Shown: positions 1 through 51,091 of the stretch, in pieces
Position numbering within the stretch: position 1 is the stretch's first letter
Layout of the letters: each line of letters starts with the position of its first letter
NCBI GenBank assembly: GCA_027532555.1
Contig: JAPZTJ010000046.1
Span: 1-51,091, forward strand
DNA length: 51,091 nt
Direction of reading: 5' to 3'
DNA from: Aquidulcibacter sp.
GTDB lineage: Bacteria > Pseudomonadota > Alphaproteobacteria > Caulobacterales > Aquidulcibacteraceae
Notes under the pieces: generated by a model
Databases searched by the model: none
Told to the model about the DNA's origin: nothing
What the model saw: only the letters and a program-made list of their open reading frames with translations
Position numbers and translations under genes: made by a program

Positions 1-121
1 GTGCCAAAACAAACACCACTGCACCTAAAGTCAGAAAGGAAAAACCAATCTCTTGACCCAACACCCGCAACGCGGGACATAACTTAGCCCGGGTCAATTC
101 TCGATGAAAATACCGGGTCAC
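1..121 (-). CDS. Possible 5' end of a membrane protein, cut by the window edge
   Basis: An open reading frame on the minus strand runs off the left edge. A GTG at 121 is preceded by a purine-rich stretch; a TTG at 166 is an alternative start. The visible part begins MTRYFHRELTRAK and then turns hydrophobic (GFSFLTLGAVVFVLA), like a basic N-terminus followed by a first membrane segment. It is divergent from the MATE gene at 195. Only about 40 codons are visible and I do not recognise the family, so it could also be chance. Confidence 0.25.
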   Translation of the reverse strand, partial: MTRYFHRELTRAKLCPALRVLGQEIGFSFLTLGAVVFVLA

Positions 122-194
122 TTCCCAGCGACAATCAACAGTGACGACTTTCCAATCCGGCCTCAATCAAAACTAAAGCGAAAGACACAAGCAT

Positions 195-1544
195 ATGGAT
201 GAACGAACCCACCACATGCTGACGTCTGCGCCTGCGCCGTTGCTTTTAAGAATGGCGACGCCAAATGCGCTCGCCTTTGCCATCCAATCATCTGTGAGCC
301 TTGCTGAAGTTTGGATTATCGGACAGCTTGGAACCAGCGCACTTGCAAGTATCGCCTTAGCTTTCCCCTTGCTCATGTTAGTTCAGACGATGTCGGGTGG
401 GGCACTGGGTGGGGCTGTTACGTCTGCCATCGCGCGCGCCTTGGGTAGTGGTGACCGCGAGCGTGCGCAGAAACTCATGTGGCATGGTCTGGCCATTTCC
501 GCGATCGGGGCTGGGCTCTTTCTGTTGCTGTTTTTAATCTTTGGGCGTGCCTTGATCGCGTTTTTGGGTGGGCGTGGCGAAATCTTGGAGCAAGCCTTCG
601 ACTATTGCGCGGTAATCTTCTGGGGCGGTCTGTTCCTCTGGCTCGTTAGCGTTGTTGGCGCTGTCTTTCGCGGCATGGGTGATATGAAGTTTCCAGCCAT
701 TTTGATGGTTGCCAGCGCGTTTCTCCAAGTCCCACTCACGGCTATTTTGGTGCTTGGTCTCTTTGGTGCGCCCCAATTGGGCATTGTTGGGGCCGCTTTT
801 TCTGCGGTGATCAGCGGTCTTCTAGTCAGCGCAATCATGCTGATCATTCTTGCTCGACCCGGGCGGGTCATTCAGTTGAGCAGCAAGTATTTGTCGTTTT
901 CCAAAGCGCTATTTGACGACATTTTCAAAGTTGCCTTGCCGGGTTGCATGTCGCCATTCTTCACGATCTTCATCATCTTGAGCTTAACAGCCATGGTCGC
1001 AACTTTCGGGGAAGCAGCACTTGCGGGTTATGGCATCGGATCGCGCATTGAGTTTTTGGTGATCCCACTCGTCTTTGGCATTGGGGCGGCCATGACCTCC
1101 CTTGTAGGTTTAAGTATAGGATCGGGAAACATTGAACGGGCCGAAAAGATTGGCTGGATTGGCAGCGCATCTGCAGCTGCTCTGACCGGTGTGATCGGGC
1201 TTGCTCTGGCGCTTTTTCCCCATGTTTGGATCCCCGCCTTCACCAAAGACCAAGTGACCTTTGAAGCTGCACGCAGCTACATTCAAATCGTTGGGCCGTT
1301 CTTTGCATTCCAAGGATTGGGATTGTCGCTTTACTTCGCGAGCCAAGGGGCAGGGGCTATGCGCTGGCCAGTTATCGCAATATTGGTGCGCGTTGTGATG
1401 GCTGTCGGTGTTGGCTGGTTATTGGCATTCTGGTTCGACCTAGGCCTTCAAGGCGTGTTTATCGGGGCAGCTGCCGCAATGGCCACTTTTGGTCTGATCA
1501 TTGCGGCTTCCTTGAAGCTGGGGGCATGGCGTAGCTTAAGATAA
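195..1544 (+). CDS. MATE family multidrug/cation antiporter
   Basis: This is a 449-residue polytopic inner-membrane protein with about twelve hydrophobic segments in two similar halves, the layout of MATE (NorM/DinF-type) exporters. These expel cationic drugs or metabolites in exchange for Na+ or H+. Length matches the family norm of about 450 residues. The N-terminal part (RMATPNALAFAIQSSVSLAEVWIIGQLG) has the usual MATE opening helix and first loop. The ATG at 195 is chosen because the first helix starts about 15 residues later; an upstream GAAAG is a weak ribosome site. It stands alone and converges with the phosphatase-like gene that follows. The substrate cannot be told. Confidence 0.85.
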   Translation: MDERTHHMLTSAPAPLLLRMATPNALAFAIQSSVSLAEVWIIGQLGTSALASIALAFPLLMLVQTMSGGALGGAVTSAIARALGSGDRERAQKLMWHGLAISAIGAGLFLLLFLIFGRALIAFLGGRGEILEQAFDYCAVIFWGGLFLWLVSVVGAVFRGMGDMKFPAILMVASAFLQVPLTAILVLGLFGAPQLGIVGAAFSAVISGLLVSAIMLIILARPGRVIQLSSKYLSFSKALFDDIFKVALPGCMSPFFTIFIILSLTAMVATFGEAALAGYGIGSRIEFLVIPLVFGIGAAMTSLVGLSIGSGNIERAEKIGWIGSASAAALTGVIGLALALFPHVWIPAFTKDQVTFEAARSYIQIVGPFFAFQGLGLSLYFASQGAGAMRWPVIAILVRVVMAVGVGWLLAFWFDLGLQGVFIGAAAAMATFGLIIAASLKLGAWRSLR

Positions 1545-1589
1545 CCAAACCTCGCCATTTGTTCCGCTCGGACTGAATACCCTTTAAGG

Positions 1590-3533
1590 TCACTTCTCCA
1601 CCTCAAACAGGTCGCGAACGGCCCCCGATTGGTCATGCATCGTGAGCTGCATCTCATCGCCAAAAATCTGCACCATTAGATAGCCAAAACCTTGATAGGT
1701 TCGCGCAATCCGATTGTCTGGCGTGAGGGGGCGGGGGCTGATGTTCCCCCCACCATTGCCGAGTTGGACGTGCAACGGCCCGCCGGAAACATTCGGCGCA
1801 TTCGCCTTCAAAGGCCATGACCGCAAATAATGGTGGTGATGCCCCGTCAACACGAGGTCAACATTATAGGTTTCCATAAGGGTCAGAAAATCTGTCGACG
1901 GCTTTGGGTTGCGCTCTGGCCAGGCGGAGTGGTGGAAGGCAACGATTTTCCATTTGGCTGTTGATGCCTTTAGTGCTGCCTCGAACCAAGCACGCTGGCG
2001 GGCACGGAAATTAGCGTCTGCGCGATCGCGCACCTCCAAGTTTGAATCGAGCACGAACATTTCAAGATCGCCATGGCGATGCGTGTAGTAGCTCGTCTCC
2101 GGGGCCGCATAGGCGTGATAGCGATCGAACCACACAAAATCGTCCTCGCCATTGCCCATCACCGGCAAAACAGGTGTGCTGGCCATAAAATCGCCCATGG
2201 CAGCCAGATACTCATGCGTCCACTCTGCCCGCTGGTTTAGTTTGCCCCCGTCGGTCAGATCGCCGACATTGATCAAAAATTGCGGCGTTTCAGCGTGGAT
2301 TTTCCTCGCAAGATGGGCGTTGATATGCGGCCGTGCTTCCGTGTCGGAAATGGCCGCAAATACGATGGGCGCACCCGCAGGCGGGGCAGCGTTGAACGCA
2401 AAGGGCCCGTATTGTTTCTTTTGATCCGGCCCGGTCGTCACAGAAACGCTGTAGTAATAGCGCTGGCCGGGTTCGAGGTCAGCCATCACGGCTTCTTTTA
2501 GTCGGCTGGTGCCCGCTGGCAGAGTGACACTTCGTGCGTCCTTCATGTCGGCAGTTCGCGCCCAAGAAAGCGTGGCGGCTAGGGGTCTGTCCGTTTCCCA
2601 GAGCACGCCGGCGCTGGTCCCCGTCACCTGCTGCAGCAAGGGGCCGTGGCTGGTCATATGAGGTTGCCCGGGTTGCGGCACCCCCCGGCTCAAGGCCGTA
2701 GCGCGGCTTTCAAAGCGGGCGGCGATCTCTTTTTGGGTCAAGGCCCGGTTGTGCAGGGAGACAGCTTTGACGACGTCGGGGAGTGCCATCAATGGCTCGC
2801 GCGAGAATTGGCCGATCAGGTCGAGCGACGTGCCTGCAAGGGGGCGAACATTGGCCGTTGCGGCTTGGCGCGCAACCTCCACTCCATTATGGTAAAGGGT
2901 CAGCGCGCGGCCATCATGAACGGCAGTAATTTGATGCCAATAGCGTGACGCACCGCGCCGATAGGTGCCCGGTTGAGCATTGGCTTGCCAGCGCGAGCCT
3001 TTGACTTCCATTACGGGCCGCGTCAAGGACGCGCCGCCCGCCTCAAACAAGATAATTCCTTCGTTGAAACCAAAACGCCACACAGGAGATTGACCGGGCG
3101 CAGCGGCTATCAGGGCAGCACCCACTGGCTTGTCGCCATGATAGGACAACCAAATTTCTGCCGTGAATGGCCCGCTTGGCAGGCTGCGCCCTTCTAAGAG
3201 ATCGTGGATCTGGTGGCTGGCGGGTGCCCCCATCCATTGCCGCGTGGGTGGTAGAGCATCCCCATCGCGAAGGCCGCGCTGAGTCACGGCATCGCCGGGC
3301 AGGGCGGTCTGGCTATCTTTCTCCACCGTCGGGATCAGGCCCCAGTCAGGCACAAATACGCGGCTCAAGACCTCGCCAGGCAGAGTGGGCACAGGATCTG
3401 CCGACATCTCAGCATTGTCGGGTAAAGCTGCGCGTAGCGGCGGTGGACTTGTTTGGGCAAGGGCAGCTGATGCTAGTGTCAGACAGGCGACAAGCCCAAT
3501 CAGTGCGCTACGTGTTGCTGTTTGAAGAATCAT
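1590..3533 (-). CDS. Exported LamG / purple acid phosphatase-like metallophosphoesterase
   Basis: The product is about 647 residues. The ATG at 3533 is preferred over an upstream frame opening at 3704 because it has a GGCGGAG ribosome site and is followed at once by a Sec signal peptide ending ...ASAALAQ. Domain order: a LamG/concanavalin-like region with sugar-binding-fold features (about 90-250), a fibronectin-like purple acid phosphatase N-domain (about 265-360), then a calcineurin-like phosphoesterase domain. Visible metal motifs are GDLTD, AFHHS and TGHHHH. The usual GNH(E/D) box reads GNGE, so the conserved histidine is replaced by glycine, and the first DxH motif reads DTE. The protein is probably periplasmic or surface-exposed. 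Phosphodiesterase or phosphatase activity is inferred and uncertain given those substitutions. It is convergent with the MATE gene. Confidence 0.8.
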   Translation of the reverse strand: MILQTATRSALIGLVACLTLASAALAQTSPPPLRAALPDNAEMSADPVPTLPGEVLSRVFVPDWGLIPTVEKDSQTALPGDAVTQRGLRDGDALPPTRQWMGAPASHQIHDLLEGRSLPSGPFTAEIWLSYHGDKPVGAALIAAAPGQSPVWRFGFNEGIILFEAGGASLTRPVMEVKGSRWQANAQPGTYRRGASRYWHQITAVHDGRALTLYHNGVEVARQAATANVRPLAGTSLDLIGQFSREPLMALPDVVKAVSLHNRALTQKEIAARFESRATALSRGVPQPGQPHMTSHGPLLQQVTGTSAGVLWETDRPLAATLSWARTADMKDARSVTLPAGTSRLKEAVMADLEPGQRYYYSVSVTTGPDQKKQYGPFAFNAAPPAGAPIVFAAISDTEARPHINAHLARKIHAETPQFLINVGDLTDGGKLNQRAEWTHEYLAAMGDFMASTPVLPVMGNGEDDFVWFDRYHAYAAPETSYYTHRHGDLEMFVLDSNLEVRDRADANFRARQRAWFEAALKASTAKWKIVAFHHSAWPERNPKPSTDFLTLMETYNVDLVLTGHHHHYLRSWPLKANAPNVSGGPLHVQLGNGGGNISPRPLTPDNRIARTYQGFGYLMVQIFGDEMQLTMHDQSGAVRDLFEVEK

Positions 3534-3918
3534 ATCGCTCCGCCTCTCAGTGCCGATAGAGCCTTTTGTCAGAGAAACGTGACACTCCTTCGGGGAAGGC
3601 GGGGCGGCAATGCTACACAACCGCGCGAGAAGTAGGCTCTCATCGGACTTGCCCGAACAAATTGGAGAACGCTTTCTTGCACTTGCGCTAACGAACTCGT
3701 CCATGAGTCAAGTTATCACTGGTTCTCAGTTTGAAAGGCCGGTCCGCGATAAGGAGTTGGACTTAGCATGCGCGGGCTCTGTAAGGCGAGGAATAGTGTG
3801 ATTTTGGCGAGGAAGCATTGAGGTATCCGCCAACCCACTTGAAATTCTGTTGACATGTTGCGGCTAGCACATGTTACCTTGCATCAACTGAACGAAGATA
3901 TGAGGCTAGGGGGCTGCC
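3534..3918. promoter_or_regulatory. Divergent intergenic region with a candidate promoter for the Coq4 gene
   Basis: This 385-base region separates two divergent genes. A perfect TTGACA lies at 3850-3855; about 16 bases downstream is a poor -10 match (TGTTAC). Two copies of the palindrome ACATGT (3853-3858 and 3869-3874) sit 16 bases apart, the first overlapping the -35 box, in the larger near-dyad ACATGTTGC-ggcta-GCACATGT. That arrangement would suit a repressor site. No gene is evident here. Confidence 0.4.
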
Positions 3919-4866
3919 ATGACGAAGCGAACTTTGGAAAAACGGGATATTCCCGCCGCTTTGATGGCAGGCTTTCGTTGGTTGAGAAATCCGGTATCAC
4001 AGGGCGGGGCCAAGCAAGTGCCGCGTATCCAAATGCTGGCGAGTGGGCCCGAGATACTGGCCGATGTTGAGCGAATGCGAGCCCATCCATCGGGTAAAAA
4101 ACTATTGGCTGAACGCCCCGACCTCGGTGTATTTCTGTCCGACACTGCTGCTCTCAAAGCGATGCCACCGGCCAGTCTGGGCCGGGCAGTCTATGATGCG
4201 ATGGATAATCCTGTTGGCGTCCCGGGCTATCTGCTAGCAGGACTAATCTACAAGGACGGGTTTTTCGATTCATTTGATATGAGTGATGACGCGCGTTTCT
4301 ATTTAGAGCGTATCCGCTGGCTCCATGATTTGTTTCATGTCGTCAGTGGTTATGCCACCGATTTGGCGGGCGAGGGCATGCTCATTTATTTCCAACACGC
4401 TTATCTTTATGGGCTGAACTTCAACTCATTGGCACGATCACCTTTTGGTATTGGCCCGCGATACTTTCTTCGTCCCGATTGCGGACAAGCGCGTTGGCAA
4501 GAGTATCTTCGCGCTGCCAACGCGCGTGGACTACACGCGTATAATGTTTGTCCAGCAGTGTTTGCGCCCTGGGAGGAGTTGCTAAGCCAACCGCTTAGCG
4601 ATGTCAGACAACAACTCGGAATCGTGCCGTTTTTGGAGGACAGCTCGCGCTGGCTTGACAAGAGTATGCTGGGCAAAAGGGCAGCCACGGGCTTTGGTGC
4701 GCAGTCTCGCGAGGCAAAGCAAGCACAACTGGCGCGCAAGGTGGTTGAAGCTGGGGTCGATTACCGCGATCTTTACCGGTTCAGCGATGAAAAAGCGCGC
4801 AGCCTCCGCGTGTTAGCCGCAAACGGCGCATCAGATGCGCAAATCCGCGAGGCAGCAGCTAACTAA
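3919..4866 (+). CDS. Coq4 family protein (ubiquinone biosynthesis-associated)
   Basis: A 315-residue protein of the Coq4 family. The key signature is an HDLFH zinc-type motif (HDxxH), reached through RIRWLHDLFHVVSGY and followed by a Gly/Glu-rich stretch (TDLAGEG). This is how Coq4 proteins bind their metal; yeast Coq4 has recently been linked to oxidative decarboxylation of the ubiquinone head group. The protein is somewhat longer than the roughly 230-270 residues of eukaryotic Coq4, mostly at the C-terminus. The ATG at 3919 has an AGGGGG ribosome site five to six bases upstream. It is not next to other ubi genes, so its role in quinone synthesis is inferred from family only. Confidence 0.8.
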   Translation: MTKRTLEKRDIPAALMAGFRWLRNPVSQGGAKQVPRIQMLASGPEILADVERMRAHPSGKKLLAERPDLGVFLSDTAALKAMPPASLGRAVYDAMDNPVGVPGYLLAGLIYKDGFFDSFDMSDDARFYLERIRWLHDLFHVVSGYATDLAGEGMLIYFQHAYLYGLNFNSLARSPFGIGPRYFLRPDCGQARWQEYLRAANARGLHAYNVCPAVFAPWEELLSQPLSDVRQQLGIVPFLEDSSRWLDKSMLGKRAATGFGAQSREAKQAQLARKVVEAGVDYRDLYRFSDEKARSLRVLAANGASDAQIREAAAN

Positions 4867-4893
4867 GACTTTAAACTTGGGAGAAGGAGCAAA

Positions 4894-4953
4894 ATGCGCT
4901 GTTGCTATTGTGCAATCCGCGTTGGGATCGTGCTTGTTGCTGAGACAGGCTGA
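4894..4953 (+). CDS. Possible 19-residue Cys-rich leader peptide
   Basis: A short ORF lies 27 bases after the Coq4 gene and is preceded by an unusually strong ribosome site (GGGAGAAGGAG, 4879-4889). It encodes 19 residues starting MRCCYCAIR, with three Cys codons among the first six. Just downstream, two hairpins compete for overlapping bases: 4971-4976 with 4999-5004 (TGCACG/CGTGCA), and 4979-4984 with 5003-5008 (TCGCTG/CAGCGA). A Cys-codon run followed by alternative stems is what a ribosome-mediated attenuator for cysteine supply would look like. It could equally be a chance ORF; no homologue is recognised. Confidence 0.35.
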   Translation: MRCCYCAIRVGIVLVAETG

Positions 4954-5309
4954 CGGGTTTTGGGGGTTGTTGCACGTGTCGCTGTAATTCAGATCATCCG
5001 TGCAGCGAGAGCCCCGACAATCAAAATGGTAGAAGCCAATCCTATGTTGCTTGAGTTCGACGAAAGTCCGCTTTCCCGCCTTCTTTGCTTGAACGCCGTC
5101 AACCAGCAATTGCCTAAACTCAACTTTTTACGATCCAGTAAAGCATTCCGAACCACCCATTTTAGCGGTCGCTGAACGATATAAGACGAATTCGTCTTTT
5201 GTGCCCTCGCTTTGTTGGGATAGGTTACAGATACGTCACCCAGCATTCGTAGGGCCGTCACACGCGCTCTGTAGCCAGACCCAGCAATTATAAGTGCTGG
5301 GGAAAATCT
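4954..5309. promoter_or_regulatory. Upstream region of the TonB receptor, with a 16-base palindrome
   Basis: The leader-to-receptor interval holds no convincing gene. A perfect palindrome, AAGACGAATTCGTCTT, lies at 5183-5198, overlapping a possible -10 hexamer TATAAG at 5180-5185, as a repressor operator would. A smaller dyad AGCG-gt-CGCT lies about ten bases before it. The palindrome is followed by TT only, so it is a poor terminator. The receptor's own ribosome site (GGGGAAAATCT) abuts its ATG at 5310. Confidence 0.4.
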
Positions 5310-8300
5310 ATGACACATTCTGTGCGCCGGTCGGCTCGCTTGTTCGATTCTGCTGCTATGGCGGCCATCTTGAGCCTTGGCTGGGTACAGTCTGCCACGG
5401 CCCAACAGGCCAGTGAACAGCCTGCACGGGAAGTCGAAACGGTCATTGTCACAGGCTCCAACATTCGTCGATCAAACCTTGAGACAACAATTCCAATCAC
5501 GGTGCTGGACCAGCGCGCGATTGAATTGCGTGGCGCGCTTCTGCCGTCTGAATTGCTGACTTCTTTGCCGTCGGTAAGCAATTTGCCCGAGAACGAGACC
5601 CGGTTGGGTTCTTCTGGTGCGCGGGGCGATAATGCCAATCTTAACCTCCGCAACATGGGTGCGACGGCAACTCTGGTCCTGATCAATGGTCGCCGTATGG
5701 CCATCAATCCGTTTACCGCTGGTTTGTCGCAAGCGGTCAACATCAACCACTTGCCGACACAAGGGATCGCGCGGATTGAAGTGCTGCGCGATGGCGCATC
5801 CTCTGTTTATGGCTCGGACGCGGTTGGTGGCGTGATCAACTATGTGTTGCGACGCGACTTTGAGGGTGTTGAGGCACTCTTGCGCTATAGCCAACCCGAA
5901 GCTGGCGGCGGCGAGAGCGTGCAGGGCGCTGTTACTTTTGGAACACGCTTTGCAGACGACCGGGGACGATTGTTTGGTACATTTGAAGGCCTGTCCCGCG
6001 ATGCCACCCTTTTGACCGAGCGCGACTTCAGCCGCACATCCTTGAACGTTGATCGTGCGCCAGCGCCATTTAACGCCTTGGGCGGGCCCTTTGATGCACG
6101 TTCCGCGCGCGGCTTCTGGCCCACCTTTCGAATTGGCACATCAACGGCCAACAATTTCTTCCGACCTGTGAATGGCACACCTGCGCTCACGACGGCGGCA
6201 CCTAGCCGCACAACAAATCCAGAATTCTTCTTGGACCTCAACCAGTTTGGGTTTGCTTCACCCAAGACGACTCGCGGCAATGCCTTTTTGACTGCGGAGT
6301 ATGACATTAGCTCGCGGCTCACGGCCTTTGCGGAATTTGGTTATTACGGCTCCTCATCCACTATGCGTCGCCAACCTTTGGCACTAAACGCGCCGACGTC
6401 AGATCAGCTGATGGTGATGCCGATTGATAGCCCGTTCAATCCATATGGCTCGCGCTTTTATCACGTCACTGGCGCACCAAACACCGACGGCACCGCGCGC
6501 GTCGTTGGTGCACCGCGTACCGTCAGCTTCACCCAGCTAACCATTCGCGACTTGGCCGTCGAAAGTGTCGAAACCAAAGCCGACGTCTTCCGGATTGTCG
6601 GCGGCGTGCGTGGCAAGTTTGGCAAGACTTGGGAATGGGAGAGCTCGCTATTTTACAATGAAGTCAGCGGCACCGACGATGCATTCCCAGACATTCGTGA
6701 AAGCAAGCTCCAAGCTGCGATCGCGCGCACCGATACGAGCGCCTATAATCCATTTGGGTACACATTCCGCGTTGCAAATGGGGCAGTCGTCGCTGACCAG
6801 CCCTATACCAATCCGCAGTCGGTCGTAGATTCCTTCTCCGAAGTCTATTCGCGCAGTGCAGAAAGCTCTATCGCCAGCGCCGACTTTAGGACTTCGGGGA
6901 CCTTGTTCTCCTTTTGGGATAATGAGGTGAAAGCCGCCTTTGGTGTGGAGTTTCGTCGGGAAGAGTTAAGCGATGTACGTCCGCCGTTCAGCGGTGAAAA
7001 CCCTGCCGCCTCGGGCTTAGACCCGCTCAACAATGACTTCTTATTGCACCCACCCCGACCCGATGTGTTTGGGGAGCGCGAAGTAACCAGTGCCTACGCA
7101 GAAACTATCGTGCCTCTGGTTTCGCCCGAACGCGAAATACCGCTGATGAATAGCCTTGAGCTGACGGCTTCGGCGCGGTTTGAAAGCTATAGCGACTTTG
7201 GTGAGACCACAAAGCCGAAAATTGGCGTAAACTGGCGGCCGACGTCTTGGTTGATGGTTCGCGGCTCCTATAATGAGGGCTTCATGGCCCCAAGCCTTGC
7301 AGCGCTTTATACCAGTTCGCGTTGGTCCATCACGGCGGGTGCCGGTGATCTCGACGCTTATCGCAATCCGTTCTTGAACGAAGGTCCTTACGTCAAGCGT
7401 ACCTACTTTGGCGGCAACCCTGATCTAAAACCGCAGGAATCCGAAGGCACCACCTATGGCATCGTGTTCGACGTTCCGGGCATCAAAGGGCTAAGCCTTA
7501 CAGCTGATCTGTGGAGTATCGACCGCACCAACTTGCTTGGCCAACGCAGTACCGCACAGATTGATGCGAGCGATACGGCGCTATTGCGGGCCTATACGCA
7601 GGCACAGATTGCGGCAGGTGTCGCTGTCAACCAAATCGATATCGGCATTGGCGCAACCTATCGCGGCGATCCAGATGTCCAGCGTTACGCGCTGACACCT
7701 GAGGATCGTGCTGCGTTTGCCGCTTACAATGCCGCCAATCCAACCAACCCGGCCGCTCCAGCCGGTCGTATCTTCGCGCGCTATCAGCCGTTCTTGAACC
7801 TGTCGAGCAGCCAACACGAGGGCGTGGACTTTGGATTCCGCTATGCGATGCCACGCCAGTCTTGGGGCCGGATTCTCGTTACCTCAGACTGGAGCTATTT
7901 GGATCGCTCGCGCACCACGCTTGCACCCGTCAATGTCGCACCAATCGAGAATAACGGCCTTTATGCCGATGGTGCCGCAAAGTGGCGCAGCACGACCAAT
8001 ATCAACTGGGATAAAGGCGCATGGAACGCGGGCCTTGGGATTTATCATGTCGGCAAAACCCATGATTCAGGTGCAACAACGACGCAGGCGATTTACGACA
8101 GTCTCGGCAAGCCTTCTTATATCGAGCCGTTCTTCACCGCCGGAAGAACACTCTATCGCTTGGTGATCGATCCAGTTGTGACCTACAATCTCTCGGTAGG
8201 CTACAAGTTTGAAGCTGCATCGCCAACATGGCTCACCAATACGCGGGTGCGTCTATCAATCGCAAACCTTACCGATGAGCCGCCGCCATTAACCTCGGGT

Positions 8301-8381
8301 GCTTTCGGTTATGATGCAGGTGTCAGCCAAGCCCTGCTAAGTGGCCGGAGCTGGAGCCTTGAAGTGGTGAAGAAATTTTGA
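5310..8381 (+). CDS. TonB-dependent outer-membrane receptor
   Basis: A 1023-residue outer-membrane active transporter driven by TonB-ExbBD. It has a signal peptide ending ...SATAQQ (about residue 32), a TonB-box-like stretch ETVIVTGS (43-50), a plug domain with the LINGRRM and RIEVLRDGASSVYGSDAVGG signatures (about 124-174), a long beta-barrel, and a terminal Phe as expected for BAM recognition (EVVKKF). Size is typical of the large receptors in carbohydrate- and polymer-scavenging alphaproteobacteria. Its stop codon overlaps the ATG of the next gene (TGATG), so the two are co-translated. The ligand is unknown; the partner protein and the Cys-codon ORF upstream are the only hints. Confidence 0.9.
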   Translation: MTHSVRRSARLFDSAAMAAILSLGWVQSATAQQASEQPAREVETVIVTGSNIRRSNLETTIPITVLDQRAIELRGALLPSELLTSLPSVSNLPENETRLGSSGARGDNANLNLRNMGATATLVLINGRRMAINPFTAGLSQAVNINHLPTQGIARIEVLRDGASSVYGSDAVGGVINYVLRRDFEGVEALLRYSQPEAGGGESVQGAVTFGTRFADDRGRLFGTFEGLSRDATLLTERDFSRTSLNVDRAPAPFNALGGPFDARSARGFWPTFRIGTSTANNFFRPVNGTPALTTAAPSRTTNPEFFLDLNQFGFASPKTTRGNAFLTAEYDISSRLTAFAEFGYYGSSSTMRRQPLALNAPTSDQLMVMPIDSPFNPYGSRFYHVTGAPNTDGTARVVGAPRTVSFTQLTIRDLAVESVETKADVFRIVGGVRGKFGKTWEWESSLFYNEVSGTDDAFPDIRESKLQAAIARTDTSAYNPFGYTFRVANGAVVADQPYTNPQSVVDSFSEVYSRSAESSIASADFRTSGTLFSFWDNEVKAAFGVEFRREELSDVRPPFSGENPAASGLDPLNNDFLLHPPRPDVFGEREVTSAYAETIVPLVSPEREIPLMNSLELTASARFESYSDFGETTKPKIGVNWRPTSWLMVRGSYNEGFMAPSLAALYTSSRWSITAGAGDLDAYRNPFLNEGPYVKRTYFGGNPDLKPQESEGTTYGIVFDVPGIKGLSLTADLWSIDRTNLLGQRSTAQIDASDTALLRAYTQAQIAAGVAVNQIDIGIGATYRGDPDVQRYALTPEDRAAFAAYNAANPTNPAAPAGRIFARYQPFLNLSSSQHEGVDFGFRYAMPRQSWGRILVTSDWSYLDRSRTTLAPVNVAPIENNGLYADGAAKWRSTTNINWDKGAWNAGLGIYHVGKTHDSGATTTQAIYDSLGKPSYIEPFFTAGRTLYRLVIDPVVTYNLSVGYKFEAASPTWLTNTRVRLSIANLTDEPPPLTSGAFGYDAGVSQALLSGRSWSLEVVKKF

Positions 8382-9253
8382 TGACAAAACCTTGGTCCAG
8401 AAGATCCTTCCTCGAGTGTGCTGCTCTGGCGGCACCAATGGTTCTGCCTTTAGGTGCCGGTGCCAATGCTGCTTCGGGCGATGCAATGACGTCGTCTGCC
8501 AGCTTGGTGGCAACGGAATTGCGTCGCTGGCAGGTACCCGAAGCCAACCAAGCGGCGGCTGTCGATGCTGATTATTTCTACGGGATCGGCAATCGCACGT
8601 TGGTTAAGCACCGCAAATCCGACGGCGTTCGGGTCGCAGAATGGCGGGATAAAGCTGATGGTGCAATCGTGCACTTCAATGCGGGCTATGTCACCAAAAA
8701 CCGGTTGATTTTGGCGCATTCGAACTTCCCCCAATTACCAATGGCAAGCTCGCTAGAGACGTTCGACACCACCACCATGCAACCCGTCGAGACTTATAGT
8801 TTCGGGATACGGCTCGGGTCGTTGACTTGGGCGGTTCGTCATGGCGGCTTTTGGTGGGCATGTTTTGCCAATTATAATGACAAGGGTACGACGCCAGGGT
8901 TTGATCAACGTTGGACCTATCTGGGCCAGTTCGATGACGCATGGCAAATGCGTCAATCGTGGATCTTTCCTCAAGCGGTCGTGGCAACTTGGGGCGTAAG
9001 CTCTAGTTCTGGCGGTGATTGGGGCGACGATGGCTTGCTCTATGTAACCGGCCATGATGCGTCAGAACTTTATGTTCTGAGGCTTCCTAAACAAGGCGTG
9101 GTGCTAGATTATGTCACTAAGATTGCTGTGCCGTTTGAGGGGCAGGGCTGGGCTTGGGACCGAAGCTTGGGCAATGACCGCGTCATCTATGGGATAAGTC
9201 GGAAGCGAAAAGAAATTATTGTTGCCCGCATTCCACCGATTCCTAAGGCCTGA
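8381..9253 (+). CDS. Tat-exported protein of unknown function, coupled to the TonB receptor
   Basis: A 290-residue protein starting at the ATG at 8381, which overlaps the receptor's stop codon (TGATG). The N-terminus carries a clear twin-arginine signal (SRRSFLE, followed by a short Ala/Leu-rich stretch), so it is folded in the cytoplasm and exported, perhaps with a cofactor. The mature part is rich in Trp, Tyr and Gly with repeated short strands (for example YFYGIGNRTLVKHRK, LLYVTGHDASELYVLRL, VIYGISRKRKEIIVARI), suggesting a small beta-propeller. I do not recognise a named family or catalytic motif. The tight coupling suggests it binds or handles the substrate imported by the receptor. Confidence 0.75.
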   Translation: MTKPWSRRSFLECAALAAPMVLPLGAGANAASGDAMTSSASLVATELRRWQVPEANQAAAVDADYFYGIGNRTLVKHRKSDGVRVAEWRDKADGAIVHFNAGYVTKNRLILAHSNFPQLPMASSLETFDTTTMQPVETYSFGIRLGSLTWAVRHGGFWWACFANYNDKGTTPGFDQRWTYLGQFDDAWQMRQSWIFPQAVVATWGVSSSSGGDWGDDGLLYVTGHDASELYVLRLPKQGVVLDYVTKIAVPFEGQGWAWDRSLGNDRVIYGISRKRKEIIVARIPPIPKA

Positions 9254-9464
9254 TATTGGGCCAGATTTTACCTGAGGCCCAATTGCACTGTCGCTTTATT
9301 GTCGATAGATTCTCTTCAGAGCTACAAGTTTTGACCTGATTGGCTCTTAAGTAGCTGAAGGGCCCTTGGTCTTCGTCAGCGCTCGGCTTGTTGATGCCGT
9401 TTTGTCTGGGATTTACCCACATAGTGAATTGAGGCGGCGGGTTGTGGCTTGCGCCAATAACCCA

Positions 9465-9502
9465 GAGCGCAGCTTTGATCCGTGTGCATCAAAGCTGCGC
9501 TC
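9465..9502. terminator. Perfect 15-bp hairpin between convergent genes
   Basis: GAGCGCAGCTTTGAT (9465-9479) and its exact reverse complement (9488-9502) form a 15-bp stem with an 8-base loop, between the 3' ends of the Tat protein gene and the minus-strand TonB receptor. Neither side has a strong T-run, so it may act as a bidirectional transcription barrier or mRNA 3'-end stabiliser rather than a classical terminator. Confidence 0.6.
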
Positions 9503-9542
9503 AAAGTTGATCTTGGTACTCCTTGAGAAAGAGCAGGGGGCT

Positions 9543-12239
9543 TTAGTAACGCACCCGCACCCCAAACATGAACCGGCGGCCAAAATACTCTAGCTCATAG
9601 GGTTGCGCTAGAGTCCCTTGATAACGCAATCCGCGCTCATTGGTGAGATTGTTGATATCTGCGTAGAGGGTCACATGGTCAGTCAATTGATACCGGCCTG
9701 AGAATTCTACGCGCTGTTGGGCATCCCAGGATAAGTCACCCGCTGCTGCACCTGGCGAGATTTCATCGAGCCATTCCGTGCGGTGCTGCCAAGCCAAGCG
9801 CAGGGAGAAGCCATACTTTTCATAAAAGATAGCGGCTTGAGTAATCCGATCCGAGGTGCCGGTGAACGCACTCTTGCGGCCACTGCCAATATCGAATTCA
9901 CCATCAAGAAACGCGACACTGGCCTGAACGCCTAAGCCAGACAAGGCACCGGGCAAGAAGGTGAAGGGGTGGTTGTAGGCAAACTCCACGCCTTGAAGAT
10001 AACCGTCGCCGCCATTCAATGTTGTGTTGTAGGTATAGCTTGACCGATCTACGCCGTTGGAGTTGAACCGGCCATCGCCAACCAATTCTGAGGCGTCAAA
10101 CAAGACATCTTTCACGTTGCGATAAAAGTAAGACGCCGAGAGAAGTGAGGCTGGCGCAAAGTACCATTCCGCACTTAAGTCGCCACCAATCGCGCTCTCT
10201 GCCTTCAAGTTTGGATTGCCCCCGGTGATCGATTGTACGCCCGCGACATCAATAATCGACACAGTGGCGCGTTGATCGGTGAAGCTTGGACGGGCTGCAC
10301 CACTGATCAGAGCGGCGCGAAGTTTTACGTCATCCGAGAAGTCATACGTATAATGCAGGCTTGGCATATATTGCATATCATCGCTGGACAAGGATAGTGG
10401 GACCAAGGACGTTCCTACTTGGGCCAGACCTTTTGCCGTGACTTCTGATTGCTCCACCCGCAAGCCAGCAAGCAAGGTGTGGCGATCCCATTTCCACGTG
10501 TTCTGCACATAAAGTGCAGTGACATCTTCATCGACAGTATTGGCCAGGGCCGGATTGCGGCGTGGCACGGGGAAGGTGCCTCCCGCGCTTGCGTTGGCAA
10601 GTTCAGCTGCAGCAATCACAGCCTCCAATTGTTGGTTGAGGGCTACGTTGTCGATGAAGAATGACTGAAAGCCAACATTAATGCTGCCGATTGCGGACTC
10701 TTGCGTGACAAACGCATAGGGCGTCCAGGGCACGCCTAATTGCTGCGCAGTTGTCCCCAGAATAAGTGTGCCGGCCGTGCCATTGGGTCGCAATACTGCC
10801 CAATTGCCTGGGTCTTCAAAGCTACGTGTATTGTATTGAAAGCCGACTTTAAACTTCGCGTCAGCACCAAGGCTCGACCATTCGCGGGTTAAATCGCCCT
10901 TAGCAAACGTGTCGGTTTGTTCGTTCAACACCCGGAAGAGCGCCAAGACTTCGGTGTTAAACGCGGTTTGGTCCAAGGTGGCACGCGCCGTTGTTCCGCG
11001 ACTTAACACGCCAGTTGGGCTGCGTAAGGTGTCATAGAGGGTGATGCGCGGCGTTCCAGCTTCCCCAGCCGTAAATGTCAAAGAGGGACGCAAGGCTGAA
11101 TTTGACTGCGAGGTTGCGGTTAGAGGAAGATTGGAAACAGATTCTGCTTCAGATGTCCCCAAATCCCAAGATAGGTTCCATCCGCCAATGTCATGCTCGC
11201 CATGCAGGATATAGAGCAAGTTCTTGGTTGCGTAATCACCATCTTCAAAGAGACCGGCGACAGGAACGGCGATCAGATCTCCGCTGGTAGCTGTCCGCGA
11301 ACCTGCAATATTTCCGTTTGCGGCGTTACGGAAGTTAAATGTATATTGGTTGCGCTCTTCAAAATCGAGGAATTCGCTATAAAGTGCGGTAAAGCGGAGC
11401 AAGTTTTGCTCGTTTGGACGCCACTCCAGCTTTCCATTGAGCGCGTTGGTTTCCCGCTTAATGCGGTACTTTGCAAAGCGCACTTCCCGCATCGCACCCG
11501 GATTTGCTTGGGTTGCATCTTTTGGATCAAACCGCGGCTCATAATTGTCGGTATCTTGGATGAAGGTGAATGACGATGCACCCAGCATCACCCCGAACGT
11601 GTCGTTTGCCCACGACAGGCGCAAACCGTAATTGGCGGCTTCTTTTCCAAGGTCGACATAGCCTTGGCCAATATCTAAATTGGCGTGAAGCCCTTGGTTC
11701 GACAAAGGCGAGAAGGTGCGGATGTTTACCCGGCCAGCCAAAGCTTCTGCCGGCATGTCTGGTGTCAGCGTTTTATTGAGTTCGAGTTGCGAAATCACAG
11801 TTGAAGGAACGCTGTCAAACCGGAAGATACGATCCTCGGCACCAAGAATGTTCACGCCATCAAAGGCAACTGTTGTCCAGCGGGCAGGGGCGCCGCGCAC
11901 CTGAATATACCGCTCCTGACCTTGGTCACGCTGGACACCAGTGGCTGGCAGACGGGACAAAGCCGCAGCTGCGGTTTGGTCTGGAAAGCGTCCGATGGTA
12001 TCGGCGGCGATCACATTGACAATGTTGTCTGCTGCACGCTGAACTTGGAGCGACTTGGCAATAGAATCTCTGATCGGCGTCGCGGTCACAACGATAGTCT
12101 CAACCGCCTGCTCGGGCTCTGGTTGCGTAGGGCTTGATTGTCCCATTGCCACATCTGCCAGAAAAAGCGGCAGGATGCTTGCGCTCACAAGCCAAAGGAA
12201 GCGTTGGTTCGCGCGAACACAATTATAATTAGCTGGCAT
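9543..12239 (-). CDS. TonB-dependent receptor (TIGR01782-like), last gene of the aminophosphonate locus
   Basis: An 898-residue receptor. The ATG at 12239 is chosen over a GTG at 12269 because it has an AGGGGA ribosome site at good spacing and starts directly before the signal peptide (...FLADVAMGQ). The plug contains GRFPDQTAAAALSRLP and RYIQVRGAP, characteristic of the TonB-Xanth-Caul receptor group common in Xanthomonas, Caulobacter and sphingomonads. The C-terminus ends in an aromatic residue (GVRVRY). It is on the same strand as, and about 220 bases downstream of, phnX, so it may be co-transcribed or have its own promoter. By position it is a candidate outer-membrane port for the substrate handled by the oxidase and PhnX; that is inference. 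Confidence 0.88.
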   Translation of the reverse strand: MPANYNCVRANQRFLWLVSASILPLFLADVAMGQSSPTQPEPEQAVETIVVTATPIRDSIAKSLQVQRAADNIVNVIAADTIGRFPDQTAAAALSRLPATGVQRDQGQERYIQVRGAPARWTTVAFDGVNILGAEDRIFRFDSVPSTVISQLELNKTLTPDMPAEALAGRVNIRTFSPLSNQGLHANLDIGQGYVDLGKEAANYGLRLSWANDTFGVMLGASSFTFIQDTDNYEPRFDPKDATQANPGAMREVRFAKYRIKRETNALNGKLEWRPNEQNLLRFTALYSEFLDFEERNQYTFNFRNAANGNIAGSRTATSGDLIAVPVAGLFEDGDYATKNLLYILHGEHDIGGWNLSWDLGTSEAESVSNLPLTATSQSNSALRPSLTFTAGEAGTPRITLYDTLRSPTGVLSRGTTARATLDQTAFNTEVLALFRVLNEQTDTFAKGDLTREWSSLGADAKFKVGFQYNTRSFEDPGNWAVLRPNGTAGTLILGTTAQQLGVPWTPYAFVTQESAIGSINVGFQSFFIDNVALNQQLEAVIAAAELANASAGGTFPVPRRNPALANTVDEDVTALYVQNTWKWDRHTLLAGLRVEQSEVTAKGLAQVGTSLVPLSLSSDDMQYMPSLHYTYDFSDDVKLRAALISGAARPSFTDQRATVSIIDVAGVQSITGGNPNLKAESAIGGDLSAEWYFAPASLLSASYFYRNVKDVLFDASELVGDGRFNSNGVDRSSYTYNTTLNGGDGYLQGVEFAYNHPFTFLPGALSGLGVQASVAFLDGEFDIGSGRKSAFTGTSDRITQAAIFYEKYGFSLRLAWQHRTEWLDEISPGAAAGDLSWDAQQRVEFSGRYQLTDHVTLYADINNLTNERGLRYQGTLAQPYELEYFGRRFMFGVRVRY

Positions 12240-12461
12240 ATCTGATCCCCTATGCGTGCCGATAAGCACACCCTCGAGAGGATAGGGGGCGGTTTCTTCG
12301 CTACTTTGACGGAAAAATGAAGTTTCAGTTATCGAATTTCTGAACTTTCGTTGCAGAGTTAGTCTTTTCGATCAAATACATTTGGTATTTGTTCTGATGT
12401 CTTACAGGAGAGCGTTTCGGCTCGGGCTTGTCGCGCGCAAAAGCCTGACGACCCCGCTAGA

Positions 12462-13307
12462 CTAGCCCGTCACAGAGTGATGGAGAAGCGACGGTGCAGC
12501 CCCTGGCGTCAGGCCTTTAGCGATAGCGGCTTCGATGGATCCCAGTACTCCCGGCAAGTCAGCGATGGTGGCGATGACAAAATCGGCACCCGCTTCGACA
12601 AAATCAACAGAGGCTGACTTTAGCATTTCGGCTCGTGTCGTTGGATCAAGTGCGTCATAAGCTGCTTCATCAAGACCAAGGGCATTGCCAGACCCTGCTA
12701 ATCCAACCGTCCACATCCCCGCCTCGCGACCTGCAATTATACCAACAGGGGCATCATCAACCGCAACACAAGTCCGCGCAGGCCAGACACCGAGATTGAT
12801 CATGGCTTGCCACAACATGAGCGGGGCAGGTCTGCCCTCGCTGGTATCGCCAGCGCATAAAATGGTTTGGGGGTGATAGCCTTGGTCGGCGGCCAGCCGC
12901 ACAACTTCCGCCATCATGGTGTGCGTGTAGCCTGTGGATGATCCAATTTTGATGCCAGAGGCGATGAGACCTTCAAATACCGCCTTGGCTCCGGGGATTA
13001 ATTTGCTCGCCTTGGCTGCTTCGCGCGCCATGGCTGGCTCTAGTTCGATCATGAGAGCGTCTGCCTCAGCCTCCCCCGGGTGGGAGCCTTTGGCTTTGAT
13101 CCAACGCGAGCTCACCTCTTCATCGGCAAACATGGACATCACGTGGTCGCGCTTGGCTTTACCCATGTGCGCGCGCACCGAAGCCTCGCTTACTTCAACG
13201 CCACAGACGCGGAATGCTGACTGCATCGCCATCACTGGTGCGCGTGAGCCAAAGTCCACCATGGTGCCAGCCCAGTCGAAAAACACGGCTTTGATTTGGT
13301 TCTTCAT
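12462..13307 (-). CDS. phnX: Phosphonoacetaldehyde hydrolase (phosphonatase)
   Basis: A 281-residue HAD-superfamily enzyme that cleaves the C-P bond of phosphonoacetaldehyde to acetaldehyde and phosphate. The N-terminal FFDWAGT carries the nucleophile Asp11. The cap-domain segment AHMGKAKRDHV aligns with the Met-Gly-x-x-Lys-x-Asp-His region of known PhnX, placing the Schiff-base lysine at Lys52 and the helper His at 55. AVDDAPVGI supplies the later HAD acidic motif. Length matches the family (about 265-280). Its ATG overlaps the stop codon of the upstream FAD oxidase by four bases (ATGA), so the two are translated together. Together they give a route from an aminophosphonate to usable phosphate. 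Confidence 0.93.
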   Translation of the reverse strand: MKNQIKAVFFDWAGTMVDFGSRAPVMAMQSAFRVCGVEVSEASVRAHMGKAKRDHVMSMFADEEVSSRWIKAKGSHPGEAEADALMIELEPAMAREAAKASKLIPGAKAVFEGLIASGIKIGSSTGYTHTMMAEVVRLAADQGYHPQTILCAGDTSEGRPAPLMLWQAMINLGVWPARTCVAVDDAPVGIIAGREAGMWTVGLAGSGNALGLDEAAYDALDPTTRAEMLKSASVDFVEAGADFVIATIADLPGVLGSIEAAIAKGLTPGAAPSLLHHSVTG

Positions 13308-14434
13308 TGTAATGCCTCCCGAACAACGCGCTCGCCAATTGCGAACGCCGTTGACATCCCCGCCCCACTGGTCACGACACTTAAGCGCACCTCGGGTTCA
13401 GGCGTTTCGACAAACCATTGCTGGTCAGAAGATGATGCATAGGTGCCGACCCAGCGTTCGATGACGGGCGGAACCGTGCCCGCAAATACGCTGGCAAATT
13501 CGTCCAAAATCAAATTCTCAAAGTCGATCCTCGCAAACGGATTTTCAGCCTGCCCATAGACATGACTATCGCCCACAACCAAGGAGCCATCGCCGCTTTG
13601 AACCGCGATCAGATGTACGCCCGCAGCCAAATGCGCGCTCTGCTCTGCATGCAATTTTGCCGCGAGAGCCTCGATTCCAGGTAATTGCGAATAGCCGCGA
13701 TACCGCAGCAAACCGAGGTCTGACATAAAGGCGTGGGGCAATTGATAGCCTGGGGCCGCCAAACGCAACATCTGAAGTGTGCATCGCGTCACCCCACGCT
13801 GCGCCATCACATCGGGGTATAGGGTTGAAAGATCATCGCCTGGACAAACAAAGACAATGTCGCTCTGAAAGACACCACGCGACGTGGTGACTTTCCCGCC
13901 TTCAATCGCGTGAACGCTGGTGAGGGTTTCAAAGCGGACGCCAAATGCACTTTTGAGCCAAGATGCAATCGCGCTTAATGCCGTTCGGGGCTCCACCCGC
14001 ACTTCATGAGGGCTGACAAGAACACTCTCAAACTGATTGAGGTCTAGTGTTGAATGGCTTCTTTTGAAGGCTTCGCCCGTAACGAGTTCGCATCCTTCGC
14101 CCATTTCGGTTGCCATAAAGGCCTCTAAAACAGCGCTTGCCTCTGGTCGCTTTGCCACCATGGCCAAGCCGCGGTGCAAAATTGGAATTTGGGCAGCTTC
14201 TGCGACTTCAGCCCAGATATCGCGGGCACGTAGCGCTAAGCCCCAAAAATCGCCGCGCTCCTGTCCGGTGATTGTCACAAATCCGAAATTCCGCACGCTA
14301 GCACCCACTGCATGGGGCTGGCGGTCTATAATTGTAACGCTTTTGCCAAGTTTGGCCGCCGCAAGGGCATGGGCTAACCCAACAATCCCCATTCCAACGA
14401 CGATGACATCGCTGGTGCGATCAGAAACAGTCAT
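13304..14434 (-). CDS. FAD-dependent aminophosphonate oxidase, TIGR03364-like (PbfC/PbfD-type)
   Basis: A 376-residue DAO/glycine-oxidase-fold flavoenzyme. The ATG at 14434 has AAGGA seven bases upstream and is followed by the dinucleotide-binding motif VGMGIVGLAHA and an acidic strand end (TIIDR). The sequence fits the TIGR03364 group, which recurs beside phosphonate catabolism genes. Published work on these recurrent FAD enzymes shows that some oxidise N-methyl-2-aminoethylphosphonate, and sometimes 2-aminoethylphosphonate itself, directly to phosphonoacetaldehyde, replacing transaminase PhnW. Here it overlaps phnX by four bases and no phnW is present in the window, which fits that role. 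The exact substrate is inferred. A 179-base gap separates it from the TRAP genes and may hold an internal promoter. Confidence 0.82.
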   Translation of the reverse strand: MTVSDRTSDVIVVGMGIVGLAHALAAAKLGKSVTIIDRQPHAVGASVRNFGFVTITGQERGDFWGLALRARDIWAEVAEAAQIPILHRGLAMVAKRPEASAVLEAFMATEMGEGCELVTGEAFKRSHSTLDLNQFESVLVSPHEVRVEPRTALSAIASWLKSAFGVRFETLTSVHAIEGGKVTTSRGVFQSDIVFVCPGDDLSTLYPDVMAQRGVTRCTLQMLRLAAPGYQLPHAFMSDLGLLRYRGYSQLPGIEALAAKLHAEQSAHLAAGVHLIAVQSGDGSLVVGDSHVYGQAENPFARIDFENLILDEFASVFAGTVPPVIERWVGTYASSSDQQWFVETPEPEVRLSVVTSGAGMSTAFAIGERVVREALQ

Positions 14435-14613
14435 TTCATTGTCCTTAGCGCGTGGATACAATTGCAGGCGTGCATGTAAATGGAACAAGCCTGCGCTTCA
14501 ACATAGCCATTATCAGCAGTCTCCATCCGATAGCCCAACTTATGCGGCTAGAATGGTACATCGGTCGCTAAGTGTTGCCGAGAAAATTAGGAAGACTGTC
14601 GCCACCCCGTTCC

Positions 14614-16191
14614 TTATCGGTACAACAGATTGGGTAGCCACGTTGCCAAGCTTGGGATGAACCAAATCAAGGCAACAGCAAGGAGCTGTAAGCCGATGAA
14701 GGGTATAACGCCGCGATAAATGTCCAAGGTTTTGACTTCTGGCGGGGCTACGCCGCGCAAGTAGAACAGGGCAAAGCCAAATGGTGGGGTCAAGAAGGAC
14801 GTTTGCAAGACCATCGCCATCATCACCGCCAACCAAATCGGATCAGCGCCCATCACAATCAGTGGCACCGCTACCAGTGGCACGACAACAAAACAGATTT
14901 CGATAAAGTCGAGAAAAAATCCTAAGATAAACATGACGACAAATGTGAACAGTAGCGCTCCGGTCAAGCCACCTGGAACAGCTTCAAGCATCCCTTCGAC
15001 CCACTCATCGCCACCAAGCCCCCGGAATACCAAGGTGAATAGCGCCGCACCAATCAGGATCGTAAACACCATCGCATTGATGTCGGCGGTAGATTTTAAT
15101 GCTGGGCCAAGCGACCTCGCCTTGTGCAGGGTCCAAAGTCCTGCGATCACAGCTGCACCCGCAAACAGGCTCAATGTCACCGAAACAATCAACACAAGCT
15201 GGCCCGAGAAACTAGGCTGCGCCGTGAGGCTTGGGATGTCGATAAACAAGCGAAAGGCGACCAAGAGTGCCAACGCGGCAGCACCAACCAATATGACCCG
15301 CACCAGAAAACTGCGCGGCCTGCCTGCGTCTTGTTCGATCCGTTGACCTGCGAGCATGGCGGCCCCCGCAGCGCCAACCGCAGCCCCTTCGGTTGCGGTT
15401 GCAATGCCGGCAAGAATGGAACCGAGAACGGCTAAGATCAGTAATAAGGGGGCCAACAAAGCTTGGATCACCCGCGACAATTTGGGGTACTCGCCGCCTG
15501 CAGCAGGAGCTGCCTTAGGCTGGGTCCAGGCAATGAAGACTTGGTAAAGCAGATAGAGCCCAACTAAAACGAGGCCGGGAATAATCGCCCCAGCAAACAA
15601 ATCACCCACAGAAACGGCTTCGCCGCCTGACTTGCCCATTTCAATCTGCGCGCGCTGATTGGCATTGCCAATGACATCGCCCAGCAAGATCAAAACAATG
15701 GATGGGGGTATGATCTGACCCAGTGTTCCAGATGCCGCGATCGAGCCGGTCGCGATTTTCACATCATAGCCGCGCGCCAACATAGCCGGCAAAGCCAACA
15801 GGCCCATTGTGACCACCGTGGCCCCTACAACACCGGTCGAGGCCGCCAAAAGCGCGCCCACAAGTGTGGTGGAGTACAACAAGCCACCGCGAAATCGCCC
15901 AAATAGGTCACCCATGGTCGTCAATAGGTCTTCGGCAATCCGGGAACGTTCTAAAATCACTCCCATCAACACGAACAGCGGCACCGCAGTGAGCGTCGCA
16001 TTTCCCATTGTGCCAAACACACGTTGGGGGAAGGCGGCAAAGTAAGAGGGTTGAAACACGCCAAGTGCCATGCCCAGAAGCCCGAAAGCCAGAGCCACAC
16101 CTGCCAACGTAAAAGCCACCGGATAACCCATCATCAAAGCGATGATGAGGGTCAGAAACATGGCAATGTCTAAAATCCCGTGCAGGTCCAT
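14614..16191 (-). CDS. TRAP transporter large permease subunit (DctM type)
   Basis: A 525-residue integral membrane protein with at least twelve hydrophobic segments, including the TRAP large-subunit signatures GATVVTMGLLALPAML and SGTLGQIIPPSIVLILLGDVIG. This is the Na+-coupled channel subunit that receives solute from the periplasmic binding protein. It is larger than the usual roughly 430 residues because of extra central segments, as in 2-oxoacid (Tak-type) TRAP permeases. The ATG at 16191 lies three bases after the DctQ stop. P, Q and M are in the standard order on the minus strand and lead into the FAD oxidase-phnX pair. Confidence 0.92.
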   Translation of the reverse strand: MDLHGILDIAMFLTLIIALMMGYPVAFTLAGVALAFGLLGMALGVFQPSYFAAFPQRVFGTMGNATLTAVPLFVLMGVILERSRIAEDLLTTMGDLFGRFRGGLLYSTTLVGALLAASTGVVGATVVTMGLLALPAMLARGYDVKIATGSIAASGTLGQIIPPSIVLILLGDVIGNANQRAQIEMGKSGGEAVSVGDLFAGAIIPGLVLVGLYLLYQVFIAWTQPKAAPAAGGEYPKLSRVIQALLAPLLLILAVLGSILAGIATATEGAAVGAAGAAMLAGQRIEQDAGRPRSFLVRVILVGAAALALLVAFRLFIDIPSLTAQPSFSGQLVLIVSVTLSLFAGAAVIAGLWTLHKARSLGPALKSTADINAMVFTILIGAALFTLVFRGLGGDEWVEGMLEAVPGGLTGALLFTFVVMFILGFFLDFIEICFVVVPLVAVPLIVMGADPIWLAVMMAMVLQTSFLTPPFGFALFYLRGVAPPEVKTLDIYRGVIPFIGLQLLAVALIWFIPSLATWLPNLLYR

Positions 16192-16194
16192 CTG

Positions 16195-16857
16195 TTACGG
16201 CCCCACATGGTGATCTGATGAGGCAGAGTCCAACGCTTCAAGCCCGCGCCAGCGCAGGGCAGCGTGTCCTGCATGGGCCACGCCTGCCATCAGCATGGTG
16301 ACAGCAAAGATTGGCATGGCCGTCTTTAAGAGGAACACAAATGGCAATCCGTCTGTCTCTGGACTCTTCTCGCCGATGCGCCAAGCCAACTCGACAACCG
16401 GGCCGCTATAAATCAGCAATAGCAACATCACCGGGGCCAACAGCAGGCAAAAGCCGATTAGATCCAATAAGGCCTTTGTTCGTTCGCTGACTTGCTCATA
16501 GACAATATCCACTCGAACATGCGCATTCGTAATTAAGGCGACAGGTGCCGCCATCAGAAAGCCAAGTGCGTGGGCATACATCACGGTTTCATTGAGACGG
16601 GTGAAGCTCTCGCCAAAAATATAGCGCAGCAGCACGGTTGTCAGCATTCCAAACGCCAACACAAGCAAGCATACTTGGGCAAAACGGCCGAGCCACGTTG
16701 CGATATCCTCGGCAACCCCATTCAAAACCCGCTGGACTTGCGCCGCAGGCTCACCCCAGATTGCTGTGGCGACTGGCGCAAACAAAAAGGGTGACAATCC
16801 GCCAAGAATGACGACGGCTATCGCCCCAAGGGGCTCGCCTAAAACCTGCGGACTCAT
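16195..16857 (-). CDS. TRAP transporter small permease subunit (DctQ type)
   Basis: A 220-residue inner-membrane protein with about four to five hydrophobic helices. It contains the conserved DctQ-type features: a second helix followed by SFTRLNETVMYAHALGF, and the NAHVRVDIVYE stretch with a conserved His-Val-Arg-Val-Asp. It pairs with DctM to form the transporter. Its ATG overlaps the stop of the upstream binding-protein gene by four bases (ATGA), and the DctM start follows three bases after its own stop, so the three are one translational unit. Confidence 0.9.
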   Translation of the reverse strand: MSPQVLGEPLGAIAVVILGGLSPFLFAPVATAIWGEPAAQVQRVLNGVAEDIATWLGRFAQVCLLVLAFGMLTTVLLRYIFGESFTRLNETVMYAHALGFLMAAPVALITNAHVRVDIVYEQVSERTKALLDLIGFCLLLAPVMLLLLIYSGPVVELAWRIGEKSPETDGLPFVFLLKTAMPIFAVTMLMAGVAHAGHAALRWRGLEALDSASSDHHVGP

Positions 16858-18008
16858 GGGGCACCAAGGTTCAAATTGCGTGTGCGTTCAGCGAGGTAAA
16901 TCCCTTCAGCTTCTTCACTCCAAGGTCGCATGGCACGGTAGGCCTTAAGCCAGCTTTGATAAATGCGGCCAGCCAGCGGGTCAGCGGCACCTGCCTCAGC
17001 CCACATGACTTGGGCAATTTTGGCAGCTTCCTTCAAAACATCGTCGGGTAGGCGGCGCAACGTGACCCCGTGTTGGGCCTTCATCGCTTCCATGGCCACG
17101 CCGTTTTGATAGGTAAATTCGCCAATCGAAATGGCATAGCTTTCCCGGCAGGCCGCACGCAGGATTTCTTGATGGACTTGGGAGAGTTTATCAAACCTTC
17201 CCTTGTTGACGCCCACCGCCAAGGTCGCGCCCGGTTCTTGCAGGCCTGGCGCGTAATAATAGGGGGCCTCGCGATAAAAGCCTAAGCCAATGTCATTCCA
17301 AGGCCCAACAAACTCCGCCGCATCAATCACACCAGATTGTAGCGCTTGATAAATTTCCCCGCCGGGCATCGCCACAGCAGCGCCACCCAATCGCCGGATC
17401 ATTTCCCCGCCAATGCCAGGAATCCGCATTTTGAGGCCTTTGAGGTCCGCCAAGCTTTTGATCTCGCGCTTGAACCAGCCGCCCGCCTGATGACAGGTGT
17501 TTGCCGCCGCCATCGGCACAATGCCAAAACCCGCCGCCAATTCTTCCCATAAAGCTTGGCCACCGCCATGGTCGAGCCAGCCCATTTGCTCCATAGCTGT
17601 CATGCCGAAGGGGACAGCCGTAAAAAACGGATAGGCAGGGTTTTTGCCCTGCCAATAATAATCGGCTGAATGGTAGAGGTCGGCGGAGCCTGTCGCGACA
17701 GCATCAAATACTTCAAAGGCACCAACCAATTCGCCTGCCGCATAAACTTTGATATCCAGCGTGCCGCCTGATAACGCCAGCGCACGTTGTGAGATACGCT
17801 CTGCGCTCATGCCCAAACCAGGCATGCCTTTGGGCCAAGAGGTGACCATATTTAGCCGGACCGCCCCAGCAACCGCGCCTTGTGCAGCCGTTGTGCCCAG
17901 TGCCGTGGCACCCGCTCCGGCACCTGCAACGCGCGCCGCAGCAATGCCTGCGCCAGCACCCGATAGAGTGCCAATCGCTACCGCTGTGACCAAAGTTCGC
18001 CGATCCAT
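16854..18008 (-). CDS. TRAP transporter solute-binding protein (TakP-like)
   Basis: A 384-residue periplasmic binding protein. It begins MDRRTLVTAVAIG, a twin-arginine-like export signal, followed by an Ala/Gly-rich stretch. The mature part has the DctP-family landmarks: MVTSWPKGMPG near the N-terminus, LKMRIPGIGGEMIRRLGG with the ligand-binding arginine, and AAEFVGPWNDIGLGFY. These resemble TakP, which binds 2-oxoacids as a cation complex. The family hint is therefore an oxoacid or similar anion, while the neighbours (FAD oxidase, PhnX) suggest an aminophosphonate or a phosphono-oxoacid; the ligand is open. The ATG at 18008 has an AGGGGA ribosome site. It is the first gene of the minus-strand locus. 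Confidence 0.9.
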   Translation of the reverse strand: MDRRTLVTAVAIGTLSGAGAGIAAARVAGAGAGATALGTTAAQGAVAGAVRLNMVTSWPKGMPGLGMSAERISQRALALSGGTLDIKVYAAGELVGAFEVFDAVATGSADLYHSADYYWQGKNPAYPFFTAVPFGMTAMEQMGWLDHGGGQALWEELAAGFGIVPMAAANTCHQAGGWFKREIKSLADLKGLKMRIPGIGGEMIRRLGGAAVAMPGGEIYQALQSGVIDAAEFVGPWNDIGLGFYREAPYYYAPGLQEPGATLAVGVNKGRFDKLSQVHQEILRAACRESYAISIGEFTYQNGVAMEAMKAQHGVTLRRLPDDVLKEAAKIAQVMWAEAGAADPLAGRIYQSWLKAYRAMRPWSEEAEGIYLAERTRNLNLGAP

Positions 18009-18416
18009 ACCCTCTACTTCCCCTTTAACATCTCTCGATCAGATAGGATCAAGTCTTTTTAGGAACTAATACAAATGTTTAGCCTCATGCCCCAAGGTCA
18101 CGCTTTTACGGCTTATAGGTTGTTCGAGACTCACCATTAGCAACATGATCCACCATGCTTGCAATCGTCAAAGCGGTCAATTTTGCTTTAGCTATTTGTC
18201 ATCCTTTCGTGCTTTGCCACTTGGAACTTGGACCACGCGTGGTTGGCGTTCGCCGTCAAGATCTTTGGCTAAGGGCGAAGATTTGCCATGAGATGCTTGA
18301 AGCTCACGGACGCCCAGATGCAGTTAGTCCTGACGTTGGGCGACAAAGCGCAAGGCGGGTCTTATGCAGCCTGAAATGCGGCGGCTGTCGACGTCCACAC
18401 GCGCCAAACCATACCA
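18009..18416. promoter_or_regulatory. 408-base leader of the TRAP operon with a 12-base palindrome
   Basis: No convincing gene lies between the P450 3' end and the TRAP binding-protein start. A perfect palindrome ACCACGCGTGGT at 18232-18243, about 225 bases before the TRAP start codon, is a candidate operator for the locus. No clear -35/-10 pair stood out by eye, and no T-tailed hairpin was found behind the P450 gene. Confidence 0.35.
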
Positions 18417-19787
18417 TCAGCTGGCTTTTTGCGCGGCCACCAGTGTCGGGCGCCGACCGCCCACACCATACAGATTGACCTTAAGGCTCGACATCGCATT
18501 GACGAGCGCATTGGGCGCATAAACCACAGGGCCAACGGGAGCAATTTTGGGGAAGCGTTCGAAGATCTTTTCAAATGATAGCCGCAGCTGCATTTGCGCG
18601 ATCCGCGAGCCAAGGCATTTGTGCACGCCATGGCCGAAGGCGAGGTGCTTGTCGTAATTATCGCGCATCATGTCGAACCGGTTTGGGTCGGGGAATATGG
18701 TAGGATCGCGATTGGCGGCTCCATACCACATGACCACTTTTTCGTCCTTAGCAATCCGCTGACCGTTCAATTCCGTTTCTTCGAGCGCGGTGCGGCGCAT
18801 GTGTTTGACAGGGGAGACCAGACGTAGCGCCTCTTCCGCCATGCGGGGGATTAGTTTTGGGTCATCCAACACCATCTGCCGCTGGTCAGAGAATTCGTGG
18901 AGCAGTTGGATTGTGCCGGTTAGCGAATTACGGCTGGTGTCGTTGCCAGCGAAGATGATCAGAAGCCACGCACCGTCGAGATGTTCTTGGGGCAATTCTT
19001 CCCCGCCCAGCTTGGAGCGCGCAATCGCAGTCAAGAGATCCTCACGCGGGCGGGCGCGACGGTCGGCCATGACCCCCTCGCCATAAGCAAACATCGCATC
19101 GACCATTTTGAAAAACCGGAACGGAAATAGGGGTTCCTTCAAAATCGTCTGCCACGGGTTTGCCAGGTATTGCGACGCCATTTCGAGATAGTGCATCCAT
19201 TGCACGATCCGCGGCCGGTCTGCTTCGTCGACACCGAGCATTTCACACAAGGTGAAAAGTGGGACCTGCTCGGCAAACATCTTCACGAAATCGACTTCTG
19301 GCCCCTTGCGCTCCATTTCGTCGAGCAAGCCGTCGATATGGGCGCTGACCTTGTCGCGGACCTTGGCCACATAGGCCGGGATGAAGAAATCCTTTTGCTG
19401 GATGCGAGCTTCCATATGCATGGGTGCATCCATGTTGATCAAAGAATTGAGCGCAGCCGGGATCAGTTTCTTCGGCTTCCATTTCTCACGCGCCTGAATG
19501 CCCAAATTGATGCTGCCGCGCTGGGAGGAAAACACCTGCGGATTGAGCTCAACCGACTTCACATCCTCATAGCGGCTGACCGACCAGAACCCAGAGATCC
19601 CACGATAGCCGGGCGTCCAATGCACCGGTGCGTCCTCGCGAAGTTGCCGATAGAACTCCCATGGATGCCCGCTTGTCCAAGACGCCGGATTGCCCAACTG
19701 GAACCCGCCAATCAGCGGATAGGCCGCCGAATGGGTTGGGTTTATCTGTCCTGTATCGATGAGAACATCGTCACTAATCAGCTGCAT
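18417..19787 (-). CDS. Cytochrome P450 monooxygenase
   Basis: A 456-residue soluble bacterial P450. Visible landmarks: the I-helix oxygen-activating motif FAGNDTSRNSL, the EEALR ExxR pair, the HMRR stretch of the meander side, and the heme loop AFGHGVHKCLG with Cys391 as heme ligand. There is no N-terminal membrane anchor. The length is at the long end for class I bacterial P450s, as in the CYP108/CYP111/CYP125-like groups that oxidise terpenoids or sterols; the substrate cannot be named from sequence alone. No ferredoxin or ferredoxin reductase gene lies beside it, so it must borrow redox partners. The ATG at 19787 has a GGAAG ribosome site. Confidence 0.92.
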   Translation of the reverse strand: MQLISDDVLIDTGQINPTHSAAYPLIGGFQLGNPASWTSGHPWEFYRQLREDAPVHWTPGYRGISGFWSVSRYEDVKSVELNPQVFSSQRGSINLGIQAREKWKPKKLIPAALNSLINMDAPMHMEARIQQKDFFIPAYVAKVRDKVSAHIDGLLDEMERKGPEVDFVKMFAEQVPLFTLCEMLGVDEADRPRIVQWMHYLEMASQYLANPWQTILKEPLFPFRFFKMVDAMFAYGEGVMADRRARPREDLLTAIARSKLGGEELPQEHLDGAWLLIIFAGNDTSRNSLTGTIQLLHEFSDQRQMVLDDPKLIPRMAEEALRLVSPVKHMRRTALEETELNGQRIAKDEKVVMWYGAANRDPTIFPDPNRFDMMRDNYDKHLAFGHGVHKCLGSRIAQMQLRLSFEKIFERFPKIAPVGPVVYAPNALVNAMSSLKVNLYGVGGRRPTLVAAQKAS

Positions 19788-20002
19788 GGCTCTAGAGCTT
19801 CCTTGGCAAGGCGCGACGGTCTGGCGCCGGCGTATTACAGACAGCTATATGTTGTCTTTACAGAGCGCGACAAGCCCATAGGCCAATTCGAGACATGAGG
19901 GAGGCATTCGCGGGTGCTGATTGAGCACGACTTAAAGGTCTAATGCGACTCAAAACTCTGGAGAGCTTTTGGGCGGCGTTGTTTATGGGCGCGGAATTTG
20001 GC

Positions 20003-21361
20003 CTAAGGTTTTACCCTGAAGTCACTCAGAGCGATATTAAGCCGCTTCACTTTGTCGTAAAAGGTCTTGCGGGGGAGGCCTAAGGAGGCAATCGCCGTTT
20101 GAATGTCGCCTCCAACCTCCTGCAAGGTCTGTTCAATGAAGGCCTTTTCAAACTCGGCTACCCGCGCCTTTAGGCTATCAGAGGCTGGGACTGGCTCGGC
20201 GCGCGGCGAGGCCAATTTTCCATCCCATAGACCCAAGACATTCTGCTCGGCAAAGTTCTGCAGCTCCCGCACATTTCCGGGCCAGTCGTAACTTCTCAAA
20301 TAACGGTAAACCTCTGGCGTAAGGGCTGAAGGTTTGCGCCCAAAGCGCTTGGCAGCTTGATCAAGGAATAAGCCATAGAGGAGGGGGATATCCTCCCGCC
20401 GCTGGCGTAAGGGCGGTATCTTCAGAGTTAGACTATTGAGGCGGAAAAGCAGGGTTGGGAAGAAGCTGCCTTCCTGCACACGCTCGGTTAGTTGGGTGGA
20501 GCTGGCGGCCACAATGCGAGCATCAAAGGGTCTGGATTGATTGGCCCCGAGGGGTGTTACCTCCCGCACTTCCAAAGCGCGGTGCAGCTTCTGCTGCACC
20601 TTCATCGGTGCGGCATCAATGGCGTCCAAGAAGAGTGTACTCTTATTCGCCAGTTCAAGACGCCCAATGCGTGTCTTATAAGCTGCCGGATAGGCACCTT
20701 GGGCAACGCCAAACAACTCCTCATCGAGCAGCGCGTCGGGGATCGCACCGCAATCGATGGTGACCATCTGTCTTCGGCTACGATTGCTTTGTGCATGCAG
20801 CATGGCCGCAACAAGGCTTTTGCCCGTTCCGGTTTCGCCTTCAATCAACACGTCGACATCAATCTCAGCCACTTGGGCGATTGTTCGACGAAGAGCGGTA
20901 ATGGCACTCGAATTTCCATATAGGGGGCCGCCCTCAACGGCATCAGAACGGGAGTCGCGCAGCTGCCTGACCTCCAACGTCAATGCTCTGCGTTCCAATG
21001 CCCGTTGAGCGGTCAACACCAATTGTTCCGGCAAAAACGGCTTAGACAGAAAATCATAAGCACCTTGGCGGACGGCATTGACCGCTGTTGCAATGTCGGA
21101 GTGGCCGGAGACCAAGATGACCGGCACGTCGGGATCAATTTCTTTGACGCGACGAAAGAGCTCAAGCCCATCCATGCCGGGCATGCGTAAGTCGCAGACG
21201 ACTATGCCATCGAAGCTGTTTGAGAAAGCGGCCAAACCTGCCTCGGCAGAGCTGAACGCGTGCACTTTGAACCCGGCCAGTTGTAAGCTTTGCCCATGCG
21301 CGCTCAACACGTCGGTTTCGTCATCGATCAGAAGAATGGAATCCGGTCTTGTAGATGTCAT
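20003..21361 (-). CDS. dctD: DctD-type response regulator with degenerate sigma54-activation motifs
   Basis: A 452-residue regulator: receiver domain (1-120, phosphoacceptor Asp57 in VVCDLRMPG), AAA+ domain (about 150-380) and a Fis-type helix-turn-helix at the C-terminus (about 400-445). Walker A is intact (GETGTGKS, 175-182). Two hallmark elements are not: the GAFTGA loop that contacts sigma54 reads GAYPAA (222-227), and the Walker B FLDEI reads FLDAI, so the catalytic Glu is Ala247. The FRLN and WPGNVREL stretches are kept. It overlaps dctB by four bases and is divergent from dctA, so it is the dct regulator by context. It probably binds DNA in a phosphorylation-dependent way but is unlikely to power sigma54 open-complex formation. 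Confidence 0.88.
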   Translation of the reverse strand: MTSTRPDSILLIDDETDVLSAHGQSLQLAGFKVHAFSSAEAGLAAFSNSFDGIVVCDLRMPGMDGLELFRRVKEIDPDVPVILVSGHSDIATAVNAVRQGAYDFLSKPFLPEQLVLTAQRALERRALTLEVRQLRDSRSDAVEGGPLYGNSSAITALRRTIAQVAEIDVDVLIEGETGTGKSLVAAMLHAQSNRSRRQMVTIDCGAIPDALLDEELFGVAQGAYPAAYKTRIGRLELANKSTLFLDAIDAAPMKVQQKLHRALEVREVTPLGANQSRPFDARIVAASSTQLTERVQEGSFFPTLLFRLNSLTLKIPPLRQRREDIPLLYGLFLDQAAKRFGRKPSALTPEVYRYLRSYDWPGNVRELQNFAEQNVLGLWDGKLASPRAEPVPASDSLKARVAEFEKAFIEQTLQEVGGDIQTAIASLGLPRKTFYDKVKRLNIALSDFRVKP

Positions 21362-23040
21362 GCGGCAAGCCTTAAGCGCATGACAAAGGCTGCGCCTGTT
21401 TCTGGGGTGGCAGCAACGAGTTCGCCGCCAAAGTCTGCCATAATGTCCCGCGAGATCACCAGGCCAAGGCCGAGCCCATCGCGCTTGGTTGTTGAGAAGG
21501 GCTGAAACAAGGATTCACGCATCTCTATCGAAAGGCCTGGGCCGTTGTCGGCAACCGTCAACTCAACAAACCCATCTTTCAGCTCAATCGAAAGGGTGAT
21601 TTCGACGCCATTTTGTCCTGCGTCTAAGGCATTGGCCATCAGATTGACCAAAACTTGTTCCAGACGCACCGCCTCCGCTTGGACGAGGGCATCATCCTTC
21701 GGTTGATGCACGACAGCATTCAAAGTTGCGATCCGATCGCGCAGTAAGAGCAGGGCACCTTCGATCACTTCATTGAGGCTGACAGCCGTGATGGTCCCTG
21801 TCGCTTTGCGGGCAAACCCTAAGAGTTCAGCTGTGATGGCACCAATGCGGGAGGCTAAGCCGATCACCCGGTTCAGATTGTCGCGGACAGCATCGGTCTG
21901 GCCACGATCCAAGAAGGTCACGGCATTACTGGTATAGGCGGATATGGCAGCCAGAGGCTGGTTAATCTCGTGGCCAACACCTGCAGCAATTTGACCTAGA
22001 GCCGCAAGTTTATTGAGCTGAACCAATCGCTCGCTCATGTCGCGTTGTTGGATCGCGAGATTGCGCTCCGCCCTAAAGGCGGCACTACGACGTAAATACA
22101 TCATCGCAAGACCCAGCGCGAACAAGGCGAGCAAGCTAGCAAGCACACTGATCCGACTAGATGCCACTGCGACTCGAATGCTTTCTTGGCTCTCCGTCAG
22201 CACATGCAATTGCCAGTCATTGGTGAGCTGTTTGACTGCCTCAGCATATTTTTTTGACGCGATGTCTGCATCCTTGAAGGTACCAACTTGACCTTGTTGA
22301 TAGATCGGCAGCACCTCGAGCGGATTGACCCCATAGTCGAGATCACGCAACATTTTATTCTGAATTGCTTTGCTCAACGGTTGGACCGTTTTGAACCGCC
22401 AATCGCGGTTGCTGGTAATTAGAATGACGCCGTTGGCATTGGTCGCAAACACCGTCACCCCTGCTTTGCGCCATTCGGCTTCTAGATTGTCAAATTCCAC
22501 TTTTGAGACAATGACGCCAATAGGCTTCCCACCTGCTTGCAATTGGCGCGCAATATAAAGGCCCGGACGTCGGGAAACCGTTCCTAAGGCGAATTGTTCG
22601 AAATGCCCGGTGCGGAGTGCTTCCCGGAAATAGGGTCTAAAGCCGTAATTCTGTCCAACGAAAGTCTCAGGTCTGGTATAATTGCTCGAAGCCAGCGTGA
22701 GTCCCTTTAGGTCAAGAAGATAGATGGCTGCAGCCCCCATGTCGCGACTGAGCGCTTCGAGTTTCTTGTTGAAAGCGCCAAGCCTTTCACCATCATCGCC
22801 CGCGAGGACCGCACGTGCATCGGCATCTTGGGCGAGCACCAGCGTTGCCAAGCGAAAACGCTCGTGTTCCCGCTCTAAGGCCGAAGCGAGGAGCTCAGCG
22901 GAAACGTCGCCGCGCTTGCCTGCCTCGGCTACAGCACGATTGCGAGCAATGTTATCTGAGAACACAAAGCTGGCGGCAATCAGCAGGAGACCTGCCAAAA
23001 GGGTTGCAGCGACTACCAGCCTCGAAGTCGGTTTTCCCAT
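21358..23040 (-). CDS. dctB: Sensor histidine kinase, DctB-type
   Basis: About 560 residues. The ATG at 23040 (MGKPTSRLVV) is preferred over a TTG at 23055 because of a GGGGAA ribosome site. Layout: an N-terminal membrane helix, a periplasmic double-PAS-like sensor (about 35-270; GQNYGFRPYFREAL is the typical dicarboxylate-sensor loop), a second membrane helix, then HisKA with the phosphoacceptor in GVGHEINQPLAAI and a HATPase_c domain (N-box NLMANALDA, G1 VADNGPGL, G2 DGLGLGLV). In rhizobia DctB senses C4-dicarboxylates and phosphorylates DctD. It is upstream of, and overlaps, dctD (ATGA). Its start lies about 45 bases from the operators shared with dctA. Confidence 0.9.
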   Translation of the reverse strand: MGKPTSRLVVAATLLAGLLLIAASFVFSDNIARNRAVAEAGKRGDVSAELLASALEREHERFRLATLVLAQDADARAVLAGDDGERLGAFNKKLEALSRDMGAAAIYLLDLKGLTLASSNYTRPETFVGQNYGFRPYFREALRTGHFEQFALGTVSRRPGLYIARQLQAGGKPIGVIVSKVEFDNLEAEWRKAGVTVFATNANGVILITSNRDWRFKTVQPLSKAIQNKMLRDLDYGVNPLEVLPIYQQGQVGTFKDADIASKKYAEAVKQLTNDWQLHVLTESQESIRVAVASSRISVLASLLALFALGLAMMYLRRSAAFRAERNLAIQQRDMSERLVQLNKLAALGQIAAGVGHEINQPLAAISAYTSNAVTFLDRGQTDAVRDNLNRVIGLASRIGAITAELLGFARKATGTITAVSLNEVIEGALLLLRDRIATLNAVVHQPKDDALVQAEAVRLEQVLVNLMANALDAGQNGVEITLSIELKDGFVELTVADNGPGLSIEMRESLFQPFSTTKRDGLGLGLVISRDIMADFGGELVAATPETGAAFVMRLRLAA

Positions 23041-23082
23041 TCGCGCGTTCCCCAAGCCCGTACCGGCATTTCATCCGTGGTG

Positions 23083-23130
23083 GCGGAAAATCGCACAACT
23101 AGCAATGAGATAGTGCGGAAAATCGCACAT
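23083..23130. promoter_or_regulatory. Tandem dyad operators between dctB and dctA
   Basis: GCGGAAAATCGCACA occurs twice in direct orientation, at 23083-23097 and 23115-23129, 32 bases apart (about three helical turns). The second copy forms the perfect dyad GTGCGGAAAATCGCAC (23114-23129); the first differs at one half-site position. In rhizobia, DctD binds tandem sites upstream of dctA, so these are the natural DctD sites here. They lie 105-150 bases before the proposed dctA start and 43-90 bases before dctB, so they could control both directions. I found no TGGCAC-N5-TTGC sigma54 element between them and dctA. Confidence 0.7.
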
Positions 23131-23234
23131 TTTATCAATGCGATTCAAATAACCAAATGATTTAAATACATTTTCTTTTTCGTGGATTGAATTTTACCTC
23201 CCAAAGGAATGTAGCTAACTTTCTACCAAATACG

Positions 23235-24647
23235 ATGGCGATAAGTCACTCGACAAACCTATGGGGAAATGCCTTGGCCATCAGCCAACCAATTGCGAGC
23301 GGGTCTAGTGTTTCCACCTCTAAGCCAGTGGCTTGGTACCAACAGCTTTATACCCAAGTGGTGATTGCTGTTGTCCTTGGCATTGCCATTGGTGCGATTT
23401 TCCCAAGCTTCGGTGCAAGCTTAAAGCCCCTAGGTGATGCCTTCATCAATCTGGTGAAGATGATCATCGCACCCGTCATTTTCCTGACAGTTGTGACGGG
23501 CCTAGGCGGCATGTCGCAAGTCAACAAGATCGGGAGTGTGTTTGGCAAAGCTTTGGCCTATTTTTTGGCCGTCTCTACCTTTGCGCTCGTCATTGGTCTG
23601 ATTGTTGGCAATTTGGTCCAACCAGGCGCAGGCATGAATATCGACCCCGCGACACTCGATGGGAAGCTCGTTGAGAATTACACCCAACGTGCGCACGAGC
23701 AGAGCCTCTTGGGCTTTGTTATGAACATCATTCCAAAGACGCCGATCAGTGCTTTAGCCGAAGGCGAAATCTTGCAAGTGCTGTTGATTGCGGTGCTAAC
23801 AGGGATCGCCATCGCCGCAGTGGGCGAGCCCGCCCGGCCGCTCTTGACTGTGTTGGAGGCTGCGAACCAAGTCGTTTTCAAACTGGTTCATATGCTGATG
23901 AAACTGGCACCCATTGGTGCCTTTGGTGCCATGGCCTTCACAATTGGCAAGTTCGGCGTGGCAAGCCTTATCAGCCTCGGCTCGCTCATCATTACTTTCT
24001 ACGTCACCTCGCTGCTGTTCGTCATCGTCGTGCTAGGCTTGATTGCGAAATTGGCTGGCTTCTCTATTTTCCAACTCGTCCGCTATATCAAAGACGAGCT
24101 TTTGCTCGTGCTTGGTACATCCTCTTCTGAGGCCGCGCTGCCGACCTTGATGGAGAAGCTCGAACGGGCAGGGTGCCGGAAAGAAGTCGTCGGCATTGTT
24201 TTGCCGACGGGCTATTCTTTCAATCTGGATGGAACCAACATCTATATGACCTTGGCGGCGACCTTCATTGCCCAAGCTGTTGGGATTGACCTTTCGCTGC
24301 ATGACCAGCTTCTTTTGATTGGCGTAGCGGCCATCAGCTCCAAGGGGGCAGCAGGCGTCACGGGTGCCGGTTTTGTGATTTTGGCAGCGACCTTGTCGGT
24401 TGTACCGTCGGTCCCAGTAGCTGGCATGGCGCTAATCTTGGGGATTGACCGATTCATGAGTGAGTGCCGCGCTTTGACGAACCTGATGGGCAATGCCGTT
24501 GCAACCATTGTTGTATCGCGTTGGGAAGGCGCTTTGGATGAAGCCCAGCTAAAGCAAGCGCTATCTTCAACCAGTAATTCACAGCCGAGCTTGCAAAGCA
24601 CCGCTGCGGCAAACAACTTAAATCCGGCGACCATTGATGTCGACTAA
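23235..24647 (+). CDS. dctA: C4-dicarboxylate:cation symporter DctA
   Basis: About 470 residues from the ATG at 23235; a TTG at 23187 in the same frame is an alternative, and neither has an ideally spaced ribosome site (AAAGGA lies at about 23203). The sequence carries the family signatures: the serine-rich [16 protein letters not shown] reentrant loop, [20 protein letters not shown], and the closing [25 protein letters not shown], which match DctA more closely than GltP. It imports succinate, fumarate, malate or similar acids with H+/Na+. It is divergent from dctBD and followed after 33 bases by a TonB receptor, with which it may share a transcript. Confidence 0.9.
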
Positions 24648-24680
24648 ACTGAAAAATGACAAAACAGGGGGAGAGCTAAA

Positions 24681-27600
24681 ATGAGAAAACTTCCAAGCCT
24701 TTTAGGAACCACGGCCTTATTCACGGCATTATTTGGTCAGGCGTTTGCACAAACCCCACAAGGTCAAGCGCCTCGGGCTGAGCCCGAGAAAGCTGCCGAA
24801 ACAATCATTGTTACCGGCACGCGCATTAAGGCAGCTTCTGATAGTGGTGCGGTAGCGGTCACGACAATCAGCCGTGACCAGATCGAGGCTTTAGGTCAGG
24901 CGTCCACGGGTGAGCTTATGGAGAACCTAGCCCAGGCTGGATCTTTCGAGATCAACGGGGCGGCGGACGGTCCAAATGATGCGCGCGGAGATATTGCAAC
25001 CGTGAATTTGCGCGGGTTAGGGACGGGCAACACACTGATCCTGCTCAATGGTCGCCGGATTGCAGCCCACGCGGTCAATCAAGATATCGGCTCGACCCCC
25101 CGCCAAGTGACCAACGTGAATGCATTTCCCTCAGCCGGTATTGACCGGATCGAAGTGCTACGTGACGGTGCCTCAGCGCTCTATGGATCAGATGCGACAG
25201 CCGGTGTGGTCAACACGCTGCTCACAACCGACTTTGACGATACCCGTGTCAGTTTCAGAACTTCAAAACTAGGAACGGCAGATCATGGCGAATTCAGTGC
25301 CGATATCGCGCACGGATTCGGCTTTAATGGCGACAAGACCCGGGTGCTCGCAATTGGGTCTTGGTATCATAGGGACCCGCTCTATTCGTCACAATTGGGC
25401 GGCCAATTTCAAAGTGTTGATAAGCGGGCATTCTTGGGCTCAAGCCCCTATGCAACCGCAAACGTCGATTTCCGAAACACTTCATCGGCCTCCCCGTTTG
25501 GTGAATTTGTCGCCGGCGCATTTAACGCAGATGGCACGCAGTTCCTGTCGCGCCGGGTGCGTCGCGGCACCACAAACCTGACCAACACAGGTGGCGTGTT
25601 CCATATCCAACCTTGCGGATTTGCAGGCACTTTACAGCAATTTGGTGATCGTGGCGGACAAGGGTGTGTTGGCCTAGATGATAGCACTTTAGATATTGGC
25701 TTGCGGTATGACTTCAATGCGCTCCAGCCAAATAACGCCCGCAATGAGGGGGTGAATCTCGTGCTCAATTCTGAGCAAGCCTTGGGTCGCCAACTCTTGA
25801 CCGAAATCGATCGGATCAACCTATACGGCTTAGTGAAGCATGACTTCTCAGATACGATGGAGGGGTTTGCTGAAGCCCTCTATTACACCGCTGAGACAGC
25901 TGGTTCGCGTGCAACCCAGCCAATGGATTCAGGATTGGCATTCCTGATTGTCCCTAAAACCAATTTCTGGAACCCGTTTGGTGCGGTAGGATCACCAAAC
26001 CGGATCGCAGGGCTTAACACAACAGATGTACCAACCGCTGGCCTTGATGTTCTGATCCAGCAGTGGCGGCCGATTGAGCTGGGCCTGCGCAACATTGCTA
26101 CCGAGACGACTACTTGGCGCGCTGTGGCTGGTCTTAAAGGGAATTGGAATGATTGGGACTGGGAAGGGGCCTTCGGCTATTCCAGCAACAAGACAACGGA
26201 CAGCGAAAACAACCGCATTTCCAAGACGCTTTTGCAAGCTGAACTCGCGCGCTCTACGGCCGACGCAATCAACCCATTTGGTGGTGCGAATGCCAACACA
26301 TCCGCACAATGGGACCGGGTTCGCATTACCAGCATCAATGTAGGCGAGACCGTCCTTGCAACCGGCGACTTCCGTGTCAGCACAGACGAACTCTTCAAAG
26401 GCTGGGCAGGACCAATTGGGGCAGCTTTTGGGGCAGAATGGCGCTATGAAGAATATGTTGAAGATCGCGATCCTCGTCTTGATGGAACGATCATTTTCAA
26501 TAACGCCAATGTGTCAGGACGCTCGGACGTCGTTGGGGTTAGCCCGACGAACGACTCGACAGGCAAGCGAAATGTTTATTCGGCCTTCGGCGAAATGTTT
26601 ATCCCATTGCTAGAAGGTGAGGGACTGTTCCCCAATAGCCTAACCCTTCAGTTGGCCGCGCGCGGCGAGTATTTCGATGATCTCGAGGACGGTGCGATCA
26701 AGCCAAAAGTGGCGCTTTCCTGGTTCCCGATCTCGTGGCTGAATGTACGCGGTGCTTGGAGCCAAGGATTCCGGGTTCCAAATTTGGTCCAACTTAATCG
26801 CGGCGACATCTCGCGTTTGAACTTGGGCGTCGATGATTTCTGGCGCGCACCTGTAACCCTTGATGCACAGTCGAATGGGGATGCTTATGTTGCGTCAGTC
26901 CGGCAGGCCAATCCAGGTTTGAAGAATGAGGATACAGAGACCGTCGTCCTCGGCACAATCGCAGACCTCAAAAAGGCGTTCGGGCAGTCTTGGATCCGCG
27001 ATTTCCGCATAAGCTTGGACTATTGGAGCTTTAAGCAGACAGATGTCGTGGGTGCCTTTGGGGATCAAGAAGCGCTTGCGCTAGACTTCTTGCTACGCCG
27101 TACAGGCTCATCCAATCCCAACGTCGTGCGAGCGGCAGTAACCGACGCGGATCGGGCAGCCTATGCGGCTTGGAATGCCCGCAATCCAAATGACCAACGC
27201 CAAGCTGCTGGCTTGGTCCAATTCGTTGTCGATCCATACATCAATTTGGATAGCCAGGACGCTGACGGCTTTGACTTGGGTGTCAATTTCACCATGCGTC
27301 CAAAGGGTGGCTTTGGAACCTTGGACTTTGACCTTGATGTAACCTATCTCAACAGCCTGAACGTCGTCCGAAACGACCTATTGGCAGCGCTTGCGAATGA
27401 TCCATCCTTTGCCGGTGTGTTCTCTGAACTTCAAACCGATCGCATTCGTCTAGACGGAAATCCGCAATGGCGTACAAATCTATCCGTCACTTGGACCAAT
27501 GGACCTGTTGCTCTCGGTGTTTCTGCGCGTCAGATTTCAGACTTTCTCGATACTGGCGCAGATCCTGACCTGAATGGGGATGGCGTGCTGGACTTTTGGA

Positions 27601-27800
27601 CGGTTGAAAGCGCGACACGGATCAATGCCTATGGTGAGTTAAGGCTTGGCGGAGAAGGTCGCCCTTACCGCGTTCGGCTGGGCGTCAACAACCTAACCGA
27701 TGAGTTGCCGCCTCTGGTCGATGATTCACTCGGCTATTCGCCAGAATTCCACTGGCTCAAAGGCCGCGAAATCTTCCTTCAAGTCCGGGCGACCTTTTAA
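24681..27800 (+). CDS. TonB-dependent outer-membrane receptor beside dctA
   Basis: A 1039-residue receptor. The ATG at 24681 follows a GGGGGAGAG ribosome site and opens a signal peptide ending ...GQAFAQ. TonB-box-like ETIIVTGTRI, the plug signatures LILLNGRRIAAH and RIEVLRDGASALYGSDATAGV, a long barrel and a terminal aromatic (LQVRATF) are visible. The architecture closely resembles the receptor at 5310-8381, suggesting paralogues with different ligands. It lies 33 bases downstream of dctA and upstream of two exported hydrolases, with a terminator right after it. A role in importing an ester or oligomer that releases a dicarboxylate for DctA is a plausible inference, not shown. Confidence 0.9.
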   Translation: MRKLPSLLGTTALFTALFGQAFAQTPQGQAPRAEPEKAAETIIVTGTRIKAASDSGAVAVTTISRDQIEALGQASTGELMENLAQAGSFEINGAADGPNDARGDIATVNLRGLGTGNTLILLNGRRIAAHAVNQDIGSTPRQVTNVNAFPSAGIDRIEVLRDGASALYGSDATAGVVNTLLTTDFDDTRVSFRTSKLGTADHGEFSADIAHGFGFNGDKTRVLAIGSWYHRDPLYSSQLGGQFQSVDKRAFLGSSPYATANVDFRNTSSASPFGEFVAGAFNADGTQFLSRRVRRGTTNLTNTGGVFHIQPCGFAGTLQQFGDRGGQGCVGLDDSTLDIGLRYDFNALQPNNARNEGVNLVLNSEQALGRQLLTEIDRINLYGLVKHDFSDTMEGFAEALYYTAETAGSRATQPMDSGLAFLIVPKTNFWNPFGAVGSPNRIAGLNTTDVPTAGLDVLIQQWRPIELGLRNIATETTTWRAVAGLKGNWNDWDWEGAFGYSSNKTTDSENNRISKTLLQAELARSTADAINPFGGANANTSAQWDRVRITSINVGETVLATGDFRVSTDELFKGWAGPIGAAFGAEWRYEEYVEDRDPRLDGTIIFNNANVSGRSDVVGVSPTNDSTGKRNVYSAFGEMFIPLLEGEGLFPNSLTLQLAARGEYFDDLEDGAIKPKVALSWFPISWLNVRGAWSQGFRVPNLVQLNRGDISRLNLGVDDFWRAPVTLDAQSNGDAYVASVRQANPGLKNEDTETVVLGTIADLKKAFGQSWIRDFRISLDYWSFKQTDVVGAFGDQEALALDFLLRRTGSSNPNVVRAAVTDADRAAYAAWNARNPNDQRQAAGLVQFVVDPYINLDSQDADGFDLGVNFTMRPKGGFGTLDFDLDVTYLNSLNVVRNDLLAALANDPSFAGVFSELQTDRIRLDGNPQWRTNLSVTWTNGPVALGVSARQISDFLDTGADPDLNGDGVLDFWTVESATRINAYGELRLGGEGRPYRVRLGVNNLTDELPPLVDDSLGYSPEFHWLKGREIFLQVRATF

Positions 27801-27820
27801 GAAGCGGTCGCTATAGGCGA

Positions 27821-27850
27821 GCTTGGGAAGCGTAAAGGCGCTTCCCAAGC
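27821..27850 (+). terminator. Intrinsic terminator after the TonB receptor
   Basis: GCTTGGGAAGCG (27821-27832) pairs perfectly with CGCTTCCCAAGC (27839-27850): a 12-bp stem, 6-base loop, followed by AATTTCTTATT. This is a good rho-independent terminator 20 bases after the receptor stop, separating it from the hydrolase genes, which must then use read-through or their own promoter. Confidence 0.8.
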
Positions 27851-27914
27851 AATTTCTTATTAGCCTTGCCCATATCCAATGATAAGGTCCCGAATAGATT
27901 GGAGCAGTAAGGCC

Positions 27915-28826
27915 ATGACATCAGCATCTCGCCGCGCGATATTGGCGCTTTCCACCGGTGCCCTCATTGCTGCCACAGCAAAAGCCAACGAAGTTCAGGC
28001 AGAACAAACTGCTGCCGTTGCACCAACGCTGCAGAAGCCCCCCGTCAAGCGGACTTTTGTTGAATGGGCGGGGCCGCCAATCCCGGTTTGGAGTCACCGG
28101 CCAGAGGGCCTCGGCTCAGACGCGCCTGTCTTGTTTATCATGCATGGTGTAGGTAGGGACGCAGATCGCTATCTGAGCGAATGGCAGGGTGTTGCCGACA
28201 AATATCGTTTCATCGCCATTTGCCCTGAATTTAGCCAAGCCTCGTTCCCCGGAGCTTTGAACTATAATCTTGGTGGGGTTTTAGATCGTGAGGGCAAGCC
28301 TCGGCCGCGGCAGCTTTGGAGTTATTCCTCCATTGGTCCATTGTTTGCTTGGTTTGTGGCCCAAGAGCGATTGACCGCCAACACTTTTGATTTGTTCGGC
28401 CATTCGGCGGGCGGCCAATTCGCGCATCGGTTTTCAGCGTTTGCTTCTCCACCTTCCTTACGCCGCGTGATTGCTGCCAATGCGGGTTGGTACACATTGC
28501 CAGACCCAGACGGCGCTTGGCCATTTGGGCTGAAGGGCGCTCCGGGCGGCGAAGAGACACTTAAAACGTGGCTCGCTTCAGACCTCACAATTCTTTTGGG
28601 CACGATGGATACAGACCCAAACCATCGTAGCCTCAATAATGACCCGCCACACAAAAGTCAGGGTGCGCATCGATTGGCTCGTGGGGTCAATTTTTATTCA
28701 ACAGGTCGAGCCGTCGCAGCCAAGATGGGTCTCCCCTTTGGCTGGACCATAGATTATGCGCCGGGCATTGATCACAATAATGGGGGCATGGCTAGCTTTG
28801 CTGCGGCGCGCCTTTTCCCCTTGTAA
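27915..28826 (+). CDS. Exported alpha/beta hydrolase (polyester-depolymerase/esterase-like)
   Basis: About 303 residues from the ATG at 27915, preferred over 27879 because it has AAGG at short spacing and begins directly with a Tat-like signal (SRRAILALSTGALIAA). The catalytic serine lies in LFGHSAGGQF (GxSxG), the oxyanion region in LFIMHGVGRDADRY, and a C-terminal PGIDHNNGGM supplies the likely His. The overall pattern resembles PHB-depolymerase-like esterases (LpqC-type). It is periplasmic or secreted and 32 bases upstream of a second exported hydrolase, forming a pair behind the TonB receptor. The true ester substrate is unknown. Confidence 0.8.
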   Translation: MTSASRRAILALSTGALIAATAKANEVQAEQTAAVAPTLQKPPVKRTFVEWAGPPIPVWSHRPEGLGSDAPVLFIMHGVGRDADRYLSEWQGVADKYRFIAICPEFSQASFPGALNYNLGGVLDREGKPRPRQLWSYSSIGPLFAWFVAQERLTANTFDLFGHSAGGQFAHRFSAFASPPSLRRVIAANAGWYTLPDPDGAWPFGLKGAPGGEETLKTWLASDLTILLGTMDTDPNHRSLNNDPPHKSQGAHRLARGVNFYSTGRAVAAKMGLPFGWTIDYAPGIDHNNGGMASFAAARLFPL

Positions 28827-28858
28827 ATGCCGTTTCTGCTACTGAAAGATAGGGTGAG

Positions 28859-30184
28859 ATGAAGCGACTCAAAGCTAATCTAGGCTGTTTCTTCAGACTG
28901 CTTTTGACGCTGGCGCTACTATGTTGTGTCGTTCGTCCGGCCGCCGCTGCAACAGCTAGAGACCAACCAACGCCAACCCCTTGCCCGGCGTTTCTACCGA
29001 GTGAGACCCAATGCTTCACGGGCAAGTCCAGCGCCGGTGCGCCTTTCTTCATTGCTATTCCAAGGAACTGGAACCAGAACCTGATCCTGTTCGCCCATGG
29101 TGGTCCGCGCCTTGGGGCACCGAAATTGGCGGAGACGGTCGAGGACCTAGAGCGCTTTCAAATGATGGTGTCTGAAGGCTATGCGTGGGCTGGCACCACC
29201 TATCGACGGGGTGGCTATGGTGTAAGGTCTGCCGCCGAGGACATGGACCAGCTGCGCACTTTGACGTGGCAACATTTTGGAAGACCAAAGCACACCATCC
29301 TGCATGGGCAATCCTGGGGTGGAAATGTTGCTGCAAAGGCGGCCGAGCTTTATGCGATGGATCTTGAAGGTAAGCGCAATTTTGATGGCGTGGTGCTGAC
29401 CAGTGGGGTCTTGGCTGGGGGCACGAAAGCCTATCGGCTGCGGTCCGACTTACGGGCGGTCTATCACTATTATTGTCGCAACCACCCAAGACCGAGTGAG
29501 GCCCAATACCCGCTCTGGCAGGGCTTGCCCGCTGGTGCTTCCATGACACGTGCCGAGTTGGCCGAGCGCGTGCGCGAATGCACGGGTGTCGGGACCCCGG
29601 CAGCACAGCGAACTGCGATGCAAAAGGCCAAGCTTCGCAACATCACAAGGGTTCTTTCAATCAAGGAAGACCAAATCCTCCCCAATCTGGCTTGGGCAAC
29701 CAATACGTTTCAGGACATGATTGGTCGCCTGAATGGACGCAATCCATTTTCGAACTATGGCGTGGTTTACGAAGGTTCTGACAATGATCGAGCCTTGAAT
29801 GCGGGTGTGGAACGCTTTGCGGCAGATCCGATCGCTGTCGCAGAACTCGCCTATGATAGTGATCTGAGCGGCTTGATCGTCGCGCCGGTCATCACCGTTC
29901 ATGGCATTCATGATCCGGTCGCACCTGTCTCCCATGAAACTGCCTATCGACGCACCATTGAAGGGGCTGGTCGTGGTGACCTGTTAGTGCAGAGCTTTAC
30001 CGACGAAGCGGAGCATAGCCGCCTAAGCGTGCCGGCCTACCCAAGCATCTTTAGTGCGTTGATGAAGTGGATCGACACAGGACAAAAGCCTACCCAAGAG
30101 AGCATTAAGGCAGCATGTCCAAAGTTTGCCGAAAAATACCGCGAGCCGTGCTTGTTTGTCGTGCCTTTTTCACCTGAACCTTAA
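28859..30184 (+). CDS. Exported alpha/beta hydrolase, Cys-rich
   Basis: A 441-residue protein with a Sec signal peptide (basic start MKRLKANLG, hydrophobic core, cut near ...RPAAAA). Catalytic elements: HGQSWGGN (nucleophile Ser), HGIHDPVAP (acid) and DEAEHSRL (His), in the alpha/beta-hydrolase order. It has several cysteines near both ends of the mature protein (TPCPAF, TQCFTG, YYCRNH, RECTGV, KAACPKF, REPCLF), suggesting disulfides in the periplasm. The large insert between Ser and Asp could form a lid. It lies 32 bases behind the first hydrolase and is convergent with the antiporter gene. The family is recognised only at superfamily level, and the substrate is unknown. Confidence 0.78.
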   Translation: MKRLKANLGCFFRLLLTLALLCCVVRPAAAATARDQPTPTPCPAFLPSETQCFTGKSSAGAPFFIAIPRNWNQNLILFAHGGPRLGAPKLAETVEDLERFQMMVSEGYAWAGTTYRRGGYGVRSAAEDMDQLRTLTWQHFGRPKHTILHGQSWGGNVAAKAAELYAMDLEGKRNFDGVVLTSGVLAGGTKAYRLRSDLRAVYHYYCRNHPRPSEAQYPLWQGLPAGASMTRAELAERVRECTGVGTPAAQRTAMQKAKLRNITRVLSIKEDQILPNLAWATNTFQDMIGRLNGRNPFSNYGVVYEGSDNDRALNAGVERFAADPIAVAELAYDSDLSGLIVAPVITVHGIHDPVAPVSHETAYRRTIEGAGRGDLLVQSFTDEAEHSRLSVPAYPSIFSALMKWIDTGQKPTQESIKAACPKFAEKYREPCLFVVPFSPEP

Positions 30185-30199
30185 AAGGTACACGGCCGA

Positions 30200-31471
30200 T
30201 TATGCCCGCGTGTCCGTAGCGGGAAGTACCCCACTAGCTCGCGCATGGCGACCATAAACCAGTTCGAACAAGGGTCCTGCCATGAGGGTGGTCACAATCG
30301 CCATCACGACCATAATGGAGAATAGCGCCGGCTCAATAATGCCGCGTTGCAGGCCAATATTGAGGATGATCAACTCCATCAGGCCACGGGCATTCATCAA
30401 AGCCCCAATGCCCATCGCCGTGCGATTGTCTTCCCCCGTTGCCCGCGCCGCCGCATAGCAGGCAAGGCCTTTGGCCGCGATAGAAATCACCAAGATGACC
30501 AAAGCGATAAAGAAGAGATGCCACGTGTTCACAAGGGTCAATTGGGTATGCAAGCCAGAATAGGTGAAGAAGAGCGGCAGCAGCATCACGGCGGTGACGG
30601 GTTCGAGCTTCTCTCGCAGGGTTTCTGAGAATTTTCCCTTCGGCATGACAGCGCCCAAAACAAAACCGCCAAAGACCGCATGAATGCCTGCAATATCCAT
30701 CGTGAAGGCACACAGTGCAAAGGCGATCAGGACATAGGCAAGGCTAATCTCACTAATCCCGCCGTCGCGCTCCATCATCTTGGCCAAGGGCGCCGTGAGC
30801 TTCCGGCCAAACAAAGCCATGAAGATTGCAAAGGCAACCGCGCCGCCAATCGCAACAATGGCTACCATAGGACCGCCGCCAAAACTGGCGAGCACAATGG
30901 CCAACACACACCATGCACCTGCATCATCAATTGCGCCTGCGGAAAGGGCCAAAGTGCCCAGAGGCGACTTGCTCAAGCCCTTTTCATGAATAATCCGGGC
31001 CAGCATCGGGAAGGCGGTAATGGCGATACAAGCACCCATGAAGAGCTGGGCTTCCCAGGTGGCCAGTTTGTCATTGAATAATCCGGGGGTCTGCATCAGC
31101 CAAGGCGTAATGAGAAACGCGCAGATAAAGGGGACAGCAATACCTGAAATCGAAACCGCCGCAGCACTCTTGGCCCGTGTCACGAAGTGCGACACATCAA
31201 AGGTCAAACCGACAATGAACATGTAAAGACCGACGGCCAGTTGGGCACCGACAAACAAAATGGGCTTCGATTCCGGCGGAAAAATCAGGCTTTGAAGTTC
31301 AGGCGCGAGTAGCCCGAACAAGGAAGGCCCCAAGCATACACCCGCGATCATCTCGCCCACGACTTGAGGCTGACCTAAAAAGCGTTTGCCAATCCAGCCA
31401 AAAACCCGGCATGCCAAAAGGATCAGGGCCAATTGGGCAAAAAAGGCTATGCTTAGGTCCTGTGGGGTCAT
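30200..31471 (-). CDS. Cation:proton antiporter, CPA2 (Kef/NapA-type)
   Basis: About 424 residues from the ATG at 31471 (MTPQDLSIAFF); an upstream in-frame opening lacks the membrane pattern. There are roughly twelve membrane helices, starting with the typical FGWIGKRFLGQPQVVGEMIAGVCLGPSLFG segment, and the ion-binding pair in SAGAIDDAGAWCVLA. It lacks the C-terminal RCK/TrkA-N domain of KefB/KefC, so it is the short antiporter form. The likely role is Na+/H+ or K+/H+ exchange in pH or ion balance. It stands alone on the minus strand, convergent with the hydrolase genes. Confidence 0.86.
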   Translation of the reverse strand: MTPQDLSIAFFAQLALILLACRVFGWIGKRFLGQPQVVGEMIAGVCLGPSLFGLLAPELQSLIFPPESKPILFVGAQLAVGLYMFIVGLTFDVSHFVTRAKSAAAVSISGIAVPFICAFLITPWLMQTPGLFNDKLATWEAQLFMGACIAITAFPMLARIIHEKGLSKSPLGTLALSAGAIDDAGAWCVLAIVLASFGGGPMVAIVAIGGAVAFAIFMALFGRKLTAPLAKMMERDGGISEISLAYVLIAFALCAFTMDIAGIHAVFGGFVLGAVMPKGKFSETLREKLEPVTAVMLLPLFFTYSGLHTQLTLVNTWHLFFIALVILVISIAAKGLACYAAARATGEDNRTAMGIGALMNARGLMELIILNIGLQRGIIEPALFSIMVVMAIVTTLMAGPLFELVYGRHARASGVLPATDTRA

Positions 31472-31704
31472 TGAGGCCGATCTCTCCGAGTCTGTTGCGA
31501 CTTTCGGCCTCGCTTCTGCCAGAGGTGGACCACCCATACAAGACAAGCGGCATTGATGCCCACACAGGGTCAAGACAAAGCCCAAAGCCGCCTGGGTCGG
31601 CAAGACTCAGCAGAAAAACCAATTTCTTGAGACGTGCCCTGTATGAAAAGGCAAACAAATAAGGCCCCAGAAGGCGACCAGAAAGTCTATCAAGTTTCAG
31701 TGAT

Positions 31705-33051
31705 TCACTTCAGGTCAGTCTCTACATAAATCCAATCCCGTTCCAGTAACTTGGAGGACGCAAATAACAAGGCGGCCGCAATGAGATAAAAGCTACTGCC
31801 GCAAAGGATGGAATAGCGCAGCGACTCCTCGCCAAATTGGGCGCTTAATCCATCTGACATAGCACCCAAAAGCAAGTCTCCCAGACCAATGCCGACGAGA
31901 TTATTGATCAGGAGAAAGAGGGCCGAGGCGGTTGCCCGCATATTGGGTGGCACGATACCTTGAAATGCGGCCAGAACAGGTCCGAGCCAGGCGAGCCCTA
32001 AAGCTGTCGGGATTAGGAACACGAAGAACGACACCCAAATGGAGTCAGACAGAATACCAAACGCGAAGAAGGGTGTTGTGGCAACAAAAGCTAGCGCAGG
32101 AACAAGGGCATATGCGCTTTTATTCTTCGCCCCAAAGCGATCTCCCAATTGACCACCCAGCCAGATACCAATCAGGCCGCCAACCAGCACAATCGTGCCG
32201 TAAAAATAACCTGCATAGAGGAGGGGGCCTGCCCCTGCGGGGATCATCCAATCCGGCAACCAAGACATGGCTTTGCCTAAGTCCTCACCCCAAGAGCGCA
32301 CGAAGAAAGCTGGTAGCCACGCAAACAGGCCATAGCCCATCATCGAAGAAGATGCGGCTCCCAAGGAAATGGTCCAGAAGCTTGGCTTTTTGACCAAGAC
32401 AGACATAACTTCACGCAATTTAGCTGGCGCGACTTTGGCCCCTGGTGGATCATAGCGACCGCGGACGGGCTCCTTCATAAGGATCTTAAAAATCGGGGCG
32501 AACAAAACGCCCATCAGGCCAACAATGATAAAGGCCCATCGCCAGTCCAAAACCGTGGCAATCACGCCTCCAAAAATAATGCCTACAGCTGAGCCAATCG
32601 GAATCCCGAACGAATAAGCCGCCATGGCTCGCCCGCGCCGATCTGGGGGATAATAATCTGACAACAGGGAATAAGCAGGCGCAATGCCGCCCGCTTCACC
32701 CACACCAACCATCAGACGAGCGGTGAATAATTGCCAAAAATTCTGTGCAAGACCACATAGCGCGGTCATGGCGCTCCACAGTGTCAGCGCAATGGTCATG
32801 ATCCATGTCCGGTTAAACCGGTCGGCCAACAAAGCAATGGGTACCCCCAAGGTCGCATAGAATAACGCAAAGGACAGGCCGCGCATGAGCCCCAATTGGG
32901 TGTCACTTAATCCAAGTTCTTTTTGAATCGGGATCGACAAAATCCCGATGATCTGGCGGTCGAGAAAGTTGAAAGTATAGACGATGACCAAAAGGGTCAG
33001 AACAAGCGTGCGATAGGCTGGGCTTGGATCATTGGCCTGTGCGGGTTGCAT
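31705..33051 (-). CDS. MFS transporter, spinster-like
   Basis: A 448-residue, twelve-helix major facilitator carrier. The ATG at 33051 follows GAGGTGACC. It contains NFLDRQIIGIL in helix 1, the loop 2-3 motif LADRFNRTW, and VGEAGGIAPAYSLLSDYYPPDRRGRAMA, signatures of the spinster-type MFS subfamily abundant in sphingomonads and Caulobacter, often beside TonB receptors and aromatic, terpenoid or steroid degradation genes. It is on the same strand, downstream of the TonB receptor at 33119-35359, but separated from it by an intrinsic terminator. It probably moves the cleaved product across the inner membrane. Confidence 0.87.
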   Translation of the reverse strand: MQPAQANDPSPAYRTLVLTLLVIVYTFNFLDRQIIGILSIPIQKELGLSDTQLGLMRGLSFALFYATLGVPIALLADRFNRTWIMTIALTLWSAMTALCGLAQNFWQLFTARLMVGVGEAGGIAPAYSLLSDYYPPDRRGRAMAAYSFGIPIGSAVGIIFGGVIATVLDWRWAFIIVGLMGVLFAPIFKILMKEPVRGRYDPPGAKVAPAKLREVMSVLVKKPSFWTISLGAASSSMMGYGLFAWLPAFFVRSWGEDLGKAMSWLPDWMIPAGAGPLLYAGYFYGTIVLVGGLIGIWLGGQLGDRFGAKNKSAYALVPALAFVATTPFFAFGILSDSIWVSFFVFLIPTALGLAWLGPVLAAFQGIVPPNMRATASALFLLINNLVGIGLGDLLLGAMSDGLSAQFGEESLRYSILCGSSFYLIAAALLFASSKLLERDWIYVETDLK

Positions 33052-33077
33052 GGTCACCTCTATCTAGAAATGGAAAT

Positions 33078-33099
33078 GCCCCCGGACTTCGCCGGGGGC
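33078..33099 (-). terminator. Intrinsic terminator between TonB receptor and MFS gene
   Basis: GCCCCCGG (33078-33085) pairs with CCGGGGGC (33092-33099) around a 6-base loop; read on the minus strand it is followed by ATTTCCATTTC. It lies just after the receptor stop and about 27 bases before the MFS start, so the MFS gene receives only read-through transcripts or has a very short independent leader. Confidence 0.75.
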
Positions 33100-33118
33100 A
33101 CTAAGGGCTTGAGGATGA

Positions 33119-35359
33119 TTAGAATTTAGCAGATAGGCTCAAGGTCACCGTCTTTGGCGGACCATAGAAACTGTTTTGCACGTTGCCGAATGTTGCCCCA
33201 GCAAAGGAGTAGCCACCAACCTTGTAGCGTTCATCGGTCAAGTTGCGACCTGTCAGCGCCAAACGGAACACACCGTCTTCGCTGTTCCAGCCGATACCCG
33301 CATCAACCAAGGTCACAGGGTCTAATTGGTCCACCAAAGGATTGACGAACTCAAACATGCTGTATTCGCTGCGGTAGGAGCCCGACAAAGTCGCATCCAG
33401 TGAACCCATTGTGCCAAGGTCACGCGTGTATTTGAACGCGACATTGCCATTCCACTCTGGCGTGTTTTGGAACACAGCGGTCGGGGCCAAATTGATCGGC
33501 GTCAGAACGCCTCCAACCAAGGTGAAGCTGCGGAACTCATTGAACTCCGCATCGGTATAGCCGAGCCCAAACGTCATCGACAAATTGTCGGTGAAGCGCG
33601 CGCCACCTTCCAGTTCAAAGCCTTGAATGGTTGAAGAACCGGCATTGTCAACAAAGCTTGCGATACCAGCGGCCAATGTTGGTTCTTGGCGTGTGATTTG
33701 CTGGCCTTCATATTCGGCCCGGAAGACGGCAGCGGCAAAATTAGCGCGACCATCAAACAGGCTGCCTTTTAGGCCCACTTCATACGAGTTCACATATTCA
33801 GGCTTGTAGCCCTCAACCGTCTTTGGCGTGAGAACGGCGTCACCGCGCATATCAAAGCCGCCAGACTTGAACCCTTCCGAATAGGCCGCATAAGCGGTGA
33901 GCGCATCACTGAATTCATAGGATACGCTGACGCGCGGGCTAAAGTCGTTGAAGTCTTTTGAGTTGGTGTAATTGGACCGTAACAGGCCAGCGATGGCTGC
34001 CGTGTTGCCAAACAAGGGCGAGCCAAGCCCTGTGAAGTTTTGCCGATAGACTTTGCCGGTGCGCGAATCCTCGGTGTAACGCCCACCAACCGATACAGAC
34101 AAAGCATCTGTAATATCAAACGAGAAGTCGCCATAGGCCGCAAAGCTTTCAGTATTGACTTTGCCCGACGTTGCAATGGTCAGATTGGCGATGCCGACAA
34201 TGGTGTCAAAGGCACCAGAGGCTTCTGCATCGAGATAATAGAGGCCAAACACGCCGTTCAAGCGCTCACCAGAGACCAGCAATTGCACTTCCTGGCTGAA
34301 TTGTTTGTCGTCATAGAGAGCCGGAACATCGAGGGCTTTGACTTGGTTGGTATCAAAGTCAATCAAGCTATTGCTTGCGCCTTCGCGGCTTGCGGTGATG
34401 GATTTCACAGTGAGGCGGTCATTGATTTTCCATTCACCCGTCAACGACCAGCCTGAGGTCTCAACCGAGTTGGCGCTGCCAATACCGGCATCGGTGTCGT
34501 AGACGTTTGGCAAGATCGCTGCACCCGTCGTCAGACCAGCCCCTGCTGCTTCGCGGTGACCATGTTTGGCGTTTGAATCGTCAACGACCTTATCATAAGC
34601 GAAGCGGAAATAGAGGCTTTCGCTGGGTTCCCACTCTGCACTTACGCGGCCTGCAGTGACGTCCTTGTTATAATGCTCTGCACCGGTTGTGATGTTCTTG
34701 CCATAACCGTCGCGTTGATAGCGCGCCAAGGCACCACCTACCCGGAACGTGTCAGATAAGGGTGTTGAGCCGCTGACGATGGCATCAATCTGGCCATAGC
34801 TACCCAAATTTAAGCGGGCATTCAAAGCTGGTTCTGAGGCAAGCTTGCGCGTCACATATTTTATCGCGCCACCAATGGTATTGCGGCCGTAAAGCGTGCC
34901 TTGAGGACCGCGCAAAACTTCGATCCGGCTAATGTCGAAAATGTCCAACACGGCACCTTGTGGGCGAGCGATGTAAACATCGTCGACATAGAGGCCAACG
35001 CCGGGTTCAAAGCCCCACAATGGGTCTTGTTGACCAACACCACGGATAAAAGCGATGAGGGTTGAGTTGGAACCGCGCGCAACTTGCACAGTCGCGTTCG
35101 GGGCTGATTGCTGCAGCACTGTGATGTCAGGTGCACCCGTTGCTTCTAGAGCTGCGGCACTGAGGGAGGTCACAGAAATGGGGACATCTTGCAAAGCTTC
35201 ATCGCGCCGACGGGCGGTCACGATGACAACGTCCGTCGCTTCTACGCTCGGGGTAGCCGTGGTTGTTTGAGCAAGCGCTGGGCTGATAAAGCCCACGCTG
35301 GTTAGCGCGCTGGCACTTAACAATAGGCTCGAAAAGGTCTTGATAGCTGTATTCTTCAT
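33119..35359 (-). CDS. TonB-dependent receptor (siderophore/terpenoid-type plug)
   Basis: A 746-residue receptor. The ATG at 35359 is chosen because it follows a strong GGAGGAAC ribosome site and opens a signal peptide ending ...ISPALAQ. The plug contains VVIVTARRRDEALQDVP and RIEVLRGPQGTLYGRNTIGG, the form typical of shorter TonB receptors (FecA/FyuA-like) and unlike the other three receptors in this window. The C-terminus ends in Phe (TLSLSAKF). Its start lies 20 bases after the stop of the alpha/beta hydrolase gene, so the two are one operon. Receptors of this shape in sphingomonads serve small hydrophobic organics as well as siderophores. Confidence 0.9.
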   Translation of the reverse strand: MKNTAIKTFSSLLLSASALTSVGFISPALAQTTTATPSVEATDVVIVTARRRDEALQDVPISVTSLSAAALEATGAPDITVLQQSAPNATVQVARGSNSTLIAFIRGVGQQDPLWGFEPGVGLYVDDVYIARPQGAVLDIFDISRIEVLRGPQGTLYGRNTIGGAIKYVTRKLASEPALNARLNLGSYGQIDAIVSGSTPLSDTFRVGGALARYQRDGYGKNITTGAEHYNKDVTAGRVSAEWEPSESLYFRFAYDKVVDDSNAKHGHREAAGAGLTTGAAILPNVYDTDAGIGSANSVETSGWSLTGEWKINDRLTVKSITASREGASNSLIDFDTNQVKALDVPALYDDKQFSQEVQLLVSGERLNGVFGLYYLDAEASGAFDTIVGIANLTIATSGKVNTESFAAYGDFSFDITDALSVSVGGRYTEDSRTGKVYRQNFTGLGSPLFGNTAAIAGLLRSNYTNSKDFNDFSPRVSVSYEFSDALTAYAAYSEGFKSGGFDMRGDAVLTPKTVEGYKPEYVNSYEVGLKGSLFDGRANFAAAVFRAEYEGQQITRQEPTLAAGIASFVDNAGSSTIQGFELEGGARFTDNLSMTFGLGYTDAEFNEFRSFTLVGGVLTPINLAPTAVFQNTPEWNGNVAFKYTRDLGTMGSLDATLSGSYRSEYSMFEFVNPLVDQLDPVTLVDAGIGWNSEDGVFRLALTGRNLTDERYKVGGYSFAGATFGNVQNSFYGPPKTVTLSLSAKF

Positions 35360-35379
35360 GGTCAGTTCCTCCGGGGTTT

Positions 35380-36267
35380 TTATTGGGTAGAAAGGTGCTC
35401 GCAAAGCGTCGGGGCCGGGGGGGCCCGCTTTGCTAGGTTACTCAGGTGGGCATTGAACGCTTCGGGGGCCTCAAGGTGAGGCGCATGGCCAACATCATCG
35501 AGCACAATGGCCCGACACTGTGGCATCAGACGGGCGATCTCATGACCGACCGTTTGAGGGTATAGCGCGCTGCGCCCACCATGAATGGCAAGCGCCGGGA
35601 CTTGAATTTGCGCAAGCTGCGCGCGGGCATCAAATTGCACAAGCGAGAGCCAAGCCTGCGAAGCATTTACTGGGTCAGCTAACGCCGCAAGAGCTGCCAT
35701 TGCTGTCCTGATCTCGGCCTTTGGTTCTGCAAGGATGCGATCAAGAAACAAGTCACAATAGCCTGTCCAATCGTTACGCATCGCTTGAACGGCAAGCTCA
35801 ATGGTCTCACGTGTCATGCTAGAAGATAGCGCATAATCCCAGCCATCTTCTGGCGAAACGCGGGGGGACATGTCGATACTGACAAGCGCCTTCAACCTTG
35901 CTGAGCTGGTCGCCGCCAGCTGCCAAGCAACACTGGCCCCCATCGACCAACCAACTAAAGTCACCTCCGACAAATCCAAGTCGGTGATCAGGTTGCGCAC
36001 TAAGTTCGCCATCGTGGCGATGGTGGGATGGGCTTGCGCTATTGAACTATCGCCAAATCCAGGGAGGTCCGGGGCGATGATTTCAAAACCTTGGTCAATC
36101 AAAGCCAATTGTGGGGCGAAAGATAGACCGCCCATGGCCCAACCATGAATGCAAACCAGAGGGCGGCCCGCGCCAGCGCGATGAACCATTATAGCTTCAC
36201 CGCCCAGAGTCATGGCATCATGACGCCCGTTGCGGGCTTCCCATGCTTGGGCGAAGGCGGTTTGCAT
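35380..36267 (-). CDS. Cytoplasmic alpha/beta hydrolase
   Basis: About 296 residues, with no signal peptide. HGWAMGG is the oxyanion loop, GWSMGASV holds the catalytic Ser (GxSxG), AIHGGRSALYP lies at the acid position and DVGHAPHLEAP holds the His. The fold is that of the BioH/lactonase/meta-cleavage hydrolase group. The start is uncertain: an ATG at 36267 or a TTG at 36273, the latter better spaced from a GGGGAGG ribosome site. It is first in a hydrolase-TonB receptor(-MFS) operon, divergent from the TetR gene, and probably opens an ester or lactone ring of the imported compound. Confidence 0.83.
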   Translation of the reverse strand: MQTAFAQAWEARNGRHDAMTLGGEAIMVHRAGAGRPLVCIHGWAMGGLSFAPQLALIDQGFEIIAPDLPGFGDSSIAQAHPTIATMANLVRNLITDLDLSEVTLVGWSMGASVAWQLAATSSARLKALVSIDMSPRVSPEDGWDYALSSSMTRETIELAVQAMRNDWTGYCDLFLDRILAEPKAEIRTAMAALAALADPVNASQAWLSLVQFDARAQLAQIQVPALAIHGGRSALYPQTVGHEIARLMPQCRAIVLDDVGHAPHLEAPEAFNAHLSNLAKRAPPAPTLCEHLSTQ

Positions 36268-36295
36268 CTCCAATGGCTCGTGCCTCCCCTCAGCT

Positions 36296-36332
36296 GGTGA
36301 TAGATCACCTAGTCTGCCCGGATCAAATCGGG
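36296..36332. promoter_or_regulatory. Candidate TetR operator in the divergent promoter
   Basis: GGTGATAGATCACC (36296-36309) is a perfect dyad with a 2-base centre, lying in the roughly 100-base gap between the hydrolase and TetR genes. A second, weaker dyad CCCG-N8-CGGG follows at 36317-36332. One site in a divergent promoter would let the TetR protein control both operons and itself. Confidence 0.55.
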
Positions 36333-36369
36333 ACTTGTTCTTTCGCTAACTCGTGGCATAAGTTGAAAT

Positions 36370-37008
36370 ATGAATCAACATTCAATTTTGAAATCAACAT
36401 CCGTCAAACCGGCACCAAAGACACCAAAGACCCGCAAGGGATTGGCGACACAGGCAAAACTGCTTGAAGCTGCCGAGGCCGAGTTTGGGGAACGGGGCTA
36501 TCATGATGGCTCTATTGTCGAAATTACCCGCCGTGCAGGTGTCGGGCTGGGCACATTCTATGTCTATTTCGAATCAAAGGAGGCGGTGTTTCGCGCCCTT
36601 GTGACCCACATGGGACACGAAACGCGTGCTTATATTGCCCGACAAGTTGAACAAGCTTCAGATCGATTGAGCGCAGAGCGCATCGGGATGCGCGCGTTCT
36701 TTGAATTCGCCCGTGCACATCGCAATCTCTACAGGATCGTTATGGAGTCCCAATTCGTTGCCGAGGACAGTTATCGCGCCTATTATGATACGTTTGCCGA
36801 AGGCTATCGCCGCAATCTGCAAACCGCGGTTGACCGGGGCGAAATTCGACCTGGCGATGCCGACATTCGGGCTTGGTCATTGATTGGGTCGTCGGTATTC
36901 TTGGGCATGCGTTACGCCATCTGGGATGATCAGTCGGATTTGGAATCTGTGGTTGATGCAGCTCTTGATATGATTGAGCGCGGTCTTTCGCTGGGAACCA
37001 AGTCATGA
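36370..37008 (+). CDS. TetR/AcrR family transcriptional regulator
   Basis: A 212-residue repressor-type regulator. After a basic N-terminal tail (about 1-25) comes the TetR DNA-binding domain, with the recognition region IVEITRRAGVGLGTFYVYF at about 49-67, then an all-helical ligand domain of usual length. The ATG at 36370 lacks a strong ribosome site. Its stop overlaps the start of the acyl-CoA synthetase (ATGA), so regulator and enzyme are co-translated. It is divergent from the hydrolase/TonB operon across a gap holding a dyad. By context it senses the imported compound or its acyl-CoA. Confidence 0.88.
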   Translation: MNQHSILKSTSVKPAPKTPKTRKGLATQAKLLEAAEAEFGERGYHDGSIVEITRRAGVGLGTFYVYFESKEAVFRALVTHMGHETRAYIARQVEQASDRLSAERIGMRAFFEFARAHRNLYRIVMESQFVAEDSYRAYYDTFAEGYRRNLQTAVDRGEIRPGDADIRAWSLIGSSVFLGMRYAIWDDQSDLESVVDAALDMIERGLSLGTKS

Positions 37009-38510
37009 AACATATGACTAACCTTTTAGCGCGTCGGGCAGAGTTAACACCAAGCCGACCCGCCATGACGGACTTGGTCAGCGGTCAAACTTGGACCTAT
37101 CAGGCATTGCATGACCGTGTTCTGCGCCTTGCCAGTGTGTTCCTCGCTCATATGGCGCACGACGGTGCAAGGGTCGCGGTGCTTTGCCGCAATCGCATTG
37201 GCTTTTTCGAAGTCCTGTTTGCCGCTGCAAATACCGGCGCAATTGTCACGCCCTTGAATTGGCGAGCGCCACTGCCAGAACTGGCCCCATTGGTCAGTCA
37301 AGCCGAACCCGTTCTGATCCTTTGCGGGCAGGAAGATTTGCAGGTCGCAAAAGAGTTGGCGTTGGCATCAAACGCAAAGCTGATCAATTTCGATGATCCG
37401 ACTGATGAAGGCTATGAAGCCCAATTGGCGCGATCGCCAGTGGCTGAAGCGCGTCGCCATTGGGCGTTTGAAGACATATGGTACCTTCTCTACACCTCTG
37501 GCACGACAGGTCAGCCCAAAGCGGTGATCCAGACCTATGGCATGGCGCATGTGAACGCCGTCAACGTAGGTCAGGCGATTGATCTGAGCAGCCAAGATGT
37601 CACCTTGAATTTCCTGCCCTTGTTTCACACGGCCGGGATCAACCTGCATACTTTGCCAACCTTGTTCGCAGGCGGACACGTCTTGATCTTGCCCGGATTT
37701 GAGGCCGATCGGGTGATGGAGCTTTTGGCCAAAGGCACCATCTCAACTTTCTTTGGCGTTCCCGCTGTTTATCAGGCTCTCAGTCTCCACCCAGAATTTG
37801 GAAATGTTGCGCTCGACAAGGTCCGACATTGGGGCTGCGGCGGCGCACCTCTGGCTGATACCTTGGTTCACGCCTTTGCGCGTCGGGGTGCCAGGGTCGC
37901 CAATGGCATGGGGATGACAGAGACCGGGCCGACTGTCTTTTTGGCAGACCCTGAAACAGCGACCCAAAAGATTGGTTCTGTCGGCAAACCGCAAATCCTC
38001 TGCGAGGCCCGCATTGTCGGCAATGATGGTATTGAAGTTCCGGCTGGTGAAACTGGCGAGCTGTGGCTGAGCGGCCCGGGCATCACGCCGGGCTATTGGG
38101 GCAATCCGCAAGCGACTGCAGCAAGCATCACGCCTGATGGTTGGCTAAAGACAGGCGACCTCGCCCGCAAGGATGCCGACGGCTGCTTCTACATTGTTGG
38201 CCGTCTCAAAGAGATGTTCATTTCGGGTGCGGAAAATGTCTACCCGGCTGAAGTCGAAAATGTGCTCGCCCTGCACCCCGCCGTGCTCGAAGCCGCAGTC
38301 ATCGGTGTTGAGGACGCGCGCTGGGGCGAAGTGGGTCACGCTTTCATTCTTGTTCGCCCCAATCAGAGCGCGCCAGACCCTTCGGCCTTACAGAATTGGT
38401 GTCGCGATCATTTGGCCCCCTACAAAGTGCCCAAATATGTGACAGTGCTCGACGAATTTCCCCGCACGCCAGCAGGCAAAATCCAAAAGCATTTGATACC
38501 ACGACCATGA
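37005..38510 (+). CDS. Class I adenylate-forming acyl-CoA synthetase
   Basis: A 501-residue AMP-binding enzyme that activates a carboxylic acid to its CoA thioester through an acyl-adenylate. Motifs in order: YTSGTTGQPKAV (phosphate loop, about 164-175), NGMGMTETGPT (about 303-313), WLKTGDLARKD (adenylate-binding Asp), GAENVYPAEVE, and C-terminal PRTPAGKIQKH with the catalytic Lys. The length fits the FadD-like/cyclohexanecarboxylate- or benzoate-type ligases. It overlaps TetR upstream and MaoC downstream by four bases each. The substrate is unknown; an acid released by the neighbouring hydrolase is the simplest reading. Confidence 0.9.
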   Translation: MKHMTNLLARRAELTPSRPAMTDLVSGQTWTYQALHDRVLRLASVFLAHMAHDGARVAVLCRNRIGFFEVLFAAANTGAIVTPLNWRAPLPELAPLVSQAEPVLILCGQEDLQVAKELALASNAKLINFDDPTDEGYEAQLARSPVAEARRHWAFEDIWYLLYTSGTTGQPKAVIQTYGMAHVNAVNVGQAIDLSSQDVTLNFLPLFHTAGINLHTLPTLFAGGHVLILPGFEADRVMELLAKGTISTFFGVPAVYQALSLHPEFGNVALDKVRHWGCGGAPLADTLVHAFARRGARVANGMGMTETGPTVFLADPETATQKIGSVGKPQILCEARIVGNDGIEVPAGETGELWLSGPGITPGYWGNPQATAASITPDGWLKTGDLARKDADGCFYIVGRLKEMFISGAENVYPAEVENVLALHPAVLEAAVIGVEDARWGEVGHAFILVRPNQSAPDPSALQNWCRDHLAPYKVPKYVTVLDEFPRTPAGKIQKHLIPRP

Positions 38511-39256
38511 TCCTAATACCTACGCAAGACGATCTCGACCTGTTTGCAAAGCTATCCGGCGATGCCAATCCTATTCACGTCGATCCAGACTTTGCTGCAC
38601 GTAGCGGATTTGGGCGCACAGTTGCGCATGGGGCGATGTTAACAGCTTGGCTTGTGCGCGCTGCAGGTCTCTCTGCCCCACCCCAAACAACCTCCGCCAT
38701 GTTTCCAGCCCCGGCCTTTGCAGGTGAAGCCTTAGAGGTCGCCCGTGAAGGTGACGCGTGGCAACTAGCGCGCCAACATGATGGCGTCGTCGTTTGTCGA
38801 CTGCTGATTGACGCTGCACTAGCTCAGGAAAACGATGCCGCAATGTCTGGCGCAGCAGATGTACCGCTCGCAATTGGCATGACAGCCTCTAGCGAAACCT
38901 TACATGATGTTGGGGAGCTGGCCGCCCTGCAAGCCTTACTGGCTCGCGCTGACAAAACAGACTTAACTAGAGAAGTCGCTGAAGTCTTCGCAGGGCAAGC
39001 CTTCATGCTGGGTCTAATCTCCACCCTACTTGGCATGGAATTGCCGGGGCAGGGCACCAATTATCTGAAACAAGAGACCCAGTGGTTGGGCTCCGTCGTG
39101 CCGGGCCAACGCGTGCATACGCGGGTAGTCATCACCCGATTGCGGCCCGAAAAGGCTTTAGTTGATCTCAGCACGCAAGTTCACGGTGAAAGCGGAGAGG
39201 TGTTAGCCAATGGGCGCGCCCTTGTTTCAGCCCGAGATGTCAGCGGTGCTTTTTGA
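38507..39256 (+). CDS. MaoC-like dehydratase with two hotdog halves
   Basis: A 249-residue protein starting at the ATG at 38507, which overlaps the synthetase stop (ATGA). The N-terminal half has the R-specific enoyl-CoA hydratase signature: LFAKLSGDANPIHVDPDFA then GFGRTVAHGAM, with the catalytic Asp and His. The second half (about 150-245) again looks like a hotdog (GLISTLLGMELPGQGTNYL, then WLGSVVPGQRVHTRVVI) but lacks the Asp/His pair, as in double-hotdog hydratases where one half only shapes the pocket. It probably hydrates the unsaturated acyl-CoA made downstream of the synthetase. Its 3' end overlaps the convergent metallophosphoesterase gene by 30 bases. Confidence 0.82.
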   Translation: MILIPTQDDLDLFAKLSGDANPIHVDPDFAARSGFGRTVAHGAMLTAWLVRAAGLSAPPQTTSAMFPAPAFAGEALEVAREGDAWQLARQHDGVVVCRLLIDAALAQENDAAMSGAADVPLAIGMTASSETLHDVGELAALQALLARADKTDLTREVAEVFAGQAFMLGLISTLLGMELPGQGTNYLKQETQWLGSVVPGQRVHTRVVITRLRPEKALVDLSTQVHGESGEVLANGRALVSARDVSGAF

Positions 39257-40018
39257 AGGCTCAGTGACTTCTTTGAACGACCCTTCTTGATAGCGCCAAA
39301 TCGTGCGCGCTATCGTCCGACTGTCCGCTGCGAAATTCACCACACCAAATCCTGAACCAAAGCCACGCTCCCGCGAGGATGCCAGAGACGGCGCTGTCAT
39401 GACCCTAACGCCAGCGAGCACAGGTGCTGGAAAATCAAATGCGGCATGTACATGGCCACACAAAAGCAAGTCAGGCTGATTTAGGTTAAGGTGCCTCACA
39501 AATCGCATGAGACCTAAAGGTTTACTTGTCACAGACGCGCCGGTTGGGGTTTGCGGCGGGTGGTGTAAAGCAAGGACTTTATGTCGAGCATGCGAACGGC
39601 CCAATCTGTCCAAGGCCTTTATGACCCCTGGCTGACCATAGTCACCCTGTGACCAATCTAAACGCCATTGCAATCCCCGTGCGCTATTGGCAGCTTCAAT
39701 ATGAATTGAGCCATCGCTGGACTGCCACGTCGTTCGAAGTCCTAATCGATTGTACCGGTCAAACGGATTGGCTAGGCGCTGAGCGAGATTAAACATTGGC
39801 GTATCGTGATTGCCTGGACAACCAACAATCGGCGCTTTGACTGCCTTTAACCAAGCCTCAGCTTGGGCAAATTCTTCACGCTTGCCCTCTTGGGTCAAGT
39901 CGCCTGTCAACAAGACGCAATCCGGCTTAATCTTCTCGAAAGCGCCTATAGCGGCCTCCAGCTTGGCTGAATCCGCGTCGCCAAAATGCACATCGCTGAT
40001 GTGAACAAGAATGGTCAT
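39227..40018 (-). CDS. Calcineurin-like metallophosphoesterase
   Basis: A 263-residue cytoplasmic phosphoesterase with the full metal-site set: ISDVHFG (DxH), LLTGDLTQEG (GDxxxxG), CPGNHDTP (GNHD), LALHHPP and CGHVHAAF (GHxH). This is the cyclic-nucleotide/UDP-diacylglucosamine pyrophosphatase-like class III group. The ATG at 40018 lies 34 bases after the lipid kinase-like gene on the same strand, suggesting an operon and perhaps joint work on phospholipid-type substrates. The specific substrate is unknown. Its 3' end overlaps maoC from the other strand. Confidence 0.87.
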   Translation of the reverse strand: MTILVHISDVHFGDADSAKLEAAIGAFEKIKPDCVLLTGDLTQEGKREEFAQAEAWLKAVKAPIVGCPGNHDTPMFNLAQRLANPFDRYNRLGLRTTWQSSDGSIHIEAANSARGLQWRLDWSQGDYGQPGVIKALDRLGRSHARHKVLALHHPPQTPTGASVTSKPLGLMRFVRHLNLNQPDLLLCGHVHAAFDFPAPVLAGVRVMTAPSLASSRERGFGSGFGVVNFAADSRTIARTIWRYQEGSFKEVTEPSKSTADISG

Positions 40019-40052
40019 TTAGCGCTCTAAATTTCTGGAGGCACCACCTCTA

Positions 40053-41045
40053 TCATTTTTGCGGATGCTTTGTTGAGAGCACCAAAGCAGCCCGCGGTCG
40101 AGCCCGCAAAACAAGGTGATTGCCGAACTCACATCTCTCACCATCAACAAGTCCAATGATCTCGTCGCCACCACTGATGCTCAGGCGCTCTGAAATCTGG
40201 ATCTTAGTAAAGGACAGACTGCGCCAGCGTCGGAACAAGACAGCCATGGCCAGCCACAACACCCTCCCAAAACTGCTGAACCTCGCTTGCGCAGTTTCAA
40301 GTCGCGTCTCGGGAAAGTCGCGCACTGTTGTGCCAAGGCCGAACGCGTCATCTACATGACTAGGAGCAGCGATCACGACGTCACAGGCTTGAGTATTGGC
40401 GCTCAGTCGCAGCCTGCCAGCAAACAAGTCGTGCCGTAGTGTCTTAAAAGCACTCAGGCCTGCCCAAAAGCCCTGATTGCGCAACGTCTCGCGCATGGTA
40501 TGAAACGCCATCCAAGGACCAAAGCCAGCAGCCACCAAGAACAAATGCTCGTTGGCCAAACCGCCAGACAGCCAAATTGGCTTGGCTTGACCCAAATCTC
40601 GCAAGGTCCGTTCGAGGTCGGCATGGCCATGAACCCGGTGGCAGAGTCGATTTAAGGTACCGCCCGGCAAAGGCAGAATAGGCACATCCAAGCCACGCAA
40701 AGCCAAAGCGACTGTGCGGGCCGAACCATCTCCGCCAAGGATGCCAAGCGTCTGAACGCCTTGGCGAACTAGATCCAATGCACGATCGTGAAGCTCATGC
40801 CCGGTGCTTAGGATTAGCGGCACGTCTTGTGGAAGTCCCGCGCGACGCATCGCTGCCTTCAGGCGCACCAATCCGAACAGGCGGAAGCTGCCAGCAGATC
40901 GATTGACCAAAATCGCGAATGGAACACTGGCGCGGCCTGCGTGGGTCGCAATTGCATCAACAGCCGTGTTCGCGCACACGGGCTGCACTGGCTTATCAGA
41001 TGCGCGGAACTGATCAATTGATGGTTGAAACACGAAAACTTCCAA
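40053..41045 (-). CDS. Diacylglycerol kinase family lipid kinase
   Basis: About 330 residues with the DAGK catalytic domain: AILVNRSAGS at the start of the domain (about 44-53), LGILGGDGSARTVA (nucleotide loop GGDGS), and PLPGGTLNRLCH where YegS/DgkB-type kinases carry P-L/G-GT-x-N. It would phosphorylate a diacylglycerol, sphingosine or related lipid at the inner membrane face. No in-frame ATG precedes the domain, so translation starts at a TTG (41045) or at a GTG further in (41033, 40988); none has a strong ribosome site. It is co-directional with the metallophosphoesterase 34 bases downstream. Confidence 0.78.
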   Translation of the reverse strand: MEVFVFQPSIDQFRASDKPVQPVCANTAVDAIATHAGRASVPFAILVNRSAGSFRLFGLVRLKAAMRRAGLPQDVPLILSTGHELHDRALDLVRQGVQTLGILGGDGSARTVALALRGLDVPILPLPGGTLNRLCHRVHGHADLERTLRDLGQAKPIWLSGGLANEHLFLVAAGFGPWMAFHTMRETLRNQGFWAGLSAFKTLRHDLFAGRLRLSANTQACDVVIAAPSHVDDAFGLGTTVRDFPETRLETAQARFSSFGRVLWLAMAVLFRRWRSLSFTKIQISERLSISGGDEIIGLVDGERCEFGNHLVLRARPRAALVLSTKHPQK

Positions 41046-41079
41046 TCGTCGTCAAAGGCGGGACGAGAAAGAGGCAAGT

Positions 41080-41123
41080 GGCCCTTGCGCACGGGCTGGG
41101 GGGACGAGCTGTGCGCAAGGGCC
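41080..41123 (-). terminator. Long perfect hairpin after the DUF465 gene
   Basis: GGCCCTTGCGCAC (41080-41092) is exactly complementary to GTGCGCAAGGGCC (41111-41123), a 13-bp stem that can be extended inward by GGCT/AGCT. Read on the minus strand it lies about 90 bases after the DUF465 stop and is followed by ACTTGCCTCTTTCTCG, a moderately T-rich tail. It is a probable terminator or stable 3' end for the DUF465 transcript, before the lipid kinase gene. Confidence 0.6.
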
Positions 41124-41210
41124 GGGTGGGTGAATGGGAAGATCCGTTCTGGTCTAAATTCACCCTAGGCAAGCGGTAGGGGCGGGTGCGCTTACCTTTT
41201 CTCGTGGTGC

Positions 41211-41411
41211 CTAATGGCTGAAGACCATGGCCCGTTCAGGGCGCGGCGACATAACGCCCGCCGCAACCAATTGATCTTTGACCAAAAGCTTTTGTCGCTT
41301 CAGCCTTGTAATCAACTCTGGCTCGGGAAAGGGGCGCTTGGCCATGGCCGCCAGCTCAGTTTCAAGTCTTGAGTGCTGGCTCTTTAGGGCTTCGATACGT
41401 CCAAGTTTCAT
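41211..41411 (-). CDS. YdcH-like DUF465 small protein
   Basis: A 66-residue protein. The ATG at 41411 has AGGAG eight bases upstream; a longer reading from 41486 lacks family similarity. The sequence begins MKLGRIEALKSQHSRLE and continues with a Lys/Arg-rich helix (LITRLKRQKLLVKDQL), the pattern of the short coiled-coil DUF465/YdcH family found widely in proteobacteria. Its function is not established. It is transcribed leftward from the 320-base divergent region shared with the ASCH gene and ends before a strong hairpin. Confidence 0.8.
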   Translation of the reverse strand: MKLGRIEALKSQHSRLETELAAMAKRPFPEPELITRLKRQKLLVKDQLVAAGVMSPRPERAMVFSH

Positions 41412-41731
41412 TTCATGCTCCTCTATGCTTATGCATGGCAGAGCCCGGGGGACACGAAGGGAGGGAATACGTAGGGACCCTAACACCGCGCCTTACTAAG
41501 GACTCCGATGTGGCCGACATCGCAACTCAAATCGGAGTTGCCAGAGGGGCCCGGTCCACACGCACACAACATGGGGTCAGCTCCACAACCGCGCAACCGA
41601 CAAAGTCGTGACCTCACCGGCTTGTGAAAGTTTGTTGATGAGACACGCATCGACTAGCGACTTCTTGACTTGGATCAGCGTGCCCACGTGCTAGAAAAGC
41701 ACCCCTTGTTCAGAAAGAGAGAACTCATTTG
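41412..41731. promoter_or_regulatory. 320-base divergent region, DUF465 / ASCH
   Basis: I see no gene in this stretch. It must hold promoters for both flanking genes. A TTGACT hexamer at about 41666-41671 on the plus strand, with a TGCTAG-like hexamer about 18 bases later, is the best candidate for the ASCH gene; the match is weak. No hairpin or repeat stands out. Confidence 0.3.
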
Positions 41732-42196
41732 ATGTCCCAGCCCTCAGAATGGTGGCGCAGCTTGCCCACGACCAGCTTTGGATCCAGCCATTTGGAGGAG
41801 CGCCTTGCGGGATTGATCATTGCGGGGCGTAAGCGCGCGACTGTTTGGAACGGGCTAGAGGACAATCCAACAAAGCCCGGCATGAATTGGGTTGTTACCG
41901 CCAATGGCCGGCCAGTTGCTGTCATCGAGACCCTATCTGTCGGCCAATGTCGCTTTGACGCAATTGATGCTGACTTTGCCTTGGAAGAAGGCGAAGGGGA
42001 TTGTGGCTTAGCCTATTGGCGCATTGTCCATCGGGCGTTCTTTGAGAAAGAGGGAAGTTTCAGCCCAAACATGATGTTGTGGTGGGAGAAGTTTCGACTG
42101 GTCGAAGTCCTTGATGCAGACTTGGCTGCCAAAAGTGAAGCGATGGTCGCGCTTGATGAAGCCGATGCAGCAAAGCTACTGGCAAACCAACCATAG
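41732..42196 (+). CDS. ASCH domain protein
   Basis: A 154-residue protein starting at the ATG at 41732, with a GAGAG-type ribosome site upstream. It contains the ASCH fold signature: RLAGLIIAGRKRATVWNGLED (basic G-x-K-x-x-T motif), then WVVTANGRPVAVIETLSVGQCRFDAID and the closing EKFRLVEVL. Proteins of this type (E. coli YqfB is an N4-acetylcytidine amidohydrolase; others are predicted RNA-binding) act on nucleosides or RNA; the longer bacterial form has no confirmed role. It stands alone, convergent with the HAD phosphatase. Confidence 0.83.
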   Translation: MSQPSEWWRSLPTTSFGSSHLEERLAGLIIAGRKRATVWNGLEDNPTKPGMNWVVTANGRPVAVIETLSVGQCRFDAIDADFALEEGEGDCGLAYWRIVHRAFFEKEGSFSPNMMLWWEKFRLVEVLDADLAAKSEAMVALDEADAAKLLANQP

Positions 42197-42206
42197 GAAT
42201 AAGTTG

Positions 42207-42869
42207 TCAGAGGGCTTGTTCTAAATGCGTATGAAGTTCTGCCATGGTTGCGAAAACCTGATGGGCGCCAGCCGTGGTCAAATCTGATGCTTGGGTCTCG
42301 CGCGCAAAGCCGATCACTTGCATCCCCGCGCGTACCGCCGCGAGAACACCGTTTGGACTGTCTTCAATCGCAAGACACTCGCTTGGCACAAACCCTGCCT
42401 TTCGCGCGGCAAGCAGATAAACGTCCGGGGCAGGCTTGGCTTTGGCCACTTCGGTCGCCGAACTAATCTGGTCGCCAAAGTAGTTCACCAAACCCACTTT
42501 GACCAAATTGGTAAGGATCTTTGCGCGCTCCCCACTCGAGGCGACGGCCAATGGAATGGATCGCGCCGCTAAGTCTTCTACGACCGCCACAACACCTGGA
42601 ATCGCCCGCAGCTCCACCTCAAATCGCGCAGTGATCCGCTCATGGTTATGCGCAATCTCTTCAGCGGTGATTGAACGGCCTATCTTCTGTTCAACCAGCG
42701 CGAACATTGCGGTGTCAGAGAGCCCTAAAAATCGCGCGCGCGCTTCAGCCGCGTCCATTGGCCAACCGAGTGCCGTAATCCATTCAGCCCCGATTTCATT
42801 AGAAATCGGCTCTGAATCAACCAACACGCCATCACAATCAAAGATCACGAGTTTAAGCTGATGTTGCAT
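42207..42869 (-). CDS. HAD-superfamily phosphatase (Gph/beta-phosphoglucomutase-like)
   Basis: About 220 residues from the ATG at 42869, the usual length for this group; a longer in-frame opening at 42977 adds residues without family character. Motif I is IFDCDGVLVDSEP (nucleophile Asp plus the second Asp); the cap follows (about 18-80); VASSGERAKI is motif II; KPAPDVYLLAA gives the motif III Lys; CLAIEDSPNGVLAA is motif IV. It would be a small-metabolite phosphatase or phosphomutase, not assignable further. It is transcribed after the photolyase/DUF2805 pair on the same strand. Confidence 0.85.
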   Translation of the reverse strand: MQHQLKLVIFDCDGVLVDSEPISNEIGAEWITALGWPMDAAEARARFLGLSDTAMFALVEQKIGRSITAEEIAHNHERITARFEVELRAIPGVVAVVEDLAARSIPLAVASSGERAKILTNLVKVGLVNYFGDQISSATEVAKAKPAPDVYLLAARKAGFVPSECLAIEDSPNGVLAAVRAGMQVIGFARETQASDLTTAGAHQVFATMAELHTHLEQAL

Positions 42870-42977
42870 ATCTACGAATTCAACCCTGCTAAGATGCCTC
42901 AAGTCCTCATCACTCTGCATCGATCGGGCCAGTTGGCCAAGCCCTGTTCTCTGCCGAACCGGATGCTGCGCGCTCAT

Positions 42978-43211
42978 CTAAGCTAACGTTTTTGCCGACT
43001 TGTAATGCGCGCGGCGATCCGAGAAGTCACGAACACGCTTACGCCAAGCGCGATAACTACCAGGGCGGAGGTTGGCACGCATCAGCTGTTTGACTTGGTC
43101 CGGGCTAAGCCCAAAGAGGCTGCGGATATGGTCAAAGCTGACATGGTCGCTCAAGGCCATGGCGATCACTTCGCTAATGCCCGCTTCATCTAAAGGTTCA
43201 GAGATGGCCAT
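42978..43211 (-). CDS. DUF2805 / TIGR03643 protein, photolyase partner
   Basis: A 77-residue protein. The ATG at 43211 lies inside the end of the photolyase gene (14-base overlap). The sequence ISEVIAMALSDHVSFDHIR, LSPDQVKQLMR and SYRAWRKRV is characteristic of the DUF2805/TIGR03643 family of small basic proteins, noted for occurring next to cryptochrome/photolyase genes. The central region looks like a helix-turn-helix, so it may bind DNA or assist the photolyase. The overlap implies coupled translation. Confidence 0.8.
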   Translation of the reverse strand: MAISEPLDEAGISEVIAMALSDHVSFDHIRSLFGLSPDQVKQLMRANLRPGSYRAWRKRVRDFSDRRAHYKSAKTLA

Positions 43212-44733
43212 TGTCCAAGGCCTCCAAGATTTTCGTTGAATCGGCTTTGATCTCATCGCGGCGCGCTGGCCCCATTTTCCGCCAAGTCGCGTAGACGGGG
43301 CCCATACGGGGATTGGTGCCAAGCTTATCTTCATTGCGTCCAATAAAATCCCAATAAAGTGGATTGAAAGGGCAGGCTTTAGGTCCCGCTTTCACGGCAG
43401 GATCATATACGCAGTTCGCGCAATAATCGCTCATCTTGTTGATATACGCGCCACTGGCCGCATAGGGCTTGGAAGCCATGATGCCACCATCGGCATACAG
43501 TGCCATGCCGATGGTGTTGGGCACTTCAACCCACTCAAACGCGTCAGCATAGACACTTAAATACCATTCATGCACTTCGCGGGGATCTAACCCTGCCAGC
43601 AACGCAAAATTGCCCGTGACCATCAAGCGCTGAATATGGTGGGCATAGGCTTCGCGTTTGGTTTGACCAATAGCGGCGCGCATACAGGCCATTTTGGTTT
43701 GCCCTGTCCAGTAAAGTGCGGGTAGGGGGCGTTTTGCCTCGAGATGATTGAAGCTTGGATACTCCTGTGCGTGCAGCCAATAGATGCCGCGCACATACTC
43801 GCGCCAGCCAATAATCTGACGGATAAAGCCTTCAACAGCTGCCAAGGGTGCACGTCCAGCCTGCCACTCTCGCTCTGCGCGCCGACACAAATCGAGTGGT
43901 TCAAGCAATCCAACATTGAGATAAAGTGACAATACCGCATGGTTGAGGAAGGCTTGGCCTTCTAGCATCGCATCTTGGGTCTCGCCAAAGCGGGGAAGGT
44001 TTTGGGTTAGGAAATGATCGCGGGCTAGCTCTGCTTCAGCGGCATTAGTCGCAAACCAAAAGGGCTCTAAATCGCCGAAATGATCGCCAAAGCGCAAGGC
44101 CACCAGATCGATAACCTCTTGCGTCTGTGGCGAAGGCGGAAAGTGGCGCGGGGGCAGCATGAACAAATCCGGCTTAGCGGGTTTGCGATTGTCATGGTCA
44201 AAGTTCCATTTGCCGCCGGCTGGCTGATCGCCTTCCATAAGAAGGCCAGTTCTCCGGCGCATGTCGCGATAGAAATGCTCCATCACAAAGCTCTTGCGGC
44301 CTGTAGCCCACGCGCGAAATTGCGCTGCCTCACAGAGGAACCGACTATCTTCGAGCAGCGACACTTCAAGGTCGAGACTTTCCGCCCATTGGCGCTGCAT
44401 CTCCAGAACACGCCATTCTGAAGCCCGGGTCATTACCAGCGCTTCTGGTTGGTGGCGATGGATAGCTCGGTTAAGCTCACCTTCGAAACTACCCGTATTG
44501 TCGGGATCATCCATCTTCACATAATCGACTTGAAAACCTGTCGCGCGCAGCTCATCCGCAAAAGCCCGCATGGCGGCAAGAATGAAAGCAATCTTCTTCT
44601 TATGATGGCGAACTGAAACCGCTTCAGCCTGCGCTTCCACCATCAAAATGACGTCGTTTACGGGATCAGCTCCACGCAAAGCCGAAACTGTGCGGGACAG
44701 CTGATCCCCCAAGATAAAGCGCAAGGTTTTCAT
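43198..44733 (-). CDS. phrB: FeS-type (6-4) photolyase / bacterial cryptochrome (PhrB class)
   Basis: A 511-residue protein of the FeS-BCP class. It starts MKTLRFILGDQLS, the typical opening of this group rather than of class I photolyases. The four iron-sulfur ligands sit at Cys350 (in TKMACMR), Cys438, Cys441 and Cys454 (YCANC ... KACPF), the same numbers as in Agrobacterium PhrB. FAD-domain features such as IIGWREYVRGIYW and LMVTGNFALLAG are present. PhrB-type enzymes repair (6-4) photoproducts using light, with FAD, an [4Fe-4S] cluster and a lumazine antenna. The ATG at 44733 follows GGGATG. It is co-translated with the DUF2805 partner. Confidence 0.93.
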   Translation of the reverse strand: MKTLRFILGDQLSRTVSALRGADPVNDVILMVEAQAEAVSVRHHKKKIAFILAAMRAFADELRATGFQVDYVKMDDPDNTGSFEGELNRAIHRHQPEALVMTRASEWRVLEMQRQWAESLDLEVSLLEDSRFLCEAAQFRAWATGRKSFVMEHFYRDMRRRTGLLMEGDQPAGGKWNFDHDNRKPAKPDLFMLPPRHFPPSPQTQEVIDLVALRFGDHFGDLEPFWFATNAAEAELARDHFLTQNLPRFGETQDAMLEGQAFLNHAVLSLYLNVGLLEPLDLCRRAEREWQAGRAPLAAVEGFIRQIIGWREYVRGIYWLHAQEYPSFNHLEAKRPLPALYWTGQTKMACMRAAIGQTKREAYAHHIQRLMVTGNFALLAGLDPREVHEWYLSVYADAFEWVEVPNTIGMALYADGGIMASKPYAASGAYINKMSDYCANCVYDPAVKAGPKACPFNPLYWDFIGRNEDKLGTNPRMGPVYATWRKMGPARRDEIKADSTKILEALDNGHL

Positions 44734-44903
44734 GAAGCATCCCGGTTGACAGTGGGGTCAGAGCTAGGTCAATCGATCCAGAAGTCCACTTACTAAGGGG
44801 GTGGCGGGCAGATTGCAGGATCAACTTCACCCTCGACAAGGCTGCGACCATCCCGTAGCTTGGAATCCTGTTCTGACCGGGGGCGGTCAAAAAGGGGGCG
44901 ACG

Positions 44904-45341
44904 ATGAGAAAGCTGAATCTAAGAGCGAGAATGGGCTTTAGCATAGTTGGGCTCTCCCTCTTGATTGCTAGCTGTGCGACGACACCAAAAGCCCCTGAAG
45001 CAATTGTTCTGGGTGAAGATGTTTGCGCAGGCGAGGCCACTCGCATTTATTTCCCGCATGGTGAAAGCGTGCTGAACGCGTTGGCGGCCCAAGTTGTGGT
45101 GCGGGTACAAGATCAATTGGCCCAATGCCCCAAACGGCGCATCGTGCTGGTGTCGATCTCAGGCGATGATGGTCCGCCGTCCAGGGCAAAAAACCTGGAG
45201 GAACGAGCAGCGATTGTCCGCCAAATTCTCGTCAGCCGGGGTGTAGCCGAAAACCGCATTTCGGCGACCGCTGAAGGCCCAATGGTCGACCAAGCGCCTA
45301 AAGGACCTATTGGTGGCGTTTTGATTTTTACCAGACCTTGA
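44904..45341 (+). CDS. Lipoprotein with OmpA-like C-terminal domain
   Basis: A 145-residue envelope protein. The ATG at 44904 follows GGGGG. The signal ends in the lipobox LLIASC, so Cys24 would be lipidated and the protein anchored in the membrane. The C-terminal part resembles the OmpA/MotB peptidoglycan-binding fold (FPHGESVLN strand; then a helix LEERAAIVRQILVSRGVAENRISATAEG), though the conserved Asp/Arg pattern is only partly present. Its stop overlaps the start of the VOC gene (TGATG). Confidence 0.72.
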   Translation: MRKLNLRARMGFSIVGLSLLIASCATTPKAPEAIVLGEDVCAGEATRIYFPHGESVLNALAAQVVVRVQDQLAQCPKRRIVLVSISGDDGPPSRAKNLEERAAIVRQILVSRGVAENRISATAEGPMVDQAPKGPIGGVLIFTRP

Positions 45342-45724
45342 TGACCAACAAAGAGTCCACAGGTGCCTTCGCGATTGTGCCGAGCAACGACTTGCCTACC
45401 ACAATCGCTTTCTGGGAACGATTGGGGTTTGCACGCGCGGGTGGCGACCATCAGTATATAATCCTGACTGGCTGGGACTGCGAAGTACATTTGACCCAAG
45501 CAGGCGAGGGGCCTTGGCGCGTCCCAGTCGATCATAACCCCTTTGGCGTCTTCGTCCGTACCCCGCATGTCGAGGCTATCGCGGCGCGCGTTGATGATTT
45601 AATCATCCGACCAGGAGGCATTTTACGCCATCGCGATTGGGGTATGTATGAATTCGCCGTCGGTGCACCAGACGGTCTCCTGGTTCGCATCGGCTGGCCG
45701 TCGAGTTTGGTTGGGGCTGGCTAA
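45341..45724 (+). CDS. VOC (glyoxalase/bleomycin-resistance) family protein
   Basis: A 127-residue protein from the ATG at 45341, which overlaps the stop of the lipoprotein gene. It has the bleomycin-resistance-like pattern: AFAIVPSNDLPTTIAFWERLGF, then YIILTGWDCEVHLTQ, and a closing WGMYEFAVGAPDGLLVRIGWP with a family-typical Glu/Asp. Proteins of this fold bind small molecules or metals; some sequester antibiotics, others are enzymes. No specific function can be assigned. Confidence 0.78.
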   Translation: MTNKESTGAFAIVPSNDLPTTIAFWERLGFARAGGDHQYIILTGWDCEVHLTQAGEGPWRVPVDHNPFGVFVRTPHVEAIAARVDDLIIRPGGILRHRDWGMYEFAVGAPDGLLVRIGWPSSLVGAG

Positions 45725-45755
45725 AAAAGCTCGACCATTAATTAACTTGCTTAGT

Positions 45756-46532
45756 CTAACCGACCGATGCTGCGAGTAGGCCGGGGGCTGACGCAGGACT
45801 CAAATTATCTACATCCACCTTGGTTTCGACGAACACGTCCCCGATCATCATTAAGACGGGTCCGGAGCCAAGCTGTAGAGCTAAGTCTGGTAAGTCCGCC
45901 AATAGCCCTTTCACCGTGAAGTTGGACGGCCGCGAGACATCTTCCGCCAACACAACGGGTTGCGAAGCAGGCATGCCCAACTCAATCAGGCTGTCGCGGA
46001 TCCAGACCGCGTCACCTCGGCCCATATAAATGACTGAGGTATCAGCCGCAGCAACAGCCTTCGCCCAAGAAGGCGAAGCTTGGCTGCCGCGTGCCACAGT
46101 TGGCGTGACAAACGTTACCGAGCGAGAAAGACCGCGCTGTGTGAGCGAAGTCGATAAGGCTGCAGCGGCACCAAAAGCGGCTGTGATTCCGGGCACGATC
46201 GATAAAGGGATACCCGCTTGCCTGCAGGCCTCAATCTCTTCGTGGGCGCGGCCAAACAGCATAGGGTCGCCGCCTTTGAGACGCACGACAATCTCATGCT
46301 TGGTCGCAGTGGATACCAACAAGCGATTGATCAAGGCCTGATCCATAGAAACACGGCCGCCGCGCTTGCCGACTGGTACTTTCTTTGCCTGAGGGGCGAG
46401 GGCTAAAATCTCGTCGGTTACTAAGGCATCATAGAGGATGACATCAGCACGCTCGATCAATCGAAGCGCGCGCACCGTCAAAAGGTCCGCAGCACCCGGC
46501 CCCGCCCCAACCAAATAGACGTGACCGGTCAC
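45756..46532 (-). CDS. cobA: Uroporphyrinogen-III C-methyltransferase (SUMT)
   Basis: A 258-residue SAM-dependent methyltransferase that converts uroporphyrinogen III to precorrin-2, the first step to siroheme. Motifs: VYLVGAGPGAADLLTVRA (N-terminal P-loop-like region), LYDALV, VRLKGGDPMLFGRAHEE (the SUMT signature), VPGITAA, and LSTSLTQRGLSRSV. It supplies the siroheme for the cysI product encoded upstream on the same strand. It overlaps the DUF934 gene by four bases (ATGA). It has the single-domain form without the CysG oxidase half, so precorrin-2 dehydrogenase/ferrochelatase must be elsewhere. Confidence 0.92.
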   Translation of the reverse strand: MTGHVYLVGAGPGAADLLTVRALRLIERADVILYDALVTDEILALAPQAKKVPVGKRGGRVSMDQALINRLLVSTATKHEIVVRLKGGDPMLFGRAHEEIEACRQAGIPLSIVPGITAAFGAAAALSTSLTQRGLSRSVTFVTPTVARGSQASPSWAKAVAAADTSVIYMGRGDAVWIRDSLIELGMPASQPVVLAEDVSRPSNFTVKGLLADLPDLALQLGSGPVLMMIGDVFVETKVDVDNLSPASAPGLLAASVG

Positions 46533-47146
46533 GCAGCCGCTCTTTCGAGATTGGCCTGTGTTGCCAAAACAAAGTCGCGCTCATCGGCGGCCCATTGATA
46601 AACGGCAGGGAAGGTTTCAAAGGCGCGCTTAGCAACTTCCACATCTTGGTCGCCACGCAAAGCAAAGCTGTCGATGCCGCAACGAGCCATGGCAAACAGC
46701 TGATCGATCAGGACGTCACCAACAGCTCGGATTTCACCCTTAAAGCCTAAGCGTGAGCGTAACAGCGTGGCGATCGAGTACCCGCGCCCATCGCTGAACT
46801 TGGCGAACTCAACCGCAATGACGGCCAAGCCATCTAAACGACCGGCCAAAGCAAGAGGGTCATCGGTTGGCATCAACACAATCCCAACCGGTGCGTCGGC
46901 ATTGGCAGCGTCCCGCTTCAGCCAGTCTGCAAGCGTCAGCAAAGTGCCATGCTCCCATGCGGCAACACTGGGTGCTTCGGGTTGTTTGACATTCGGGCGA
47001 ATGAGGCTGCGCACATCACCTTGGCCTTGATTAATCACGTCCATATTCGGCAGCGGGTTTGGGGATGGTGCTGGGCGGAACGCGCCATCTGGCAAAGGAA
47101 GGGTCACCACGTCACCCGACGCGAAAAGTTTCAACAAAGTGCTCAT
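46529..47146 (-). CDS. DUF934 family protein of the sulfur operon
   Basis: A 205-residue protein of the DUF934 family, recognised by LAGRLDGLAVIAVEFAKFSDGRGYSIATLLRSRLGFKG and GDVLIDQLFAMARCGIDSF. It is regularly encoded next to cysI in alpha- and betaproteobacteria and is thought to help assimilatory sulfite reduction, perhaps as an electron-transfer or assembly factor; biochemical proof is lacking to my knowledge. Its ATG shares one base with the cysI stop (TGATG) and its stop overlaps cobA (ATGA), so all three are translationally linked. Confidence 0.87.
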   Translation of the reverse strand: MSTLLKLFASGDVVTLPLPDGAFRPAPSPNPLPNMDVINQGQGDVRSLIRPNVKQPEAPSVAAWEHGTLLTLADWLKRDAANADAPVGIVLMPTDDPLALAGRLDGLAVIAVEFAKFSDGRGYSIATLLRSRLGFKGEIRAVGDVLIDQLFAMARCGIDSFALRGDQDVEVAKRAFETFPAVYQWAADERDFVLATQANLERAAA

Positions 47147-48837
47147 CAGTTTGCTTCCTGAATTTGTGGGGATGGGGACGTTTGGGTGGGATCGGCTTGG
47201 AAGGCGGCATCATGGAAAGCCGCCTTGCCGAGGCGTTCAACGGCGTCAATGAACAACTCACCGCCCTTGCGGTTCGCGAGATAAAAGTCGGTCATGCGTT
47301 CGATTGTCGGTGCCACGGCTTCGCGCGGGATGGCTTTACCAACAATTTGGCCAAGCGCCGTTTTTGTATCCGTCCTGCCGCCGACTAGGATTTGGTACCA
47401 TTCCTCATCCTTCTTATCGACGCCCAGAATACCGATGTGGCCGACATGGTGGTGGCCACAGGCATTGATACAGCCCGACATTTTGATCGCCAGCGTTCCA
47501 ATGTCTTGTGCCTTGGCGGCAAGGGTCTCTTGCACAGCAGCGGCGACCGGAATGGATTTGGCGTTTGCCAAAGCACAATAATCGCCACCCGGGCAGCAGA
47601 TAATGTCTGTTGCTAAGCCGACATTGGGCTCCGACAGGCCAAGGGCTTCCAGCGCCTGATAGAGCGCCCAAAGGTCGGATCGTGCTACATCGGCCAAGAC
47701 CAGATTTTGATGATGGGAAACGCGGATTTGGCCAAAGGAGAAGCGGTCAGCAAGGTCTGCAATCGCGTCCATCTGGTCACTGGTGGCATCTCCCGGCGCG
47801 ATCCCCAAGGGCTTTAAGCTGATGGTAACAGCGCCATAATTATCGCGCTTGTGTTTGGCGACATTGCGCTTCACCCAAGCATTGAAACGGGGATCAGCCA
47901 ATCGATGGCGGGCTTCATCCTGATCACCCGACACAGCACTGTGATAAGCCGGCGCGCCAAAGAAGGCGGTCATGCGCTCGAGCTCTGAAGCCGCCAAGGT
48001 CGCGGGCCCACCCTGAACATGCGCAAACTCTTGCTCAACTTCTTCGCCAAATCGTTCAGCGCCCAAAGCATCCACGAGGATTTTGATGCGGGCCTTATAG
48101 ATATTGTCGCGACGGCCCCAACGATTATAGGTGCGCAGAACAGCTTCAGTATAGGAAAGCATGTCGCGCCAATGCAGACCGGTTTTGATCACGGGAGCGA
48201 CGCGCGGCGTGCGGCCTTGACCGCCGCCTACCTTTACGGTGAGGCGCACTTCACCCGCTTCATCACGATAGACATCAAATGCAAGGTCGTGAACTTCACT
48301 CGCCGCCCGGTCTTCAACCGCCCCATTATAGGCAACTTTGAATTTCCGCGGCAGGAAGGCGAACTCAGGATTAAGGGTCGACCATTGACGCATCAGTTCT
48401 GCTAATGGACGAGGGTCGACGCGCTCATCATGGGCGACGCCTGCCAAATGATCGGTCGTGACGTTGCGGATACAACTGCCGCTGGTTTGGATCGCATGCA
48501 TTTGTACGCTGGCCAGATCGGCCAAAATTTCATGCACTTGCTCCAGCTTCACCCAGTTAAACTGAATATTCTGACGGGTCGTGAAGTGGCCAAAGCCGCG
48601 ATCATACTTGCGGCCAATCTGGGCTAACATACTCAATTGGCGCGATGATAATAGGCCATAGGGAATAGCGACGCGCAGCAACGGTGAGTGACGCTCAACA
48701 TAGACGCCATTCTGCAGGCGCAGTGGTTTAAACTCATCCTCCGAGATCCGGCCGCTCAAATAACGCTCCGTCTGATCGGCGAACTGTTTAACCCGCGCAT
48801 CTACGATGCTTTGGTCGATGGCATTATAAATATACAT
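47146..48837 (-). CDS. cysI: Assimilatory sulfite reductase hemoprotein, CysI/NirA-type
   Basis: A 563-residue siroheme and [4Fe-4S] enzyme reducing sulfite to sulfide. Two ferredoxin-like halves are visible; the cluster cysteines lie in CCPGGDYCALAN and in SGCINACGHHHVG (C-x5-C and C-x3-C), the standard nitrite/sulfite reductase set. The strict linkage to cobA, DUF934 and divergent cysHDN favours sulfite over nitrite. The ATG at 48837 has AAAGGG in its leader, partly within a small hairpin. No NADPH-flavoprotein cysJ is seen beside it, so ferredoxin or another donor is likely used. Confidence 0.93.
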   Translation of the reverse strand: MYIYNAIDQSIVDARVKQFADQTERYLSGRISEDEFKPLRLQNGVYVERHSPLLRVAIPYGLLSSRQLSMLAQIGRKYDRGFGHFTTRQNIQFNWVKLEQVHEILADLASVQMHAIQTSGSCIRNVTTDHLAGVAHDERVDPRPLAELMRQWSTLNPEFAFLPRKFKVAYNGAVEDRAASEVHDLAFDVYRDEAGEVRLTVKVGGGQGRTPRVAPVIKTGLHWRDMLSYTEAVLRTYNRWGRRDNIYKARIKILVDALGAERFGEEVEQEFAHVQGGPATLAASELERMTAFFGAPAYHSAVSGDQDEARHRLADPRFNAWVKRNVAKHKRDNYGAVTISLKPLGIAPGDATSDQMDAIADLADRFSFGQIRVSHHQNLVLADVARSDLWALYQALEALGLSEPNVGLATDIICCPGGDYCALANAKSIPVAAAVQETLAAKAQDIGTLAIKMSGCINACGHHHVGHIGILGVDKKDEEWYQILVGGRTDTKTALGQIVGKAIPREAVAPTIERMTDFYLANRKGGELFIDAVERLGKAAFHDAAFQADPTQTSPSPQIQEAN

Positions 48838-48842
48838 TCAGG

Positions 48843-48859
48843 GCCCTTTATCTGAGGGC
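48843..48859 (-). promoter_or_regulatory. Small hairpin over the cysI ribosome site
   Basis: GCCCT/AGGGC (48843-48847 with 48855-48859) forms a 5-bp stem with a 7-base loop that includes part of the AAAGGG ribosome site of cysI. It may dampen translation. The stem is short and could be incidental. Confidence 0.25.
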
Positions 48860-49074
48860 TATATCCGGGCTCTCCCGCGCGCGAACAATGCCGATCCGCT
48901 TAAGGTGTCTATTAGAAGAGCTGATAGATCCCCTGAAACTCGGGTTTTAGTGAGGCTTTGATAGGTTTGCTAATGGCAGCGTGCAGTTCAGGTCTGTCGT
49001 TCGGAGACCATCGTCCCCCTATGTGCTCGTTTAAGGCTTTGACCCTTTTGGAGCCAAAACAGAACAAAGAAACG

Positions 49075-49824
49075 ATGATCCTTTTCGACAACACAGGCGA
49101 GATCACTCGAAACAAAGCATCTCATGAGGAGCTTCCCCTCCTCATCAAACGGCTGGAAGCAACTCTGCGCGCCATCAGCAAGGAGGGGTCCGTTGCGCTG
49201 GCCAGCTCATTTTCGGCTGAAGATATGGTGTTGACCGATGTGATCGCCCGATTGGGCTTGCCCATTGAAATCTTCACGCTGCAAACGGGCAGGCTACACG
49301 CTGAGACCGTGACAATGATTGAGCGGACAGAAGTGCGCTATGGCCTAAAGGTCCATCAGTTTGAACCAGAAGCGGGTGCGCTAGCCGACTTTGTCGTCAC
49401 GCATGGTCTGAATGGCTTTTATGAGAGCCTGGAAGCACGACGGGCTTGCTGTAACGTCCGAAAAATGGCGCCCTTAGCCCGCGCACTGGCCGACTATGAT
49501 GCTTGGATCACCGGGCAACGGCGCGAACAATCTCTGACGCGCGATCATTTGAGCGAACGCGAGCAGGATGCCGCACACAAATTGGTCAAATACAACCCGC
49601 TAGCAGCTTGGACTTGGGTGGATGTGCTGGCCTATGCCGAACACTTCCAAGTCCCGCTCAACCCGCTCCATGCCCGGGGTTACGTTTCCATTGGCTGTGA
49701 TCCCTGCACCCGAGCCATTCGCCCCGGAGAGCATGCCCGCGATGGACGCTGGTGGTGGGAAAATGCCGACACCAAAGAGTGTGGCCTCCATCAGAATAAT
49801 CATAACAAGGAAGCTATCGCATGA
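49075..49824 (+). CDS. cysH: Adenylyl-sulfate reductase, assimilatory (CysH, APS-type)
   Basis: About 249 residues from the ATG at 49075; an in-frame opening at 48958 adds an unlikely extension. It reduces activated sulfate to sulfite with thioredoxin. The N-terminal SSFSAEDMV is the modified PP-loop. The cysteine pattern RACCNVRK, then GCDPC, plus the C-terminal KECGLH shows both the [4Fe-4S]-binding CC...CxxC set and the catalytic Cys. The iron-sulfur pair marks the APS-reducing, plant-like bacterial form rather than the enterobacterial PAPS form. It overlaps cysD by four bases (ATGA). Confidence 0.92.
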   Translation: MILFDNTGEITRNKASHEELPLLIKRLEATLRAISKEGSVALASSFSAEDMVLTDVIARLGLPIEIFTLQTGRLHAETVTMIERTEVRYGLKVHQFEPEAGALADFVVTHGLNGFYESLEARRACCNVRKMAPLARALADYDAWITGQRREQSLTRDHLSEREQDAAHKLVKYNPLAAWTWVDVLAYAEHFQVPLNPLHARGYVSIGCDPCTRAIRPGEHARDGRWWWENADTKECGLHQNNHNKEAIA

Positions 49825-50729
49825 CCTTTTTTAGTCGTCTCCTCCACCTTGATCGCCTCGAATCTGAGGCCATTTTCATCTTGCGCGAAGCCGCCGCCCA
49901 AAGCCGCAACCCGGCGCTCCTATTCTCGGGCGGCAAGGATAGCGCGGTATTGTTGCACTTGGCCTTGAAAGCCTTCCGGCCTGAAAAACTGCCATTCCCG
50001 CTCTTGCACGTCGACACAGGTCATAATTTTGAGGGCGTTACGGAGTTTCGCGATCAAACTGCCTCTCGTTTCGGTGAGCGCTTGGTCGTAGCCCATGTGG
50101 AAGACTCTATCGCGCGCGGCAGCGTTCGCTTGGCTTCTCCCTTGGCGAGCCGGAACGCGGCGCAAGCTGTCACTTTGCTCGAAGCGATTGAAACCCATGG
50201 CTTTGACCTCTTGCTTGGCGGTGCCCGACGCGATGAAGACAAAGCGCGCGCGAAAGAACGCGTGTTCAGTCACCGCGATGCTTTTGGCGCGTGGAACCCA
50301 AAGTCGCAGCGCCCCGAACTCTGGGACCTTTATAACGGTCGCCTGCAAGCGGGGGAGAACTTCCGCGTTTTCCCGCTCTCGAATTGGACCGAGCTCGACA
50401 TTTGGACCTATATTGCGCGCGAGAAGATTGCGCTGCCCAGCCTTTATTTCGCCCATGAACGCGCGGTCGTTCGCGATGGCGATTATTGGCGGCCTGTTAC
50501 CACTGTAACGCCAGCGACCGATGGGCAAGTCATTGAAAATCGGGTCGTGCGCTTCCGCACGGTTGGTGACATGACCTGCACCTGCCCGATAGAAAGTGAT
50601 GCAGCAGATGTTGCCGCCATCATCGCTGAAACCCGCATCAGCACCTTGTCAGAGCGTGGTGCCACCCGCATGGATGATAAGGTCAATGAAGCCGCCATGG
50701 AACGTCGCAAGCGGGAGGGCTATTTCTGA
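49821..50729 (+). CDS. cysD: Sulfate adenylyltransferase small subunit
   Basis: A 302-residue ATP sulfurylase subunit that adenylates sulfate to APS together with GTPase CysN. The PP-loop ATP-binding motif is [19 protein letters not shown] (about 34-52). [11 protein letters not shown] and [17 protein letters not shown] are typical of CysD. Length matches the family. Its ATG overlaps the cysH stop, and its stop overlaps the cysN start (TGATG), so cysH-cysD-cysN are one translational unit. Confidence 0.95.
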
Positions 50730-51091
50730 TGACCCAAACGCAAACCAAGCTTGTACGCATTGTGACGGCAGGCAGCGTGGATGATGGCAAGTCGACCTTG
50801 ATTGGCCGCATCCTCCACGATTCACAAGCCCTGATGAGCGATCAGGTCGATGCGCTATCGAACGCACGCTACAGCCGAGCCGAAGATGGGGACCTTGATT
50901 TGTCCTTCGTTACCGATGGCTTGGAGAGCGAGCGCGAGCAGGGCATCACCATTGATGTAGCCTACCGCTATTTTGCCACGCCCGAGACGTCCTTCATTGT
51001 GATTGATGCCCCGGGGCATGAGCAATATACCCGCAATATGGTGACGGGCGCGAGCAATGCCGATGTTGCCATCGTGTTGGTTGACGCCTCT
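50729..51091 (+). CDS. cysN: Sulfate adenylyltransferase GTPase subunit, N-terminal part
   Basis: The first 121 codons of CysN, cut by the right edge. It begins [21 protein letters not shown] with the G1 loop SVDDGKSTL, then the switch region [21 protein letters not shown] and the G3 motif [17 protein letters not shown]. In many alphaproteobacteria CysN is fused to an APS-kinase (CysC) domain; that cannot be judged here. GTP hydrolysis drives APS formation with CysD. Confidence 0.95.

Follow-up and report, generated by a model that had tools for sequence, protein, structure and literature searches.

PhnW-free gene clusters that pair the FAD-dependent oxidoreductase PbfD with PhnX are already published. 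In the available text of Zangelmi et al. 2023 (PMC10590968), PbfD2 oxidises N-methyl-aminoethylphosphonate (N-methyl-AEP); aminoethylphosphonate (AEP) is oxidised about 4-fold more slowly. As for transport, the available text of Murphy et al. 2021 (PMC8316502) describes AepP, a GlpT-related MFS permease for AEP. In the literature, as far as its text was accessible, no inner-membrane transporter was found named for the PhnW-free aminophosphonate route.

The window analysed here (51,091 nucleotides, Aquidulcibacter sp., contig JAPZTJ010000046.1) harbours such a pair next to genes for a TRAP transporter and a TonB-dependent receptor. An earlier note on this DNA had described the gene order, the common strand, a four-base overlap of oxidase gene and phnX, and the receptor, all of which are borne out by coordinates and family scores. 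The named genes lie on the minus strand in the order dctP-dctQ-dctM, pbfD, phnX and TonB receptor:

16854-18008, minus strand: DctP, TRAP binding protein (PF03480, 166 bits)
16195-16857, minus strand: DctQ, TRAP small permease (PF04290, 56.5 bits)
14614-16191, minus strand: DctM, TRAP large permease (TIGR00786, 272.7 bits; cut-off 268.45)
14438-14613: dctM-pbfD gap of 176 bp, a deletion join with gene remnants
14524-14568, plus strand: LysR-type regulator gene remnant of 45 bp (nearest model: TIGR03339, phn_lysR)
14491-14534, minus strand: TonB-dependent receptor gene remnant of 44 bp
13304-14437, minus strand: PbfD-type FAD-dependent oxidoreductase (TIGR03364, 395.8 bits; cut-off 285.1)
12462-13307, minus strand: PhnX, phosphonoacetaldehyde hydrolase (TIGR01422, 304.1 bits; cut-off 220)
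9543-12269, minus strand: TonB-dependent receptor, downstream of phnX (TIGR01782, 514 bits; cut-off 310)

DctP, DctQ and DctM together make up the gene set of a TRAP transporter. For the oxidase, the probable start is the ATG at 14437 rather than the upstream TTG at 14488, and with it the gap downstream of dctM measures 176 bp. The TonB receptor at 9543-12269 has a putative, unproven role in phosphonate uptake; its counterpart in the nearest relative, genome G002, is 97.5% identical over 888 amino acids.

Together, the genes at 13304-14437 and 12462-13307 form a PbfD-PhnX pair, whose enzymatic functions, like all transport functions discussed below, are predicted from sequence. The oxidase passes the curated cut-off of TIGR03364, the PbfD-type model, and PhnX that of TIGR01422, the phosphonatase model. 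The overlap of the two genes spans 13304-13307, and the DWAGT segment of PhnX is invariant in all five aligned PhnX proteins. By analogy with characterised relatives, PbfD would oxidise N-methyl-AEP and/or AEP to phosphonoacetaldehyde, using O2, and PhnX would split the latter into acetaldehyde and phosphate; PhnW would not be required. Consistent with the PhnW-free pair proposed earlier, a genome search gave no PhnW match in the host, and PhnW exceeds its cut-off in 0/36 genomes of the order with both PbfD and PhnX. The two proteins occur in the identical 36 of the 398 genomes of the order (thresholds E<=1e-60 for PbfD and E<=1e-50 for PhnX); the G002 pbfD, cut by a contig end, was missed by this search. 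PhnX is found at the pbfD loci of all 35 relatives (at most 100 bp away in 34, about 4 kb in one) and at 78 of the 80 named pbfD loci. Between host and G002, the 5' part of pbfD has about 91% DNA identity and a dN/dS of 0.076 over about 153 codons. A foreign composition of the pbfD-phnX stretch was considered and rejected, as the GC profile has no clear step.

The window had been described as free of phnW, C-P lyase genes and a phosphonate ABC transporter. For PhnW this absence extends to the whole genome, but C-P lyase genes and PhnCDE are present elsewhere in it. Outside the window, the host encodes PhnJ, with PhnF, PhnG, PhnH, PhnK, PhnL and PhnM adjoining, as well as a PhnC-PhnD fusion and PhnE, i.e. 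a PhnCDE-type importer. Given these genes, no replacement of such systems by the TRAP transporter is shown. The PhnCD matches found at 22 of the 80 named loci were left out of the phosphonate-importer count as probable ABC ATPases of a general kind. Absences in the receptor search, including that in the host, are weak because only three candidates were scored per genome.

The proposal that the TRAP transporter takes the place of the usual importers is not upheld. The survey of relatives that the earlier note had set as its test reveals no linkage: DctP, DctQ or DctM genes lie near pbfD-phnX in 0/35 relatives of the order and at 0/80 named pbfD loci, and in G002 the two groups are about 11.4 kb apart. 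DctP relatives (E<=1e-40) are found in 238 of the 398 genomes, and PbfD and DctP co-occur in 5 genomes against 21.5 expected, a comparison confounded by taxonomy. Among 20 TRAP loci examined, 19 are without pbfD or phnX in the stretch examined, the pbfD of G002 lying outside that stretch; dctM is conserved in congeners without pbfD. DctP gives the host genome's single PF03480 match. Its nearest solved sequences are 7ug8 (E 2.7e-75), named as a ketoacid-binding protein, and then 2hzk (E 6.8e-67), which we take to be TakP and whose PDB title names SmoM. The doubt already voiced, that the binding protein looks TakP-like, points the same way as the lack of linkage. The TRAP genes would encode an independent transporter that is widespread in the order and has its closest similarity to 2-oxoacid binders; this importer probably lies outside the phosphonate pathway. 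A place for the TRAP genes in the module was rejected in view of the linkage counts and the deletion join described below. DctB-DctD (20003-23055) is less likely as a regulator of the TRAP genes, since the pair diverges from a gene for DctA (23187-24647). Scanning for the sigma-54 consensus yielded 48 sites where 40.8 were expected, i.e. no signal.

The adjacency of dctM and pbfD is best understood from G002. There, the roughly 11.4 kb between the two genes contain, next to pbfD, an intact TonB receptor gene (locus L241, 540-3017) and an intact LysR gene (L241 3111-4100), whose nearest model is an aminoethylphosphonate family (TIGR03339). The host gap matches inside both of these genes, at 62.6 and 68.9 bits. 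The receptor remnant is 91% identical to L241 660-703 (E 4.7e-9), and the LysR remnant 93% identical to L241 3502-3546 (E 6e-11). Of 200 random 176-bp pieces of the window, the best scored 59.9 bits and the second 32.8; the former comes near the lower remnant score, and a window stretch at 29273-29347 scores the same against L241. DNA identity with all six DctP-bearing congeners ends at 14599-14615, the dctM stop. Because the gap carries pieces of the LysR and receptor genes that intervene in G002, the adjacency is apparently a deletion join. As the order of events is inferred here, loss of DNA with both genes in the host lineage would have made the TRAP genes and pbfD neighbours. Some of the 11.4 kb may have been inserted later in G002, and the loss directly indicated is limited to the missing LysR and receptor parts. 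Only part of the G002 cluster is visible, since its pbfD runs off the contig end and its phnX lies in an assembly gap.

Another candidate for inner-membrane uptake is a DUF5690 protein. Of the 36 PbfD-PhnX genomes, 34 encode this family (Fisher p 1e-36), and in 27 of 35 relatives its gene and pbfD are no more than 5 kb apart; at the named pbfD loci it is present in 31/80 only. Co-occurrence is not exclusive, as 12 of the 46 genomes with DUF5690 are without PbfD; the control genome, Caulobacter vibrioides, has DUF5690 without PbfD or PhnX over cut-off. Neighbourhood clustering (greedy ORF calling) served the choice of families only, and the counts come from separate locus searches. The predicted fold is that of an MFS transporter, G6PT/GlpT-like (pLDDT 89.8), with G6PT1 as the best PDB match and GlpT (1pw4) also among the matches. 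Some DUF5690 copies adjoin genes that read as nitrate-assimilation-like. No paper on the family (PF18943) was found in the literature searched. The host retains a DUF5690 gene at the position where pbfD-phnX persists in a congener. A simple relocation of pbfD-phnX from congener G004 into the window site is unlikely, given that pbfD and phnX of the two are 70% and 69% identical and the DUF5690 proteins 94%. Inner-membrane uptake of aminophosphonates would more likely proceed via the DUF5690 protein and/or PhnCDE, both on another contig, and DUF5690 is a better importer candidate than the TRAP transporter, with a transport role suggested by gene linkage.

The gene identities, the missing PhnW match, the linkage counts, the remnants at the join and the presence of other importers were computed directly. 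It is very probable, in our judgement, that the locus comprises a PbfD-PhnX pair that acquired independent TRAP genes as neighbours through a deletion, with uptake likelier by DUF5690 or PhnCDE. Alternatively, the TonB receptor might feed the TRAP transporter, which would then import an aminophosphonate or acidic phosphonate for PbfD-PhnX, as would suit the single strand, the 176-bp gap with no terminator-like site and the genome's sole DctP. This is highly unlikely in view of 35/35 relatives and 80/80 named loci with no TRAP linkage, the frequency of TRAP genes without PbfD, the LysR and receptor remnants at the junction, nearest solved binding proteins that count as binders of 2-oxoacids, and the host's other phosphonate importers.

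The same gap allows for regulatory capture, in which the deletion removed the LysR regulator and read-through from the dctPQM promoter expresses pbfD-phnX, the TRAP cargo being something else. With no terminator-like site on the minus strand of the gap such read-through is possible; a consensus scan found no promoter-like site there either, the LysR and receptor genes were lost at the join, and the low dN/dS indicates purifying selection on the 5' part of pbfD. We regard capture as doubtful, however, because consensus scans are weak, with site counts little above those of shuffles, and the low dN/dS may date from before the deletion or reflect the G002 branch alone. Very improbable, too, is that the oxidase acts on another amine and that PhnX is nearby for other reasons. 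PbfD enzymes are mutually only about 30% identical, according to the available text of PMC10590968, and the nearest solved sequences to the oxidase are sarcosine oxidases, with weak E-values; yet PbfD and PhnX share exactly the same genomes, their genes are adjacent in the examined loci, the curated cut-off is passed, and characterised PbfD members yield phosphonoacetaldehyde in the same source text.

A fuller account, to which we would give an even chance, is that DUF5690, as an MFS importer resembling organophosphate antiporters, takes up AEP and/or N-methyl-AEP for the PhnW-free PbfD-PhnX route in Caulobacterales and Sphingomonadales; deletions would have split the host route, so that the importer stayed at the original site while the enzymes ended up downstream of a TRAP operon unrelated to them. 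The analysis removes a tempting, unsupported claim of aminophosphonate import by TRAP transporters. The join shows that close neighbours on one strand can arise by deletion, and DUF5690 offers a testable importer family for the PhnW-free route.

Among known systems, the TakP-like 2-oxoacid TRAP proteins (2hzk; 7ug8) appear closest to the host DctP, most of which can be aligned with them. The PbfD2-PhnX clusters, as given in the available text of PMC10590968, and the host share a TIGR03364-type FAD oxidase beside phnX in a genome without phnW, and the absence of PhnW fits the PbfD2 subgroup as a candidate placement. The host differs in that a deletion has placed its pair downstream of TRAP genes and reduced the accompanying LysR and receptor genes to fragments. 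AepP, in the available text of PMC8316502, and DUF5690 are both MFS proteins, the latter by prediction, with G6PT1 matched best and GlpT among the matches; unlike AepP, DUF5690 forms a separate Pfam family (PF18943), for which linkage alone suggests a role in transport.

The genes of this locus lie in the order that the earlier note had claimed, and the oxidase (TIGR03364-type and FAD-dependent, here PbfD), phosphonoacetaldehyde hydrolase (PhnX), the large TRAP permease and the TonB-dependent receptor each score above the curated cut-off of their family.

Genes of the locus
16854-18008, minus strand: dctP, TRAP binding protein
16195-16857, minus strand: dctQ, small TRAP permease
14614-16191, minus strand: dctM, large TRAP permease
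13304-14437, minus strand: TIGR03364 oxidase gene (pbfD), with likely ATG start
12462-13307, minus strand: phnX, overlapping the oxidase gene by four bases
9543-12269, minus strand: TonB-dependent receptor

The strand continues upstream of dctP with a P450 gene and then dctD-dctB; as dctB is divergent from dctA (23187-24647), this two-component pair would more naturally regulate dctA. The cytochrome P450 gene (18417-19787) adjoins dctP in a neighbourhood kept in the nearest relative, the congener G002; in none of the remaining 19 TRAP loci inspected was a P450 gene found near dctP.

The oxidase-phnX couple is a PbfD-PhnX pair of an already known kind. According to the parts consulted of an iScience 2023 paper on PbfB, PbfC and PbfD (PMC10590968), PbfD-type enzymes oxidise N-methyl-aminoethylphosphonate to phosphonoacetaldehyde, PbfD2 also oxidises aminoethylphosphonate (AEP), about 4-fold more slowly, and PbfD-type genes can be accompanied by phnX alone. 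PbfD (E ≤ 1e-60) and PhnX (E ≤ 1e-50) are present in the identical 36 of 398 genomes of the host's order. The host genome has no match to PhnW, the enzyme whose role a PbfD-type oxidase fills, and none of the 36 has one above the curated cut-off; matches below it occur in 34 of them, the top one with 144.7 bits versus a cut-off of 400.8. The genome search thus bears out a pair that is free of PhnW.

The TRAP part of the proposed uptake and degradation route is not supported. PhnX is found in 35/35 pbfD loci of relatives (stretches of at most about 20 kb, some of them truncated at contig ends) and in 78 of 80 named pbfD loci (the best 80 of 565 named relatives), the two sets partly overlapping; DctP, DctQ or DctM occur in 0/35 of the former at E ≤ 1e-5 and in 0/80 of the latter at E ≤ 1e-4. 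DctP relatives (E ≤ 1e-40) are present in 238 of the 398 genomes, and their neighbours, judged from translations in 20 fetched loci of the 238, are largely housekeeping or unrelated genes. PbfD and DctP occur together in 5 genomes versus 21.5 expected by chance, a count confounded by taxonomy, since the occurrence of each gene varies from family to family within the order. The solved structures closest to DctP are the ketoacid-binding protein 7ug8 and 2hzk, which we take to be TakP. Within the open-licence literature, no paper was found on phosphonoacetaldehyde hydrolase with a TRAP transporter, nor anything relevant that joins TRAP transporters, TakP and phosphonate, and the portion of PMC11366302 consulted held no link between a TRAP transporter and AEP or phosphonate.

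How dctM came to adjoin pbfD can be read from the congeners. In each of six that bear dctPQM, DNA identity with the window ends at 14599-14615, at the dctM stop codon. The closest, G002, also carries pbfD; its contig C42 ends within this gene (window 14498-13971, 91% identity) and its contig C23 begins in the TonB receptor downstream of pbfD-phnX, so that its phnX falls in an assembly gap. About 11.4 kb separates pbfD from dctM in G002, and two genes of this stretch lie beside pbfD.

Genes beside pbfD in G002 (coordinates of the fetched locus L241)
540-3017: TonB receptor gene adjoining pbfD
3111-4100: LysR gene, on from the receptor gene

The top NCBIfam model for the LysR protein is TIGR03339 (aminoethylphosphonate catabolism LysR), with 208 bits, under the cut-off of 341. 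Within the host's 176-bp dctM-pbfD gap, 45 bp match inside this LysR gene (68.9 bits) and, collinear with them, 44 bp inside the receptor gene (62.6 bits); 200 random window pieces, taken as a control, gave a top score of 59.9, equal to that of a match of stretch 29273-29347, and a second of 32.8. As the gap pieces belong to genes that are whole in G002, loss in the host is the best explanation, and the adjacency, as read from these LysR and receptor gene pieces, would best be explained as a deletion join.

Another site, that of a DUF5690 (PF18943) gene for an MFS-like importer candidate, points to an older arrangement.

The DUF5690 site in the host and in the congener G004 (coordinates of fetched loci)
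L133 (host contig C63) 876-3607: PhnC and PhnD fused in a 634-aa open frame, then PhnE
L133 9290-10585: DUF5690 MFS-like protein of the host
L013 (G004) 11385-12674: DUF5690 MFS-like protein of G004

G004 has an esterase, pbfD, phnX and DUF5690 here, in that order. The host and G002 lack pbfD-phnX at this site and retain, ahead of DUF5690, a piece of about 50 bp from the 3' end of phnX, apparently left over from a pbfD-phnX pair that both genomes once had here. The DUF5690 proteins of host and G004 are 94% identical, versus 70% for PbfD and 69% for PhnX between window and G004, so the window pair is of a different lineage of these genes from G004's. A fragment of a second DUF5690 gene, with an internal stop, lies near the island's TonB receptors in G002 (C23, L242 13945-14121). 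The PhnC-PhnD fusion and PhnE of the host are about 6 kb from DUF5690. The host's PhnJ is adjoined by PhnF, PhnG, PhnH, PhnK, PhnL and PhnM, and the gene occupying the phnI place matches no family at E ≤ 1e-20. Phospholipase-C-like phosphoesterase genes (PF04185, PF05506; e.g. locus L014 6257-8425) lie near pbfD-phnX in 10/35 pbfD loci by rough clustering, and would perhaps release aminophosphonates from phosphonolipids.

DUF5690 is the lead worth following from this locus. It is present in 46/398 genomes, and all but two of the 36 PbfD genomes (34) are among them. In 27/35 relatives' loci its distance from pbfD is no more than 5 kb, and in 22 of these 27 no more than 2 kb; it also occurs in 31 of the 80 named pbfD loci (best 80 of 565). 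Against its specificity, 12 of the 46 lack PbfD, and the control Caulobacter vibrioides has DUF5690 with no PbfD or PhnX above cut-off. A Phn-HD oxygenase-like gene (TIGR03276) is present in each of two DUF5690 loci whose fetched stretch contains no pbfD; one of these genes scores above the cut-off and one below.

Phn-HD oxygenase-like genes near DUF5690
L144 7668-8201
L148 8577-9143

No paper on DUF5690 was found in the open-licence literature. Its predicted structure (28 sequences, pLDDT 89.8) has an MFS fold, and its top PDB matches are to human G6PT1 (9kv0, E 3e-9). The AEP permease AepP is GlpT-related according to the portion of PMC8316502 consulted; likewise, GlpT (1pw4, E 2e-6) is one of the many MFS proteins that the predicted DUF5690 fold matches.
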